DNA from: Heterostelium multicystogenum
Taxonomy: Eukaryota; Evosea; Eumycetozoa; Acytosteliales; Acytosteliaceae
DNA: 64,000 nt
Assembly (NCBI GenBank): GCA_003667245.1
Contig: RCNN01000092.1
Span: 58,614-122,613 of the forward strand
Direction: 5' to 3'
Shown here: positions 1-64,000 of the stretch, one piece after another
Layout of the letters: each line of letters starts with the position of its first letter
Position numbering within the stretch: position 1 is the stretch's first letter
Notes under the pieces: generated by a model
Seen by the model: only the letters and a program-made list of their open reading frames with translations
The model's database searches: none
What the model was told of the DNA's origin: nothing
Position numbers and translations under genes: made by a program

Positions 1-827
1 AAATATTCTAAATTTTATCTGAAAATACAATATGTTAATAAATTTAAAGGATCTTCACCTTTAGGCATCACTATAATAGATTTGCCATACATACCCATTT
101 GATTGATCCTGTGCTGTAACTTCCCATGAATGTTTCTACTCAACTTTTAGAATCATAAATGTGCTGATTTTCAGAAAAACTTATGTATTTTGTATCAAAC
201 GGCATTATCGTCAAAATCACTGACAAACTCCTCCAGCAATATGATACTTTTCTATCAAACCAGACCACTCCGGTCTCTTGAAACAAAGATCTGATAGGCC
301 AAAGTAGGTGGTGCACATTTGCCTCCACTTTTCAAGTTTCTATAAAGTTTCAATAAAAGTGACTCAGATCTCTTTGGGTATGACCTCCTAGTTTAATCGA
401 GTGATGTCTTCGTATGAAATCGAGTGTTCTCTTATCGTTTTATACTGGTGGATCAATCATCAAGATTCAAGTTTCTATTTGTAATAGATCATTTTTATAA
501 AACATGGTGTGCAGGAGTATTATGTCCATGCTTTATGAATATTCTATTTTAATATTCTTCAAATATAGATGCTAAAAGACGAATGGATATCCATTTTAGG
601 ACATCAGGTTCTATCCTCAGTATTTTAACCAAATTAATTTAATCTTTGAATTTAAGTCACAATTTTACATATATTTTTACATTTTCAAAATTCTATCCTA
701 AACTATCATAATTAATCTCACACATTTTAACTTTCCTGTCAATTTGTTTATTTTTTACATTGGAGCATATATTTAGATTAGTTCATACACTTTATAAACC
801 TGCCATTTATTCCTTCAAACAAAAAAT
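1..827. other. Left-edge AT-rich DNA, no confident gene
   Basis: I see no gene I can defend here. On the minus strand between about 14 and 330 there are short open stretches in different frames, with peptides such as GKSIIVMPKGEDPLNLL. They could be the broken exon of a gene running off the left edge. No family is recognisable and the frame changes several times, so I do not call it coding. The last 100 bases are the likely promoter of the gene starting at 828. Confidence 0.35.
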
Positions 828-1961
828 ATGGATATCAATAATCATATAGAAGAACATACCTATGAGTATTTAATTATTCCTTGGAAGCTAAGATATCCCA
901 ACATTTTCTAAATTTCGCAAACTCAATTCAAAAGTTACAATTGGAGGGTTTTGATCCATATATTCAAAAGATTCTGATCCCAGTTGAAACACCAGTAGAC
1001 ATTGCGCCTCTTGTCCCTTATTGGAAAAACTCTGTGATCCGCTTGCCAAGATTGAAGAGATCAACGTGGACCTTGCAATAGAAACCGAAGGAAAAAGTGT
1101 TTTGTGGATTAAAGACATGGCCTCACTTCCCTCGATGCAAAACTCTGGATTTGCAACCCAGATAAATATCTGGAATAACAACAACATCTATGGATGTTCA
1201 TTGGAATCATCAAGCGAGTTCATCTTTCACAATCAATGGTGAAAGAGTTAAATAGTAAGTGGTGCAAATATTGAAATAATAATAATGAGAGAGATTGCTA
1301 ATATCGTCTTTATCACTTCAGTATGCCAGATGCTGCCTTCATGTCTCGTGCCAAATGGATTACCGTGCCAGAAATTATACAAAAGAACAAGGCAAATACT
1401 AAAGTCCCAGACTTTGTAGTTGAAGTCCGTTCTTATGGACCTGGCTTGAACAATCAACTGTCCTATCAACAAAGAAAAATGTGCCGCTGGATTGCAGGTG
1501 GAGTTCAGTCTGGCATCTTATTTGACCATCAAGGAGGTAATGTCTATCTCTATTGCCAGACCAACTTGGCCAATCTTGCCAACCAAATTATTGAACAACA
1601 AACAAATGTCAATAATGAAATGAACGTGCTCATGAATACCATTCAAGTCATCCAAAATAGATTGCCCAATTTTGCTCAAGATCCAATAGAATTTGAAATA
1701 CATCAAAGTGTTCTCAACACCAAACAACAACAACTCCAGGAACTCCAGTGGCAACAAGTATATTTCGAAAATCTCCAACCGGTTGCGCCATCATTCAACT
1801 ACAGAGGAGACCAAGAGACATATCCAAACGTCTCTTGTATTGCCATACCTCTCAACTTGGAACCAGATGCAGAATTTGGTCCAAACATTATCATTCATGG
1901 TGTTGGGGCTGTTAACGGCCTTAGAATCAATCTTGCCAAAATTACTCTAGGTCTCCATTGA
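828..1961 (+). CDS. Uma2/DUF820-type PD-(D/E)XK nuclease-fold protein, frame-broken
   Basis: The second half (1322-1961, open to the stop) resembles the Uma2 (DUF820) family of putative restriction-endonuclease-fold proteins. It has PDAAF at 1325, then PDFVVEVRS near 1408, then a Lys-Trp-Gly-Val segment ending in a (F)DHxGGNVYLY strand. This follows the family pattern PD...(D/E)hhhE...K...GV..hhhD. An intron with GTAAGT donor and TTCAG acceptor (1255-1321) joins it in frame to an upstream exon ending FTINGERVKY. The start at 828 gives MDINNHIEEHTYEYL, but the reading frame shifts near 880 and again near 1020-1040. The last 90 residues (Gln-rich, then SCIAIPLNLEP) match nothing I know. Uma2 proteins are abundant in cyanobacteria and other bacteria, so a eukaryotic copy with an intron suggests an old transfer. 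The fold call is moderately secure; nuclease activity is inference. Confidence 0.6.
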
Positions 1962-3115
1962 CTCCATAATGTATGAGTGATTTATCTTTAATGGTTCTTT
2001 GGTAAAAGAAAGTAATTTGAATTGTGAATTTAAAAGGTTACAAAAAAAAACGCCTAATAATAATGTAATTGTCTATTTTTGAAACTTAATTAATTGGTTT
2101 ATTGATTCATCAATGAATCACAAGGGAAACAAGATATTCTTAAATACAATAACCTGAGCAAAGGTTACATTCTATTTAATTCACAAATTCTCTTCTTATA
2201 TTGTTCTGTTTTAATATAATAATAAATATATTTAGCAGTGGTGTGTGTTGTATGTGTGTTGTGGTAACTCGTATAGTTCCACCGAACTCTGATACATCTT
2301 GCAGGCTAAGTATCAATAAATTTTTTGAAAAATCAGAGTAGAAAATCAATCAATTTAAAGTTTAACAAAAAAATACAATCAAAAAATCAGAGATCTCTGA
2401 GCTTCAAAATAATATTAATAAAAAAGAGAATAATTTAATTATTAATAATATTAATTAATATAAATCAATTCAAATCAAATCAAATCAAGCAATCATCAAT
2501 CAATCAGCAGCATTTTCAGGTACAGCACACCACTAGCTGCTAGTCAACCATCCAACAAACCTGTCCTACTTACATAGCAATCATAGGAATTAACTTTATT
2601 TATTTATAAACTACTTTACCGGCTAATTCAAATCTATCTATAAAACTTTTACATACACACACACTTACCAAAACAAAAACAAAAACAAATATATCATCCA
2701 TCAATCAATCAATCACAGTCAGTCAGTCAGCTGGTCAGCAGTCAGTCATTTAAATCTATCAATTATTTACCGTTTCAAATAGTATAGTATAGTATATAAA
2801 AAGAAGATAATAGTAGAAGAGGCAGATAAGATAGATTATTAAATATAATACTAATTTTATTAGTATTAACATTAATACTATACCTATTAGAAGACAAAAC
2901 AGAACTGAATAGAACTAAACAGAAATAGTTATACAGTATTATTACATTGAGCAACTACATTCAGAGGTTTAGTACTTATAGTAGTCGGTCTGAGTTGTTG
3001 TTGTTTTGTTATTACTGTACCTTCCTATTCCTATATATATTGAAATTATCAACAACGTTGTAATTATTGATAATTAGGTAGAGATAAATATTACATATAC
3101 ATACATATATTTATA
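1962..3115. other. Intergenic, probable promoter of PH-LRR gene
   Basis: AT-rich non-coding stretch with A/T homopolymers, TCAA-type short tandem motifs near 2485-2515 and 2698-2750, and CAGT repeats around 2717-2748. No ORF with coding character is seen. It probably holds the 3' end of the upstream gene and the promoter and 5' UTR of the gene starting at 3116. Confidence 0.6.
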
Positions 3116-6100
3116 ATGGGACATCCGTTTGAGTTATCATCCATTGAATTAAGTAAGTTAGCTATTATTGTTATTGATAATTATTGCTTGTTATTGTGCT
3201 GTATTGTTAGATTACTTTAGTTTTTTAGTTGTGGATTTAAAACTTTAGTTGAAGAGGTGGAAGAAGGAAGAGAAGAGTTCACAATGATTAGCAACAACAA
3301 TATTAACAATAATAATAATTTAGATCATGTTGAAGAATGGCTATTAAATAATTATTTGATATGGAGTGAGTCCATTGTGTTCAAAGGATACGTCATGACC
3401 AAGAGAAAGTCAGAGAGCAAATGGACATCTTCAATCATGGTTATCACTCAGTATCATATATTGATTTTCACAGAGGGCAAGGAAATGACAAAGAAGCCAC
3501 CCAAAGATCATCACATCTACGACATCAGAGAGTTGAACAATTAAAGTTGAATTTGTTGTATGTAACATTATAAATAATAATAGTAATAGGACTGGATCAA
3601 TTTCAAATATTTGGAATGAATGGATTGGATATTATTTAACTGGAAAACTGATGATTTTTAATTTTGGAAATTTCTCTATAGTTGACAATATTGTTTCAGA
3701 AAGGAAAACAAAAGACAAAATTGAAATTCAAGTCGGAGGTGATGGACACGATTCTGGGCATTTTGCGAAAGCTGAAGCATTCGCAGAACGGCGACCATTG
3801 TCTGTCAGAGTTAATTATCAATGCCAAGTCGAGTTCACTGTTGGCGTCCACCGCTTACATTCAACAGGCTGCTGGCAAGCTGAGTGTTGTCGATGGCTTC
3901 ACCGATGTGTATAGGGGCTGGTGCTCCTACTACCAGGTCAGTCCGCACGTCCCTCTCACAAACTTGCTGACAAAGATGATCAGCGAAGATAACCGTGAAA
4001 TCGATTTGTACACTGACTTACAGACTTCGGAGTACTCGGATATTATTTTGGATATGGTGCCGTTCCTTAATGCTTTGCGGCACGATCGCTATTTCATTGG
4101 ACTGACTCTACGCGATCTCAAGAAAGAGGCAGTGATCAAGGCACTGTCGGAACTGGTTCTTCATAACCAGCATTTGAAAAAGCTCTCAATTCGTCGTTGT
4201 GGCAGTGAAGCCCTGCACTCAGTGTTTCTCTCATTGTCACTCAACAAGAAGAATGCGATCCAGATCCTCGATGTCTCTGAGAATCCACTTTCCTCCAAGG
4301 CTATTACGTCACTGGTGAACTGTATGCAGCAGTTCCAACATGCACTCGTCCACTTGGATCTGGCAAACTGCATGATTCCACCAAAGCAGCTGACTGCATT
4401 ATTTGAGGCGTTTGAGAAAAACTATGGAATGTCGCTGACCCTCGAGTATCTAAATGTGTCACACAACCGCTTTGATGATCAGACCAACTATGCATTCTCC
4501 AGCTGGATTATAAAGTCACAGGGCTACAGCAAACTCAGACATCTTCTACTGAATGGATCAGGCATTTCGACATACAGCTTCTATGCACTCAGAAACCTCG
4601 TTGTGCTCGAGCACATAGATATATCAAATAACAAACTTGAAGTTGGAGGAGAGCTTGATAAACTGCTGCCTATCCTCTCGATTCCCACTCTACATCGTCT
4701 TGATTGCAACCACTGCCCCTTGAGCAAAGAGGTACTCGCTTTGATCATCTGCAAGATGTCCGACAAGAAGCCTTCAGTACACCTCGAATTTATGGGACTG
4801 AATCTGGTCAATGCCGAAGACAATTTCGACATGTTTTTCAACGCTTTGTCTCTGTTCCGAGACAGCGAGAACTCAATTAAATATTTGAACCTGAGACATG
4901 CAAGAGGAACGGAAAAAACAATAATCTCACTGCTTCAAACACTCTCGGACATTAAAGTAAACGAATTGATATTGGACAGTTTGTCCATCGTCTATCCAGC
5001 ACAGCAAAATGGCAACAACAGCAGCGACCAATCTTCCAGTGACAGCAATAGCAATACAAAACTACAGGATCAAGCATCTTCATCGTCAACAAATAGTAAT
5101 AATTTCCAATCAATGAATAGCAGTGGTGGACAGTCGTCAAATACCTCCAATGTCATCAACAACCGATTGATATTTAGCCTTGCTACCTCCATTGACTTGA
5201 ACAACTCACACGACGAAGAAAAAAAATGACTTTACTAATGCCCTAAATGGATTGGATAGCGATAGTGGCAATAGTAATAATCATTTTTGGCGAAGTTGCA
5301 GCAGGACTCAGCTACAATCAGTCGTTTAGCACACTCTTTACAAAATCACTACAAAAGCTTTATATGAACTCGGAGCTTCGTACACTGAGTTTATCCAATG
5401 TTGGAAAAGTGACAATGTCGCTCATTCCCTTCTTTGGAAAGAATTCCTCAGTTACTTCACTGGACATCTCCAGAAATCAGCTTGGCGATCAAGGAGCCAG
5501 TTTGTTGGCACATGCACTTGTCAGCAATCGCAGTATTCTTGCTATAAATATCGACGCCAATGCCATCACCAATGTTGGATGGAACGAAATTCTGTTGGCT
5601 CTTACTGAGATTGGAAAGTCAACAGTCAAGGAATCACCGAATTTACCATTGACAACAACCAAGCCACGTCTCCACTCAATGATTTACCCACGATCTGATT
5701 TTGAAAAGCTGATAGTTGCTACAGATGATCCAGTTCGTCGTGTCTCTGTCTATTTGTTGATCAGTAAGATTCAGATGGCACTGATTAGCAATGGAAATCA
5801 ATTCTACTCTGATCGCAGAAACTGTATAAATCCCAAACTTCCAGTTGGTTTCACTTATAGAAGGCAAGAAAACTTCTTCCCTCAAACACCGACTGTCCTC
5901 TATCCGCGTACACCCATACCCGCGGACATTTTGGCGCACCAGAAGCTCAAGGTGGAACAACAGAGGAATGGCAATCCTCAGGGAGCTATCTCAACACTTG
6001 CACAGTTCCTCAAAGTTCCAGTGAAGCTTAACAAGTCATCGGTGGTCAACGCCATCAATCCTAACAACGTTGTCATTGGTCCGCCAACTACAACCACCAG

Positions 6101-7096
6101 TAACAACCCATCAATTCCAAAGAAACCTATCGTTGGTTATCACAACCATCAACAAAGTCCAGCAATCATTACACCAGCAATCAACACAAGTAAATGTGAA
6201 TCGCCCAATGCCATCTCTTCTTTACCCAAAAGCGAAAGAAACTCACCGGTACCATTCACCAACGAGGGAAGCATACACAGTCCAATCTCCAGCTCGATTC
6301 CTGTGGATAATATATTTCTTGCTGTAAATGCCCATAGCTTACCTCGACCTAAATCAGTTGCATTACCAAACCTTGCCCATGTTTGAAACCACAACAACAA
6401 CTAATTCAACTACAAACGACCATGATCACGTTACACACCAGCAGGTATTTGACGCAATCCAAAGTCTAGAGTTTGCAACCCAGTATTGCTCGGCAATGAA
6501 TGGATACACAACACCACCCAAGTCACCGCCCGAGTTGAACAACAGCACCGACGAACCAGCAGCAGACACCACACCAACCAAATCTTCAACGCCCCACAGG
6601 AAATCAAAGACCATACTAAAACTAAACAAATCGCCTGGTTCATCATCGACATCGTCTCTAGGCTCAGCGTCGTCTTCATCCTCACTGGCTTCACTGACCA
6701 GCATTCTGTTGGTACCCACCCAGCAAGCAGTCAGCAAGATTGATAAATCACCGAGTACCGAGAATCTAGTAATGATAACCAAATCAAACAAGTCAAAACG
6801 CAACAGTGTAGAAAACACCCATCACTACACCGTTCCGTAAAGTATCACTAAGTGCATCTACCTCTTCGACATCGATTGCAGAGGATGCCGAAGAATCCGG
6901 TGCGAACAGCTCGACCTCCTCCTCCGATCTCAACTCCATACTCAGCGGAATGAGCCAGAGGAATCCATTTACAAGAGTCAGAAGTCAGAGTGTATTAACA
7001 CCAATCAAATTGGACGATCTACTTGTGAGCAACAACCACCACGAGAATCCAATGATTGTACAAAGTTCGACCTCATCGTTAGAATCAGGTCTATAG
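3116..7096 (+). CDS. CARMIL-like PH and leucine-rich-repeat protein
   Basis: The start is a 37-nt exon encoding MGHPFELSSIEL. A GTAAGT...TTTAG intron (3153-3248) follows, then a PH-like segment (VFKGYVMTKRKSE, MVITQYHILIFTEGKE, HHIYDIRELN). A second intron near 3541-3680 leads to the rest of the PH fold and a long LRR block (about 3960-5620: LTLRDLKKEAV, IQILDVSENPLSS, LEYLNVSHNRF, TSLDISRNQLGD). The C-terminus is a disordered Ser/Pro/Thr-rich tail ending near SSLESGL at 7096. PH plus LRRs of this type plus a disordered tail is the layout of CARMIL, which regulates capping protein and scaffolds Arp2/3 and myosin-I. I could not find the capping-protein-binding motif, so CARMIL itself is not certain. 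The frame breaks at the A8 run 5219-5226, the T5 run near 5285, near 6340-6390 and near 6838. Homology continues across the first two breaks, so indel errors are likely. Confidence 0.72.
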
Positions 7097-7304
7097 ATAT
7101 CTCTAGCCAAACCAAAAAAAGATAATTAGCTTACGACTACAACTGTTTGATAAGCTAAGTAGCTATCATGTCTGCAGTAATGAGAATTATTATGCGAACA
7201 CATCAAATATGTACATAAATCAAAACATAAGAGGAATCCATAAAATAGCTCTCATATACTTCCTATTTATTATTATATGCTTTATGGGTCTTTTAACTAT
7301 TATT

Positions 7305-8352
7305 TTATTTTGAAGATGGTGTTGTTGGATTCTCTAGTTTGTTTTGAATGTCTTTACAATATTGGTCGCAAAACTCCTCTGGAAGTTGACCTAACAACGA
7401 TATCTTGTCGAGCATTTCATTTTGTCCCAATGTTTTATCGTCTGCTGTGTTGAATAACTTGATGAACAACTCGCATTGCTCTCTATACTTTCTCACCTCT
7501 TCTGGCGAATATTTACTTTGATTATCGTCAATCCATTTTGGATACTTATTGGTGCGAAGATGTTAGTGTAAATGATTCGTCTGTGATTGATATTGAATTG
7601 ATGCTTACATTGTCTACTATATACTTCATTGATTCATCATAGAAATCATTGATAGAGTCACCCATACCTGCTAAATCGTCACCCTCTTGGGACATCATGT
7701 TTGCTAGATTCTTGAGAAGATCTGCAGTCGACTCTGTGCTGTTGTTATTGTTGCTGGTGGCAGCATTCTCTGCCATGCCTTTGATTACATTGCTGATGTT
7801 GTTTTCAAAATCATGAAAAGGTATACCTGCTGGTGTTTGAGTAGTGCCTTCTGAGCCGCTACCCTTAAACATATCTAATCCACTGAACAAAGACGACATC
7901 TTGTCCATAGTCTCTGTAAACTCTTTCTTTTCGCTCTCTGACATTGAATTGAAGAGTTGGCTCATAGGATCGGCGTCGCCATTGCTTTCGCCAGTGCCTT
8001 CTTCGCCGCCAAAGCCACCCATTGAGCTGAAAAGTGCTTTCATCTGATCTTTAAAGAAGTCGGCAGACTCACCACCATAACCTTCTTTGAGCTTTGGATC
8101 GTTGAGGATATCGAAAACCTCCTTCATGAATTCCTCATTGTTTATATCGGACTCTGGTAGATTAGTTGTAGTGGATGATGTAGAAGCGTTTGTAGTAGAT
8201 GTTGTTGTAGTATTGCTGTTGTTATTCAAAGAAGAAGTGATTTCATTGATCAATGACTCTTGACTGATATTTGTATTCAATCTTTTCTCATTCTCCTGTA
8301 CCTCCAGCTCATCTAGAGCACTATTTAACAGATCATCAACATTGAATGACAT
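7305..8352 (-). CDS. pex19: Peroxisomal biogenesis factor 19
   Basis: Two exons, 7609-8352 and 7544-7305, joined by a 64-bp GTAAGC...TAAG intron, give 327 residues with no frame break. The start MSFNVDDLLNSALDELE is the acidic N-terminal region that binds PEX3 in this family; I prefer it to an in-frame upstream Met. A Ser/Thr/Asn-rich linker follows, then the conserved helical core (EEFMKEVFDILNDPKLKEG, MMSQEGDD, FYDESMKYIVDN). The second exon starts with the diagnostic YPKWIDDNQSKYSPEE. PEX19 is the cytosolic chaperone and receptor for peroxisomal membrane proteins. The C-terminus is ENPTTPSSK with no CaaX farnesylation box, which many PEX19 proteins have. PEX5 begins at the other end of this window. 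Confidence 0.93.
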
Positions 8353-9170
8353 ATCTAATGTTAAGCAAACAAACAACCGTTGGTAACTAGACTACTTTTG
8401 TTAAAAATACAAGAGTCCAACATGAAAAAATGGATTAAATTAAACGCAAAACACATTCATCCATTTCATCTAATTAATTTTTGAAATTTTGAGAACCAAC
8501 ATAGCTGAACATCTCTCCAATGGCTAAGCTATCACAAAACTGTTTATCTAGTACTATAGAATTATATTGTTCTTTTGTAATTTTGACGACTCAAGAAACT
8601 GTGCAACTAGTAACACAAACTAATATTCTTGAATTATAGAAGGTTTTTTTTTTTTTGAGACAAGTGAATAGGATGGTTATCATCTATAACCATCTCAAAT
8701 TCAAAAGCTAGTTTATTGAATCTATTATTAATTGGGAAGTATATCAATCTTATAATAGTCAGTTGAGTGGTCGGTTCTGAATAGTTTGGATCATCATCTT
8801 TCCAGTTGATTGTTGCCTCTCAGTTTGGATCTCTGGAATGAGTGATAACAGTTGTTTGTTTGGTCAGGTTGTTGACTGTTAGCTTAAACCTGATTTAGAT
8901 GTTGATTTGAATTGGGTAGTTGTAATGTAATTAGTTTGTTGTTGTTCCAATGTTTGTTGTAATGGTTAGTAATTTCTGTGATCTTAAGATCGCACAGGAT
9001 GATTAGACCATCCTTTGTTGCGTTGTTCCTTTTGTTTGTCCACCATAAGATTCTTTCTAAAGAGGTGTAATATACGGATTTCACAACGTGTTTGAGCCTT
9101 TGGAGTATGAATGAATTATAAAAGGAATATATAAATTTAAAATAAAATAATTTGTTTTGGGCAACCAATC
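8353..9170. other. Intergenic DNA
   Basis: AT-rich, no credible ORF. It contains the divergent upstream side of pex19 and the 5' flank of tRNA-His. A minus ORF over 8884-9249 runs antisense through the tRNA and is not a gene. Confidence 0.6.
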
Positions 9171-9241
9171 GCTTTGATCGTATAGTGGCAGTACATGAGG
9201 TTGTGGTCCTCCTAACCCTGGTTCGATTCCAGGTCAAAGCA
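9171..9241 (+). tRNA. tRNA-His (GTG), copy 1
   Basis: 71 nt. Acceptor GCTTTGA pairs with TCAAAGC, discriminator A. The T arm is CCTGG-TTCGATT-CCAGG with an intact B box. The anticodon loop TTGTGGT puts GTG at 34-36 after T33. The top pair of the anticodon stem is a T-C mismatch. This copy has no T4 run just downstream; the first long T run is about 100 bp away. Two identical copies lie at 18687 and 54751 (minus). Confidence 0.95.
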
Positions 9242-9259
9242 CTTATCATATTGTTAATA

Positions 9260-9269
9260 CCGCATGCGG
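9260..9269. other. GC-rich palindrome 3' of tRNA-His copy 1
   Basis: CCGCATGCGG, a perfect 10-bp palindrome, 18 nt after the tRNA 3' end, in DNA that is otherwise mostly A/T. Related motifs follow the other four tRNA genes at similar distance. Confidence 0.6.
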
Positions 9270-9700
9270 TTTCTTGATTAAAGGTGTTCTTCCCTCAGTG
9301 ACAAAAGGATTCGTTAGATAAAAGTGGAGTACCATTGAAGAGACCTTTTTGACATTTTTGAGAAGCTGAGATTTTTAGTGTCGACATCGGAGTCCAATGA
9401 GTGATGTAAGCCTTTAGAGGTATAGAACAATCCCTAATATCGCTTGGGAACTTTAGACACAGGTATCTTCTGATGACCTATGATAGGAGGATAAGTCTTC
9501 TCATCTGGATGATTCCCAATCTTGATGATCGTACATTGGAGGGATTAACCTTAGACGAAGTCGATTTACAGAACAGGTAAAAAACAAATGGTACAAAAAG
9601 ATATCTTTGACAATCGTAGTAAATTAAATTCCTTTTATGATAACCGGTTTATTATTATTTTTATTATTATTTTACACATTAATATATAATCTTTAACTAT
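9270..9700. other. Intergenic DNA, unusually mixed composition
   Basis: Less AT-rich than normal spacer here, with no open frame of note. A CATCTGGATGATT at about 9504 resembles the CACCTGGATGATT end of the tail repeat seen behind tRNA-His copies 2 and 3, so this may be an old, decayed insertion. That link is weak. Confidence 0.3.
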
Positions 9701-12700
9701 TTAAAGTCCCTTTCTCTTGATTGATTTATAAAACTCTGACAAATATGTAATGTTACTCAATCTCTCTGGGTATGGCAAGTCCATAAGATCATTGGCATCC
9801 ATCTATGAAAGAAAATAACAATTGGATACAGTTAGTATTTGTTGTGTTGGATTGCTTGAGTAAATCTGTTATAAACATACCAATGCTGGAACATCCAAAT
9901 GCTTCTCGGCTAATTCAAATGCACGTTTCATATTTTCAAGACGGTTGGCACTTGAATAGACTTTGGAAATCTATTGCCTTTGGTGCAAATCGGTGGAGGA
10001 GTGCACAGTAAGCCAATCCATCAGTGAATGATGTTGTAAAGTTGACGACATTGACACCTTGGTAGCCTTGGGTGTTTTGTTTGACCCATTGGAGGAGGAC
10101 ATCCAACGCTTTCATTCCGTCGTTGGCTGCTGGTTTGGTTGCTCCTGCAGATGGTGCTCCACCAAATGATTGCGCACGATTCAGAAGGTTCTGGCGTGGC
10201 ACTTGGGGCGAAGCAGGTGGTGTTTGAGCACCTGTCTTGAGAGGTGGTGGAGTTGTTGTTGGTGATTGTGCACTAGTTTTGGCGACTGGCTTTAGTTGGA
10301 ACTGTATTCCAGCAGGAGGTGTTGTGTTGCTGGCTCCACTGCTGCTTGGGGCTGGTGGAGTGGTAACAGTTGTCTTTTTGAGACCAAGCTTAACCGCTGA
10401 TGGATCAAACTTTGGCATCATCATACCTGGCAATGCAACAGCACCCTTTGGCAATACTTTACCGGTTGAGGTTGTAGAAGTTGTTGAATCACCATCATCA
10501 CTGGGTGGTGAAGTCAAAGAATTGGAATCGCTTTCACTTGTAATAGATGTAGATGGCTCAAGTTCTTTGAGATTTGGATGAACTTGCTTTTCACGCTTTC
10601 CATCTTTATCCAACTGTCTTCTTGTTGGCTTCTTACGGCCTTGTACTTTAGTTCTTCCAATTGTAAGATGTACTAATTTAGAATGATCGGGCTGCATGGG
10701 AAATTATCACCAACACTATCATGTGTTACCTGAGCAGTTTGGGCTAGTTTTTCCTTCTCTGCTTCATCAGCCAAACGCTTCTCTTCTGCCAATCTCTTTG
10801 CTTCAGCAATACGTTTCTCTTCGGCTAATCTCTTTTGTTCAGCTTCCTCAGCCAATTTCTTTTCTTCAGCTACACGTTTCTCTTCGGCAATACGTTGCTC
10901 TTCTGCCAATCTCTTTGCTCGGCTTCCTCTGCCAAACGTTTCTCTTCTGCCAATTTCTTTTCTTCAGCAATACGTTTCTCCTCAGCCAATCTTTTCTCTT
11001 CAGCAATACGTTTCTCTTCGGCAATACGTTTCTCTTCTGCCAATCTCTTTTGCTCAGCTTCTTCTGCCAAACGCTTCTCCTCAGCAATTCGTTTCTCTTC
11101 TGCCAATCTCTTCTCTTCGGCAATACGTTTTCTCCTCGGCTAATCTTCTTTTGTTCAGCTTCTTCTGCCAATCTCTTTTCTTCAGCTACACGTTTCTCTC
11201 AGCAATACGTTTCTCTTCGGCAATACGTTTCTCTTCTGCCAATCTCTTTTGCTCAGCTTCTTCTGCCAAACGCTTCTCCTCGGCAATTCGTTTTCTCTTC
11301 TGCCAATCTCTTCTCTTCTGCAACACGTTTCTCTTCGGCCAATCTCTTTTGTTCAGCTTCCTCAGCCAATCTCTTTTGCTCAGCTTCCTCAGCCAATTTC
11401 TTTTCTTCAGCTACACGTTTTTCTTCAGCAATACGCTTCTCCTCTGCCAATCTCTTTTGTTCAGCTTCTTCTGCCAAACGTTTCTCTTCTGCCAAACGCT
11501 TCTCCTCAGCGATTCGTTTCTCTTCTGCCAATCTCTTTTGTTCAGCTTCCTCAGCCAATCTCTTTTCTTCAGCTACACGTTTCTCTTCAGCAATACGTTT
11601 CTCTTCGGCTAATCTCTTTTGTTCAGCTTCTTCTGCCAATCTCTTTTCTTCAGCAATACGTTTCTCTTCAGCCAATTTCTTTTCTTCAGCTACACGTTTC
11701 TCTTCGGCAATACGCTTCTCCTCAGCCAATCTCTTTTGCTCAGCTTCCTCAGCCAATCTCTTCTCTTCGGCAATACGTTTCTCTTCTGCCAATCTCTTTT
11801 GTTCAGCTTCTTCTGCCAAACGCTTCTCCTCAGCCAATCTTTTCTCTTCGGCAATACGCTTCTCTTCAGCAATACGTTTCTCTTCTGCCAATCTCTTTTT
11901 GCTCAGCCTCTTTCTGCCAAACGTTTCTCTTCGGCTAATCTCTTTTGTTCAGCTAATCTATTCTCTTCAGCAATACGCTTCTCCTCAGCCAATCTTTTCT
12001 CTTCGGCAATACGTTTCTCCTCGGCTAATCTCTTTTGTTCAGCTTCATCCGCCAAACGTTTCTCCTCAGCCAATCTCTTTTGTTCAGCTTCTTCTGCCAA
12101 TCTCTTTCTTCAGCTACACGTTTCTCTTCGGCAATACGTTTCTCTTCTGCAATACGTTTCTCTTCGGCCAATCTCTTTTGTTCAGCTTCCTCTGCCAATC
12201 TCTTCTCTTCAGCTAATCTATTTTCTTCGGCTAATCTCTTTTGTTCAGCCTCATCTGCCAAACGTTTCTCTTCGGCTAATCTCTTTTGCTCTGATTCTTC
12301 TGCCGATCTCTTCTCCTCTGCAATGCGTTTCTCCTCAGCTAATCTCTGCTTCTCTGCTTCATCAGCGAGTTTCTTTCTTTCTGCTTCTTTGAATGAGTCT
12401 ATTTTTTCTCAATCTTCTTCAGCCAATCTTTTCTTCTCTGCTTCCTCAGCCAATCTCTTCTTTCTCTCAATATCTCTGTTGGTTTGAGATTTAGTGGTAA
12501 TCTCTTGCTCCCAAGATGCAAAGATATCTTCCTCTACAACCTTGGCAGGCTTCTTGGTGAATTTCTTCTCAATTTCGTTGATATCTACTGGGGAAACGGC
12601 TGTGGTGCTCTTGGTCTCGGCTTATCAAACTTGAAGAGATCATCGATCTCATTCTTCTTCTTCTGGTTTTCAAGCTCCTTCTGCGCTAACTTTTGTTCTA

Positions 12701-14005
12701 ACTCTTTCTTCTCTGCTAACTCCTTGGAGATGATATCAGCTAGCTTAGAATTGACCTCATCTACTTCATCCTCAAAACAACGAGGAAAGTAGTTTTGCTT
12801 GCTGATAAAGTTGGTGTAGCAGTAGTGGCAGCAACAGTTGGAGTAGTGGTTTCTCTTGGAGCTGTCACTTTAGTGGCAGCTGGCTTTGGACTCTCGACCG
12901 GTGCTACATTAGCAAACAAGTCATCATTTCCAAACAAAGAATCTACCGAAGATTGCTGTGACTTGGGCTTGACTGGTGCCTTTTCCAAACCAATTGTAAT
13001 CTCATCTGTAAACAAAGACTCCAATTCCTTGACAACTTTCTTTGGTGGCTGTGCAACTTTCTTTTCTTCTTCTTCGACCTTTGGTTTTGATGTTGGTTGT
13101 GGCTTTGATGGTGAAGATGCGAGTGGAGCTGATGGCTTTGCTGCAGCTGGAATTGGGTTTTGGGAAGGAAAAAGTCTGTTTTCAACAATGATAATCCTGA
13201 TTCCAATCCAGAGGTAAGACCCAACTTTTCAACCAATGCGCTGTTTGAATCGCTAGAAAACCAAAGATGAATTGTTCGAACTTGAAACAAGCCATCGTTT
13301 TCCATTCCGAAAATTGACGACTTCTCCTTGGTCAACTTTTTTGGTGGTGGAGCACCAATTTTAACTGGTGTTACAGTTGTTTCTCACCTAGAGGCTCTTT
13401 AGGGACCTCTGGCTTAATATTCATAAAAGATGAGTCACTTGACAAATCTACAGGTGCCTCAAAATCCATGAATTCTTTTGGCTTCATTGAACTCTCAATT
13501 TCAGCATCTAGATTACAATAAAGTATAAGTCACAAGAAGTTTCTTCATTGTAGTCTGTAAACTTACAAGTGTTGTATTGATCAGAGTCTGCTTTCTGTCC
13601 TCCATTGGTTTGTTTGTGTTGAACTGGTTGATGAATGACTCGAAATCGTCGTTATTACTACCGTTGGAATCGACTTCCCATGAAAGTAATTCTGAGTTGG
13701 TAGGCTGATGTATGAGGATGGGTGAACGCTCTGCAGGAGAAGAGAGTGGGTCATCACTTGGCGAACGAGCTAACTTACCATCGGTAAGTGACTTGTCCGA
13801 CAGCTCCTTAACTTCAGTCACATCATCCTTTTTGGGAGACCACATTTCCAAAGACATTTCGTTTACTTGGTACATTTGTATAGTGTATTGGCTCATTGCT
13901 GACCTGCAGATCATCATCATCCTGCTGCTGTTTTGAGGCAGGTGTTTGTTGCTGAGGAGGTGGATCAGCAGGAGCCTCAAGCCATTTCAAGAATCTGCTA
14001 AACAT
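9701..14005 (-). CDS. Calponin-homology protein with long KRxAEE repeat
   Basis: The N-terminus is MFSRFLKWLEAP at 14005. An acidic disordered region follows, with an intron at 13508-13566. Next are motifs such as SLFTDEITIGLE and VDSLFGNDDLFANV, then a charged region and about 1.65 kb of KRIAEE/KRLAEEAEQ repeats (about 10750-12400). A Pro/Thr-rich linker leads to a single C-terminal CH domain: ALDVLLQWVKQNTQGYQ, VVNFTTSFTDGLAYCALLHRF, then after an intron at 9803-9880 the last helix (LPYPERLSNITYLSEF), stop at 9701. CH domains of this type bind actin or Rab-family partners. I recall a D. discoideum protein with this repeat-plus-CH build. The frame breaks many times (near 9950, several in the repeat, 12600, 13250, 13380, 13830), so the exact protein cannot be read off. 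The CH domain is certain; the cellular role is unknown. Confidence 0.75.
10750..12400 (-). repeat. Coding minisatellite, 18-bp unit (KRxAEE)
   Basis: Tandem 18-bp units encode AEEKR(I/L/V), interspersed with 27-bp variants encoding AEEAEQKRL, inside the CH-domain gene. The period is six, not seven, with Glu and Lys/Arg spaced three to four residues apart. That fits a charged single alpha-helix as well as or better than a coiled coil. Units are degenerate at third codon positions. Many one-base breaks here are likely assembly trouble. The opposite strand shows long false ORFs because the repeat lacks stops in several frames. Confidence 0.9.
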
Positions 14006-16374
14006 GATTGACTTTTTCAACAACTTAAATTTGGAAAATTTTGGCTCGTCGTGTGAAATTAATCAAATTGAGGTGTGAATTGAATTGTGGATGTGATTCA
14101 ACTAAATGTGATCACACTGAAAATAGTGAGTAAGTCAGGTTATGACTTGACAATCACTATTACTGCTACTAGGAAAACTCTTATCCAATAAAATTCTTAT
14201 TTCCACCTAAACTCAACTACTACTATGATCTAAAATCTATAGAGGGATGTTCTAAGTTAATAGATATTACTAATAGCTTCTTCTACTATTGGTTTTAGAC
14301 TGAATTAATTTGGTTTATCATCAAAATATATATATAAGGGAATTGATTGTTATATGTGTTGGTGAGGTGGTGTGTATCGGAGTGGTTGGTTGGCGGGTGA
14401 ATTCGAGTTGATTTGCTGTTTTTAAATTGAAAAATATAGCAACTATTAATATATCTGCTAGTTACTTACTATAGTTTTAAAATTAAACACACATAACAAT
14501 GAAATATTATTTATATCAATCAAAATTGGGATTGAATCTATTCCTCACTCATACAACACTAATATATAAATAAACTATTGATTTGTATTTGTTCGTATTG
14601 TATTGTATAAATATTATATTATATTGTATTGTATGTGTTGTATGTATTGATTTGGTGATGGCAAATACCAAGACTTTATTTGCTTGATTGAAATTTATGT
14701 AGGTGGTGCTTTGAGATCCAGCCACTTTGCACCTAAAATTCAATTGAATTTTTCAAAAAAGCATTTTATTTATTTTTTATTTTTTCACAGACCATCCACC
14801 AAAGGTCAAAGTCATTCTATGAAAAAGACTGATGAAACTTGAATATCTAAATTCAGACTCCTACATCGTTCATCGTTTCAACATCACATGAATTACTTGA
14901 CTTCATTCAATTTTTAAAATATCAGACTTTTAAGTCATATATATCATTTTATTTATCCCTCTAAATATTAATTTATTTATATCAATGTGAATAAGCTACA
15001 CATTAAATTAAATGGTAAAAAGTTCATTTGTTTTGTTTTTTTTTGGGTGGTTCGGAGTTGATATTAAAGTGATTTTTTTGGAACCATTTGCAGATTCGTT
15101 TGATATGGAATGATTTTTTAAACACAAAAAACAATAAAGTGATCACACCTGTTTTTGCCCTAATGTTATTAGAGAATTTTCCAATGAATTTTTATTGTGC
15201 TTTTGGTGCTTTGTTTTTTAAATGCAATAAAGAAATCTATCACCACATTGGGGTGACTACAATCCACTTCCAAACTTTTTTCAAATATATCTTCTTCTTC
15301 TCTTCCATTTTTGAATTATTAATTTAATATTTATTTTGTAAGCATCTTTCTGCTTACTCCGAAGCGTGTTTGTTAACAAGTGAGTGACTTATTGGAACAC
15401 AAACACATCACCAATCAATCATCTAAAATAAACACAGCTATTCTTATTATATTTATAAATATAAAATACAACATGTTTGTGAGATCATTAATGTTACAGA
15501 AAGATATTAATTGAATTATCATTATCATCATCATAATCTTCTTCATACAATATAATAAAATCATAATACTGTATCTTGAGGACAACACTCCACTCTCAAT
15601 CCAATTCCAATCAGTATAATTAAGAAATAACCAGTTTTAAATTCACCTCTAATATCCTTTTTTTTTAATAGATTTTTTTTAAAGATAAAACAGAAATAGT
15701 GTTTGCTTTTTACAAAAAAATAAAATAAAGCAAAAATTCAATCATCTTAATTTTGACATAGCATTCGTCGTCTTCTTGAACTCTGGTTGTTTGTTGTTGT
15801 CCTTCATTAAAAGAATTGTTGTTTGGCAACAACAGCTAGAGCTGTGTTTATTGTTTTGTGCACACAACGAACAACACGGAATAACAGAGATCAGCTTTAC
15901 ACAGAGAAAATAGCTCGATGGTAACCAGTCAAACAGAACAAGAACCTACATCAACATCAACTTCTCAATAACAACAATAACAACAGACAACATAATAATA
16001 CCAACTTGTTTAAACATCTATATTATTATACCATACCATCAAAATCAATAACTACAATAATAATAACTAATAATTATAAATAGTATCTTTATCTATTTAT
16101 CTATCTAATCCTAGATAATTATAGTACTAATAGTAATAGTAATTATTTAAAGAAAAATCACTTTAAAATTCTTTGATAGATAAGATATAGTGGTGGTGTT
16201 TTGTTTATTTGTTGTTATATGTGTCGTGTTTATTTGTTTTTTAAATCTTATTTTTATTTATAATAATAATATTATTAAAAATCATATTTAATAGTAGTTA
16301 TTGTATAGATTATTATTATTATCTATATATATTTGTTTGTTAGTTTATTAAATTATATATTATCTTATATAAAA
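14006..16374. other. Long divergent intergenic region
   Basis: About 2.4 kb between two divergently transcribed genes. Very AT-rich, with T/A homopolymers, GTGTTGTTG-type stretches and poly-A/T tracts near 15659-15735. Small ORFs at 14549-14743 and 15088-15327 have spacer composition and no recognisable sequence. It presumably holds both promoters and the 5' UTR of the arrestin gene. Confidence 0.55.
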
Positions 16375-18196
16375 ATGACAACATTTACACCTCGTATTTC
16401 GTCGGCTGTCGTCGATACTCTTCCACCTCTTTCCACCATCCACCTCACAAAATATACCATTACAGGTCAGTTCAAATGAAATGTAAGTTACTCATAAATC
16501 TTAAAAATTAGCTAATTATAATATAATCTAATATTGAAGATAATATTTACTGGTATACAGATGTTCTGTTCATGTAGAACTGGAAAAATCATATTTCATA
16601 AATGGTGAAACCATCAATGGTACTGTACATTTGACACTGTATCAGAGACAGTTTTTACACTCCATACAGATACATCTGGGAGGTTTCGAAAAGATCTATA
16701 TACAATCAATGTTCAACAATGATCAACACAACAATCTACATTTACATAACAACAATCATATAATTCCTTTTTATTCTGAATCACGTACAATATTCCCTCC
16801 AAACAACAACAACAACAACAATAATAATAATAATAATAACAATTATAGTGATACTGCTATTCCAGCTACATCTTCAACTACATCTACTTCTTATTCACCG
16901 ACTGGATCTGCTTCCAAGTTATCTGCACCATTGGGTTCATCTTCAAATATTCCATCACCCTCTTCAAATTTACCAAACAATCATAATAGCAATCCACACA
17001 CAGTTTATAGATATACTGCACCTACTACTGTCGCACCGAATCAAGGTAGTGGGGGAAGTGGGTCGTGAGCCAAGGCACTGGTCCAACTTTGCGTTCGAAT
17101 GCCGATGCCAAAGAGCTGGAGCCCGGCACCTACCACTATCCATTCAGCATTCAGCTGCCGCGCTACCTCGCGTCATCATTGAACTATATCGATTTTCTAT
17201 CTATTTTTTACATTGCAAAGTGCGTCATTGAATACTCAAAGGGTCGTGAGTGGCAAGAGACATCAATTGCTCGTTCAACAGAGTTCTTTGTCCATGGTGT
17301 TGGCAATGCACAGCTGACGCGTCTGATGATGCAGCGTCGCTTTGTCGATGCTCGTGTATCAAGGTTCCTCTGGACTAACAAGTCTCGTCCCATCGAGATG
17401 GCTGTATGCTTGAGCGATGTTGACTGCTTCATCGGTGAAAAAAGTACATTTCTTTGTCAAGATTCGCAATCTCGCTTCGTTTGGTATTGAGTCACTTCAA
17501 CTCGATTTCTTCCAACAGATTTTCTTGATGCTGCCTGGCTCCGCTAATAAACAGCCTCTTGCTTGTACAAAGATGTTAACTGCTAATTTCGATATTCGCA
17601 GCAGAATCAAAGAGAGTGATGTATCATCTGCTCAGTTCCAGGTTACCATCCCTCAGATGGTTGGCGACGACGTTGTATATCCTTCTACTCGTGGATGTAT
17701 CTCACGTATCAAGCATTTCTTTAAGGTGTCGATCCCATCGGCAAAGGTAGAGACGACACTAAAATTCAATTTGCATGGACGTCTAGTTGGTGAAGAGCAA
17801 ATGCTATCGCCACGCGCCTCTCAGCCAGCTGACTGGCAAGTCAGTTGGATGCCTACGTGGGTCAAACAAGATGACAAATCAATTAAGTGCACTCTTTGTG
17901 CAGAGCAATTCAATATTATTGTTCGTAAGCATCATTGCAGGTCCTGTGGAAATGTGTTCTGTGGAAAGTGTGCATCAACTAAAATCTATCTGAAAAAGTT
18001 TGGAGTTAACGAGCGTGTCCGTGTCTGTGCTCTCTGTCACGACGATATTGTTGAGGCACAGGAACGTGAAGAACTGAACACACCCAAGAAACGATATCAT
18101 CCCCATTTAGTTGAATATAACAAGAGCAATAGCAACTCTCCAGCAAGCAGCAATAACAGCAGTCAAAACAACAGTTTAAATAATAGTATGGAGTAA
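16375..18196 (+). CDS. adcA: Arrestin-domain protein with C-terminal FYVE finger
   Basis: The first exon gives MTTFTPRISSAVVDTLPPL; an intron with a GTAAGT donor ends near 16560. The arrestin N-sheet follows (VELEKSYFINGETINGTVHL, IQIHLGGFEKIYI), interrupted by an Asn run and a Ser/Pro-rich insert (16800-17060). Then come the arrestin core (YHYPFSIQLPRYLASSL, ESLQLDFFQQIF) and a FYVE domain at about 17860-18060, with WVKQDDKSIKCTLC, RKHHCRSCG and KFGVNERVRVCALC, i.e. the WxxD, R(R/K)HHCR and RVC signatures that bind PI3P. Arrestin core plus FYVE is the layout I associate with dictyostelid AdcA, an endosomal adaptor-like protein. The frame breaks in exon 1, at the G5 run near 17049 and at the A6 run 17438-17443. 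Since the FYVE end is open and conserved, I take these as indel errors. An Asn-rich tail ends the protein. Confidence 0.85.
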
Positions 18197-18686
18197 TAAT
18201 AACTCATTTAAAATTTCATCAAGCTTGATGATCCTGATAAAAAACTTCCTTTTTCTTCATGTCGACGATTCAAAGGCAGTAGTATTACATTTTTTATAAT
18301 AAACAAATTTTCAGTTATTCAATTGAATTGTCAATGACTAGAAGTATATGTTAATCCCATTAATGCTATTTTGAGATTGCCACACAGTTCAATTTGTGGG
18401 TATCTTTTACATTTGGATTCATTTTATTTACTTTGGAATAAATATTTCATGTTAGTTAAACTCCATTGAATCAATTGTTTTGAGTAATGTGAATTGGGTA
18501 ATAAGTAACTATTACTCCCAATCTCGAAAAATAACGAGACTTACTGTTAAGAGAAATAAGGAGACTCATGAATAGATGTAAGACGGGAGTCTTAAAAGAA
18601 AAATATACCTTATTGTGGGTATTAACTAATTTCACTTTTTAATTAAATACAAGAATTTCCCGTTAATTGATGATGAAAAAGTAACC
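18197..18686. other. Intergenic DNA
   Basis: AT-rich spacer between the arrestin-FYVE stop and tRNA-His copy 2. No ORF or repeat stands out. Confidence 0.6.
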
Positions 18687-18757
18687 GCTTTGATCGTATA
18701 GTGGCAGTACATGAGGTTGTGGTCCTCCTAACCCTGGTTCGATTCCAGGTCAAAGCA
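18687..18757 (+). tRNA. tRNA-His (GTG), copy 2
   Basis: Identical over 71 nt to the copy at 9171. Here a T run follows directly after the discriminator and can end Pol III transcription. A retroelement tail on the same strand lies about 75 nt downstream. Confidence 0.95.
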
Positions 18758-18775
18758 CTTTTTAGGTGAAATTCA

Positions 18776-18785
18776 CCGGATGCGG
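18776..18785. other. GC-rich near-palindrome 3' of tRNA-His copy 2
   Basis: CCGGATGCGG, 18 nt after the tRNA, exactly the spacing seen at copy 1. It differs from CCGCATGCGG by one base. Confidence 0.55.
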
Positions 18786-18831
18786 AATAGCAAAATCTCC
18801 ATTCAGTGGGACACTTTTGATGGAAAACTTT

Positions 18832-18892
18832 GAGATTCTGACCCTCACCATTAATTAATAAAATATATCACCTGGATGATTATAAAAAAAAC
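18832..18892 (+). repeat. Retroelement 3' tail, family B
   Basis: TTCTGACCCTCACCATTAAT at 18836, then an ATCACCTGGATGATTA end and an A run. A close match lies on the minus strand at 49509-49570, and the last part recurs at 45347-45391. It is in the same orientation as the tRNA-His upstream. Only the 3' end is present, as expected of a 5'-truncated non-LTR insertion. Confidence 0.65.
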
Positions 18893-19522
18893 CAATGGAT
18901 CCAAAATCAACGTGCAAAGGTAAGACTATTTGCAAAATTTAAACAAAGAACAAAGATTATTAATACAGAATAAAAGTCTTTATTATTTCTTACATCTTAT
19001 ATCTCCCGAAAACATTTGCTACGATATCATCACGGACTAACTGGATCTACCTTATAAAATTATGGATTTTTGTTTTAAATGAATTATAATCCTCAATGAC
19101 AGATATTTAAGAAAATCAAATAATATCTTAATAGTAAGAGCCACTATTTATCCCATCAACTTTTTAACTGAAAAAAAAAATCTTCTCCGAATTGTGAAAT
19201 ATCCTTTTACATTAGTGGATTATAGGATAAGAGTTTTTTTCCAAATAGGTACCTATAAAAATGGGGGAATCAATATTGTTGTTTCAAAAAGGACCAAAGT
19301 TGATTTAAAATATCTACTGAGAGGAGAAAAAGGTTAAATTCTCAATTAAAAGATATCATTGATAAATCTTAAATATCAACTACAATTAGATAATAATTTA
19401 AAAAATTTAGTATAAATATCATGATTTATTTTACAAAATTTAGATTTTTCTAATTTCTTTATAAATGTTTAAATCTTTTGCTATTAGCAATTAGTATAAT
19501 ACACAATACAGATAAATAATAA
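18893..19522. other. Intergenic DNA
   Basis: AT-rich spacer with homopolymers. It probably holds the promoter of the ComC-like gene. Nothing else is seen. Confidence 0.55.
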
Positions 19523-22500
19523 ATGTATCCAAAAAACATTCTATCTATTCTGTACGTTTTTTTTTAAGTTTATATTTTGTTAGATCCCAAAATATAAATA
19601 TTATTAGTTTGTTCAAATTGAGACCAGACTCAAAGTGGACTCAAACAATCTTAGTTTCTAAATTAGAAGGAGATCCATTGGATCTAACTTACTGTATCCC
19701 CAAGAATGCTAATTCTAATCAAATTGGAAATTGTATACTTGAGTTGACATATGGATCCCCAAGTAGTACATGCTATCTTAACATAATAGTGTCGAACTTT
19801 AACATGCAAATTCCTAGCCCTTCGATAAATATATCACTTCAAACTGTTTCATCAAAAAAGTTCTTTTCATTTTAAACTTTGGAAGTTGGTCAATCTTTGT
19901 TTGGAAGAAACATGATGTTAAGCCCATTGGCCGGAAATAGCTATAAAGGAGACCTTCTTTTTAGTGCTCTTTTTAGAATGGAGTTCTTAAAAGAAGGTAA
20001 TCGAAATATTCTTAATGGAGGATGGTATCTTGGAACTGGAGACTATATTCAACCAATGTATGTTGTTGCAGGTACACCTTCAAATGGAACAATGATGACA
20101 TTTTCATACATATCAAAATCAATTTCCTTCAAAAATCCTGGTTATTTTGAAAACCTTACTTTCTTCCGGTACAATTCTGATGACTCTATTACATCAATTG
20201 TTTACCCTTTTTATTCACTCCAATCAGTACATTCTTACAACAAGATACTATAAATATCGACAACAAGCCAACTTTATTCTCCATTTTTAATGGAAATGGC
20301 ACACTCTCTTTGATTGTTAATTACCCTTGGGCAACAGTTCCCTATGCTAAAGAAAATATGTATGGAATGGATGTAAATGGTTTTCAGAATCTCTCAACAA
20401 ATATCAAAATACTATCCTAATGGGAAATACTTCTACTCTTTCTCTACTTTTGAAGCATCTTATAGATTGAATGTATTGAGCACTTTTAGCGATTTAGAAA
20501 AACCTACTTTATTTTTATTTACACATACTTTGGTTGGTGGAAGAATATATTCCTTAAGGTTGGGTGTCCAAGATTTGGTATCTGGTGTATATAAAATTCA
20601 AGTCAAGGTAGGGGATACTATTTTCCAAGTTTCTCAGGCAGAAATGATTTCTGGAAATATAAACAATGGAATCTATTTAATTAAATTTGTATACCTACCA
20701 AATGTCAATACCCAATTATCATCATCATTTGAAATTACAATTAAGGACTATGCCCTCAATACTATGGTTTATAAAAGTGGTGATCCATATAGTAGTACAA
20801 ATACCATTCCATTTTTCATACAAAGATTATGTAAGCTGTTTAATATTAGCTCTAATTCATAATTTCTAATCATTGATTTTATAGTTAATATAACAAGTAT
20901 AAGGACAAATGTTTCACAAGTTACCGATGGATCTTTCATTGATTTAACTCTCCCAATTTCAATGATAGTTACCACATCTAGAACTGATAAGGCAATGAAG
21001 CCTATTTTAATTCTAGATACACACCCATTTAATCCTAGTCCTGTCTTTGAAGGATCTTGGAATGAAGCTGCAAGTGCTTATCTCATAGATTTTACTTTGT
21101 CTAAATATGAAATCGGAACGGATGAAGAACTTTCTTTCAGATTACTGTTTGAAACCATTCATTATAGTACAACTATAAGAGATATTACAGCGACACCATC
21201 AATCTTAAAATACACTATATCATATGGTATGTTAATTAACATGTTGAGACTAATTGAAATATTAACAGATGTAAAAAGGTGATAAGGTAGGGCCAATGGT
21301 ACATGAAATCTTAACTACATTTAAAGTGGAACCAGTATATCTTAACTATACAAACTTTGTTGGAAATATTACATATGGAGTGACATTTCTTGATGAAAAG
21401 TGTGGATTCAAAGAGGCTACATTATATATAACATCAACTAAGAGACTGAATATGACAAGAACAGTGAATGCTTCACATCTGGCCATGGGAGATATTTTTG
21501 ATGGTACCTATATTATTGTAATTCCTATCACTACATCCAATGTAAACTTCACTATTTATTGCATAGAAACAGAAGATTTGTGTGGAAATGTGAATCTTTG
21601 TAATGGAAACACTCCAAGTTCCTTCACCAATTACTACTTCAATTCAGATATATCAAATCCCGTTACCTATAGAACAATAGAAGTCCCTAAGATACCAGCC
21701 CAAGATGATTTTACTGACACCTCCCCTGTTATTAACAATTTAACCTATTCTCTATCTTTGCCTAACCCTAATAGTTGTGTAATTAGAATGGAAGTGACTA
21801 CTTATGATAAAAATTATCTCTCAAATGTTTTTCACCCTACACTACATCTTCAAGGAATGTATGATGATATGATAACAGTTACACATTCTGAAGTAGAAGT
21901 GGATGATTCCCAAACTACTAAGATCTACATCTTCAATCAATTAATTCCCCTTTCATTTGGATTTAATACATCTACAATTATTTTCTCGATCTATGGAATC
22001 ACCAATAAAGCAATGAACTCCACTGGATATGATGCAATGAGACTAAAACAATCAAATTTACCCTATTTTATACAGGTAGGATGTAATTATGGTATGTATT
22101 TTTTGATGGGAAATATAAAATCTATTATATTAAAATTGTTATCAAATATTTCAAGAATCATATATTCCACCTGCTACTCTTAGTCCTACCCCAACCCCAC
22201 CAACAACATCTACAACATCAGGAGTTCCAACATCATCTCCAACAACTAATTGTGGTGGTTCTCCTCCCTGTAATGGAAATGGTCAATGTATAAATGGAAC
22301 TTGTGTTTGCTCTGGATTATTCTCTGGTCCTACTTGTAATGATAAAATTATTGTTCCTATACAACCACCTTTAATCGACCCTAATGAACCAACCACAATT
22401 ATCTCATCTAGTGATACTTTAAATAGTACTATATCAATCTATTCATTCCAAGAGTTAGATGACAATCATGAAATTCAAGAAGAAATACTTTTGGATGCAT

Positions 22501-23201
22501 GGTCTTTCAAAAACCTTTCTTCAACAAAATTTTATTATACCAATGTGATCAAAGATAAGATTAATGTATCAGTTATCATAGAGTATTTCTTGCAAACAAC
22601 AACTATAGAGTTTGCTGGCCAGAGCTTAACAATGTCTCCTTACACTCTTAAATACTCGATATCTTTATCAAACTATAAATTTAAATCACCAATCAACACT
22701 GGAAGATTAGTTATGAAAGCTTCAATTCACAGCTCGATAGATGAATGCTCTTATATCAGCGAAAGTGTCAGTCAAGGAACGAAATGGATGAAACTGAATA
22801 TCGGTTCCGAAAGTCTCTATTGTAGATTCATCCAAAGAGCTATATTAAATGGAAAAATAATTACATCAGTAGATACTCAAATGATCAATTCAACACTATT
22901 AGGTAATAGAAAATCAACAGATGAGATTTCTAGTTATGTTGGAATAACAATGGAACAATTCCAGAATATTGATATTGACCCTGACTTCTCAGTATTGATT
23001 AATACTGATGAGGATAGTGATAAATGTTCATCAAAGCGAAATATTGGTATGATTATAGGAATTGTATTTGGAGTAGTCATAGCTATTGGCATTGCTGTAG
23101 GAGTTATATTATTCTATAGAAGAAGAACTCAGTTTAGAAGGGAAAGAAATAGAATTAATCATAAATTAAAAATGAATGAAATGAATAATAAAATGTTGTA
23201 A
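19523..23201 (+). CDS. ComC-like single-pass EGF-domain membrane protein
   Basis: The start MYPKNILSILYVFF is a signal peptide broken by an indel in the T run at 19558-19565. A large extracellular region of beta-rich, N-glycosylation-rich repeats follows, with introns near 20830-20883, 21227-21271 and 22076-22162. Then come a Thr/Pro linker (PTPTPPTTSTTS) and one EGF-like module at about 22250-22340 with six cysteines (CGGSPPCNGNGQC, CVC, CLE-type spacing). A 200-residue domain (IEYFLQTTTIEFAGQSLTM) corresponds to the ComC super-sandwich region. One membrane helix lies at about 23041-23115 (NIGMIIGIVFGVVIAIG), followed by a short basic tail. This is the layout of the large dictyostelid ComC/EGF-like surface family, with roles in cell-cell communication. 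Frame breaks near 19874, 20252 and 20380 look like indels. The ligand and the specific orthologue are unknown. Confidence 0.78.
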
Positions 23202-23435
23202 AATGTATTCACCACATACCTAGTAATCAAGATATAAACATACATATAATTAATATATTAAATTAACAAAACACAACTCCAACCCAAATAAATGGGTTTA
23301 AATAATTAAACAGTAATATAATATTGATACAAACTTGAATTTTTTAAATATATATTTTCTTAACTAATATTATATTCTAAATTATTTCCTGATATATATT
23401 AAGCTATTAATTGTATCAAAGTAAAATATCCAAGA

Positions 23436-24252
23436 ATGAATGATTTAAATGAATGGAGCAAAGCTGCAGATGATTTTAGTAAAGTTATGAATAGTAAAGG
23501 ATTATTCTCACAATTTAGTTGTGAGATGTTAAATTTGACAATGGAAAATGTTGAGAAACCATTATTGGTTTTGGATGTTGCTTGTGGAGCTGGATCATTA
23601 ACTATCCAGGCAGCTCAAAGAGTATCAAAGTACCAAGGAAAAGTGGTAGCTGTTGATATACTTGAAACAATGCTAGATAAGCTTAAAACCAATTTGGAAG
23701 AGCATCATGTATCCAATGTAGAAACATTTTGCTTAGATGGAGAATCAATGTCCACCTTGCAGTCTGGAACTTTTGACTACGTTTATTCATCTTTTGGATG
23801 GAGTCTTTTCAAAGACAGATTAAAGGGACTTAGAGAAGCTCATAGATTATTAAAACCAGGAGGAAATTTTAGTACTACCACAGCTGACAGGACATGGATT
23901 GAATATGAGCTTGTCAGAAATGCATTCGCAGAGCTGGGAGAGACGCCTATTATTCCTGATGAAATTCTCAACAAACAGACTGTCCTTGATGACGAAGAAC
24001 TAAGAAGTCTCTACTCAAAAGCTGGTTTCAAAAATGTTGAACTTCACCGGTGCACCAGAGGAGAAGTAATGTCAATTCAAACTCTTATTGAATTTTGCAA
24101 CAATCCAGTTTTTTTATGCTCTAACACAGGCAATTCCAGAGTCTAAGCGTGATCTTATATTGCCAACTATTAAGAGGCAACTGGAAGAAAAATATAAAAG
24201 TGATAAATTTCTTTTTGAAGGAACGTGTGTCATTTCAATAGGTACCAAATAG
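23436..24252 (+). CDS. Class I SAM-dependent methyltransferase (UbiE-like)
   Basis: Motif I is VLDVACGAGSLTIQAAQ, the acidic loop is VVAVDILETML, and post-I and motif III are FDYVYSSFGWSLF and AHRLLKPGG. This is a methyltransferase type 11 fold of about 270 residues, with no signal peptide or membrane segment. The substrate cannot be told. The printed frame stops at 24146, but removing one T from the T7 run at 24109-24115 restores a conserved C-terminus (QAIPESKRDLILPTIKRQ) to a stop at 24252. That is a clear example of a sequencing-type indel. One of three unrelated methyltransferases within 8.5 kb. Confidence 0.82.
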
Positions 24253-24385
24253 CCAACCCAAAAGAAATTAAATCATGCCAACAAAAAAGATAAATATATG
24301 TTTTATTATAAATATGATTGTTTTCAAGGCTTAGAGAAATATTGTTTTTAATATCTCTTGTCAATATCCATAGTAACAATCATGG

Positions 24386-27368
24386 TTATGATTCATTTAA
24401 AACAGGTGGTTGTTGCTGTTGTTGATTTTGTTGTTTTAAATTCTCAATTTGTTGCTGTAATTCTTCTATCTTTGTTTTTAGTTCATTATTTTCTGTCTTT
24501 AAAGTTGTTGCAATCTTTTCGAAAGTTAATGGCTCTTTGGATGGTTGTCTACTGTATCTATAGTAGTAGTTACGCCAAAGCTGTACATATTCTCCACGCC
24601 AAACTGGGAGTGGCGATGGTACCTGTGTCTTTTCGGGGTCATAGAATGGGTTCAAAAATTGATCCTTAACAGTGTTGAGATGTGTCCAGAGTGAGACTGT
24701 CTTGTTTTTCAATTGTGTACGCTCGCGCTCAGTGTTGCAAAGGAAAGTACCATACTGACAGCTGTAGAGTGCATCCAAAATCGCAATTAAGTACTGTTCG
24801 TTAAACTCGAATATGTCGTGATAGTAAACCTGCATCTGGTGTACACAGTCTATAAACTGCTGGAATACAGGAGAGCGTTGTGAGTCTGTATAGGCGCTCT
24901 TATCTCCGTGACGAATACGGTTTCCAAACATATGTCCAAATGAAAGCCACTCTTTCTCTATCAGTACCTGGAATCCACGAATAGTACGATAGTATGGATC
25001 TAATAGTAAGAGTGAGAGTGAAGAGAGTTGACTAGTTCTGTCCCATCCATCAGAGCAATGCAAGAGTACTGGATGACCCGATTGGATCAACTCGACAGCA
25101 CGAGTAGCACCCAACAAAACAGCACGCACGTGGTCCAACCACTTGGTGGCCTCCAGCTGCGAGAGCCAACCATCGTCAACGGATGGTGTGGATGTTCCAT
25201 GTATCAACAACTCCAAACGATTAATCGAATCACGCATGGCGTGAATATTTCCAATGCCAAGGAACTCAATTTGACAGTTATATGAAACCTCATATCCCAT
25301 TCCTTTGGCAAAGTTACCAATTGCGTTGGCTTTTGGACGTGCGTCCAACAGATGGAGTGGGAGATTGGTGGGACATGACTTTCTAATGAGTTCAACAAGT
25401 TTTTCATCCTCAGAACAGCGTGCACGGGTGAGTCCAACCATGGGCTGAGAGCTACGAGCCAATGGAACACCTGCCCTGCTTACCCAGCATACAGTTGGAA
25501 GACGTCCCTTTGAACGGAATCCAGCAGCAATGCGCAGTTCATCGTCAGTGATGCTGTCAGGGACAACCAAACGAGCAGGATAAGTCGCACTTGCATATTC
25601 ACAGTTGACCTCGGAGGTACGCCAAAGCTTGAAATTGAGATCCTGACGAATAAACTCTGAAAACAAATCGTATGTACGCCAGCCATCGTTGTTGATTGGG
25701 TCTTCAAGTGGTGGAGGACTGAATTTAAAGGCGAAAAGCGACTGTGTATCGGTTGGGAAGCAGACATGCCTAAGACGACCGATTAGAGGTGCTGTATGAT
25801 CGTGCTGTGGAGCAGGCTCAGAGAATGGGTAGATTTCTTTAGGAATAATAAAGAACTCGACCTTTCTGAAATCCTTACACCAGATGCCTATTAATTGGTC
25901 GACCTTAAAGCTATTCAAACGATCGATACGATAGACGGTGGTCAGAGGAATTGAAAACATCTCTGTCAAGTCAATTTCGAAATGAAGACCAATCTGAAGT
26001 TTGTAGTGAAGAGTATCGAAGGAATAGTCTCATTCGTCAGATTATCTGTATAATATATAGGATACGATTGTGAATCTAATACCTCTCCTGGTAATATCAT
26101 AAGATCTATCTTTTTAACATTTGATTTTACACTATTATTATTATTATTACTATGATTATTATTATGATTAGGATTATTATTGCTGTGATTATGATTTAAA
26201 TCTAGATCCTGAGATATATGTAAGACAAATAAAGTAAGTTAGTTGATTCTTGATCTAATCTAATCTAATCTCCCTTAAATCTATACTAACTTTTAAAGAT
26301 GTTAATGGATTATTTAAATTATGTTGTTGTTGTAGTTGTTGTTGTTGTTGCTGATGTTGTATTTGTTGTTGCTGTTGTATTTGTTGGAGTTGTTGTTGAA
26401 GTTGTTGTTGTTTAAATTTACTAAACTCTATATCGAGCTTGCCAAGTATATACTCTTCGACCTTGTCAAATAGATCAATGGTCATCTTTGCGTTATAGTC
26501 TATGACCTCACTGGTGTTGATACTAAAAAAGAGTTGGTAAACTGTTTGTGCTGTTATTATTGCTACCGCTGCCATTGTTATCACTGGTCTCCGATGAACT
26601 TTCGTTGATTGGTTCTGTGCTGCTACTGTTATTGTTTTGTACTGTATTGTTTCCGGATGTCTTTAGTGATGCAAACAAACCAGATTCATAGCCACTATTG
26701 GTGAAAAGGCCACCTGAGCTGTCGTTCAAGAGTGATTCGAGCTTATTGGAATCACTAAGGTTAACGGGTGCCAGGAACTTGACAGTGTTGTATATATGGA
26801 ATGTCAAGTGGCATCGACTGTCTAGTCAGATAGGTGGAAAAGATGTTTTTTGGCGAGCTGGAGAGCTTCGTCGATCTCTGCATCACTGACGTGCTTTCTG
26901 TAGACACGAATGGATGAGTGACACGACAACATACGGTGATAGATGATATCGCCCAGCTGCTTGCAGTAAGTCTTGAACGAGTGATACTGCTCCTGGTGCT
27001 TGTCGTGGTTGTGTAAAAAGTAGCTAAGTGATGTAGTGGTTGCATTCATGTCTGCAGCTGTCGATAGATCTACTTGGTCCGCTGTCAACGGTGATTGATT
27101 ATAAAGTAATTGATTTCGACGGTAAATTCAAATGGATGTTACTCTCACTGCTACTATTATTATCTTGTAAATCTAGTTGCTGCTGTTGTTGTTGTTGTGG
27201 TGGTGGTTGTTGGAAGCTATCGGTACTACTACTATTACTATTCTTGAAAGAAGTCACACCATTTACGGCCGTAATATTATTGATGGTGGTGTTATTTAAG
27301 TTGTTGTTGCTATTATCATTTGATCCTCCAAGTGGATGTGAATGTAATGGTGACGAAATCGATGTCAT
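24386..27368 (-). CDS. Myotubularin-family phosphoinositide 3-phosphatase
   Basis: The catalytic domain is unmistakable, with HCSDGWDRTSQ (Cys-X5-Arg, about 25029-25061) intact. It also has WLDHVRAVLLGATRA and the SFGHMFGNRIRHGDK region. An upstream exon ends with a PH-GRAM-like strand (FTTNFRLVF), and the C-terminus is a Gln-rich coiled coil. Myotubularins remove the 3-phosphate from PI3P and PI(3,5)P2 on endosomes. The N-terminus extends far beyond the usual start: MTSISSPLHSHPLGG at 27368, Asn/Ser and poly-Gln tracts, and a helical stretch (DEALQLAKKHLFHLS) of no known family. An intron lies at 26209-26290. Frame breaks are near 25975, the A6 run 26525-26530, near 26820 and near 27095. The intact active site argues for a live enzyme. 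Confidence 0.9.
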
Positions 27369-28595
27369 CTACTACTTTTACGACTCGAATCTAATATAAG
27401 CAAAGCACTCTAGCGGCGTTATTATTATTATTATTAAATATTATTATTGAAAACCAAACAAATTAATTTCCTTATTAAAAAAATCACACAAAAAACATAA
27501 CAAAAACAATAAAGCCTGGTTTATTGTTTTCGTAGTGTGTTGGTTGGTTTGTCGTCGTTGGTTGATGATGTTGATGTTGATGTTGTTATATCTTTTATGT
27601 GTGCCCTTGTGCTTGTCTTGTGGATGGATCTATTATCAACAACTACACTGGTAATGCAGAATGGTTTTTTTCTCATTGAAAATTAAAAAAACAAAATCAA
27701 TAAAAATAATAAAAAAACAAAACAATGCAAATTTTCAAAACAGTGATTTGCTCATTTTTAAAAAAACCTCCAACTCCTCTGGAAAAGATCTAAAACTATT
27801 CAAAATCAAGATTGAAATATCAAATAACAAAAAAAAAAAAAAAATTAGAAAAACAAAAAAGTAGTTTCATTTTGATTTTGTATTTTTTAATTAATAAATA
27901 TGTTAAATTGTTTATACTATGATGATACTTGTAAAGTAAGATATGTGATAAACAACTTAATCGATCATCATATATTAGTATTATTATTTAGATAGATTAA
28001 TTTAAAGATTGAAACTTCTGAAAACCAAACATTTCCAGTTTATCACAGTAATATTTAATATACTGTAAAACTAAACCATCTAGATGTTAACATCATCATA
28101 TCAACATCATTTGAACTTACTTAAATCCAATAATATATAAACTTTAATTCTCTTCTTTATTGCAATTTCTATATAGAATATGTATTATATAGAGAATTTT
28201 CAGATATTCATTCTATATAGATACAATTGAATAAAGAATAACTATCGTAATTCACTTACAATTGCATCATTATGGTGAAGAGATACAAATAATCTTGAAT
28301 AGATTATTTATACACGATACAAGATTATCGAGTTGGGTGTAATGCGACTGAATGTTGAAGTGGTATTTTTCAATGAGTTGTGGGTTATATAATATTGTAT
28401 GAAATCATAATGTTGAATATCTGGATAAACTACCTACCTACCAACCAAAATCAAAATAAAATAAATTGACATACTGCTATAAATTGGATCAGACACCATA
28501 AGCAACAAATAATAAATCATTGAATACAACAATACTATTATTATTAGTACAAATTATTGTTAAGTTTAGCAATCTTCCAAAGTTAATATTATAAA
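27369..28595. other. Intergenic DNA between divergent genes
   Basis: About 1.2 kb with ATT and GATGTT-type short repeats, A runs near 27830-27842, and a spurious Lys/Asn-rich ORF. No coding signal. It separates the divergently transcribed myotubularin and methyltransferase genes and should carry both promoters. Confidence 0.55.
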
Positions 28596-29694
28596 ATGCC
28601 AGATATTACTGCAGGAGTTCCAAGAACATCTCTATTTGTGGCAGTTCTCCGTTCTCTTGTTTCCAATACCTTATTCAAGAGAAGCTGGAGAAAAACAATG
28701 GACAATTGGATAAATTCGAGAGACAATATTATGAAAATGTTTATTGTCAAGGAACCATATGGTTCCAATGTATAAACAATTCAGTTGCTGCTTTTGATCC
28801 GTATGTATTATTTTGTATGATTGATATCTATTTGGATAATGAAATTAATTGAAATGATAGATATGCCTATTTCTTTTGCTGTACAGATACATCGAAGAGA
28901 ATTATTTTGGATATGTTAAATTCCAATTTTATCAATACTTTTATCGACAACCATTTCTCAGAATCCAGAGATCTGATCATGGAGAAGATGGGACTTCCAC
29001 TTAATCATACCCCAGAGGAGTTTAAAGAATTCATCTCTAGCTGCTCACCCATGAAGGCATGGAGTTTCTTTATGTCTGATATAAGTTGTCTTCACCTAGC
29101 AAGTAGAACCAAATATATAGATGAATATTTCGCGCCCAAAATCCCAAAATATCAACAGTTTGTGATATTGGGTGCTGGTCTTGATACTCGAGCACTTCGA
29201 CTCCCTTTTTCCAAGGATTCAACTGTATGGGAAATAGACTATGCTCAGATATTCTACTATAAAAATCCAATCTTGAAAGAATCATCCAAAATAATTCCTC
29301 CATTATCACAAGCCAAAAATATTCATATCCCCTCTGATTTGTTGGAGACAGCTAATTGGTCCAGAAAATTAGTAGAATCCGGATTCAATACAAACATTCA
29401 ACAGTTTGGTTATTAGAGGGTCTGGTCATGTATTTAACTGATGAACAGATCAGCAATCTTCTTGGTGCGGTATCATCTTTGTCCTGCTCTGGTTCCGCCA
29501 TGATGGTTAGTACCATTTCCGAGCAAGCAAAGTTCGAAAAGAATGCTTTTTATTCTCCAATTGTTTCGGAATTTAAATCCTTCACCAAGAATGCAGGAAA
29601 TTATTTTGAGAAGGTTGGATTCACGAAAGAAATAAGTAATGTCTGCGAAGGAGACATATTATGTCAATACAATTTTGCTTCCAATCCAAGATAA
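28596..29694 (+). CDS. LCMT-type SAM methyltransferase
   Basis: Exon 1 (28596-28800) begins MPDITAGVPRTSLFVAVL and ends in NNSVAAFDPY. A 60-bp intron (28801-28860) joins in frame to AYFFCCTD. Exon 2 carries FVILGAGLDTRALRL (SAM site), VWEIDYAQIF (acidic loop) and LLEGLVMYLTDEQISNLL. These are the signatures of the leucine carboxyl methyltransferase/TIGR00027 group, which includes PP2A methylating enzymes and many bacterial small-molecule O-methyltransferases. The N-terminus PRTSL with DPYA is closer to the bacterial-type subgroup than to LCMT1. The frame shifts near 28668 and 29398. The substrate is unknown. Confidence 0.82.
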
Positions 29695-29920
29695 ATGACT
29701 TGCCAAACTCGTTTATCACTTATTATACATCCGGATTCAAAGAATAAATAATATAAATCAACAACATCAAAGACTTTAAATAAGGGTTAGAATGAATGGT
29801 AAATCGATAGTAGTAGTATTTATTATGGTACATAGAGCAAAGTTTTCAAGTTAATAATAAGTTACAAATTTACATTGTTAAGATAGGATTAAATGATCCA
29901 TTAAATGTAGAATGACATCT

Positions 29921-30776
29921 TTACCAGCTGCATTCAAACCCTCTCTTTTCATGATTACATGAGTATGTGATAATGGATTGTCGAATTTCATATGATATCT
30001 TGTGTAGGATAGTGTCTGTAGATTTCGAAGCATTTTCTCCTAATATTGCACCCTTTTCATCGTTTTCAAAGGCTTTTTCGTCTGCTTGAAGTGCTTTGAA
30101 TTCAGCTATGTAGTCATTTTCAATAAAATGAGGATATTTCAATGATAGTTTATGTTCTACTGCTGCTTGTTTGGTGTATGGGTTCCTATGCGAGATGTTA
30201 GAGGTGTTGAAGACAACGTGAATGTCATTCTCTATCGTTGAATAGAGTGTTCGGTTCTTAAACAACTGAAATCCAAGAAAATATCGTGAGTCTGGTCGAG
30301 ACATTTCAAGCAATATTGGATTGGTTTCATGGTCTGTCAGCATAAGCTGCTTGCCCGTTACACTAATGAACTTGTCTGTAAAGAAGGATGCCTGCAACAT
30401 TATATGCACCTTTTTGAGGTCGTCTGCTTCCGCAGTGTGGTGAAGACAATGATATATATTGAATGGGTGTTACTTCATTAAAATAGCCTTGTTCATAGAG
30501 GATGCCAATAGCATATCTTGATATGGGACCACCCAAGCTGTGTCCGATGATTGATATCTTTGCAGGTCTCAGCTGCTTCGATACCTCAATGAGTTCCTGT
30601 GCCATTCTCTCACCGCACTTATCGATACCCTCACGTGTTTTGATGCCACCATTGGTTGAGCCACTGACAAGCAACAGGTCAGGGTATCTCTCCTTGAAAT
30701 TCTTTATCATTACATTGTAGTCCGCATATGTTCCATGAAGTCCATGCTGAAAAAATATCATATGTCTATCTGTCAT
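29921..30776 (-). CDS. DUF676 alpha/beta-hydrolase, lipase-like
   Basis: The N-terminus MTDRHMIFFQHGLHGTYAD has the oxyanion-loop HGLHG. The nucleophile elbow is GHSLGGPISRYAIGIL, followed by SLSSPHCGS. This is the DUF676/ROG1-type serine esterase fold found in putative phospholipases. A catalytic-His candidate lies in the C-terminal part (HEKRGFECSW). There is no signal peptide, so it is probably cytosolic. The frame changes at the T5 run 30411-30415 (A5 on the coding strand). About 284 residues and a single exon, which is short for the family. Confidence 0.8.
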
Positions 30777-31093
30777 TTCTGTGTTTGTTGTACTCTATTG
30801 TAGTGTTTTAGAAGTAAAAACAAAAAAAAGATATGTTTCAAAAATGAGATTTACAGGAGTTAATAAAATGTGGCAACGGTTGAACTGTTGTTCATAAATA
30901 TCCCAAATAATTAAGAAATGAACATTTATAAATGCATTTTTTCAGTTTTTTTTTTTTACAATATCGGTGCTACAAATATCTGTAGCTAGCATGAAAAACT
31001 GAAGCAAGATATTTATTTATGATCTTATCTTTCTTTCTTTCTTTCTTTATTTCTTTGAAAAGTTCATAGTTCAACCTTAATAGGTTTCTTGAT

Positions 31094-31957
31094 TTATCTT
31101 GTAAATATAAACATTTTTGCTGTTGGTAATGAATTTTCAGGATAGAAGCTATTTACTGGTATTGAGGTTAACTGTTTATAGATATAAAATATAAATATAT
31201 ATTGTCAAATCAAGATTATCATAATTACAACTTACTTTAAATCCAAATTGTTGTGAAACTCGTTCGACTGTCGGTAAATGATTTTTACGGTCGACGAATG
31301 ATAGATAAAAGGCTGCATCTTTGTTTTCTTTCGAAAGAAGTTGGTCTACTGAATAGAAGAGAGGCTCTACACTAGAGTCTTGATAGATAATATCTGAACC
31401 AATGATAATGTCATATGGACGATAGCTAACATCTGATTTCATTTGATCGAGTGATTCATCTTTTCCCCAACGAAGCTTGATTACTTGGGGTTTCTTTGAT
31501 GAGTCGCTTTTCTCATAGTCGAAGAGATGTGAATTCAACTCGATATTCTTATTTAACTGATCGAATGTTGAGGCATCACCATCGCTCAACAAAAATAGAC
31601 TGTGCATATCTCGAGGCTATCAGACCACATATTCCTACGCCTGTGCCCAATTCCAATACTCTCTTGTCTACAAATGGCTCGCTGAATTTAGCTATGTATG
31701 TTGCTAGTATCGATGCTGCTGGCCATGGTAATAATCCTGTCGATGGTTGAATGTTTTGATTTTGCAGTCTTGTATTGTTAAAAAGATATTAGCATTTATC
31801 TTAAACAAATCTTTGTTATAGTATACATAGGTACTCTTGTCCTCTAATATTTAAATTTAAGTCACCAAATGAATATTTATAGATCTCTATTTCATCACTT
31901 GGTGGGAACAAATCAAATACTCCTTACATCATCTTCGCTTTCGTTGTCGCTTGTCAT
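31094..31957 (-). CDS. METTL21/family-16-like lysine methyltransferase
   Basis: The start MTSDNESEDDV is at 31957. Further on, LLPWPAASILATYI and RVLELGTGVGICGLIASRYA (motif I) are followed by LLSDGDASTFDQLNKNIELN and DIIIGSDIIYQDSSVEPLF. DIIIGSD(I)IY is the family's D(V)IIGSD(V)xY motif, used for protein-lysine methylation. An intron at 31172-31235 leads to a last exon ending NSLPTAKMFIFTR at 31094, which fits the terminal strand of the fold. The frame shifts near 31604, near 31785 and in the N-terminal 60 codons. I cannot choose a specific substrate. Confidence 0.78.
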
Positions 31958-32547
31958 GGCAGTCAATTAAAAATAAAATTATACTAAGGAGGTTCCAACA
32001 AGATTAAGATCCAACTGTATCACATTACATTTCCTTCTACATCACAGCCGTTTTACCGCAAAGATCCCCAACACATTTTTCAAATTTCGCTTTCCCTTTT
32101 TTTTTTATAGCACCAAATAAACAATCACTTTTTTTAATCATTTGTTATTAGTCCAATATAAATATATATATTCTAGTTAAAGTGAGACTTTGGACTACCA
32201 CTTATTGAAGAAGAAGAATGAGAAAGTGATTTGAAAATAGGAATGAAGGTCTCAGTCTTGGATAACAAAGTTTACAAAGAAACAACTTTAAAAAAAAATG
32301 GAAAAAAAATTAATAGCAAGTATTTCTGAAGAGATGATAGATTATTTCCAGCTTACATCATTTATTATGGAATTGTAGAAGCAAAGATGACAGATAAAAA
32401 AGAAACTTTTTTATAAAGTAAGATTTCAATTTTAACTTTTTTATTATACTATACTATATTTTTGTTATTCTACGACTTGATCAAACAAAATAGTATCCAA
32501 TTTAGAAAACTTTTTAAAATACAAAATGCCAAATTGGAAATATCTCA
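31958..32547. other. Intergenic DNA
   Basis: AT-rich spacer with T and A homopolymers between the methyltransferase start and tRNA-Ala. No coding signal. Confidence 0.6.
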
Positions 32548-32620
32548 GGGCTTGTAGCTCAGATGGTAGAGCGCTCGCTTTAGCATGCGAGAGGTAAAGG
32601 ATCGATACCCTTCTAGTCCA
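32548..32620 (+). tRNA. tRNA-Ala (AGC), possibly decayed
   Basis: GGGCTTGTAGCTCAGATGG with a good A box. The CTCGC/GCGAG anticodon stem encloses AGC. The loop has eight bases (TTTAGCAT) instead of seven, the acceptor has one mismatch plus a G-T pair, and the T stem (AAAGG/CCCTT) has an A-C mismatch. Either one inserted T in a T run, or a gene losing function. A T5 run follows at 32625. Confidence 0.75.
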
Positions 32621-32645
32621 AAATTTTTAAAGTTTGATGTTAAAA

Positions 32646-32655
32646 TTGCGCGCAT
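32646..32655. other. GC-rich near-palindrome 3' of tRNA-Ala
   Basis: TTGCGCGCAT, 25 nt downstream of the tRNA. One base from the perfect palindrome ATGCGCGCAT behind tRNA-Lys. Confidence 0.5.
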
Positions 32656-32668
32656 AATGATTTTTTTT

Positions 32669-33070
32669 GCCAAGGCAGAATAGCTGATGTGGTATGGTAG
32701 TCTGCTTGTGACGCCTTGGGTTCGTGGGTTCGAATCCCGGGTTTTCCAGTTTTCCCCATACACTTCCAGGAAAACCCATGTACTTTCAAATCTGTATGAT
32801 ACCATCCCCGCCATGAAGAATATGTAAATTGACAGCGAGCCCTCAACTACGTAAAACCATTGTTGTACTCTTAAAATCTTCTGTCGCTTCGAAATACTTA
32901 ACAGTCCACTGTTGAAAACACCTTGCTCCAAATAATAATAGGCAGTCATGCCTCTATAAAATGATGGTCATCACAACCGGCCTGTGGTTGTAAAAAGAAA
33001 TCTGTAGGCTTCTAAATTCTACCTTAAATAAACAACTGTATGGTTATAACAACAAAAAAAAACAAACAAA
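32669..33070 (+). mobile_element. SINE-like element, copy A (full 5' end)
   Basis: About 400 bp ending in an A-rich tail. Near the 5' end TAGCTGATGTGG fits a Pol III A box, and GGGTTCGAATCCC at 32725 contains a perfect B box about 45 bp later. The body has no long open frame. Copies with well over 80% apparent identity lie at 44950-45316 and, on the minus strand, 49049-49473. It starts 49 nt after tRNA-Ala, on the same strand. The stretch GTGGGTTCGA equals the T-arm region of the tRNA-Lys at 44818, so the head may derive from a tRNA-Lys. No dictyostelid family name is known to me. Confidence 0.75.
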
Positions 33071-33373
33071 ATTCCAGATTTTTACGAATGTGGAAATTCA
33101 GTGAAATTCTTGGAACAATAACTGACTATTCTGCAAATTAGTTGGTGTAATTAGACCTCAACAACATCAAAAAAAATCATCAAAACAAGGTCTCTGGAAA
33201 TCAAAGTAAATGCTTTAAGGTACACCAAGGAGTTAACTATATTCTTATTTATAGTTGATATGGACATTGTAGATATTCACAATATATTCATCTTTTTTTA
33301 ACTTATTAATTAAATTTATTAGCTATTTTAAAAAAAGAGAGTGTAATTACAAATTTTTAAAATGTAAAATAAA

Positions 33374-33453
33374 GTTGTTAATCAACTTGATGGCTATTGC
33401 TATCCTATTAAATAAACCTTCATACTTCTTTATTACCTCTAAAAAAAAAAAAA
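33374..33453 (+). repeat. Retroelement 3' tail, family C
   Basis: GTTGTTAATCAACTTGATGG followed by AAATAAA, TTATTACCTC and an A run. Matches 45959-46042 closely. Only the last 80 bp of the element are recognisable. Same strand as the tRNA-Ala and SINE upstream. Confidence 0.65.
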
Positions 33454-34348
33454 TGTATTACCAAAGTATAAACAAAAGAACATCATTACATTTACCAGGG
33501 TTTTCTTTAAAGTTACTAAATTCTTAAACATCAAGTGATTCATTCTAATCAGTTATCATTTAATACAATAATTCATGTATGTTTGTTTTTTATATTTAAA
33601 AATTGTATGATCATTTCAAATTTTTAAATGAACATTGATCTGAAGTGTAAAGACTGAATTTTCAAGCTTAATTTTTGTTAAACTTTTAATTTTAATTTTA
33701 AAGTAAAGATATCCACACTTAATGATTAACCATGATACAAATTAAATACGAATCTTTTGATATCTTGTTAATATAATGGATCAGTTCTAAATTTTTTTGT
33801 ATCACTCATAAATTATAAAGATCTTTGCATTGACAACGATTGATCATTTGTCAGTTTGCATCAAAAGAAAGTAGTTTTCATTTTATTAATTGAATTTATA
33901 CTATTTTTGATTTTTTTTGTGCAACAATGATGTGGTCTATAATGTGCAATAAGAGATACCTAGTTATTTTGATGCTTTGTCAATCAAAAGATCCGTCATA
34001 ATTCTATATTTCTAATTCATGTGGTTAATTTAATTCTTTGTGAATTGGATGGTAGAATAGAATACACCGCCAACACGGGAGTGGAGGGTTGGTTGGGCGA
34101 TAATGGCTCATTCAAAGAGATATAATAGTTTAAGAACTCCTCTGATTGATGTTTGTAACTAGAGCTCAAGTATTAAAGCATCAAAAAGATTCAGTTTTCA
34201 ACAATACATTCATTTGTACATTTCTAATTGTATCAAACAAATAATATCTATCAATCAAATAAACATAAATAAATTACATATCATACATATATATTTCTAC
34301 ACTCCTGCCATTGATATATTTCTTGTTGTTTAATAACAATTGAAATCA
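33454..34348. other. Intergenic DNA
   Basis: About 0.9 kb of AT-rich spacer without coding signal, ending in the promoter and 5' UTR of the gene at 34349. The 300 bp between SINE copy A and the family C tail (33071-33373) are also featureless. Confidence 0.55.
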
Positions 34349-35869
34349 ATGACACCACAGCTAACATTCCTTAAGAAACTTCAGATTGTAAATATATATT
34401 TTAAATCATATCTTATAATCAACTAAATATGATATTTATTGATTACTATTTCTTCTTTTCTTATATTATTTATATATAGTTGCAAAATTGGAAACTGGGA
34501 GAAATAGATTCCAATGAAAATGATGAAACCATCAAGTATCTAAGTGGAATGCCAGAATATAAACATGTTTTTGAAATTTGCAAAGAACGAAAGGTTGAGG
34601 AAATTGTGGCTTTCCTTAGTGCTTTTCCCAGTGGTCATCATAAAGAAGTCATTATTCTTTGGAATGCTGTTTATAATATAATAAGAGTGAAAAATGTTGT
34701 AGGTTGAAGTAATTATTACTAAATAATAATAATATTAGTTGAAACTAAAAATATTTGATATTTAGGCGAAATATCCGTTAGATGTTGCTGATAAGGTCCA
34801 AGTGGAGAGAGGTCCCAAAAACAAAGAAAATTGGAATGCCAATTTCATTCGGCAGACCAACTCTTCCAAGAGAAAGCAAGAAACCCTGATCCAAAAACAA
34901 CTCGGATCGGAAAGACTTCAACAGGAGGCCATTCAAACACATCTGCCTTGAGTGTCACTTCTTCAAGATCCTACTCCAATGTATCTCTAACAAAGAGAGT
35001 TAGAAAGGTTCATGAAGATCAAACAACTAAACCAAATCAAGTTAGTTTCTAGAGATCCATCAAGAAGACCTGCTGCGTCATCCACCAAAAAAGTAAAGAC
35101 ACTTCCCTCACCTATTTCGGTAGCTTCCTCTGCAACTCCATCTCCACAATTTCAACAACCAGTCCAAACTTTTGTACCTTTATTATCTAGTATTCCATCG
35201 CAACCACTTCAGCCAATGTACTATCCATCTTGCAATCAATCTGCTGCACAGGTCAGTTCGACTCTTCCTTCATCACACGGTGAGCTGTCTTCTCCAAGCA
35301 TCCATCAACAATTCAACACATCCACTATCGTCAATGTTGATGAAGGAGATGTGAGGAGTGAATGTGAAGAAAGTAGCAACTACGATGAATAGTGAGTCCG
35401 AGAGTGAAAGTGAATCTGAGAGCGAATCTGAGAGTGCAAGTGAGCCAGAGAGTGAAAGCGAAGGTGAGCCAGAGAGCGAACCTCTGTTGGAACCAACCTG
35501 TCAACAATCTAATCCTCAATCCAACCATGTCGAACACACCGAGGTAGTGCCAACTTTATATCCAATTCCAAGCTCGATCGCCACTCCCCACCATATACTG
35601 ATACCTTCTCTATCAACTCTTCTCAAAACCAAATCAATTATCCAACCTACTATATCAACTATAATCAAAACAATACAACTGTAGCTCAAGGAATAGTTTC
35701 CGACCATGAAAGAAACAACCAATCGATGTCATTCTTCGATCCACTGTACTTTACAGGTGCAACGAATGACTATAACAATCAATTCTATTTCCATATCTCG
35801 GACAGTCAAGACACAAGCTTCTCTCCTAATCTATTCTTCAGCGATGGAGTATTTGGACAACTATCATGA
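34349..35869 (+). CDS. Unrecognised protein, helical N-terminus, disordered remainder
   Basis: Exon 1 (34349-34387) encodes MTPQLTFLKKLQI; the intron 34388-34479 joins in frame to LQNWKLGEIDSN. The first 80 residues are helical (VFEICKERKVEEIVAFLSAF, EVIILWNAVYNII). They remind me faintly of TFIIS-N/LEDGF-type helical bundles, but I do not claim it. A second intron near 34696-34765 leads to KYPLDVADKVQVERGPKNK, then a Ser/Thr/Pro/Gln-rich region, a Ser-Glu repeat at about 35385-35480, and an Asn/Tyr-rich end with FFDPLYFTG and FSDGVFGQLS at 35869. The frame changes near 34950, 35040, 35390 and 35600. The pieces link head to tail with no gap, so I treat them as one gene. The low-complexity tail is typical of dictyostelid nuclear or regulatory proteins. 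Confidence 0.55.
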
Positions 35870-36488
35870 TAATCTTATATACCAATAATAAGTTGCAACC
35901 AAAAACTTGCTTAAGTGCAATTGTTTTTTGAACTAACTTATCACTTGTTTCATTACTGTATATATATATATATCTATTATTAAATTGATATTAAATAAAT
36001 AACAACATCTGCACCTTTCAACTACCAAAAGGAGACATGTCTGCAAATTTCGTGATTATTCAAAAAGAAAACACCATTTAAAAATCAATTGGATCTAATT
36101 TATAAAACCACCAGGGGTAACACACAGACACTAAACAGCGTATGATATTTATTTGCATTCATTATAATCAACCTTTTACCCATTTTTTTTTAAAAGAACA
36201 TAACTTTTCATTTGCTCATTCATTCATTCATTAGTCTTTATTTATTGAATAACCTATCCTATTAATAGTATTGTTTTAATACTTATACATAAGATCATTA
36301 GATTAGATTAATGTAGTTCGAGGATTATAATATATAGTTATATATAATAATAGTTAAATTCGATTGTAATAGTTAATTAATAAAGTAAAGAAATTTTAAA
36401 ATAGATTCTATTTACTAAATAAAGATTATTCACTGAGTGATCTAATAACAAACTAATAAGATAATATAAAGAAAGAAAGAAAGAAACA
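35870..36488. other. Intergenic DNA
   Basis: AT-rich spacer with AATAAATAA near 35993 (possible poly(A) signal of the gene ending at 35869), CATT repeats near 36217-36231, and GAAA repeats just before the cystinosin start. Confidence 0.55.
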
Positions 36489-37522
36489 ATGCATAGTCAT
36501 GCAATTTCAATTATTTCAGCAATTGTCGGCTGGGCTTACTTCTTTGCTTGGTCGCTATCATTCTATCCACAATTATATTTGAATTTCAAAAAGAAAATCG
36601 TAATCTATCATTCTATTTAGTTATACTTACTATCATAATACTAAAACAACAACTAACTTCTTTATCTCTAATAGTGTAAGTGGATTATCTTTTGATTTTT
36701 TGTTGTTTAATATTACTGGTTATATATGTTACTCAGCGTACAATTGTGTGCTGTTTTGGGAGCCGCTCGTAAAAGAAGAGTATCTATCGAAATATGGACC
36801 ACCCATACCAGTGCAACCAAATGATATGTAAGTCTAATGAATCTGTTTATTACAATACTCTGAAAAATTTAATAACATTATTATATAGTGCATTCGCCTT
36901 GCATGCAGTAGTCATTACTGTTCTAACTATTATTCAATGTTTCATCTATGATCGAGCTGGACAAAAGAACTCACTCTATTCGATTTTAATTACAGTTGGC
37001 ATTTGGCTGTCTGTTTTCATTGTTGCTGGTTTGGGTGGAGGAAAGGTTGTCACCTGGTTGTGGTTCATTAACTACTTGAGTTACGTCAAGCTGTTCATTA
37101 CATTCATCAAATATGTGCCACAGGCTTGGATTAACTTTAAGAGAAAGAGCACAACTGGATGGAGTATTGGAAATGTTTTACTTGATTTCTCTGGAGGTAT
37201 TCTCTCACTACTTCAAATGCTCTTAGACGCAATCAACGCAGGTACTATCATCACCAACTGAATTCAATCCTATTCACAACCAGGATATTAATACTAATGA
37301 AATGTTATACGAAATACAATAGATAATTGGAAAGTATTCATTGGAGATCCTGTGAAGTTTGGACTATCGATTTTCAGTATTTTGTTTGACGTCCTATTTA
37401 TGATTCAACATTATGGTTTATATAGAAATGCACACCAGAAAACAGGATACCAACAAATTCAAACACCGCCCGACTCCTACGAAGATCTCGCACCAAAGAG
37501 TTTCAATGAGAAACAAACATAA
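36489..37522 (+). CDS. ctns: Cystinosin, lysosomal cystine/H+ exporter
   Basis: Four exons: 36489-36599, 36675-36827, 36899-37241 and 37323-37522, about 268 residues. PQ-loop 1 is WSLSFYPQLYLNFKKK leading into VSGLSFDFLLFNITGY. Then come PPIPVQPNDIAFALHA and PQ-loop 2 YVPQAWINFKRKSTTGWSIG with LLDFSGGILSLLQM. These match cystinosin throughout the seven-helix core. The long glycosylated lumenal N-domain of animal cystinosin is absent; the protein begins at the first membrane helix. The C-terminus carries GYQQI, equivalent to the animal GYDQL lysosomal sorting signal. One A too many near 36594-36597 breaks frame at the end of exon 1. Cystinosin exports cystine from lysosomes with protons. Confidence 0.93.
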
Positions 37523-38367
37523 ATTATTTATTTACTTTAATAGCAGTACAATTACATTTCATTTCCTCATGATTCAATGAAATGAGCACATTTATTCAAT
37601 ATCAAATAGATTTTTGATAAAGAGATTACCACTAATTTTTAGGAGTAGGTACAGTATGTATTAGTCTAGTCTAATTATCATCAGGTATCAATAGCAATAT
37701 CAACTATACCCCACTCTATCTCATAGGTTAGCTTAATATTGTGTTGATTGATTTGAGTTTGAAATTTAAGATAATTCAGTTACAAAAAGGTTATGTGGAC
37801 ACAAGGTTTTAGTGCGCCAAAATTTAAATTTTTGATGATTGCTCTTTCCCGCTCTTTTTTTTGTTTGAATGCAATAATAATAATTATAGGCAACATTTAC
37901 ATACTTGGTCTGATGAAATTTTATTTAAATAATTTTATACTTTGTTGATTCAACTTTCTCTCTATTGGCTTTCTTTATTCATTTCCTCATATACATAAAC
38001 CCAACTTTCAACTTTGTTAGTTTTCTTAGGTTTACACTTACTTTAAAAACACAAAAAGATTATATATATATTTTTAAGTAAATAATATTATAATAAACAA
38101 CTACTACTACATCAAATAACATTTACATATGTATATAAATCATTAAAATAACAACAACAACAAACAAACAAACAAATAATATCAATTAGAAAAAAGATCA
38201 CTTATTTAAGTATAATTGCTTTTCTAAATTTTTTAATACAATCAATACAATCCAATCCAATCAATACTCAACAAACCAAGAGTTCACTCTTTAGCTTCCT
38301 CAAACACTTTAATTTATTTATTTTTTCTATATTCATCTTTATCTCTATCTTTATAAAAAATTTTAAA
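37523..38367. other. Intergenic DNA
   Basis: AT-rich spacer and promoter of the FHA gene, with AACAACAACAAACAAACAAA near 38153. No coding signal. Confidence 0.6.
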
Positions 38368-41300
38368 ATGGCTGAAGTACAACAACAATCAGCTTATTTA
38401 ACATTGTTGGAAGACAACAAACCAACAAAGAAAATCACTTTAAAATCAAATAAACTAACCATTGGAAGGTAAGCAAAGAAACATTGTACCAATGACTTGG
38501 ACAACATATGGAAACTAACCCACCATCTCCAGTGATTTGAAAAGTAATATTAGAATTCATTTGCCTGGTGTATCATCAACTCATACAGTTATTCAATTAG
38601 AGAATGGATTGGTAAATATTAATAAAATCACAACTCACCATCTCTCGCTCAACTGTTCATTTTAAATTAACATGTACTTTATTTATCATAGGCAACCGTT
38701 TCAAATGCAAGCAAAATCAATCCAACCTTTCTAAACGACAAGAGTGTCCAAACTCCAACACAATTAAAAGATGGTGATATAGTTTCGATTATGGGTAGAA
38801 AATTCCAGTTCAACACCTCCCATCTCCAAGGCACACCAAAGACTCCCAAACTTTCAAAGGTTCCAATGAGTGAAAGAGTATGTTAACAACAACATGGTTG
38901 CAATCATATACTATAGTACTTACTAACACTTCACTATATTTTTAATTGTAGAAAAAGATACCTCTTCAACCACTTGATAATATTCTTTCAGTTGAAAATA
39001 ATAGCAACTCACCTTTGGCATCAAAGAAACCATTGGTTGCTCCCTCCACTGTCGCAAAAATCAATGTTTCAAAAGGAACTCAAATGATAAAGAAACAACA
39101 ACCCATTAAATTTGCTGAGCCAACTCCTAAGAAGACACCAATGCCTAACAGAAAGCAACAGGTGGAAGATCAGTTCTCCAGTGATGAAGACGACCACTCT
39201 CTCAACGAAAATGATATGTCTTCCCATCAAGATGTCATGTCGACACCGGGATCACAATACTCAACCCCAACAGCATCCAATGCATCTTCAATGTCTCCAC
39301 CCAACACTCCATACTCTGTTTACTCTAACAACTCGGCATTGTCGGCCAACTCAAAGACCAAATCTGGAACCAAATCCACACCTGGTTCAACGGTTCAATT
39401 CGACGTTGCCACACCAGCTCCCTCTACTGGCAAGCCCATTCGTGGTATCTTGAAGACTCCTCGTCCAAAATCATACGAAATGTCACCAGAAGGCACTTTA
39501 TCCATGTCTACTTTTATGAACTCTACCTCTGGCGACACCATTCCATTCCATCTTTCACAGAGTGTACTCAACTACCAACAAACTCCAATGAGACCCAATG
39601 CTAGTGTCATTGCTTCCAAGACACCAGTTTCTATTCTCAAATCATCTGTTGCCAAAGTTACAGAGCAACCATCCAGTAGCGCACCAACTCCAGCTAAAAA
39701 GATGGCCAAGATTGCTACACTAATCACACACTGGAGTTCAATAAGAATGAAGTCATCTTGGCTACCCCTGCCAAGAATGCCAGAATATCAACCAACTCAT
39801 CACCAATGTCAACCGAAGATTTAGAGATGGAGGACTTTGAACAAGATGTTTATGAAGAACCAGAGCAAGTATACGAAAGAAGAGCAAGTTCAAGAGGAAG
39901 AACAAGTTCAAGAGGAAGCAGAACAAGAGGAAGTTTCCACAAAGAATAAAAAGAAAAACAAGAAGAAGCAAAATAAGAAAGCTCAACCACTTGTTATTGT
40001 TCCAAGACATACTCCAGACGAGAAGAACCAAAACAAGCCCAATACATTCACACGTATCGATAGTACTTTGATCTCGCCAGCCTCTACTCCTGTTTTGCCA
40101 AGAGTTGCTCCTTTGACAAAGCGTACTGTTCGTGAGCAAATCAGAGCCACTGATAGCGATATCGTTACTTTCGATGAATCTTTTGCTAGTGACTACAGTA
40201 TCTTTACTCCAGCCTCTAGTCGTCGTGCTTCAACTTTGTCTAATAAGAGCTCACCCATGTTTACCCCACTCCATGGATCTACTACTCAATTGTCCAGACA
40301 ATCTACTCCTTCCTCTGCTCTCAGATCTTTGTTTGAATCCATTTCTTCTGCCTTCTCTTCAAAGTCAAACACTTCAACACCAATCAGAAATCAATTGGCA
40401 GAAATAGAAGCAGATGATACCATGAAGACTGAAGAAGATGAAGATCCCTTGATGACTGAGGAAGACGAAGAAGAATATTACTCTGCCAATGACAGTGTAT
40501 ATACTGAAAACACTGAAGTACCAGAGAATTTCGATGAACAAGAGGAGGAGTTGGAACAAGAAGAAGAATTGGAGCAAGAAGAGGAGCTTGACCAAGAATT
40601 GGATCAAGAAAGAGTTTGAGCAAGAAGTAGAATTGGAGCAAGAGGAAGAGCTTGACCAAGAATTGGATCAAGAAGAGTTTGAGCAAGAAGAAGAACTTGA
40701 CCAAGAACTTGACCAAGAATCGGATCAAGATGAGTTGGAGCAAGAGGAGTTAGAGCACGAAGAGATGGAAGAAAATGCCGATCAAGAGCTTCAATTTGAT
40801 ACAGATGAGCATTTTACAAATTCAAGTGCCTCTGGTCATTATGATGATGAAGATGAGTCTGAAGTTGCTCAGCTTGCCGAAGAGGCCGAGGAAGCCGAAT
40901 ATGAGGATGAACATACGAGTCTCACCTCGAACAAGAGGAGGAAGATGCATATGAAGCTATTGAAGAAGAGGTAGAAAATGATGTTGAGTTATTAGAAGAG
41001 GAGCAATTGTTTGAAGAGGAGGAAGAAGAAGAGTTTGATGAAGAGTTAGATGTGGAGTTCCAAGATGATGAAGATGATGAAGATGAGAATGAAGAGATGG
41101 AGTATCAAGAACTAGACTATGAAGAAGAAAACGAAGATGAAATTGATGATAACATGGAAACAAATTATGATCAAGAGTTTGATGAAATCCCATTTGACGA
41201 GGAAGATCAAGAGGTAGATGAAGAACAATACAATGAAGTACAAACTCCATCAACCACTCCAGTTAAGACTAAAACTCCAGTTAAAGTTCAAACTCCAGTA

Positions 41301-43248
41301 AAGGCCCAAACCCCAGTCAAGACTCAAACTCCAGTCAAGACTCAAACTCCAGTTAAGGTCCAAACTCCAGTCAAGACTCAAACTCCCGTCAAGATTCCAA
41401 ACCCCAGCAAAGACTCAAACCCCAGCTAAGGTTCAAACCCCAGCAAAGACTCAACTCCAGTTAAGGTCCAAACCCCAGCTAAGACTCAAACCCCAGCTAA
41501 GGTTCAAACTCCAGTCAAGACTCAAACTCCAGTCAAGACTCAAACTCCAGTCAAGACTCAAACCCCAGCTAAGACTCAAACTCCAGTTAAGGTCCAAACT
41601 CCAGCTAAGGTTCAAACCCCAGCAAAGACTCAAACTCCAGCTAAGGTTCAAACCCCAGCAAAGACTCAAACTCCAGCTAAGGTTCAAACCCCAGTCAAGA
41701 CTCAAACTCCAGTCAAGACTCAAACTCCAGTCAAGACTCAAACTCCAGCTAAAACTCAAACTCCAGTTAAGGCCCAAACTCCAGCTAAAACTCAAACTCC
41801 AGCTAAGACTCAAACTCCAGTCAAAACTGAAACTCCAGCAAAGTCCCAGACTAATAATACCCCCGCCACACAGTCAAAGAAACGTAAGAGTATTTCTCTT
41901 GATGATTTAGAAACCGATTCAAATTCAGCACAAGTTGGAAAATTTATTGTCCCAGAGTCATCACCTGCTAAGACTCCTATGCGTTCATTGAGAAAGAGCT
42001 TTGTTTCAACCATTGACAGTTTTGATCCAGATATGGTACATTCAGTCTCATCCAAACCACAAGAATTATTGTTTGAAGAATCTGTGAAAGATGAGACTTT
42101 TATCGAAGATCAAGTTGTTGCTGAACCTGTTTCAAAAATCCAAGAAAAAGAAAGCCAAGAAGGCTGTACCAGAAACAGTTATAGCTGAAATTCCTGAACC
42201 TATCGAAGAAGAGAGCGAGACCCCTGAGCCTGTAGTCATAGCATCTAAGAAGAGCAAGAGATCCAAGAAATCTAAGAGTTCAGAAGTCATTGCTGAAGAG
42301 GTAGAGGTAACTCCTGAACCTGTTGTTGAGAGTGAGGAAGTTGTTCAAGAGGTTCAAGTGCAACCAAAACAGTCCAGAAGATCAAAACGTATTACTGCTC
42401 CAGAGGTTGTAGAAGAGACAGTCGTTGAGGAAGAGATCCAAGAACCACCAAAGAAATCCAAAAAATCAAAGAAGGTCGTCGAAGTCGAAAAAGAACCAGA
42501 GGAAGTTGTAATTCCCGTTGAAGAACCATTAAAGAGATCGACAAGATCAAAGAGAATTACTGCTCCAGAGGTTGTAGAAGAACCAGTCGTTGAGGAGGAG
42601 GTCCAAGAACCACCAAAGAAATCGAGAAGATCAAAGAGAATTACTGAGCCAGAAGTTGTAGAAGAGCCAGTCGTTGAAGAAGAGATCCAAGAACCACCAA
42701 AGAAATCAAAAAAATCAAAGAAGGTCGTAGAAGTTGAAGAAGAGGATGTCCCTCTAGTTGAAGAGCCTCCTAAGAGATCCAGAAGATCAAAGAAGTTAGT
42801 AGAGGTTGCCGAAGAGCCAGAAGTCTCAGTTCCAACTAAAAAGTCCTCAAAAAAGCTTGCCGACTCCGCTGCAGATGACTCCAAAACAGTCAAATCCTCA
42901 AAGTCTTCAAAGAAGGAAGAGGTAGTGATTAAATCAACTAGTAAAAGATCAAAAAAACAACCAGTTGATGAAGCTGAACAAGAAGTTGAAGAGGAAGTAG
43001 AAGAGGTCAAGCCATCTAAGTCAACTTCAAGATCAAAATCAAAGAAACAACCAGTTGTTGAAGAAGAGCAAGAAGAAGTTGAAGAAGTTGTAAAACCATC
43101 CAAATCTAGATCAAAATCCTCAAAGAAACAAGAGGAAATCGAGGAGGAAGAGATTCCAAGCAAGCCAATCGTATCCAAGAGAAGTAAAAGAGCTGCTGCC
43201 GTTGTTGAGACCGTCGAGGAAAAACCAAAGAAGAAAACAAGAAAGTAA
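38368..43248 (+). CDS. FHA protein with CDK-site repeats, Ki-67-like layout
   Basis: Exons 38368-38468, 38533-38611, 38690-38877 and 38952 onward. The N-terminal FHA domain has KLTIGRSDLKSNIRIHLPGV, SSTH, NPTFLND and LKDGDIVSIMGRKFQF. Ser/Thr-Pro-rich disordered sequence follows, with GILKTPRPKSYE and a region around VTFDESFASDYSIFTP. Next are Glu/Gln/Asp-rich stretches (40540-41250), about 30 TPVK/TPAK hexapeptides (41268-41830), and a basic C-terminus of PPKKSKKSKK/RSKRITAPE modules ending EKPKKKTRK. TP-x-K is the CDK consensus. FHA plus many CDK repeats plus a basic chromatin-like tail is the plan of Ki-67, the coat of mitotic chromosomes, and the FHA pattern IRIxLPxVSxxH is also Ki-67-like. 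Breaks occur near 39730, 39890, 40616, 40950, 41420 and 42135. FHA is certain; Ki-67 equivalence is inference. Confidence 0.8.
41268..41830 (+). repeat. Coding minisatellite, 18-bp unit (QTPVKT)
   Basis: About 31 tandem 18-bp units of the form AAGACTCAAACTCCAGTC encode (T/V)QTP(V/A)K. One frame slip is present near 41420-41455. Each unit supplies one minimal CDK site. The repeat is nearly homogeneous, so the unit number probably differs between strains. Confidence 0.92.
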
Positions 43249-43390
43249 AATGATTTAAATCATTGCTTGAGCAATCCAACATGTACAGTTACCAAACACT
43301 CAATCTATCCTTTGTTGGAATTAGGTTGATTGTCATTTTTAATAAATTATTATAATATAAAATCTAACTTTATTGATTGAGTTGACTAGA

Positions 43391-44611
43391 TTATTTTCTA
43401 TGCCTGTGTCTCTTATCGTGATTGCCAGCCGATTTCTCTTGCTCTTTTCTTTGGTTTCTTTCTTCTCTCTTTTGTTGTTGTTTTTCTTTCTTATCTCTAT
43501 AGGCTTTCTTTATTTCTTCTTCATCTTCCTCTTCTTCCTCCTCATCTTCCTCTTCCTCTTCCTCTTCATCAGCTTCATTTTCTTCTTTCTCCTCGTCTTC
43601 CTCCTTATCACCATCTTCATCTTCATCTTCTTCATCATCGTCTTCGTCTTCATCTTCATCATCATCTTCATCCTCGTCATCTTCTTCCTCTCCATATTCA
43701 ATTTCTTGAACTAATCTGTTTGGATTGGAAATTAAACCATCTTCATCTTCTAAATTCAAGGAATTCAACTTGTTCAGTTGCTCTTCTTGACACTTTTTAA
43801 TGAAATCATTCTGTACATTGACAACCTCGGCACTATCTTTACACTTTGAATATCTTTCGAAGAGATCCTTATTTACTGTATAGAATGATGGTCCCCATTT
43901 AAATCCACTTAAAATTTGATGTCCTTCCTTATCAAATCCTGTAATGAATAAACATGCTGCTACTGCTTCAACACATGATAGTTTGAATGGTTTACCATAG
44001 TTGACTGGATTGGCGGCAATTAAAAATGGTACTAACATAGGAAAGGTAAGTAACATTATCAAAAATACAATAAACAATGCCTCACTACTTACATAATCTA
44101 TCATGACCACCTCTCATCTTGGCAAAAGGAATAGATTCTAACTTAGCCCATGAACAATCAACGACAGATATACCAAGTTGCTCAACTATATCTTTGTCAA
44201 TTGGTGAAATAGATTGTTTTCCATCAGGTCTGTACCATGAATAGTTGTTATTTTTCATTAGATATGATTGATATTAGTTAACCATTGATCACATAACATT
44301 GTTTTAAAACACTCTTAGAGTAAACTTACGTTAGAACGATTCCTCTAAACTTATTGCCAAGACTGATTGTTTTGACATAACCGAGTCTTTCTAATTTTTC
44401 TTCCGGTGCATTTCTTACTGTCGCACTGACCAAAATCCCACATAGCCAACTTAATTGGATAGCTTTGTGCCAGAATTCTGTGTTTCTCTTCACCCTTGCT
44501 TATTGAAAGATCAACTTGGTGAGTCTTGCCATTGTCTTCAAAAGATCTCTCTTTATGTTTACTAGTAGTAACTTTCTTTTGTTTATTTGATTGTGATGTT
44601 GACTTTACCAT
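43391..44611 (-). CDS. tsr3: 18S rRNA aminocarboxypropyltransferase Tsr3
   Basis: Three exons (44340-44611, 44093-44229, 43391-44031). Diagnostic Tsr3 motifs: LAMWDFGQCDSKKCTGRK, RGIVLTPDGKQSISPIDK, VVDCSWAKLE, RLLPFLIAANPVNYGKP, KLSCVEAVAACLFITGF and LSGFKWGPSFYTVN. Tsr3 adds the acp group to the hypermodified pseudouridine of small-subunit rRNA (m1acp3-psi) in late cytoplasmic 40S maturation. An RLI-like N-terminal motif and the SPOUT-like core are complete. The C-terminus has a very acidic Asp/Glu run (about 43520-43690) and then a basic KRHRHRK end. The T5 run at 44395-44399 breaks frame in exon 1. It converges tail to tail with the FHA gene, 143 bp apart. Confidence 0.95.
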
Positions 44612-44817
44612 CTTTCTGAATTTAGTCAGAATAAGTTTTTCGTTCGTTTAATTAACCAACATTACTAACCTGTCAATCAATAACATCATAATATAAAAGA
44701 ATGTTTGCTTCTATAATAAAGATTTTAGAATAAAGGGAATCATTTTATTTAGGATGAACAGATTGAATAGTATATTTATTTACAAAATTCATTATTATTT
44801 TATTTACATCATCGGAA

Positions 44818-44890
44818 GCCCGGTTAGCTCAGTCGGTAGAGCGCACGGCTCTTAACCGTGTGGTCGTGGGTTCGAGCCCCACATTGGGCG
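44818..44890 (+). tRNA. tRNA-Lys (CTT)
   Basis: 73 nt. Acceptor GCCCGGT/ATTGGGC with two G-T pairs, A box TTAGCTCAGTCGG, CACGG/CCGTG anticodon stem with loop CTCTTAA (CTT at 34-36), B box GGGTTCGAGCCCC. No T4 run follows within the next 30 nt. Confidence 0.95.
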
Positions 44891-44916
44891 TTCTTCTTTA
44901 ATTTAAAAAGACCATA

Positions 44917-44926
44917 ATGCGCGCAT
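44917..44926. other. GC-rich palindrome 3' of tRNA-Lys
   Basis: ATGCGCGCAT, a perfect 10-bp palindrome of alternating purine and pyrimidine, 26 nt after the tRNA. Nearly the same as the motif behind tRNA-Ala. Confidence 0.55.
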
Positions 44927-44949
44927 GAAGGATTAGATTTAAAATAGAA

Positions 44950-45316
44950 AGTCTGCTTGTGACGCCTTGGGTCGTGGGTTCGAATCCCGGTTTTCCAGTT
45001 TTTCCCCATACACTTCCAGTGAACCCATGTACTTTCAAGTCTGTATGATACCATCCCGCCATGAAGAATATGTAAATTGACAAGCGAAGCCCTCAACTAC
45101 GTAAACCATTGGTGTACTCTTAAAATCTTCTGTCGCAACAGTCCACTGTTGAAACACCTTGCTCCAATAATAATAGGCAGTCATGCCTCTATAAAATGAT
45201 GGTCATCACAACCGGCCTGTGGTTGTAAAAAAAAGAAATCTGTAGGCTTCTAAACCCTACCTTAAATAAACAACTGTATGGTTATAACAACAAAAAAAAA
45301 AAAAAAAAAAAAAAAA
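44950..45316 (+). mobile_element. SINE-like element, copy B (5'-truncated)
   Basis: Matches copies A and C from GTCTGCTTGTGACGCC onward, keeps the B box (about 44974-44990) and lacks the A-box end. It has a 12-nt internal gap relative to the others near 45137. It ends in an A run (45291-45316) and starts 60 nt after tRNA-Lys on the same strand. 5' truncation with a poly(A) tail is the mark of LINE-driven retrotransposition. Confidence 0.75.
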
Positions 45317-45366
45317 GTATCGCCTTATACATATATATATATATATATATATTCACCTGGATGATT

Positions 45367-45391
<25 letters not shown>
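45317..45391 (+). repeat. AT microsatellite and family B retroelement tail
   Basis: A TA dinucleotide run is followed by ATTCACCTGGATGATTA and about 25 A residues. The last 18 bp equal the 3' end of family B at 18868 and 49509 (minus). Only the terminal bases remain. Confidence 0.6.
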
Positions 45392-45408
<17 letters not shown>

Positions 45409-45958
45409 CTATATATCAAGAGCCACTTGATGTGGTTAATTATATACTTATCGTTCTTTATCATTCTCTTTACTAAGTATATAATTAACTATTCTACTTT
45501 AGTATAGCTATTTCTTGCTCTTTTGTCATCGAAATCCAAATTCCTTTTTTTTCACTTTTTCGCATTACACCTAGCTTCTTCGTTACCGCCCTTTTGGCAG
45601 TCACTATTCTATGCCCAGGCTACAGTTCCTAATCAACGTTTAGTAGGGCCGCTAAATGTTTGCCTCTTTCAAGCGTATGTCTGGGTGAATCATTAACTTA
45701 TTCAGGTACTGGAGCTCTCTGGTCCCCACCAGGCTGATGCAGGCAGCTTAGATGTGGAGGTACAGAATACTGCTTGTGCATAGAAATCATGGGTTAGCCT
45801 CACCATGTCGACTCTCATTGGCCGTCGTTAGAACTTAACCTAATTGAACAAGAGAAAATCTGCAGAAGGCGTGACTTTGACACTACGACGCTACCCCTTG
45901 CCTCATTCTCATCTTTGGTAGATAGCATCATTTTAGTTCCTCAAGATACAAACTCTCA
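45392..45958. other. Non-coding DNA of higher GC, probable element body
   Basis: After a TA run the sequence becomes clearly less AT-rich (for example AGTAGGGCCGCTAAATG near 45642) with no open frame. It runs straight into the family C tail at 45959, so it may be the non-coding body of that element. I found no second copy of this body in the window. Confidence 0.4.
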
Positions 45959-46124
45959 GTTGTTAATCAACTTGATGGTTCCAGCCATCCAATTAAATAA
46001 AGCTTAATACTTCTTTTATTACCTCCTTAAAAAAAAAAAAAATAAAATAAAATAGAAAATTGATGGCTCCAGTCATCCTAAAAATAAAGCTTAATACTTT
46101 AATTTTTTCTCTTTAAAAAAAAAA
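45959..46124 (+). repeat. Two family C retroelement tails in tandem
   Basis: 45959-46042 closely matches 33374-33453 and ends in A runs. 46070-46124 is a second, shorter and more diverged copy (TGATGGCTCCAGTCATCC, AAATAAAGCTTAATACTT, A run). They lie head to tail, both on the plus strand like the tRNA-Lys. Confidence 0.6.
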
Positions 46125-46136
46125 CAAATAATATTG

Positions 46137-46640
46137 GTGAAGTTGAGAGTCCTGTCACTGTATAGGTTGTTGGATACCACCCTAGAGCAATATCCCCAAT
46201 ATGGTACTTCCATTTTCTCTACCAGAGATTGTGAATATGTTCAAGTTCTTCTTGAAATCATTGACAGCAGCGGTGGTAGCTGATTCTATATTGTCTTTGG
46301 AAGCCAATGACAAGGAGAGCTAATGGTAATTGTACCAAGTTTTTATAGTATTTGGCTGACAACTTGGGGATGTTTGTGAAGTCAAGTGTCTTGTCACCAT
46401 ACAGATTGTTGGACACCATCTCCATATGGCTCTGATGATGAGCGGGTTAAAGTCAAGAAAGACAATTTGGTTCTCTTACCGGATTTGGTGGTAATAAAAC
46501 CACAATATCTTCTATATTGATTCTTGATTTTGGATAACAAGGTTAAAACAGAGAACTGCAAATGAAGAAGTAATGGTTGTATGGTTCTGAGGGAAGATTT
46601 ATTATAAATTAAATAAACTAGATCTGTTTGATTATAAAAA
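46137..46640 (-). pseudogene. Degenerate LINE ORF2 3' fragments
   Basis: 46187-46620 parallels the last part of the intact ORF2 at 49740-50160, including codons for LTLLSKIKNQYRRYCG and TKSGKRTKL, but is interrupted by indels and stops. 46137-46186 is a second short piece resembling 49913-49965. Orientation is opposite to the tails on its left. These are dead remains of the same LINE family. Confidence 0.75.
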
Positions 46641-46779
46641 AACAATTGGTAACGACCACTAAAATCATTGATAAAGTTTCATCCTGACTATCGGAGATCT
46701 CTACAAAATTTGCTCGAAATAATAGACAGAGTAAACATCATAAACCTTCATGTCATATTTGGGGTTTATTTATAATCTT

Positions 46780-48434
46780 TTAGATCAAGACTTTTTTACT
46801 CTTGGACATAGGTGACCATGTTGAAGAAGTAACTATACCACCCTTTAACTTGTCGCGCCCGCACACAACCAAAAAGTGATTGGTGTTGTTGTCTATTCTA
46901 CGTAGATGATAGTTCCCTAAAATGTGAATGTTGATAATAGTAGTTGGAGTGTCGCCAAAGAGTTTGCTCTCAAGAAATTCTTGTGACACCATATCGTTCG
47001 GACAGATGGTGGTATCACTGAGCTTGGGTGATCGATTACTTTGTCATAGTATCTAAAGTCTATCATCTCCACTCCATCAGGTATGGAGCCAATTTGAAGA
47101 GGTTGGTTAAACATTCTACTTAAATGGAGCTGTTTGCAACTAGATGGAATGACTCCTCGAGGAATATCGCAATTGAAGGCAAATAAAAGATCCAGTGATT
47201 CCACTCCATCAGGAATGGATCCGCTTTCAAGAGGGTGATTGAAGTTATCCGAAAGTATCAGCTTTTCTCACTTTGGGCAGTGAGTTTGGTGCAATTGGAG
47301 CATTGTATATCGATCCAAGTTGAAGTACATCCATGATTTCTCTTTCTGGAGTTGGAGGAAATATATCATTTAAAACATAACCAGTGCGTCCTAATTTAAG
47401 CGATTTCAAAAACGGGGGAAGTACATTACCTCTTAAATGAAGGAAAGTACTAAATCCAAAATCGAGATGAGTTATATTCGATGGAATTCGACTTTCAAAA
47501 GTGTAATTAGGTGGCAGCTTCAAACTTATTCTATTGACTTGTGGTATCAAATGAAGTTGTTTGATCCAGCTTGGTGGCAAATTCTCAAGAGCTCGAAGTG
47601 ACTTTGGCAACACACTAGGATCATCAATTTCAGGGAGATTCTCGTTGTAAAACACTATTTCGTCAAGATTGGGAGGTAGTGAACCAGGTTTAAATTGTTG
47701 ATCAAACATTCGTCCTAACTCCAAGTATTTCAAAGATGCTGGAAGTACGCCAGGAAGCAACGGTTGATTAAATCTTTCACCAAACATAAGTGTACGCAAA
47801 TTCGGAGGCAGACTCCCTACCTCCAGTGGCTGATTGAACATGATCGACATATCTAATTCTGTGACAGTTGACGGCAGAAAACCAAGTGGTAAAGGTTGAT
47901 CAAATTCATTTGTAAAGTGTACTGATTGGACATCAGATTGATGCAGTAGATTTCCAAGCCATCCAAGCTTAAAATCGAAACTTTCAGAGAATTCTACACT
48001 TACTACATCACTTGGTAGCCTCAGTAAATCATGATTATTAAGAGCATCCTCTAAACAAACAGAAATGAATGTTAGAACTATTCTTAACGATCGACTAGCA
48101 TTGACACTAACAGTCATCTTACCATAGTTAATTATATATCAGCTCTCACTTTGTAGATATCAAGATCAGCAGTATTGCAAATGCATAGATGACTTTTTTT
48201 CTGTATCGATTTAGAGTATTGTATTTGCTTGCTGTATGCGTGCCAATGAAAGTCTAGCTCTTCACTCAAACTAATCTCATTGTTGTAATTGAATACAACG
48301 TAGTTATCTCTCTCGTAGTACCATCTTCTGCATACCAAAGTGAAACTTATAATATCTAAATTATCATGTAGTTCTCTAATAATCTTATTTAATAGAATAT
48401 GTGATAAATATAGAGCTTTATTGGAATCATTCAT
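46780..48434 (-). CDS. F-box protein with FNIP repeats
   Basis: Exon 1 (48150-48434) encodes an F-box-like start: LYLSHILLNKIIRELHDN and SFTLVCRRWYYERDNYV. A GTGAGA-donor intron follows. Exon 2 (from 48048) has FNIP repeats of about 22 residues: FDQPLPLGFLPSTV, FNQPLEVGSLPPNL, FNQPLLPGVLPASL, FNHPLESGSIPDGV, FNQPLQIGSIPDGV. FNIP proteins are a hugely expanded dictyostelid LRR-like family. The F-box suggests an SCF ubiquitin-ligase substrate receptor; the target is unknown. Frame breaks near 47248 and 46985 separate the last repeats and the C-terminal FLVVCGRDKLKGG region. It sits between two retroelement clusters. Confidence 0.85.
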
Positions 48435-49048
48435 TATTTGTCAGGCGAGAGTGAATCAATGAATGTATGTTCATGACACTGCTACCTCTTTCTAAAGCTG
48501 TGTATTGCACTCATAAGATAATTACAAATGAAATTAATAAACACAATCAAGAAAAATTGAAATTTTTATGCTACAAGTAAGAGGTTTTGTTCATTTAATC
48601 TTATTTATAACTTTTTGTTGGGATTCCAATGTTGAGTTTAATCCTTCTGTCTATTCTCTCTTTACTCTTCCGCTAAAACATCTATTGTTGCTTCACTGTT
48701 TAATATACAAGTCTCTAGTATTTCGGTTTTTTATAATCTATAATCTGGTTACTTTACTTCAAACATTATCTTCATTTTTAAGTTTGAAACCAATGCAAAA
48801 TCAATGTTCTAATGAGTGATTTCAAGTCATTTTATTTGATCTTTCTTCTTTCTTTAGTCACAAGAGGATTTGTAACGAAACAAAAGACTTGAAATTACTA
48901 AATAATATATTTCATGTCAATTAATAAATCATGGTCTTTGATTATACATTTCTTTAATTAATCAATGGTAGATAATGAATATGAAATATTAGATTTTGAT
49001 ACTTACTTAAAAATCTATTGCTAAAACATCTTATTTTGTTTGTTGTTG
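48435..49048. other. Intergenic DNA
   Basis: AT-rich spacer. A small plus ORF (48568-48819) has no family resemblance. It probably holds the FNIP gene promoter. Confidence 0.55.
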
Positions 49049-49472
49049 TTTTTTTTTTTTTTTTTTTTTTTTTTTTGTTATAACCATACAGTTGTTTATT
49101 TAAGGTAGGGTTTAGAAGCCTACAGATTTCTTTTTACAACCACAGGCCGGTTGTGATGACCATCATTTTATAGAGGCATGACTGCCTATTATTATTTGGA
49201 GCAAGGTGTTTCAACAGTGGACTGTTAAGTATTTCGAAGCGACAGAAGATTTTAAGAGTACACCAATGGTTTACGTAGTTGAGGGCTTCGCTTGTCAATT
49301 TACATATTCTTCATGGCGGGATGGTATCATACAGACTTGAAAGTTCATGGGTTCACTGGAAGTGTATGGGGAAAAACTGGAAAACCCGGGATTCGAACCC
49401 ACGACCCAAGGCGTCACAAGCAGACTACCATACCACATCAGCTATTCTGCCTTGGGCATCTGCCTTGGGCGG

Positions 49473-49473
<1 letters not shown>
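49049..49473 (-). mobile_element. SINE-like element, copy C
   Basis: Full-length like copy A: A-box-like and B-box sequences (B box near 49390-49402), the same body, and a tail of 28 T on the plus strand. Its 5' end shows a short duplication of GCCCAAGGCAG. It is inserted at the poly(A) end of the family B tail at 49474-49570. Same strand as the LINE and tRNA-His further up. Confidence 0.75.
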
Positions 49474-49511
<38 letters not shown>

Positions 49512-49584
49512 CATCCAGGTGATCATAATTTATTAATTAAATAATAAATGGTGAGGGTCAGAACCTCACAGTGTACTATATATA
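49474..49584 (-). repeat. Family B retroelement tail
   Basis: On the minus strand GGTTCTGACCCTCACCATTT, then ATCACCTGGATGATTA and about 35 A residues. It matches the unit behind tRNA-His copy 2 (18832-18892). It therefore probably lay behind tRNA-His copy 3 before the LINE inserted between them. Confidence 0.65.
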
Positions 49585-49707
49585 TATATTCACGACACAA
49601 AGGGACAGTCGTGATTGTCCGAAATATATTTTTTTTTTTTTTTTCATTTTTCCCGTTTTCCTGTTTTTTTTTTTTTTTTTTTTTTGTATTCATATCCAAA
49701 TGAAATA

Positions 49708-52700
49708 TTAATCTATAAATGAACGCGGGAGCGCCAGATTGGGGATATCGCAACCAGAGATGGTGAAAATGTTCCAGTCTTTTTTGAACTCATTGATAGC
49801 AACGGTGGTGGCTGGTTCAGCAGTGCCTTTGGAAGTCAGCGATAAACAGAGCTTATGGTAATTTATTGCAACCAAGTTTTTATAGTACTTGCTTGACAAC
49901 TTAGGAATGTTAGTGAAGTCAAGTGTCTTATCACCATACAGATTGTTGGACACCACTCTCCATATGGCTCTGATTATGCACGCGGTTAAATGCAGAAACG
50001 GCAGTTTGGTTCTCTTACCTGATTTGGTATTTATAAAAGAGATGTTAGTGATAGACCAGTTTAGGAGATTGTAACCGCAATATCTTCTATATTGATTCTT
50101 GATTTTTGATAGTAAAGTTAACCCAAAAAGAGCAATGCAACCAAAGAAATAATGGTCATATGGCTTTGAGTCTATTGAAAGACCACACAGGACACAGTTA
50201 TGCTCTTCCCTGAGATGGTTAATGGGGAGAGCGTGGGCGAAGAAACGGAATATAACGTCCCGACAGGCCGGACCTTTGATTTTGGCTATGTTCTTGAACT
50301 GCTCATCAAAAGAGAATCTAGTCAGCAGGGAAATGGTACTTTGACCATCAGTTCTTCTGATGTAAGGATGATCCTTCTTAAACAACTTCCCGTAGATTTC
50401 ACTGAGGCTAGGGAGTTCATTGCTTGGGAGGCGTATAGGGGAACCATGTCGAGTGTTTGAGGCTAGTTTGTCTCTAAACTCAAGCCAGGGAAGATAATAA
50501 GACTTAACGACGATGGGAAGGTCATCAACGTTGATTTTGTAGGCCTTGAGGTCGGCCACGAGGTTTTTCCAATTTTTGAAATAACCAAAGTTTTTGTCCG
50601 AACCAAGGACTCTGTTGAAAACCCATATTTTATAGGCCTTCGATCTGAGCCTAAGGTCAAAGAGGTTAAAACCACCAACCTCCCAAGGGAAGCAAGACCG
50701 GTCGGAGGCCATTAAAGTTATGAAATTTGAAGATACAATCCTAGAGGAAGAGAAAAACCAATTAATCAGTTTGTTTAATTTTGTAAAATCTTCGTCCGAC
50801 GGAGACTCCAGGTAGAGATGATAGAAGAGCTTAGGCAAAACATATGAGTTAATGATGGCCGACCTAGCCCTAAGGGTTAGTGAAGGTCTTTTGAATAGGG
50901 AGACATCAGCTTTGATTTGATTAATGAGAGTACTTAGCTTAGATTCGTGACCTTTGGACCCAAACATCACCCCAAGGTAGCGCTCATTGGTAGTGGAGAC
51001 AGGGAAAGGCGACATGGATACATCAATACCATTGAGAGGGATAACTGTACACTTGGATGGGTTGATCCTAGCAGATGTGGCTAGTTTAAATTTATCAAAC
51101 CAACCAAGCACCAGGTCGAGCTCTTCGAAAGAGGAGTTGAGGGAGGCGGTGTCGTCTGCGAATTGGAGGAGCTTCACAAGGTCAACAACCGAGGGAGGAC
51201 CAATACGCCTTGTTGGAGATGGGCCGGACTTAAGACCGACAATATTCTTGTCAGCCAGAATGGCTCTAGCCAGGGCCTCAATGACCAAAACAAAAAGGGA
51301 GGCTGATATCGGGTCACCTTGTTTGGTGCCTCTATTGATTTTGAAGAAGTCTGTTGGAAACCCATTAACTAAGACATTAGCAAGCGAGTTTCTGAGCATG
51401 GCCATAATGAGCTTAACGAATGGAGCAGGTATCTTAACATGGTGCAGCACTCTTTCAATGGAGTCATGAGTGACAGAGTCAAAAGCCTTAAGCAAGTCAA
51501 AAAGGGTAATGATGGCCTGTATATTTCCCTGCTTAGCAGCCTCAATGATTTCTTTTAGGAGTATAGTATTATCATGAATAAGTCTACCTGGGACGAATCC
51601 ATTTTGGAACACATTGATTACTGCGTGCAGCACAGGTTCCAGCCTTTTGGTGACTATTTTACTCAACAGTTTGTAGTCAACATTAAGGAGAGTGATAGGC
51701 CGCCGGTTATCAATGCTAAGCTTGTCACCTTTCTTAAAAATGGTGGTAATAGATCCCATCTTAAACCTGTCCGGCATGGACTCAGGAGATTTGAGTAGGT
51801 CATTGAAAACACCAGTAAGAACGGGCGAGAGAACTTCCGAGAATGAGGAGTAGAAGGCACCTGTAAGACCGTCAGGCCCTGGCGACTTGGAAGGATCTGT
51901 AGACCGAATTGCTTCCATAACCTCATCTACCGATATTGGCTGACAGCGGAATAATTGGGAAACATGAGGTTCAATAATCCAGTGTTTCAGCAGTTCATCG
52001 TGAACCGAAGAGTCACAATCCGCCTCGGTGTATAAGTTCTTGTAATAAGTAAAGAAGGCATCACTAACTTCAAGAGGCTGGTTAACCACTGAGCCGGTTG
52101 CAGGATGCCTGATTTCGCCTATAGGAGGCTCAGACATTCTTCTCTTTAGGGCACGGGTGAGGGACAATGAGGGGTATTCGCCAGATATTAGATCATCATT
52201 AAATCTGGCACAGTACAACATATTCTTTTTCTCTATCAAGTCATCAAGTTCTGCTTTTATGGAGCAGTACTCTTCTGAGGCGGGAGGAAGCTCAGAGAGC
52301 CTCATATTTAAATGGTGAATGCTATTAATAGTGGATCTCTGTACAATCTTTTGAAGTTTAGCAATAGATTTCGCCAACTTACTTTTGACGCTGAGCCACC
52401 TGTTACAGGACCACTCAGCGTTACCATTAGATAAAAAGCCTGTAACATAAGTCCTAACCTTGCTATCAGAGAGGACATTTTTGTCAAGTACCCATCTTTT
52501 ACCACACTTGATTGGAGGTTCAAGCCTAAGCGAGCGCAAGATGATAGGGCAGTGATCAGATTTGGTGTGATTGAGCCTGGACAAGACAGAGCCTTGACAC
52601 ATGCTGCTGTTGACATAGAGTCTGTCAAGTCTGCGGCTGACTTCCTTGGGGAGTCCATGAATGGAGCACTTCCAAGTAGACAAGTTAGTCGCAGCACCAG

Positions 52701-53244
52701 TGTCAACTAAACCATGGTAGGAAGCAATGGACTCAACAAGGAAAGACAATTCGTCATGATCATTATCAACCGACCACATGGGATCAGAAGGGGAAAGAGA
52801 GTTGAAATCGCCAGCTATGACATCGATTTTGTGGTCAAACAAGACGTCCAAGCTAGCCAGTTTTTCAGCAAAACTATTTCTGCAGGCAAGAGTAGCAGGA
52901 GCATAGATTGCCAGGATATTAAGGGAGTGACCAGAGTGGGAAGCGCTAACTAAGAGGTAGCGACCATCAGGGTCAGAAGCCAGTAACTTGAGGGTAGAAG
53001 ACCCTCCTAGTCTGGAAGTTTTAACTACAGCGACGCCTGTACCTCTACCATTAGCGGTGAGGACAATACGATCTTTGTAGTTGTTAAGGAGGCAATGATT
53101 ACTAGCCTCACCGTTGAGTTCGGTGAGTACTGCGTAATCACAGCCAAAGGAGTCCAGGTGTTTTTTAACGGTGCTGGAGGAATCAGGCTGCGAGGCCCCC
53201 TGGACATTCCATACAGCAACGGTGACCTTCGACGGGTAACTCAT
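49708..53244 (-). CDS. LINE ORF2: endonuclease-reverse transcriptase
   Basis: 1178 residues, one open frame. The N-terminus is an APE-type (EEP) endonuclease: VAVWNVQGASQ, VIAGDFNS, SRRLDRLYVNSS, SDHCPI. The reverse transcriptase has SPGPDGLTGAFY, ITTIFKKGD, NRRPITLLNVDYKLLSKI, LFDLLKAFDSV, RGTKQGDPISASLF, FADDTASL (catalytic FADD) and YLGVMFG. The C-terminus carries a CVLCGLS...H..FGC zinc-binding module. This is L1/TRE-clade organisation. The start ATG overlaps the stop of ORF1 as ATGA. It works by nicking target DNA and priming cDNA synthesis from its own RNA. All key residues are present, so it may be active. Confidence 0.95.
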   Translation of the reverse strand: MSYPSKVTVAVWNVQGASQPDSSSTVKKHLDSFGCDYAVLTELNGEASNHCLLNNYKDRIVLTANGRGTGVAVVKTSRLGGSSTLKLLASDPDGRYLLVSASHSGHSLNILAIYAPATLACRNSFAEKLASLDVLFDHKIDVIAGDFNSLSPSDPMWSVDNDHDELSFLVESIASYHGLVDTGAATNLSTWKCSIHGLPKEVSRRLDRLYVNSSMCQGSVLSRLNHTKSDHCPIILRSLRLEPPIKCGKRWVLDKNVLSDSKVRTYVTGFLSNGNAEWSCNRWLSVKSKLAKSIAKLQKIVQRSTINSIHHLNMRLSELPPASEEYCSIKAELDDLIEKKNMLYCARFNDDLISGEYPSLSLTRALKRRMSEPPIGEIRHPATGSVVNQPLEVSDAFFTYYKNLYTEADCDSSVHDELLKHWIIEPHVSQLFRCQPISVDEVMEAIRSTDPSKSPGPDGLTGAFYSSFSEVLSPVLTGVFNDLLKSPESMPDRFKMGSITTIFKKGDKLSIDNRRPITLLNVDYKLLSKIVTKRLEPVLHAVINVFQNGFVPGRLIHDNTILLKEIIEAAKQGNIQAIITLFDLLKAFDSVTHDSIERVLHHVKIPAPFVKLIMAMLRNSLANVLVNGFPTDFFKINRGTKQGDPISASLFVLVIEALARAILADKNIVGLKSGPSPTRRIGPPSVVDLVKLLQFADDTASLNSSFEELDLVLGWFDKFKLATSARINPSKCTVIPLNGIDVSMSPFPVSTTNERYLGVMFGSKGHESKLSTLINQIKADVSLFKRPSLTLRARSAIINSYVLPKLFYHLYLESPSDEDFTKLNKLINWFFSSSRIVSSNFITLMASDRSCFPWEVGGFNLFDLRLRSKAYKIWVFNRVLGSDKNFGYFKNWKNLVADLKAYKINVDDLPIVVKSYYLPWLEFRDKLASNTRHGSPIRLPSNELPSLSEIYGKLFKKDHPYIRRTDGQSTISLLTRFSFDEQFKNIAKIKGPACRDVIFRFFAHALPINHLREEHNCVLCGLSIDSKPYDHYFFGCIALFGLTLLSKIKNQYRRYCGYNLLNWSITNISFINTKSGKRTKLPFLHLTACIIRAIWRVVSNNLYGDKTLDFTNIPKLSSKYYKNLVAINYHKLCLSLTSKGTAEPATTVAINEFKKDWNIFTISGCDIPNLALPRSFID

Positions 53245-54428
53245 TGGGAAGGAGTCTTTTTCCTAGTGAGCAGGGGTTTATTCCTCTTCACCTGATGCTT
53301 CACATCAGCAGGAGTAGAGGTTGGTATTACCCTTTTACTAGAATCCTTGTAGGGGGTAGCAGCCAGAGGACATAAGGGATCAGCCTCCACATCGCTAGAG
53401 CAAGACTCATCAGAGTTGTCCAAGTCCAGACCAGTGTCGCAAGACACCGGAATGGCCGAATATACTCCCGAGGAGGTAGGACTGACAGATGGAAGAGAGA
53501 CATTACTAGAGTGGTACACTACCACATCGGAAGCGGCAGAAGATTGAGAGACAGTTATAGGAGAAGAGGCAGTCCCCGTGACTGGGGCACCAGAAGTGGA
53601 TGAGATGACAGAGGAGACGGACTCCGCTGCGGCAACCGGAAAGTCAGGTGTTAGATTAGAACCACGAGGGGCCATCTCAGAGGAGATACTAAGCTCAACC
53701 GCCGATGTATCCATAACATCTTGGAGGTCAGAGGGTGAGTTACTGCCGCGGCCATCAACAGCCACAGCTGGTACTTTGTTAGTGGTATTCAATTTGCCTC
53801 CGGCACCAGGTCCTTTAGCCTGGACAGCGACAGTCGTAGAAGTACCTTTGGATTTAACGTGGGGCTGGAACTTTATGATTCTAACCCTAAAGTAATCTTT
53901 ATATTCGCCCAAGGCCATTGCAGTCTCGGCACTAGGGCAAACAGAAGCTCTGTCGAAAAGAGCCGTGATGAATACCTTGTCCTTAACCCTGGCAAAGGAG
54001 TAACAGACAGGAATAGCATCAAAATCATTGAGGTTATCCAGTACGAAGTCCTCAGAGTCAGTCTCCAAGTACAGATGGAGGTAGTGATGGGACGGGAAGA
54101 AGATTTCAGGCTTGCAAGAGGGGACTTCGAAGTTCGTTTCTCTGAAATCGTAAAAACTTTTGCAGTTTTCAGAGAAACTTTTTTTCTCCATTTTGGCAAC
54201 AACCGTGACACCTTTCGAGCTTCCAGCCTTACTGTTGATAGGCCTGGGATCAACAAGGAACGACCTCAACTTGTCGAGGATACCGGTGTTGTATGAGCCA
54301 GCGTTCCTGAAGTAGACTCTCACCATGACATAATCAGGAATGAAGAGCTGCTTGTGAGTGCCAAGGAAGCGAGCTTTGGGCTTGATGGAATCAAAGAGCT
54401 TTGCGAAATTAAGCCCCTCAGATCCCAT
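53241..54428 (-). CDS. LINE ORF1 protein
   Basis: About 395 residues if started at MGSEGLNFAKLFDS (54428); an upstream in-frame Met at 54569 would add 47 hydrophobic residues that look like 5' UTR. The first 200 residues are folded (DYVMVRVYFRNAGSY, YLHLYLETDSEDFVLDNLND, RVRIIKFQPHV). The rest is Ser/Thr/Pro-rich with a basic end (KHQVKRNKPLLTRKKTP). Retrotransposon ORF1 products bind element RNA, and the TRE type also interacts with TFIIIB components. I cannot see such a motif directly. No zinc knuckle was found. Confidence 0.8.
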   Translation of the reverse strand: MGSEGLNFAKLFDSIKPKARFLGTHKQLFIPDYVMVRVYFRNAGSYNTGILDKLRSFLVDPRPINSKAGSSKGVTVVAKMEKKSFSENCKSFYDFRETNFEVPSCKPEIFFPSHHYLHLYLETDSEDFVLDNLNDFDAIPVCYSFARVKDKVFITALFDRASVCPSAETAMALGEYKDYFRVRIIKFQPHVKSKGTSTTVAVQAKGPGAGGKLNTTNKVPAVAVDGRGSNSPSDLQDVMDTSAVELSISSEMAPRGSNLTPDFPVAAAESVSSVISSTSGAPVTGTASSPITVSQSSAASDVVVYHSSNVSLPSVSPTSSGVYSAIPVSCDTGLDLDNSDESCSSDVEADPLCPLAATPYKDSSKRVIPTSTPADVKHQVKRNKPLLTRKKTPSQ

Positions 54429-54718
54429 TGTAAGTATTAGAATAACACTACCAAGGATACACGAGGATACACCTTGGATACGCAGAAAGGATGAAGATTG
54501 ATTGTGGATAGAAAGTAAGCAGATAGAGGATACAAATATTATATAAACCCGATGACCAAGCGAAAACAAATGAATCCAGCCTAGCTTGTCACTATAACAC
54601 TAAAACAAGACTAACGCTACAAGGATGACAATAAATAGGAACAGATAATAACTTTATATGTATATATATATAAATCGGGTAAAGAGGTGAAGTAACGGCT
54701 TTTGTTGTTGTATATTCA

Positions 54719-54728
54719 CCGCACGCGG
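54719..54728. other. GC-rich near-palindrome 3' of tRNA-His copy 3
   Basis: CCGCACGCGG on plus, 22 nt from the tRNA 3' end. It abuts the proposed LINE target-site duplication. One base from the CCGCATGCGG behind copy 1. Confidence 0.55.
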
Positions 54729-54750
54729 GAACTAAAATTACAAAATTAAG

Positions 54751-54821
54751 TGCTTTGACCTGGAATCGAACCAGGGTTAGGAGGACCACAACCTCATGTA
54801 CTGCCACTATACGATCAAAGC
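54751..54821 (-). tRNA. tRNA-His (GTG), copy 3
   Basis: Reverse complement identical to the copies at 9171 and 18687 over all 71 nt. A TTTT run occurs about 10 nt downstream. The LINE follows in the same direction. Confidence 0.95.
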
Positions 54822-55281
54822 GATTTTGGTGTGACTATATTTTTTTCTTGTAATAATATTATTCCATTTTAATTCAAATAATTCATTATTGGTGCCTAGA
54901 TAGATAGATCATCTATTCTCTATAGTTTCCTATGAAATATATTAAATAACTCTAATAATTCTAAATTGTAAAATATTTTTAAAACTTATTGAATTGTTCT
55001 TTCACAAATAGGGTATTGAGGTTACATAGATAATTTTATGCAGTTTCTTTCTTTTGCCAATTTCTCTCAAAAATTGAAGATTTAATTTCATTTTTAATAA
55101 ATTGTTTTTTTATTTATTTATTAATAATTTGGTTGAGTACAGTATAAATCAATTTTATTAAATATAATCTTATCAATTTACTATTTTATTTATTTGTAAC
55201 GATATTAAGTATATTATATCATATTATAATATAATATTAAAGTTTATTTTTGTATATTTAAGAGATATATAGTTTGTTAAA
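54822..55281. other. Intergenic DNA
   Basis: Very AT-rich spacer between divergent tRNA-His and CHMP1; promoter of CHMP1. Nothing else seen. Confidence 0.6.
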
Positions 55282-55984
55282 ATGGAAAGTAAGTAATCTT
55301 GAGTGATGCTTGATTTCGAATCATTAATCAATCGTTGATTCGTTGATTGATTGTGATTGTTAGTTGCGGTTGACGAACACATGAACTAACTTAACTTGTC
55401 ATCCATTAGATCAATTATTTCAATTAAAGTTTACCTCTAAACAGTTAGAGAGACAATCAAAGAATCAGAGCAGAATGAAAAGACACAAAAGCTAAAGTTG
55501 AAGAAAGCCATCGAACAGGGTAATATGGATGGTGCTAGAATATATGCACAGAACGCCATTCGTGAAAAGAATCAATCATTGAATTACTTGAGATTGGCAT
55601 CTAGAATCGATGCTGTTGCATCACGAGTAGAAACTGCTATCAGAATGAAATCGGTCACAGGTTCAATGGCAAACATTGTCAAGTCAATGGAAAAATCAAA
55701 TGCGTTCAATGGATCTCGAAAAGATTACTCAAGTGATGGATCAATTCGAGAGACAATTTGAAGATCTCGATGTACAATCAGTCTATGTAGAGAACGCAAT
55801 GAACCAAACAACCACACTTTCAACACCAGCCGATCAAGTAGATCTTCTTATTTCACAAGTAGCCGACGAGCACGGTCTCAATGTCGGTATGCAAATGGGT
55901 GCAGTTCCTCTTCCGAGAAAGTACACACAAGTTGAAACCGATGAACTTACTGAAAGACTTAATAAGTTTGTATTGTTATTATGA
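55282..55984 (+). CDS. chmp1: ESCRT-III subunit CHMP1
   Basis: A seven-base first exon (ATGGAAA) and a GTAAGT...TTAG intron (55289-55409) give MENQLFQLKFTSKQLERQSK. Then KKAIEQGNMDGARIYAQNAI, RLASRIDAVASRVETAIRMK, MDLEKITQVMDQFERQFEDL and the C-terminal MIM1-type TDELTERLNKF. Length about 193 residues, normal for CHMP1/Did2. CHMP1 recruits VPS4 and works in multivesicular body formation, abscission and nuclear envelope sealing. Two one-base gaps in A runs (near 55461 and at 55691-55695) break the frame; both fall inside conserved sequence, so indel errors are likely. Tail to tail with the kinesin gene. Confidence 0.93.
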
Positions 55985-56478
55985 AAGAAATGTAAGGGAA
56001 TACTGATACTAATATATATATCTTAATTTTTAAAGATTGAAACAAAAGAATTAAACGTTTAAATATATTTGTTAAATTAATAATTATCTCCAATCCGTTT
56101 ACCCAACCTTCAAAACAACAACCATTCCATTTTTTTTCAGACAAACATAACAACAACCTGCCTACCATACAATTTCATTTAACAATATCTATAATATAAT
56201 ATAAATTATGTATTTGTAAATTTATCAAATAAGAAAAGAATACTTTAATCAATGAATATTTAATCATGATCAAGGTCCGGACTGGATTTGACCGGATTGG
56301 TATGAGACTCTTAATCCCAAAGATGTTGTTGTTTTTTTAATTAACTTTAATTTATTTACATTTTGTTATAATAAAAAGATAATCTTGTCTAACTTGTTAT
56401 ATTTAGATGTGATTGATTTCGGTATTTAACACTAATTAGTTCAACTCGAATTTAATTACTGATTTCAATTTACTTCTT
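55985..56478. other. Intergenic DNA between convergent genes
   Basis: AT-rich 3' flank of both CHMP1 and the kinesin. No coding signal; A/T-rich tracts may serve as poly(A) signals. Confidence 0.55.
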
Positions 56479-59400
56479 CTACGTAAAATTGTGTTGTTTG
56501 ACGACTGATGGAGTTTGGGGTGCTGCTGGTGTGGATGAAGATTCGAATTGTGAAGCCATCTTACTGACCTTACTAAATTTAGATTTGAGTGGAGTGATTG
56601 CTGGTGTTTTGGCTGGTGTTTTAAAGGTGGAGAGTTGTGGAGGACGACGATGTTGGTGTAATGGTACGGAGAGATTTTTGTCTTTGTTGTGATGCAGTTG
56701 GTTTCTGTGGAGATTCTTCCTCGTCTGAAGCCGAGAGTAGATTCATTTGTGATTTTGGTGCAAGCTTACGTTTAGACATGGAAATCTTATTGGAGCTGGT
56801 TACCAAGTCACTGGAAGAGCTGCTGCTACTGCTTGACTTGCTGACACCTGCAGTCGTAAGATCGGAGGGGCTTGAGTGTGTGAAGACAAGCTGACTGCTT
56901 ATTGATTTTTTTGGCGGCGGGCGAGGTAGGAGGCGAAGTAGCAAGTTGGGGAGAAGACATCGACTTGATTGGAGATAAAGGATGAGATGGGCTGCCAATG
57001 ATTGCTGCTGCAACTGAATTAGTGTTGACAGGATTGTTGGCTGTGGTTGTATTGATAGTTGTAGCAGCAGAGATAGCTGATGACTTGGTAATTTTACTAA
57101 CGGTAAGCAGCTGTTCCCTTCTTGATGGGGACGGCAGTGCTTGTGACGGTAGTCTTTTCAGTGGCAATACCTTTGAAAGTACACTCTTTTTTTCTTTTCT
57201 TTTTCCTTTTCTTTCTCCTTTTCGGGAGCTGTAGCCTTGGAGGTAGCAGTGGATTTCAAGTTCTTCTTCTCTTCTTTCTTTTCTTTAGTCCTTTGCTTCC
57301 TTCTCTTTTTCCAATCTTTCCTTTTCCAGTCTTTCTTTTTTTCGGCTTTTTCGGCCTTTTCTCTCTCCAATCTTTCTTTTTCCAATCTTTCTCTCTCTTT
57401 CTCGCGCTCTTTTTCACGTTCCTTCTCACGCTCCTTTTCACGTTCTTTTTCCTTTTCACGCTCCTTCTCGCGTTCCTTTTGTAGCTCCTTCTCGGATTTA
57501 GCTCTGTCTTTTTCTTTAGAGAACGATGATGTGAGGTTTGAAATATCTTTGGTACTTGAGGTGAGAATATCTTTTGTCTTGGTCAAGAATTTCTTGTTGA
57601 AGATGTGGAGTTTGTACGTTTTGGTGCATGTTTATCACTCTCACTAATATCAATATCTTGCCACTCATCCATTAGACTCTGTGACATCTCCATGTCTATA
57701 TCTTCCTCATCGATCGATTGCATGAGCAAGCTTCCATCTACTGATTGATCGGCAGTACGGTCAGGTGTCCATTGTGATGCTGTAGACATTTGACATGATG
57801 TTGGGGTACCAGAACCTGCGTTACTAATCAATCCACTTGCTCCACGTGCTGGACTTGGCATGACTGACATGGATGATTTATTTACTGACGATGGTGTTGG
57901 GTGGGATGATCTCAGAATCGGTGAATCTAACAGAGAAACCTTGTCCACTAACTGATTTTTCTATATCACCTTTGAAGAGTGTCTTATGTTCGAGACTTTC
58001 ATTGAGCAGAGCAACCTTAGCACCGTAGATACGTGTACGCAGTGGAGTATTGATATTGAAGTTCTTGAATGGACTCTTGGCATGCTTCTCCTTAAGTTGG
58101 TCGTTGAAAGATTGGTTGAGGAATGAAGAGTTCTCCTCTGCTTTTTGGCGCCACTTGGTGAGTTCTTCGATCAGTGCTTGTTTTTTCTTTGCGCTCTTGG
58201 TTCAGCTGGAGTTGCAAAGTGGTGGTTTCAAGAGCTATCTTTTCCTTATATTCCTGCAGTTTCGTTCGAATTCAATGAAGGCCTTCTTCTCTTGGATCTC
58301 CATATCGTGTTGAACTTGAAGTATGAGCCTTTCTCTTGGAGGGACTTTAGCTCTGCAATCATATTATTCTTCTCCTCTTCCAGCTCTCGTTTTGGCTGCT
58401 TTGAGTGTGAGTATTTGGTTGAAGTTCTCTTCGTTGACCTTCTTTCTTTGCTCGACTTCAATGATAGCCGCATCTAGTTTTGCGGGAGAGCTCCTGTTTC
58501 TCTTGTGTGAGGGAGTTAATAACTAGCTGCCACTCTTTATTCTTCTCTTCATATGTATGTTTGTCTTGGATTCCCTTTGAGACGGTTGTGAAGTGATAGC
58601 TTGCTTTGAAGACGTGACTCCATCATCTTAGCCTCATTGGCGAGAACGCTCCTTAAAGTGTTGCTCCATTTCAATGAGATGGACTGATGCTTCTTGTCCG
58701 ACTTGTTCTCTGATGGTTGCCTCTACCTCTGCAAGCTTTAGCTCCGATTGGTTCAGCTTATGTTGGAACCACTGGATTTTGGTCGAGAAGTTGATTCTTT
58801 TTCCATTGCAATGTAGTCGATTTTTGGTTGTGTGTTTGGTTTGTATCTGGTGATGCTATTTGTGTGACGCTTCATTTTTTGAGTATTAAGTTGCTGTTGT
58901 TGTTGAAGCATTTGGGGTGGTCTCGAGTGGGTCGGTTGTCTTTCATCCTCTGCGTTTTCTCTTTAAGGGCAGCGGCAGCAGTATTTTTGATAAGCCTTTC
59001 CCAGTGTCAATCTTAGATTGGGTAGTGATCTCTTTGGCAATAGCTGAGAATTTCAAAACATTGAGGGTCTCCTCAGAGTCACGAGTAGTTGGGCTGACAT
59101 TGACAATCATTGATGTCTTACCATTGGAGACAAAATACTCTTGGCAGATTTCTTGTCAACTTGGATTCACGCCAGGGGGGCACAATTGCCTGTTGGTTGG
59201 TGGAACGAGTCTTGTTTTAAACGCAAAGCCTCCATGCAACGACCAGTACCCAAGAGGGAGGAGTTAATGTTGGTAGCTTCCTTTAAAACGCTCGCCACCT
59301 GCATCGGTACGCTTGGAACGTTCACTTCAGCCAAATCAAACAATACAAAGCTTCGAGCAACGAATTTGATTCTCGCTAACCTCTGCCAATTCCATTGGGG

Positions 59401-60837
59401 AACAGCAAAACAACTTAAACAACTAGAACAGCATGGCTATACGGACGCTGCTTCCACTGTTTAATTTGGTACCCACCAACAGTCTAGCAGCAAGACCTTG
59501 CTCAATAACCTCGTTGACCTCGTCTCTTTGTACCAACTAGCACTTCAGTCAAATTTCTTTGATGCTAACACCCTTCTCGTCCACTGGGTTGCCTCTAGCT
59601 TTCAAGTGTATGTTTCTGCTTTGGTGGGGAGTGTTGCATCCAGCAAGTCGTAGACAATTGTCTTTGTAGATCTCAATAGTATGAGACCCACATAGTGCAA
59701 GTAACTTGAAGTTTCGTGAAACCTGGAGGGTTTGCTCGTACGATACCTGCATTTGGTGACTCTCTGGTGCATCGACAAAACATTGAATCACTTTCACCAT
59801 CTTCATCGACACCTTCCTTCGTTGCTGTGGAATCGTCGTTCTCTTCGTTTCTGTTTCAAACAAACGCTTTTGGAATAGGATTTGAAAATAAGAAGATCAA
59901 GCGAACGTGGGATGATACCAGGACTCTTTGTGGGGATCCACTGATTGTATATGTTTTACCGGCATTAGTGACACCGTATGCTAGCAACAATATGTTATGT
60001 CCATTTACAAAAGATTGTAGCAATGGAATGATACAGTTCTAATGGATTCCATTGGAATCAGTTAGTAAACAGTGGATGAATTGCAGTCGTAGTATATTGA
60101 TTGGATGAAACCTACCTGAAAAGTTGTTGTTGTGAAGTTGAGACATTAAAAACCTGGGAGAAGAGAAATTTACCTTCGGACTCATTGGCGACTCTATCTT
60201 TGTTGAGGTTGTTCAGATTGCCGGATTTAATGTTGGCCGAAGTGAGTGTGAGGTTGTGGAAGCAGTTGGTTTTCCTTGAGCTTGAATCTCCTCGGTGGAC
60301 CAATGGTCTTGATACGAAGGTACACTTTCATGGGCTCGACCGAGTCATCGATGGTGTAGGTTCTGCTTGGGGACGTGTAGTCTCATAAATTTTGGTGGCA
60401 GTTGTGGTTGAGTATAGCAGTGGTATTCAAAGCAGTGGTGTTGGTTCATAAGGTTGATTGGGTTCGTGTCGAACGTGGTCGAGTGGTGAAGTCATAGGCG
60501 ATCTATTGCTGAGGACGTTGTTTGGCACTGTTGCCAGCAATAGTTGTAATTTTCTCTTTTTTGCCGAGTAAGGGTGTGGAAATAGTTGATATTCTATTTG
60601 TATTATTTGTAAGTGGACTAATAGGTATGTTTTTAGGATTATGTATTAGTAATATTTCAGATGAAATAGAGTGGAGGATAAGGTGTGAAAGTTTCAAAGT
60701 CCAAGATAACATTTGAAATAACCAATTTTAACCAATATCTTTCACCAGATTCGTAATGTAGAACCTACCTTCTAGTAGTACAAAGCTGGTGACATTAAGA
60801 TATCATTTTTCTTAATACCTGAAGATGTGGCCATCAT
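56479..60837 (-). CDS. kif12: Kinesin-6 family motor, heavily frame-broken
   Basis: Translating the minus strand in changing frames gives a kinesin motor: [53 protein letters not shown] (P-loop at about 59950-59990), [12 protein letters not shown] in place of [25 protein letters not shown] (about 59225-59275), SKLTRNLP and [31 protein letters not shown] is typical of kinesin-6 (MKLP/KIF20). A coiled coil follows (57960-58860), then Ser/Pro-rich sequence, an [10 protein letters not shown] helix (57190-57590), and a tail with [20 protein letters not shown] and stop at 56479. The start [15 protein letters not shown] is at 60837, with introns near 60060-60110 and 60720-60775. Kinesin-6 organises the central spindle. 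At least ten breaks mean either very poor sequence here or a decaying gene. The Kif12 name is tentative. Confidence 0.7.
57190..57590 (-). repeat. Glu-Lys-Arg charged helix repeat
   Basis: Tandem [10 protein letters not shown] units, then [20 protein letters not shown], inside the kinesin gene. DNA units of 6-12 bp (TCACGCTCCTTT-like on plus) are repeated imperfectly. It probably forms a rigid single helix. Confidence 0.75.
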
Positions 60838-61565
60838 TTTCGGTCTGTTTTATGTAGTTGTTGAATAAATATCTTGAAGTTTATGTTTTTGATATGCTCC
60901 AAGTGGTTTAAAGTTAACTGTTTTTACTTTTAACTTTTGTATATTAAAGTAGTAGATTTTGATTGTTTATTCTTAGTCTATTTCTTCTTATTAATTTTAA
61001 ATAATATACATTAATTATTATTATTATTTGATATTAACAACAAAATAACAATATGGATATAAATAACTACTAACTAATAGGACTTAACTTATTAATAGGA
61101 TACTATATTATTGATTATTATTTATTATTTATTATTGTTATTGTTAAAAGTTAGTTTGTTGATTGATTATGTTTTATTATTCTGCTGTTGGAACATTCAG
61201 AATATTTTATTTAAATTCTGTTTCAACGGATAAATATTTTAAATTTTCAAAAAAAAGGCGGCAAAAAAGTTATCTAATTGTAACTACATTGAAGTTGGAC
61301 TGAAGATCTTGTGATATCAATCCTTGTCTAAATGATAACATTGAGTACATTTAAAGTACAAATCTTGAATTTCTTAAAAACGTGATATCATTATTTAGTT
61401 TTTGTTATGAAAGTTTAAATTGATTAAAGGTTGGTGATATTATTACACAGACTCAAATGCGGGTAATCACTTAAGGAAGGAAGTTATGTTCTGGTATTGA
61501 TAGATTGATAATTACAAAGATTTAAAAGATGTATTATATTTATTTATAATTTACATTTCTGTAAG
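60838..61565. other. Intergenic DNA
   Basis: Very AT-rich spacer with ATT repeats near 61118-61142 and an A run near 61249. No coding signal. Confidence 0.6.
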
Positions 61566-62069
61566 TCATTCTTTTTCTTTAGTTGAGTCATACAAATATG
61601 GCGCAACATGGAAGACAACTAGCTTTCGGAATGATTGGTCATAGTTTAGTCCGGCAAAAAAGGTTCCATTTCTACTGTTGTAGGACATGATGTAGTTGGT
61701 ATTTGGATTGGGTATTGTACGTCGTCCTGAAAAGGTAAGTGGTGTTGGGTCATCTTTGAAGCAAATTAGATCACCGGTGATATCTGTACTGGCAAACAAT
61801 TTCTTGGTGTGGTCGACTACGCAATCATATTCGGGATGGTAGATTTTTTCAAGTGGGATCACCACTATACAAAATGAATGAGTTTTGAACCAATCTTGTT
61901 CTAGCCAAACTCCAGCATTGACACTATCCATTGATTGCCAAGGAACTAACAGCACGAAGTTTGGTTGCTTATCATCGACATGCAAAATAAATTTATCGCC
62001 AGTGATTGCATCTTTCACGCCAATAATATGACGATAGTTGTCGTAGGTTGCATTGTACCACTTGGACAT
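61566..62069 (-). CDS. Unrecognised 167-residue protein
   Basis: A complete single-exon frame from MSKWYNATYDNYRHIIGVKD to a stop at 61566, with coding composition and no break. The N-terminus has no signal peptide or membrane helix. It is rich in Asp, Trp and Phe (VLLVPWQSMDSV, LEQDWFKTH, GDLICFKDDPTPL) and looks like a small beta-rich globular protein. I know no matching family. It has its own AT-rich flanks and no obvious partner. Confidence 0.75.
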   Translation of the reverse strand: MSKWYNATYDNYRHIIGVKDAITGDKFILHVDDKQPNFVLLVPWQSMDSVNAGVWLEQDWFKTHSFCIVVIPLEKIYHPEYDCVVDHTKKLFASTDITGDLICFKDDPTPLTFSGRRTIPNPNTNYIMSYNSRNGTFFAGLNYDQSFRKLVVFHVAPYLYDSTKEKE

Positions 62070-62735
62070 TATATGGTTTCAACAACAAATATATAGATAT
62101 AGAGATAAATATTACAACAATATTTATAGTAGTTTACTAAAGACTTTATGATTATGATTTGCTTGCTTATCTTGATTGATAGCCACCATTTCATTTTTAA
62201 TAAATAAAATATCCCCTTATTATATTGATTTGAACAAATAATTTGAATTGATTAGTATGCAAACAAAATCTTTAAATGAATTCGTTCCAAGAGATAAATC
62301 GAGAACCTGTGTGAATCTGGAGGTACCGGTTGTTTGAACAACTGACTAATGGAGAGATCAGATTTGACAAAAATCAAGAAATCAATCAATTTTCATTCGC
62401 TTTTATAATTTTAGGGTTTTTTTGACAAAATGAAGGTTCTTTTGTCAAATAGATATTTGCTGTTTTTCAGTGACCCATAAAACAAACACAACCTTGAGTT
62501 GTATGGAGCATTGCACCTCAATCAGAAAAAACAAAGAATGATCCAGGTTCAACGAAACTATTTTGGATATTTTCGTCACGAAATAATAATCGATTAAATA
62601 AAGATATTTAAGAACTAAGTTGAATTGTTGTTGTCCAGTAAATTATTAACTACTTCTAAATAGTGTCTTGCAAATAGATCATTCAATTATCATTCCAATA
62701 TCAATATCTTTACTATTCTAGTGTATTATAATACA
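62070..62735. other. Intergenic DNA between divergent small genes
   Basis: AT-rich spacer. Around 62290-62480 it is slightly less AT-rich, with GGTTTTTTTGACAAAATGAAGG and TTTTGTCAAAT-like inverted pieces, but there is no open frame. Confidence 0.5.
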
Positions 62736-63251
62736 ATGAATTGGGATAAAACTCTACCTATTAGTACACACCAGTTTTTTTAACAGTACAATCATTGAAT
62801 ACCAATGAGGTTCTTGGTAGCAATATCTAGTGGAAACTATCTACAAATGGTGTTCGCCAAATGACTCGAATAATTGATTATTTAAAAATGCGCCTATGTG
62901 TGATCGTGTAAAAACAAGCAGTATTCCTCGACTCTTCTATTTGTCCAAGTGGGATCCAAGTGGCGATGTTAAGGTCAACCTGAGTGGAAACGTTAATATT
63001 AAATCCGCTGTGGATGTCGATACCAAGTACCCATATTATCTCAAAGGAAATAGACTTTACCAAGGTTATGATATAAAGCCAAACCAGCATTTTTAATAGT
63101 TCAGGACGACAATACCATTCTTGAAAAGAATTCCAATCAGCTTCTTACCTTGATCAGAAGCGATTATACCTACTTGGGAGTAGGTTCAAATGAAGTAGTT
63201 GTATTAGGTGGTATCATAAAGGATTCATCAAACCATGGTAGACCAGGATAA
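62736..63251 (+). CDS. Unrecognised small protein, frame-broken
   Basis: The start MNWDKTLPISTHQFF is at 62736. Pieces in shifting frames follow (TVQSLNTNEVLGSNI, then MCDRVKTSSIPRLFYLSKWD at 62896, VNLSGNVNIKSAVDVDTKYP), then after a break near 63083 PAFLIVQDDNTILEKNSNQL and YTYLGVGSNEVVVLGG to a stop at 63251. The pieces abut with no gap and share coding composition, so I join them as one gene of about 170 residues with at least three indels. The family is unknown. The size is like its divergent neighbour at 61566, but I see no clear similarity between the two. Confidence 0.5.
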
Positions 63252-63688
63252 AATCAAATAAATTGGAATTCTATTTTCTTATTTACTATTATAGTATCTT
63301 TGTCTTGCTTTTTGACATTCCATTCCTTTCATTAATATTCGTCATTTCCGCACTGTGCTAGGAAAGGAAAATTCCAAAAAAAACAACAAAAAATTCAAAA
63401 GACAAAATTTCACAATTTTAATTTTTAATTAGTTTTTTAGTGAAACAGCTTCAGTTGAAGAGATGCTGATTCATTAAATTTTTATATTAACCTGCTTGCA
63501 TTACCACAACTTTTTATTGTTAAATAAAAATAAGCAAATAAAATCACATACCAATACTAATACATAACATACATACATATATATATATATATTATATAGA
63601 TCTTATTTATACAATAAAAAGAAATAATAATTTAGAATAGATTAGTTTAAGTGTTAGTTTAGTTTAGAGTTAGTAGAGTAGATAGATA
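63252..63688. other. Intergenic DNA
   Basis: AT-rich spacer with AAAAAA and ATATAT runs; promoter of PEX5. Confidence 0.6.
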
Positions 63689-64000
63689 ATGTCATTGCTT
63701 AGAGATTTAGTTGAGCCTGAATGTGCCGAACCCAATGCTTTGGGGTGGTGTTCGTACAACAATTCACATCAAAGAAACAGAATTATATCATGTAAGTCTT
63801 CTATTGGATGCCATTACTTACTTACTTATTAGTAATACTAATTTTTGATACTTACTCTGTGTACTTTGATATTGACTTTTGTTATTATGTTTAGAATCAA
63901 TGGGGAAATGGATAGAAGACAAAGATTCTATCAGCAACTGAATGAGGATTATGATGAAAGTCAATTCGATGAGTATTTTGATAATGGTGATCATTTGCAT
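63689..64000 (+). CDS. pex5: Peroxisomal PTS1 receptor PEX5, 5' part
   Basis: The start MSLLRDLVEPECAEPNALG matches the PEX5 N-terminus, whose single Cys (here residue 12) is mono-ubiquitinated for recycling; the family pattern is LVE.EC...NPL. After the G4 run at 63742-63745 the frame shifts to VVFVQQFTSKKQNYI, again like PEX5. The intron 63792-63894 joins in frame to INGEMDRRQRFYQQLNEDYD. The gene is cut by the window edge, so the WxxxF/Y motifs and TPR domain are not visible. PEX5 carries PTS1 cargo into peroxisomes. Call based on the N-terminus only. Confidence 0.75.

Follow-up and report, generated by a model that had tools for sequence, protein, structure and literature searches.

A tRNA-derived SINE of Heterostelium multicystogenum inserts behind tRNA genes and is probably mobilised by a TRE3-like LINE

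In the genome of Heterostelium multicystogenum, a relative of Heterostelium album, a young family of short repeats was identified, of which about 75 insertions were recovered. It very probably represents a tRNA-derived, non-autonomous SINE, which is probably moved by a non-LTR element, here called LINE-A, into the strip behind tRNA genes. The window, the whole analysed stretch of 64,000 nucleotides of contig RCNN01000092.1, contains three SINE copies (A, B, and C) and a complete LINE-A. In compact genomes, tRNA genes are known to offer autonomous retrotransposons a safe haven, and the strip just behind them is a place where few host genes would suffer damage.

The SINE unit and its copies in the window

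The unit is about 400 bp long, carries a tRNA-like head with a perfect B box as well as an A tail, and is devoid of ORFs. The copies and their surroundings are located in the window as follows:

32548-32620, plus strand: tRNA-Ala gene (ARAGORN), target of copy A
32646-32655, no strand: host palindrome-like element TTGCGCGCAT, between tRNA-Ala and copy A
32669-33071, plus strand: SINE copy A, full length, body 32670-33052 followed by the A tail; 96.1% identity to copy C
32681-32692 and 32727-32737, plus strand: A box and B box in the tRNA-like head of copy A
44818-44890, plus strand: tRNA-Lys gene, target of copy B
44917-44926, no strand: host palindrome ATGCGCGCAT, between tRNA-Lys and copy B
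44950-45316, plus strand: SINE copy B, body to 45290 followed by the A tail, 5'-truncated at unit position 30; 94.9% identity to copy C
49049-49457, minus strand: SINE copy C, full length, body 49075-49455 followed by the tail; reference for the identities of copies A and B
49451-49378, 49444-49433 and 49399-49389, minus strand: tRNA-like head, A box and B box of copy C
49376-49372, minus strand: internal T5 of copy C
49155-49136 and 49123-49105, minus strand: tail hairpins of copy C
49458-49473, minus strand: short partial repeat of the SINE 5' end and LINE-A target-site duplication
49473-49471, minus strand: GCC, followed by GCCCAAGGCAGA, the LINE-A duplication beyond copy C
54719-54728, no strand: host palindrome-like element CCGCGTGCGG, behind tRNA-His
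54750-54821, minus strand: tRNA-His gene, original target of copy C

The three copies can be aligned and are truly related, as originally predicted. The A-box-like sequence TAGCTGATGTGG is present in both full-length copies A and C, the B box GGTTCGAATCC is common to all three, and the predicted 5' truncation of copy B was confirmed. Copies A and B, which had been placed 49 and 60 nt behind their tRNA genes, do run in the same direction as these; the distance of 49 nt holds for copy A, and 59 nt was measured for copy B. Copy C lies in a pile behind tRNA-His, from which it is now separated by the complete LINE-A; before this insertion it stood about 65-68 nt behind the gene. Its end at 49473 had to be withdrawn, as the last 16 nt (49458-49473) consist of the partial 5'-end repeat and the LINE target-site duplication and not of SINE body. 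For the tRNA-Ala gene, ARAGORN gave an odd loop and left the amino acid blank.

Genome-wide, patterns allowing up to three substitutions yielded 65 head and 62 tail matches, and reversed patterns yielded none, so that a chance origin of the family is excluded. All SINE counts comprise only copies caught by the head and tail patterns and by the capped scoring and are therefore a lower bound.

The SINE head was matched over its full length (positions 1-73) by a covariance model built from 29 host tRNAs, with 27.8 bits (E 5.5e-8), and full-length copies begin 7 nt ahead of this fold. All 50 copies that have a head and lie no more than 300 bp from a tRNA gene contain the B box with at most one mismatch. 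Among the matches of the head up to E 10, the Rfam tRNA family was absent, and the only hit was tmRNA of the same clan (13 nt, 6 bits). As the head is related to tRNA and contains A and B boxes, the SINE is classified as tRNA-derived. The head is followed by a T5 in 51 of 69 copies examined, a T6 in 10 and a T4 in two, with no match in six. Of 71 host tRNA genes, 60 have no T run longer than five in the 45 nt that follow them. Given such short runs behind most host genes, Pol III might stop at the T5 before reaching the SINE body, and this conserved run calls for caution over Pol III transcription of the element.

Insertion in a narrow strip behind tRNA genes

Of 77 SINE rows, 50 are located within 160 bp downstream of a tRNA gene and on its strand (median 72 bp), 47 of these at 44-126 bp. 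The tRNA gene is upstream and on the same strand in 50 of 50 cases, and none of the 77 rows showed one of the three other arrangements of side and strand within 160 bp. Most of the remaining rows stand behind later insertions, in piles; corrected for these, about 63 of 75 insertions lie in the strip. For three rows (L034, L051, and L063), the contig sequence examined contains no tRNA gene. With 300 tRNA genes assumed, chance would place about 0.03 of the 77 rows at 44-126 bp; a scattered SINE with chance tRNA neighbours was rejected. Seen from the tRNA side, 13 of 53 genes have a SINE within 160 bp, the genes of contig C17 being left out. The targeting of the strip is strict, and the SINE offers a small, countable reporter of target choice. 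A palindrome behind tRNA genes was also considered as an insertion ruler and was rejected, as it fixed the insertion point no more sharply than the tRNA end did (SD 25.8 vs. 26.1 bp).

Insertion signatures and piles

Target-site duplications of 8-15 nt were found in 33 of 72 rows, compared with a mean of 0.65 and a maximum of 2 for re-paired flanks; by the strict test, 36 of 72 rows are without a duplication. For the 20 displaced rows, in which 200 nt were searched, the control is noisy: of 572 re-pairings, 41 gave at least 9 nt, 11 at least 10 nt and four at least 11 nt. Matches of 8-9 nt in displaced rows are therefore counted only together with other evidence, and the duplications of 11-13 nt in L015, L027, and L028 are convincing on their own. 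In L024, a 9-nt repeat was preferred over the 7-nt match given by the script. The A tail and the target-site duplications are signatures of target-primed reverse transcription (TPRT). In addition, the family includes a 5'-inverted copy (L015), decayed remnants, and insertions into older copies.

At loci with several SINEs, the youngest copy is closest to the tRNA gene in 12 of 13 cases (p 0.0034); adding L067 as a fourteenth locus, which shows the contrary order, gives p 0.013. Across identity classes the youngest rows are not the nearest, since only 7 of 14 rows with at least 99% identity lie within 160 bp, compared with 23 of 29 at 98-99%, 9 of 14 at 97-98% and 6 of 9 below. The piles, being layered by age, could serve as an insertion record. 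On contigs C217 and C77, a gypsy-type element is located between tRNA gene and SINE; a chromodomain was seen on C217.

LINE-A as the probable mobiliser

The LINE-A features in the window are the following:

49500-54695, minus strand: complete LINE-A (TRE3-like, non-LTR), located between copy C and tRNA-His; 5' boundary set by inspection
49614-49590 and 49569-49551, minus strand: 3' hairpins of LINE-A
49708-53244, minus strand: ORF2, with Exo_endo_phos (PF03372) and RVT_1 (PF00078)
53241-54569, minus strand: ORF1, without Pfam match, 4-nt overlap with ORF2
18827-18890, plus strand: LINE-A 3' remnant, 68 nt behind tRNA-His 18687-18758
45352-45393, plus strand: LINE-A 3'-end remnant, TTCACCTGGATGATT and an A run, behind copy B (by inspection)

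LINE-A possesses ORF1 followed by ORF2 with an APE endonuclease and a reverse transcriptase (RT), as a TRE3-like LINE requires, and it is assigned to this type by its ORF and domain layout and its tRNA-linked position. The ORF2 C terminus contains a single loose Cys/His pattern (residue 1016) and no Pfam zinc finger. The best-scoring protein found for LINE-A was a partial Acytostelium RT protein with 44% identity. The original prediction of a non-autonomous parasite using the same tRNA-linked sites as the LINE is borne out: eight LINE-A copies with nothing intervening start 51-84 bp behind a tRNA gene and on its strand.

The SINE tail aligned to the LINE-A tail with a score of 46.5 under transition-weighted scoring, which 2 of 3000 shuffles equalled (27.2 +/- 4.7); under simple match/mismatch scoring, 10 of 1000 shuffles were as good. 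This likeness consists of three short blocks and is of modest length. A control with A-tailed genomic stretches was set aside, as the six of 51 that reached the score were all SINE copies. Furthermore, two composites of SINE and LINE-A, each with one duplication, were found in L041 (TCTCTGTCC, 49 nt behind the tRNA gene) and L020 (GATTTGAGC, 44 nt behind it); both duplications are 9 nt long, a length which 41 of 572 re-paired control flanks reach somewhere in 200 nt. Because strip, 3' end and composites with single duplications all connect the two elements, the TRE3-like LINE-A of the window likely mobilises the SINE.

That another enzyme, LINE-B or an unseen TRE3 relative, moves the SINE and LINE-A merely shares the strip seems unlikely. 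LINE-B also lands there, inside the SINE copies L028 and L065/L066, SINEs can be recognised by a bare poly(A) tail, one of the two ways known for them (PMC3414825, in part), and the genome scan for ORF2 relatives scored 39 of 136 candidates. However, LINE-B was rejected as the source of the SINE tail (score 32.0, with 1791 of 3000 shuffles as good), the SINE is joined to LINE-A in both composites, and four LINE-A copies have a stop-free ORF2 with 99-100% identity.

In this reading, Pol III would transcribe the SINE from its own A and B boxes into an RNA predicted to begin at AGCCCAAGG. The LINE-A enzyme would reverse-transcribe this RNA, its protein directly recognising a 3' end of the LINE-A kind with two hairpins, CTGNATGRTTA and an A tail. 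The tRNA gene would be sensed, the enzyme would nick the DNA about 44-130 bp downstream, and cDNA would be made at the nick by TPRT in the direction of the gene. Each newcomer would insert between the gene and older elements and thus build a pile with the youngest copy nearest. That a short non-coding parasite occupies this strip too suggests that the borrowed machinery, and not the passenger RNA, determines the address.

Other origins of the pattern

Broad integration followed by selection, which in a gene-dense genome spares only copies near tRNA genes, appears highly improbable. Dictyostelid genomes are gene-dense and said to put mobile elements under strong selection (PMC5006619, in part), but purging predicts neither the one strand nor the one side observed at all 50 tRNA genes, and distance is constant with identity among the 44 near copies (Spearman -0.04, p 0.81). 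A family of host small-RNA genes adjoining tRNA genes would account for the strong sequence conservation and the Pol III boxes, but is hardly credible in view of the target-site duplications, A tails, 5' truncation, inverted L015, nested insertions and decayed remnants. Finally, the SINE could be one end of a larger autonomous element, as it resembles the LINE-A 3' end, but this likeness is limited to the tail, no longer unit, ORF or LTR was seen, 54 of 77 rows share the start nucleotide, 70 of 77 reach the common tail and the longest stop-free frame in copy C, the one copy examined, has 60 codons, so that this origin can be dismissed.

Relation to known elements

To our knowledge, most known SINEs lack so narrow a genomic address, in which the family described here differs from most tRNA-derived SINEs. 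With tRNA-derived SINEs that have LINE-related tails it shares the head with A and B boxes, the unrelated body, the LINE-like tail, the A tail, and the target-site duplications. In line with the original prediction, no dictyostelid SINE with this habit and no named family was found in the portions of the literature searched, which, unlike for autonomous retrotransposons, do not mention a SINE in the tRNA-gene strip. RepeatMasker counts of 88 SINEs in D. discoideum and 57 in D. purpureum are given without a description in the text covered (PMC4683709).

TRE3 of Dictyostelium discoideum inserts 40-150 bp downstream of tRNA genes (PMC5911963, in part) and agrees with the SINE in side, orientation, and distance; however, TRE3 is autonomous with two ORFs, whereas the SINE lacks ORFs and bears a tRNA-like head. 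Tandem TREs behind a single tRNA gene have also been described (PMC5391098, in part). The R2 and R2/R1 SIDEs of Drosophila are likewise non-autonomous and use the site and the 3' end of a target-specific LINE (PMC3414825, in part), but they are internal-deletion derivatives of the LINE with an R2 ribozyme and 28S co-transcription. An R2-type SIDE takes its 5' end from the partner LINE; that of the SINE is tRNA-like, and by inspection the start of LINE-A looks unrelated to it. The dictyostelid chromovirus Skipper-2 inserts downstream of tRNA genes as well (PMC5006619, in part), but as an LTR element with an integrase it is a neighbour in the strip and no relative of the SINE. The gypsy-type element on C217 and C77 is likened to Skipper-2 by its landing place and type.

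B boxes behind tRNA genes

We know of no explanation for the origin of the external B boxes of D. discoideum. About 80% of its tRNA genes have such a box, at a distance of about 100 bp downstream from the internal one (PMC5911963, in part). That they are the eroded heads of SINEs which, like this one, target tRNA genes is a conjecture with rather little probability. If it were true, a SINE that supplies the place it inserts into with a B box of its own could help to maintain that place as a target for later insertions. Since the SINE adds a Pol III B box next to host tRNA genes, it becomes possible to test how the SINE affects tRNA transcription and where external B boxes come from. Of 15 H. 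multicystogenum tRNA genes that have no SINE row within 300 bp, 14 are followed by 400 bp free of B boxes, and the B box behind the fifteenth comes from a SINE displaced by LINE-A. All 50 tRNA genes with a head-bearing SINE have gained a B box, which for the nearest 47 is located 39-210 nt behind the gene.

Genomic distribution of the SINE

The assembly G000 comprises 29.7 Mb in 528 contigs, and the window corresponds to G000:C92:58614-122613. For the myotubularin protein encoded in the window, identity is 91% with the counterpart in Heterostelium album (Polysphondylium pallidum) PN500 and 76% with the one in Acytostelium, which places the host near PN500, although on this one gene it is probably a different dictyostelid. 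The three SINE copies of the original prediction were all found at their places in the window, together with LINE-A, a TRE3-like non-LTR element.

Elements in the window
32669..33071, + strand: SINE copy A, tied to tRNA-Ala
44950..45316, + strand: SINE copy B, tied to tRNA-Lys
49049..49457, − strand: SINE copy C, tied to tRNA-His; reference for unit positions and identities
49500..54695, − strand: LINE-A, between tRNA-His and copy C
49708-53244: LINE-A ORF2, endonuclease and reverse transcriptase (RT)
53241-54569: LINE-A ORF1

Allowing up to 3 substitutions, a head pattern of the SINE matched 65 times in the genome and a tail pattern 62 times, the reversed patterns giving 0 in both cases. In a BLAST-type search 40 of 103 candidates were scored, so that SINE counts are lower bounds. 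The matches group into 71 loci, 3 in the window and 68 elsewhere, whose flanking DNA was also examined. Aligned segments (rows) covering at least 60 unit positions at ≥90% identity to copy C were retained (n = 77).

Position behind tRNA genes

The distance and orientation of each row to the nearest tRNA gene agree with the proposed tRNA linkage: for 50 of the 77 rows a tRNA gene lies at most 160 bp upstream (median 72), always on the same strand, whereas the other three arrangements of side and strand yielded 0 tRNA genes within 160 bp of SINE ends. Forty-seven of these rows fall in a strip at 44-126 bp, the remaining three at -1, 151 and 151; by chance about 0.03 of 77 copies would be expected in the strip, assuming 300 tRNA genes. 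Among the target genes ARAGORN named 23 anticodons, which cover 18 amino acids, and left some genes unnamed (hand count). Distance is independent of identity among the near copies, and rows within 160 bp occur in all identity classes (7/14 at ≥99%, 23/29 at 98-99%, 9/14 at 97-98%, 6/9 below 97%).

From the side of the tRNA genes, 63 were scored and 53 kept, ten on contig C17, which may be mitochondrial, being set aside. Of the 53, 13 have a SINE within 160 bp, and 9 have the 3′ end of a LINE-A at a distance of up to 7.5 kb.

No named dictyostelid SINE was found in the literature searched, which lay mostly outside subscription journals; searches there on SINEs of dictyostelids or Polysphondylium, on target-specific SINEs and on SINEs next to tRNA genes brought up no description of one. 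The terms "SINE" and "short interspersed" are absent from the main text of two dictyostelid retrotransposon papers; RepeatMasker SINE counts for two Dictyostelium species are given in PMC4683709. The component parts are of known kinds, and a tRNA-derived SINE with a strict tRNA-gene address appears to be new.

Structure and age of the unit

Full-length copies start with (A)GCCCAAGGCAGAATAGC and end with TGGTTATAACAAC, followed by an A tail. Unit position 1 is the start in 54 of 77 rows, and position 378 or beyond is reached by 70. Judging from the median identity of 98.4% to copy C among the 66 longer rows, the family is young; diverged fragments (69-95% identity) lie behind a number of young copies. 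An ORF that would indicate a larger element was not seen, the longest stop-free frame in copy C being 60 codons.

The head of copy C (49451 to 49378) scored 27.8 bits (E 5.5e-8) with a covariance model built from 29 of the host's own tRNA genes, while the general tRNA model of Rfam was absent among its matches up to E 10. The unit begins 7 nt ahead of the tRNA-like fold, at the place predicted for a Pol III start. The head is followed by a T5 run (T6 in 10 copies, T4 in 2, no match in 6; n = 69). Pol III might stop there, since T runs in the 45 nt behind host tRNA genes likewise do not exceed 5 for 60 of 71 genes; the existence of full copies proves that some RNA passes the run.

By inspection, five full-length copies (L020, L023, L044, L068 and window 49458-49473) carry, directly ahead of the unit, a short and incomplete repeat of their own 5′ end, perhaps through template jumping.

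Retrotransposition and the probable partner LINE-A

Signatures of target-primed reverse transcription are present. A target-site duplication was detected by a strict test in 36 of 72 rows, 33 of them with at least 8 nt, against a mean of 0.65 and a maximum of 2 of that length when flanks were re-paired among copies. Copies are 5′-truncated at varied positions, and at L015 the 5′ part is inverted, as in twin priming, with an 11-nt match of the 3′ flank to tRNA-Lys +43 to +54.

The proposal that the SINE uses the same tRNA-linked sites as the LINE was borne out: eight LINE-A copies directly behind tRNA genes, with nothing between, share the strand of the gene and begin 51-84 bp from it, that of the window at 54 bp. 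At least four LINE-A copies carry a stop-free ORF2 with 99-100% identity. Furthermore, the 3′ ends of SINE and LINE-A have in common a pair of hairpins, arranged in like order, and a final CTGNATGRTTA ahead of the A tail. Their tail alignment scored 46.5 against 27.2 ± 4.7 for shuffles, of which 2 of 3000 were as good (10 of 1000 with simpler scoring). LINE-B is a second LINE family (ORF2 best rows 38-40% identical); its tail scored like shuffles, and it was rejected as the source of the SINE tail.

Two composites combine both elements. At L041 a SINE without its first 7 aligned nt is fused to a LINE-A 3′ piece, which is preceded by a short stretch of inverted LINE-A; one 9-nt duplication, TCTCTGTCC, flanks the whole. 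At L020 the SINE is complete and the final 76 nt of LINE-A come after it, with one 9-nt duplication, GATTTGAGC, around both, 44 nt behind tRNA-Glu, and none around the SINE alone. The best reading of these structures is that reverse transcription, in a single event, switched template between SINE and LINE-A RNA. Sequential events are a possible alternative; a 9-nt match within 200 nt arises in 41 of 572 re-paired flanks.

Further LINE-A fragments lie near copy B at window 45352-45393 (+) and 46221-46591 (−, 74% identical).

Displaced copies and layering

By hand count there are 75 SINE insertions (L015 and the L065/L066 pair each counted once; L071 and L072 possibly represent a single insertion in duplicate). 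As found, 25 lie outside the strip; 13 of these fall inside after subtraction of later insertions.

SINE copies outside the strip as found
Copy C, L011, L017, L025: behind LINE-A; calculated distance from tRNA gene to first aligned base 68, 79, 58 and 66 nt; in strip after correction
L024: LINE-A within truncated SINE (by inspection); in strip after correction
L041: composite, shared duplication beginning at tRNA +49; in strip after correction
L021, L028, L045, L027: split or tandem copies; in strip after correction
L015: 5′-inverted; in strip after correction
L003, L033: behind gypsy-type LTR element; in strip after correction
L018, L026, L031, L038, L049, L064, and remnants in L004, L033, L039: same-strand tRNA gene upstream; not counted in strip (nine)
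L034, L051, L063: no tRNA gene in 2.4 to 5.4 kb upstream

The LINE duplication next to copy C reads AAAAGCCG, whose As could belong to the tail.

The layering was analyzed at 13 loci with at least two distinct SINE copies on one strand, L045 and L067 being omitted as split copies. The least diverged copy is nearest to the tRNA gene at 12 of 13 (sign test, p 0.0034; exception L061), or at 12 of 14 (p 0.013) if L067, where the nearer part is more diverged, is taken as two copies. From this, new elements tend to insert beside the tRNA gene, displacing older ones outward.

L071 (C492) and L072 (C493) have identical SINE insertion flanks, yet the tRNA is read as Phe on one contig and as Leu on the other. 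A LINE-B relative behind one of them carries 16 stops; one locus is possibly a decayed duplicate.

Other elements in the strip

LINE-B insertions were observed in SINE heads behind tRNA genes at L028, L065/L066 and L021, the last with only the first ~460 nt. Additionally, a gypsy-type LTR element is present at L003, L085, L087 (contig C217) and L088 (contig C77), behind tRNA-Pro and tRNA-Ile; integrase, RT and chromodomain were seen in that on C217. Beyond the element at L003 and L033 lie tRNA-Pro and tRNA-Ile, and it starts ~56-57 nt behind them (by inspection), a likeness to the published Skipper-2. A similar element at L086 has the opposite direction.

A palindromic element behind tRNA genes

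Among 71 tRNA genes of the loci examined, 67 are followed by a 10-nt palindromic element, CCGCATGCGG or a variant (at least 8/10 positions matching), starting 12-27 nt past the 3′ end. In control regions (60 nt upstream or +81 to +140), 0 of 70 reached this score. The variant, ATGCGCGCAT, occurs behind Ala, Lys, Met and Phe tRNA genes and in one case each behind a gene labelled Gly, Leu or Tyr.

Palindromic elements in the window
9260-9269
18776-18785
32646-32655
44917-44926
54719-54728

The palindrome occurs with or without a SINE and precedes the SINE in 46 of 46 cases. A role as a host Pol III or boundary element is possible; one literature search found nothing resembling it. The 10-mer by itself is hardly enriched genome-wide, since exact CCGCATGCGG has 39 sites versus 30 for the reversed control. 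AATGCGCGCAT gave 51 strand matches (37 sites) genome-wide versus 0 for its control.
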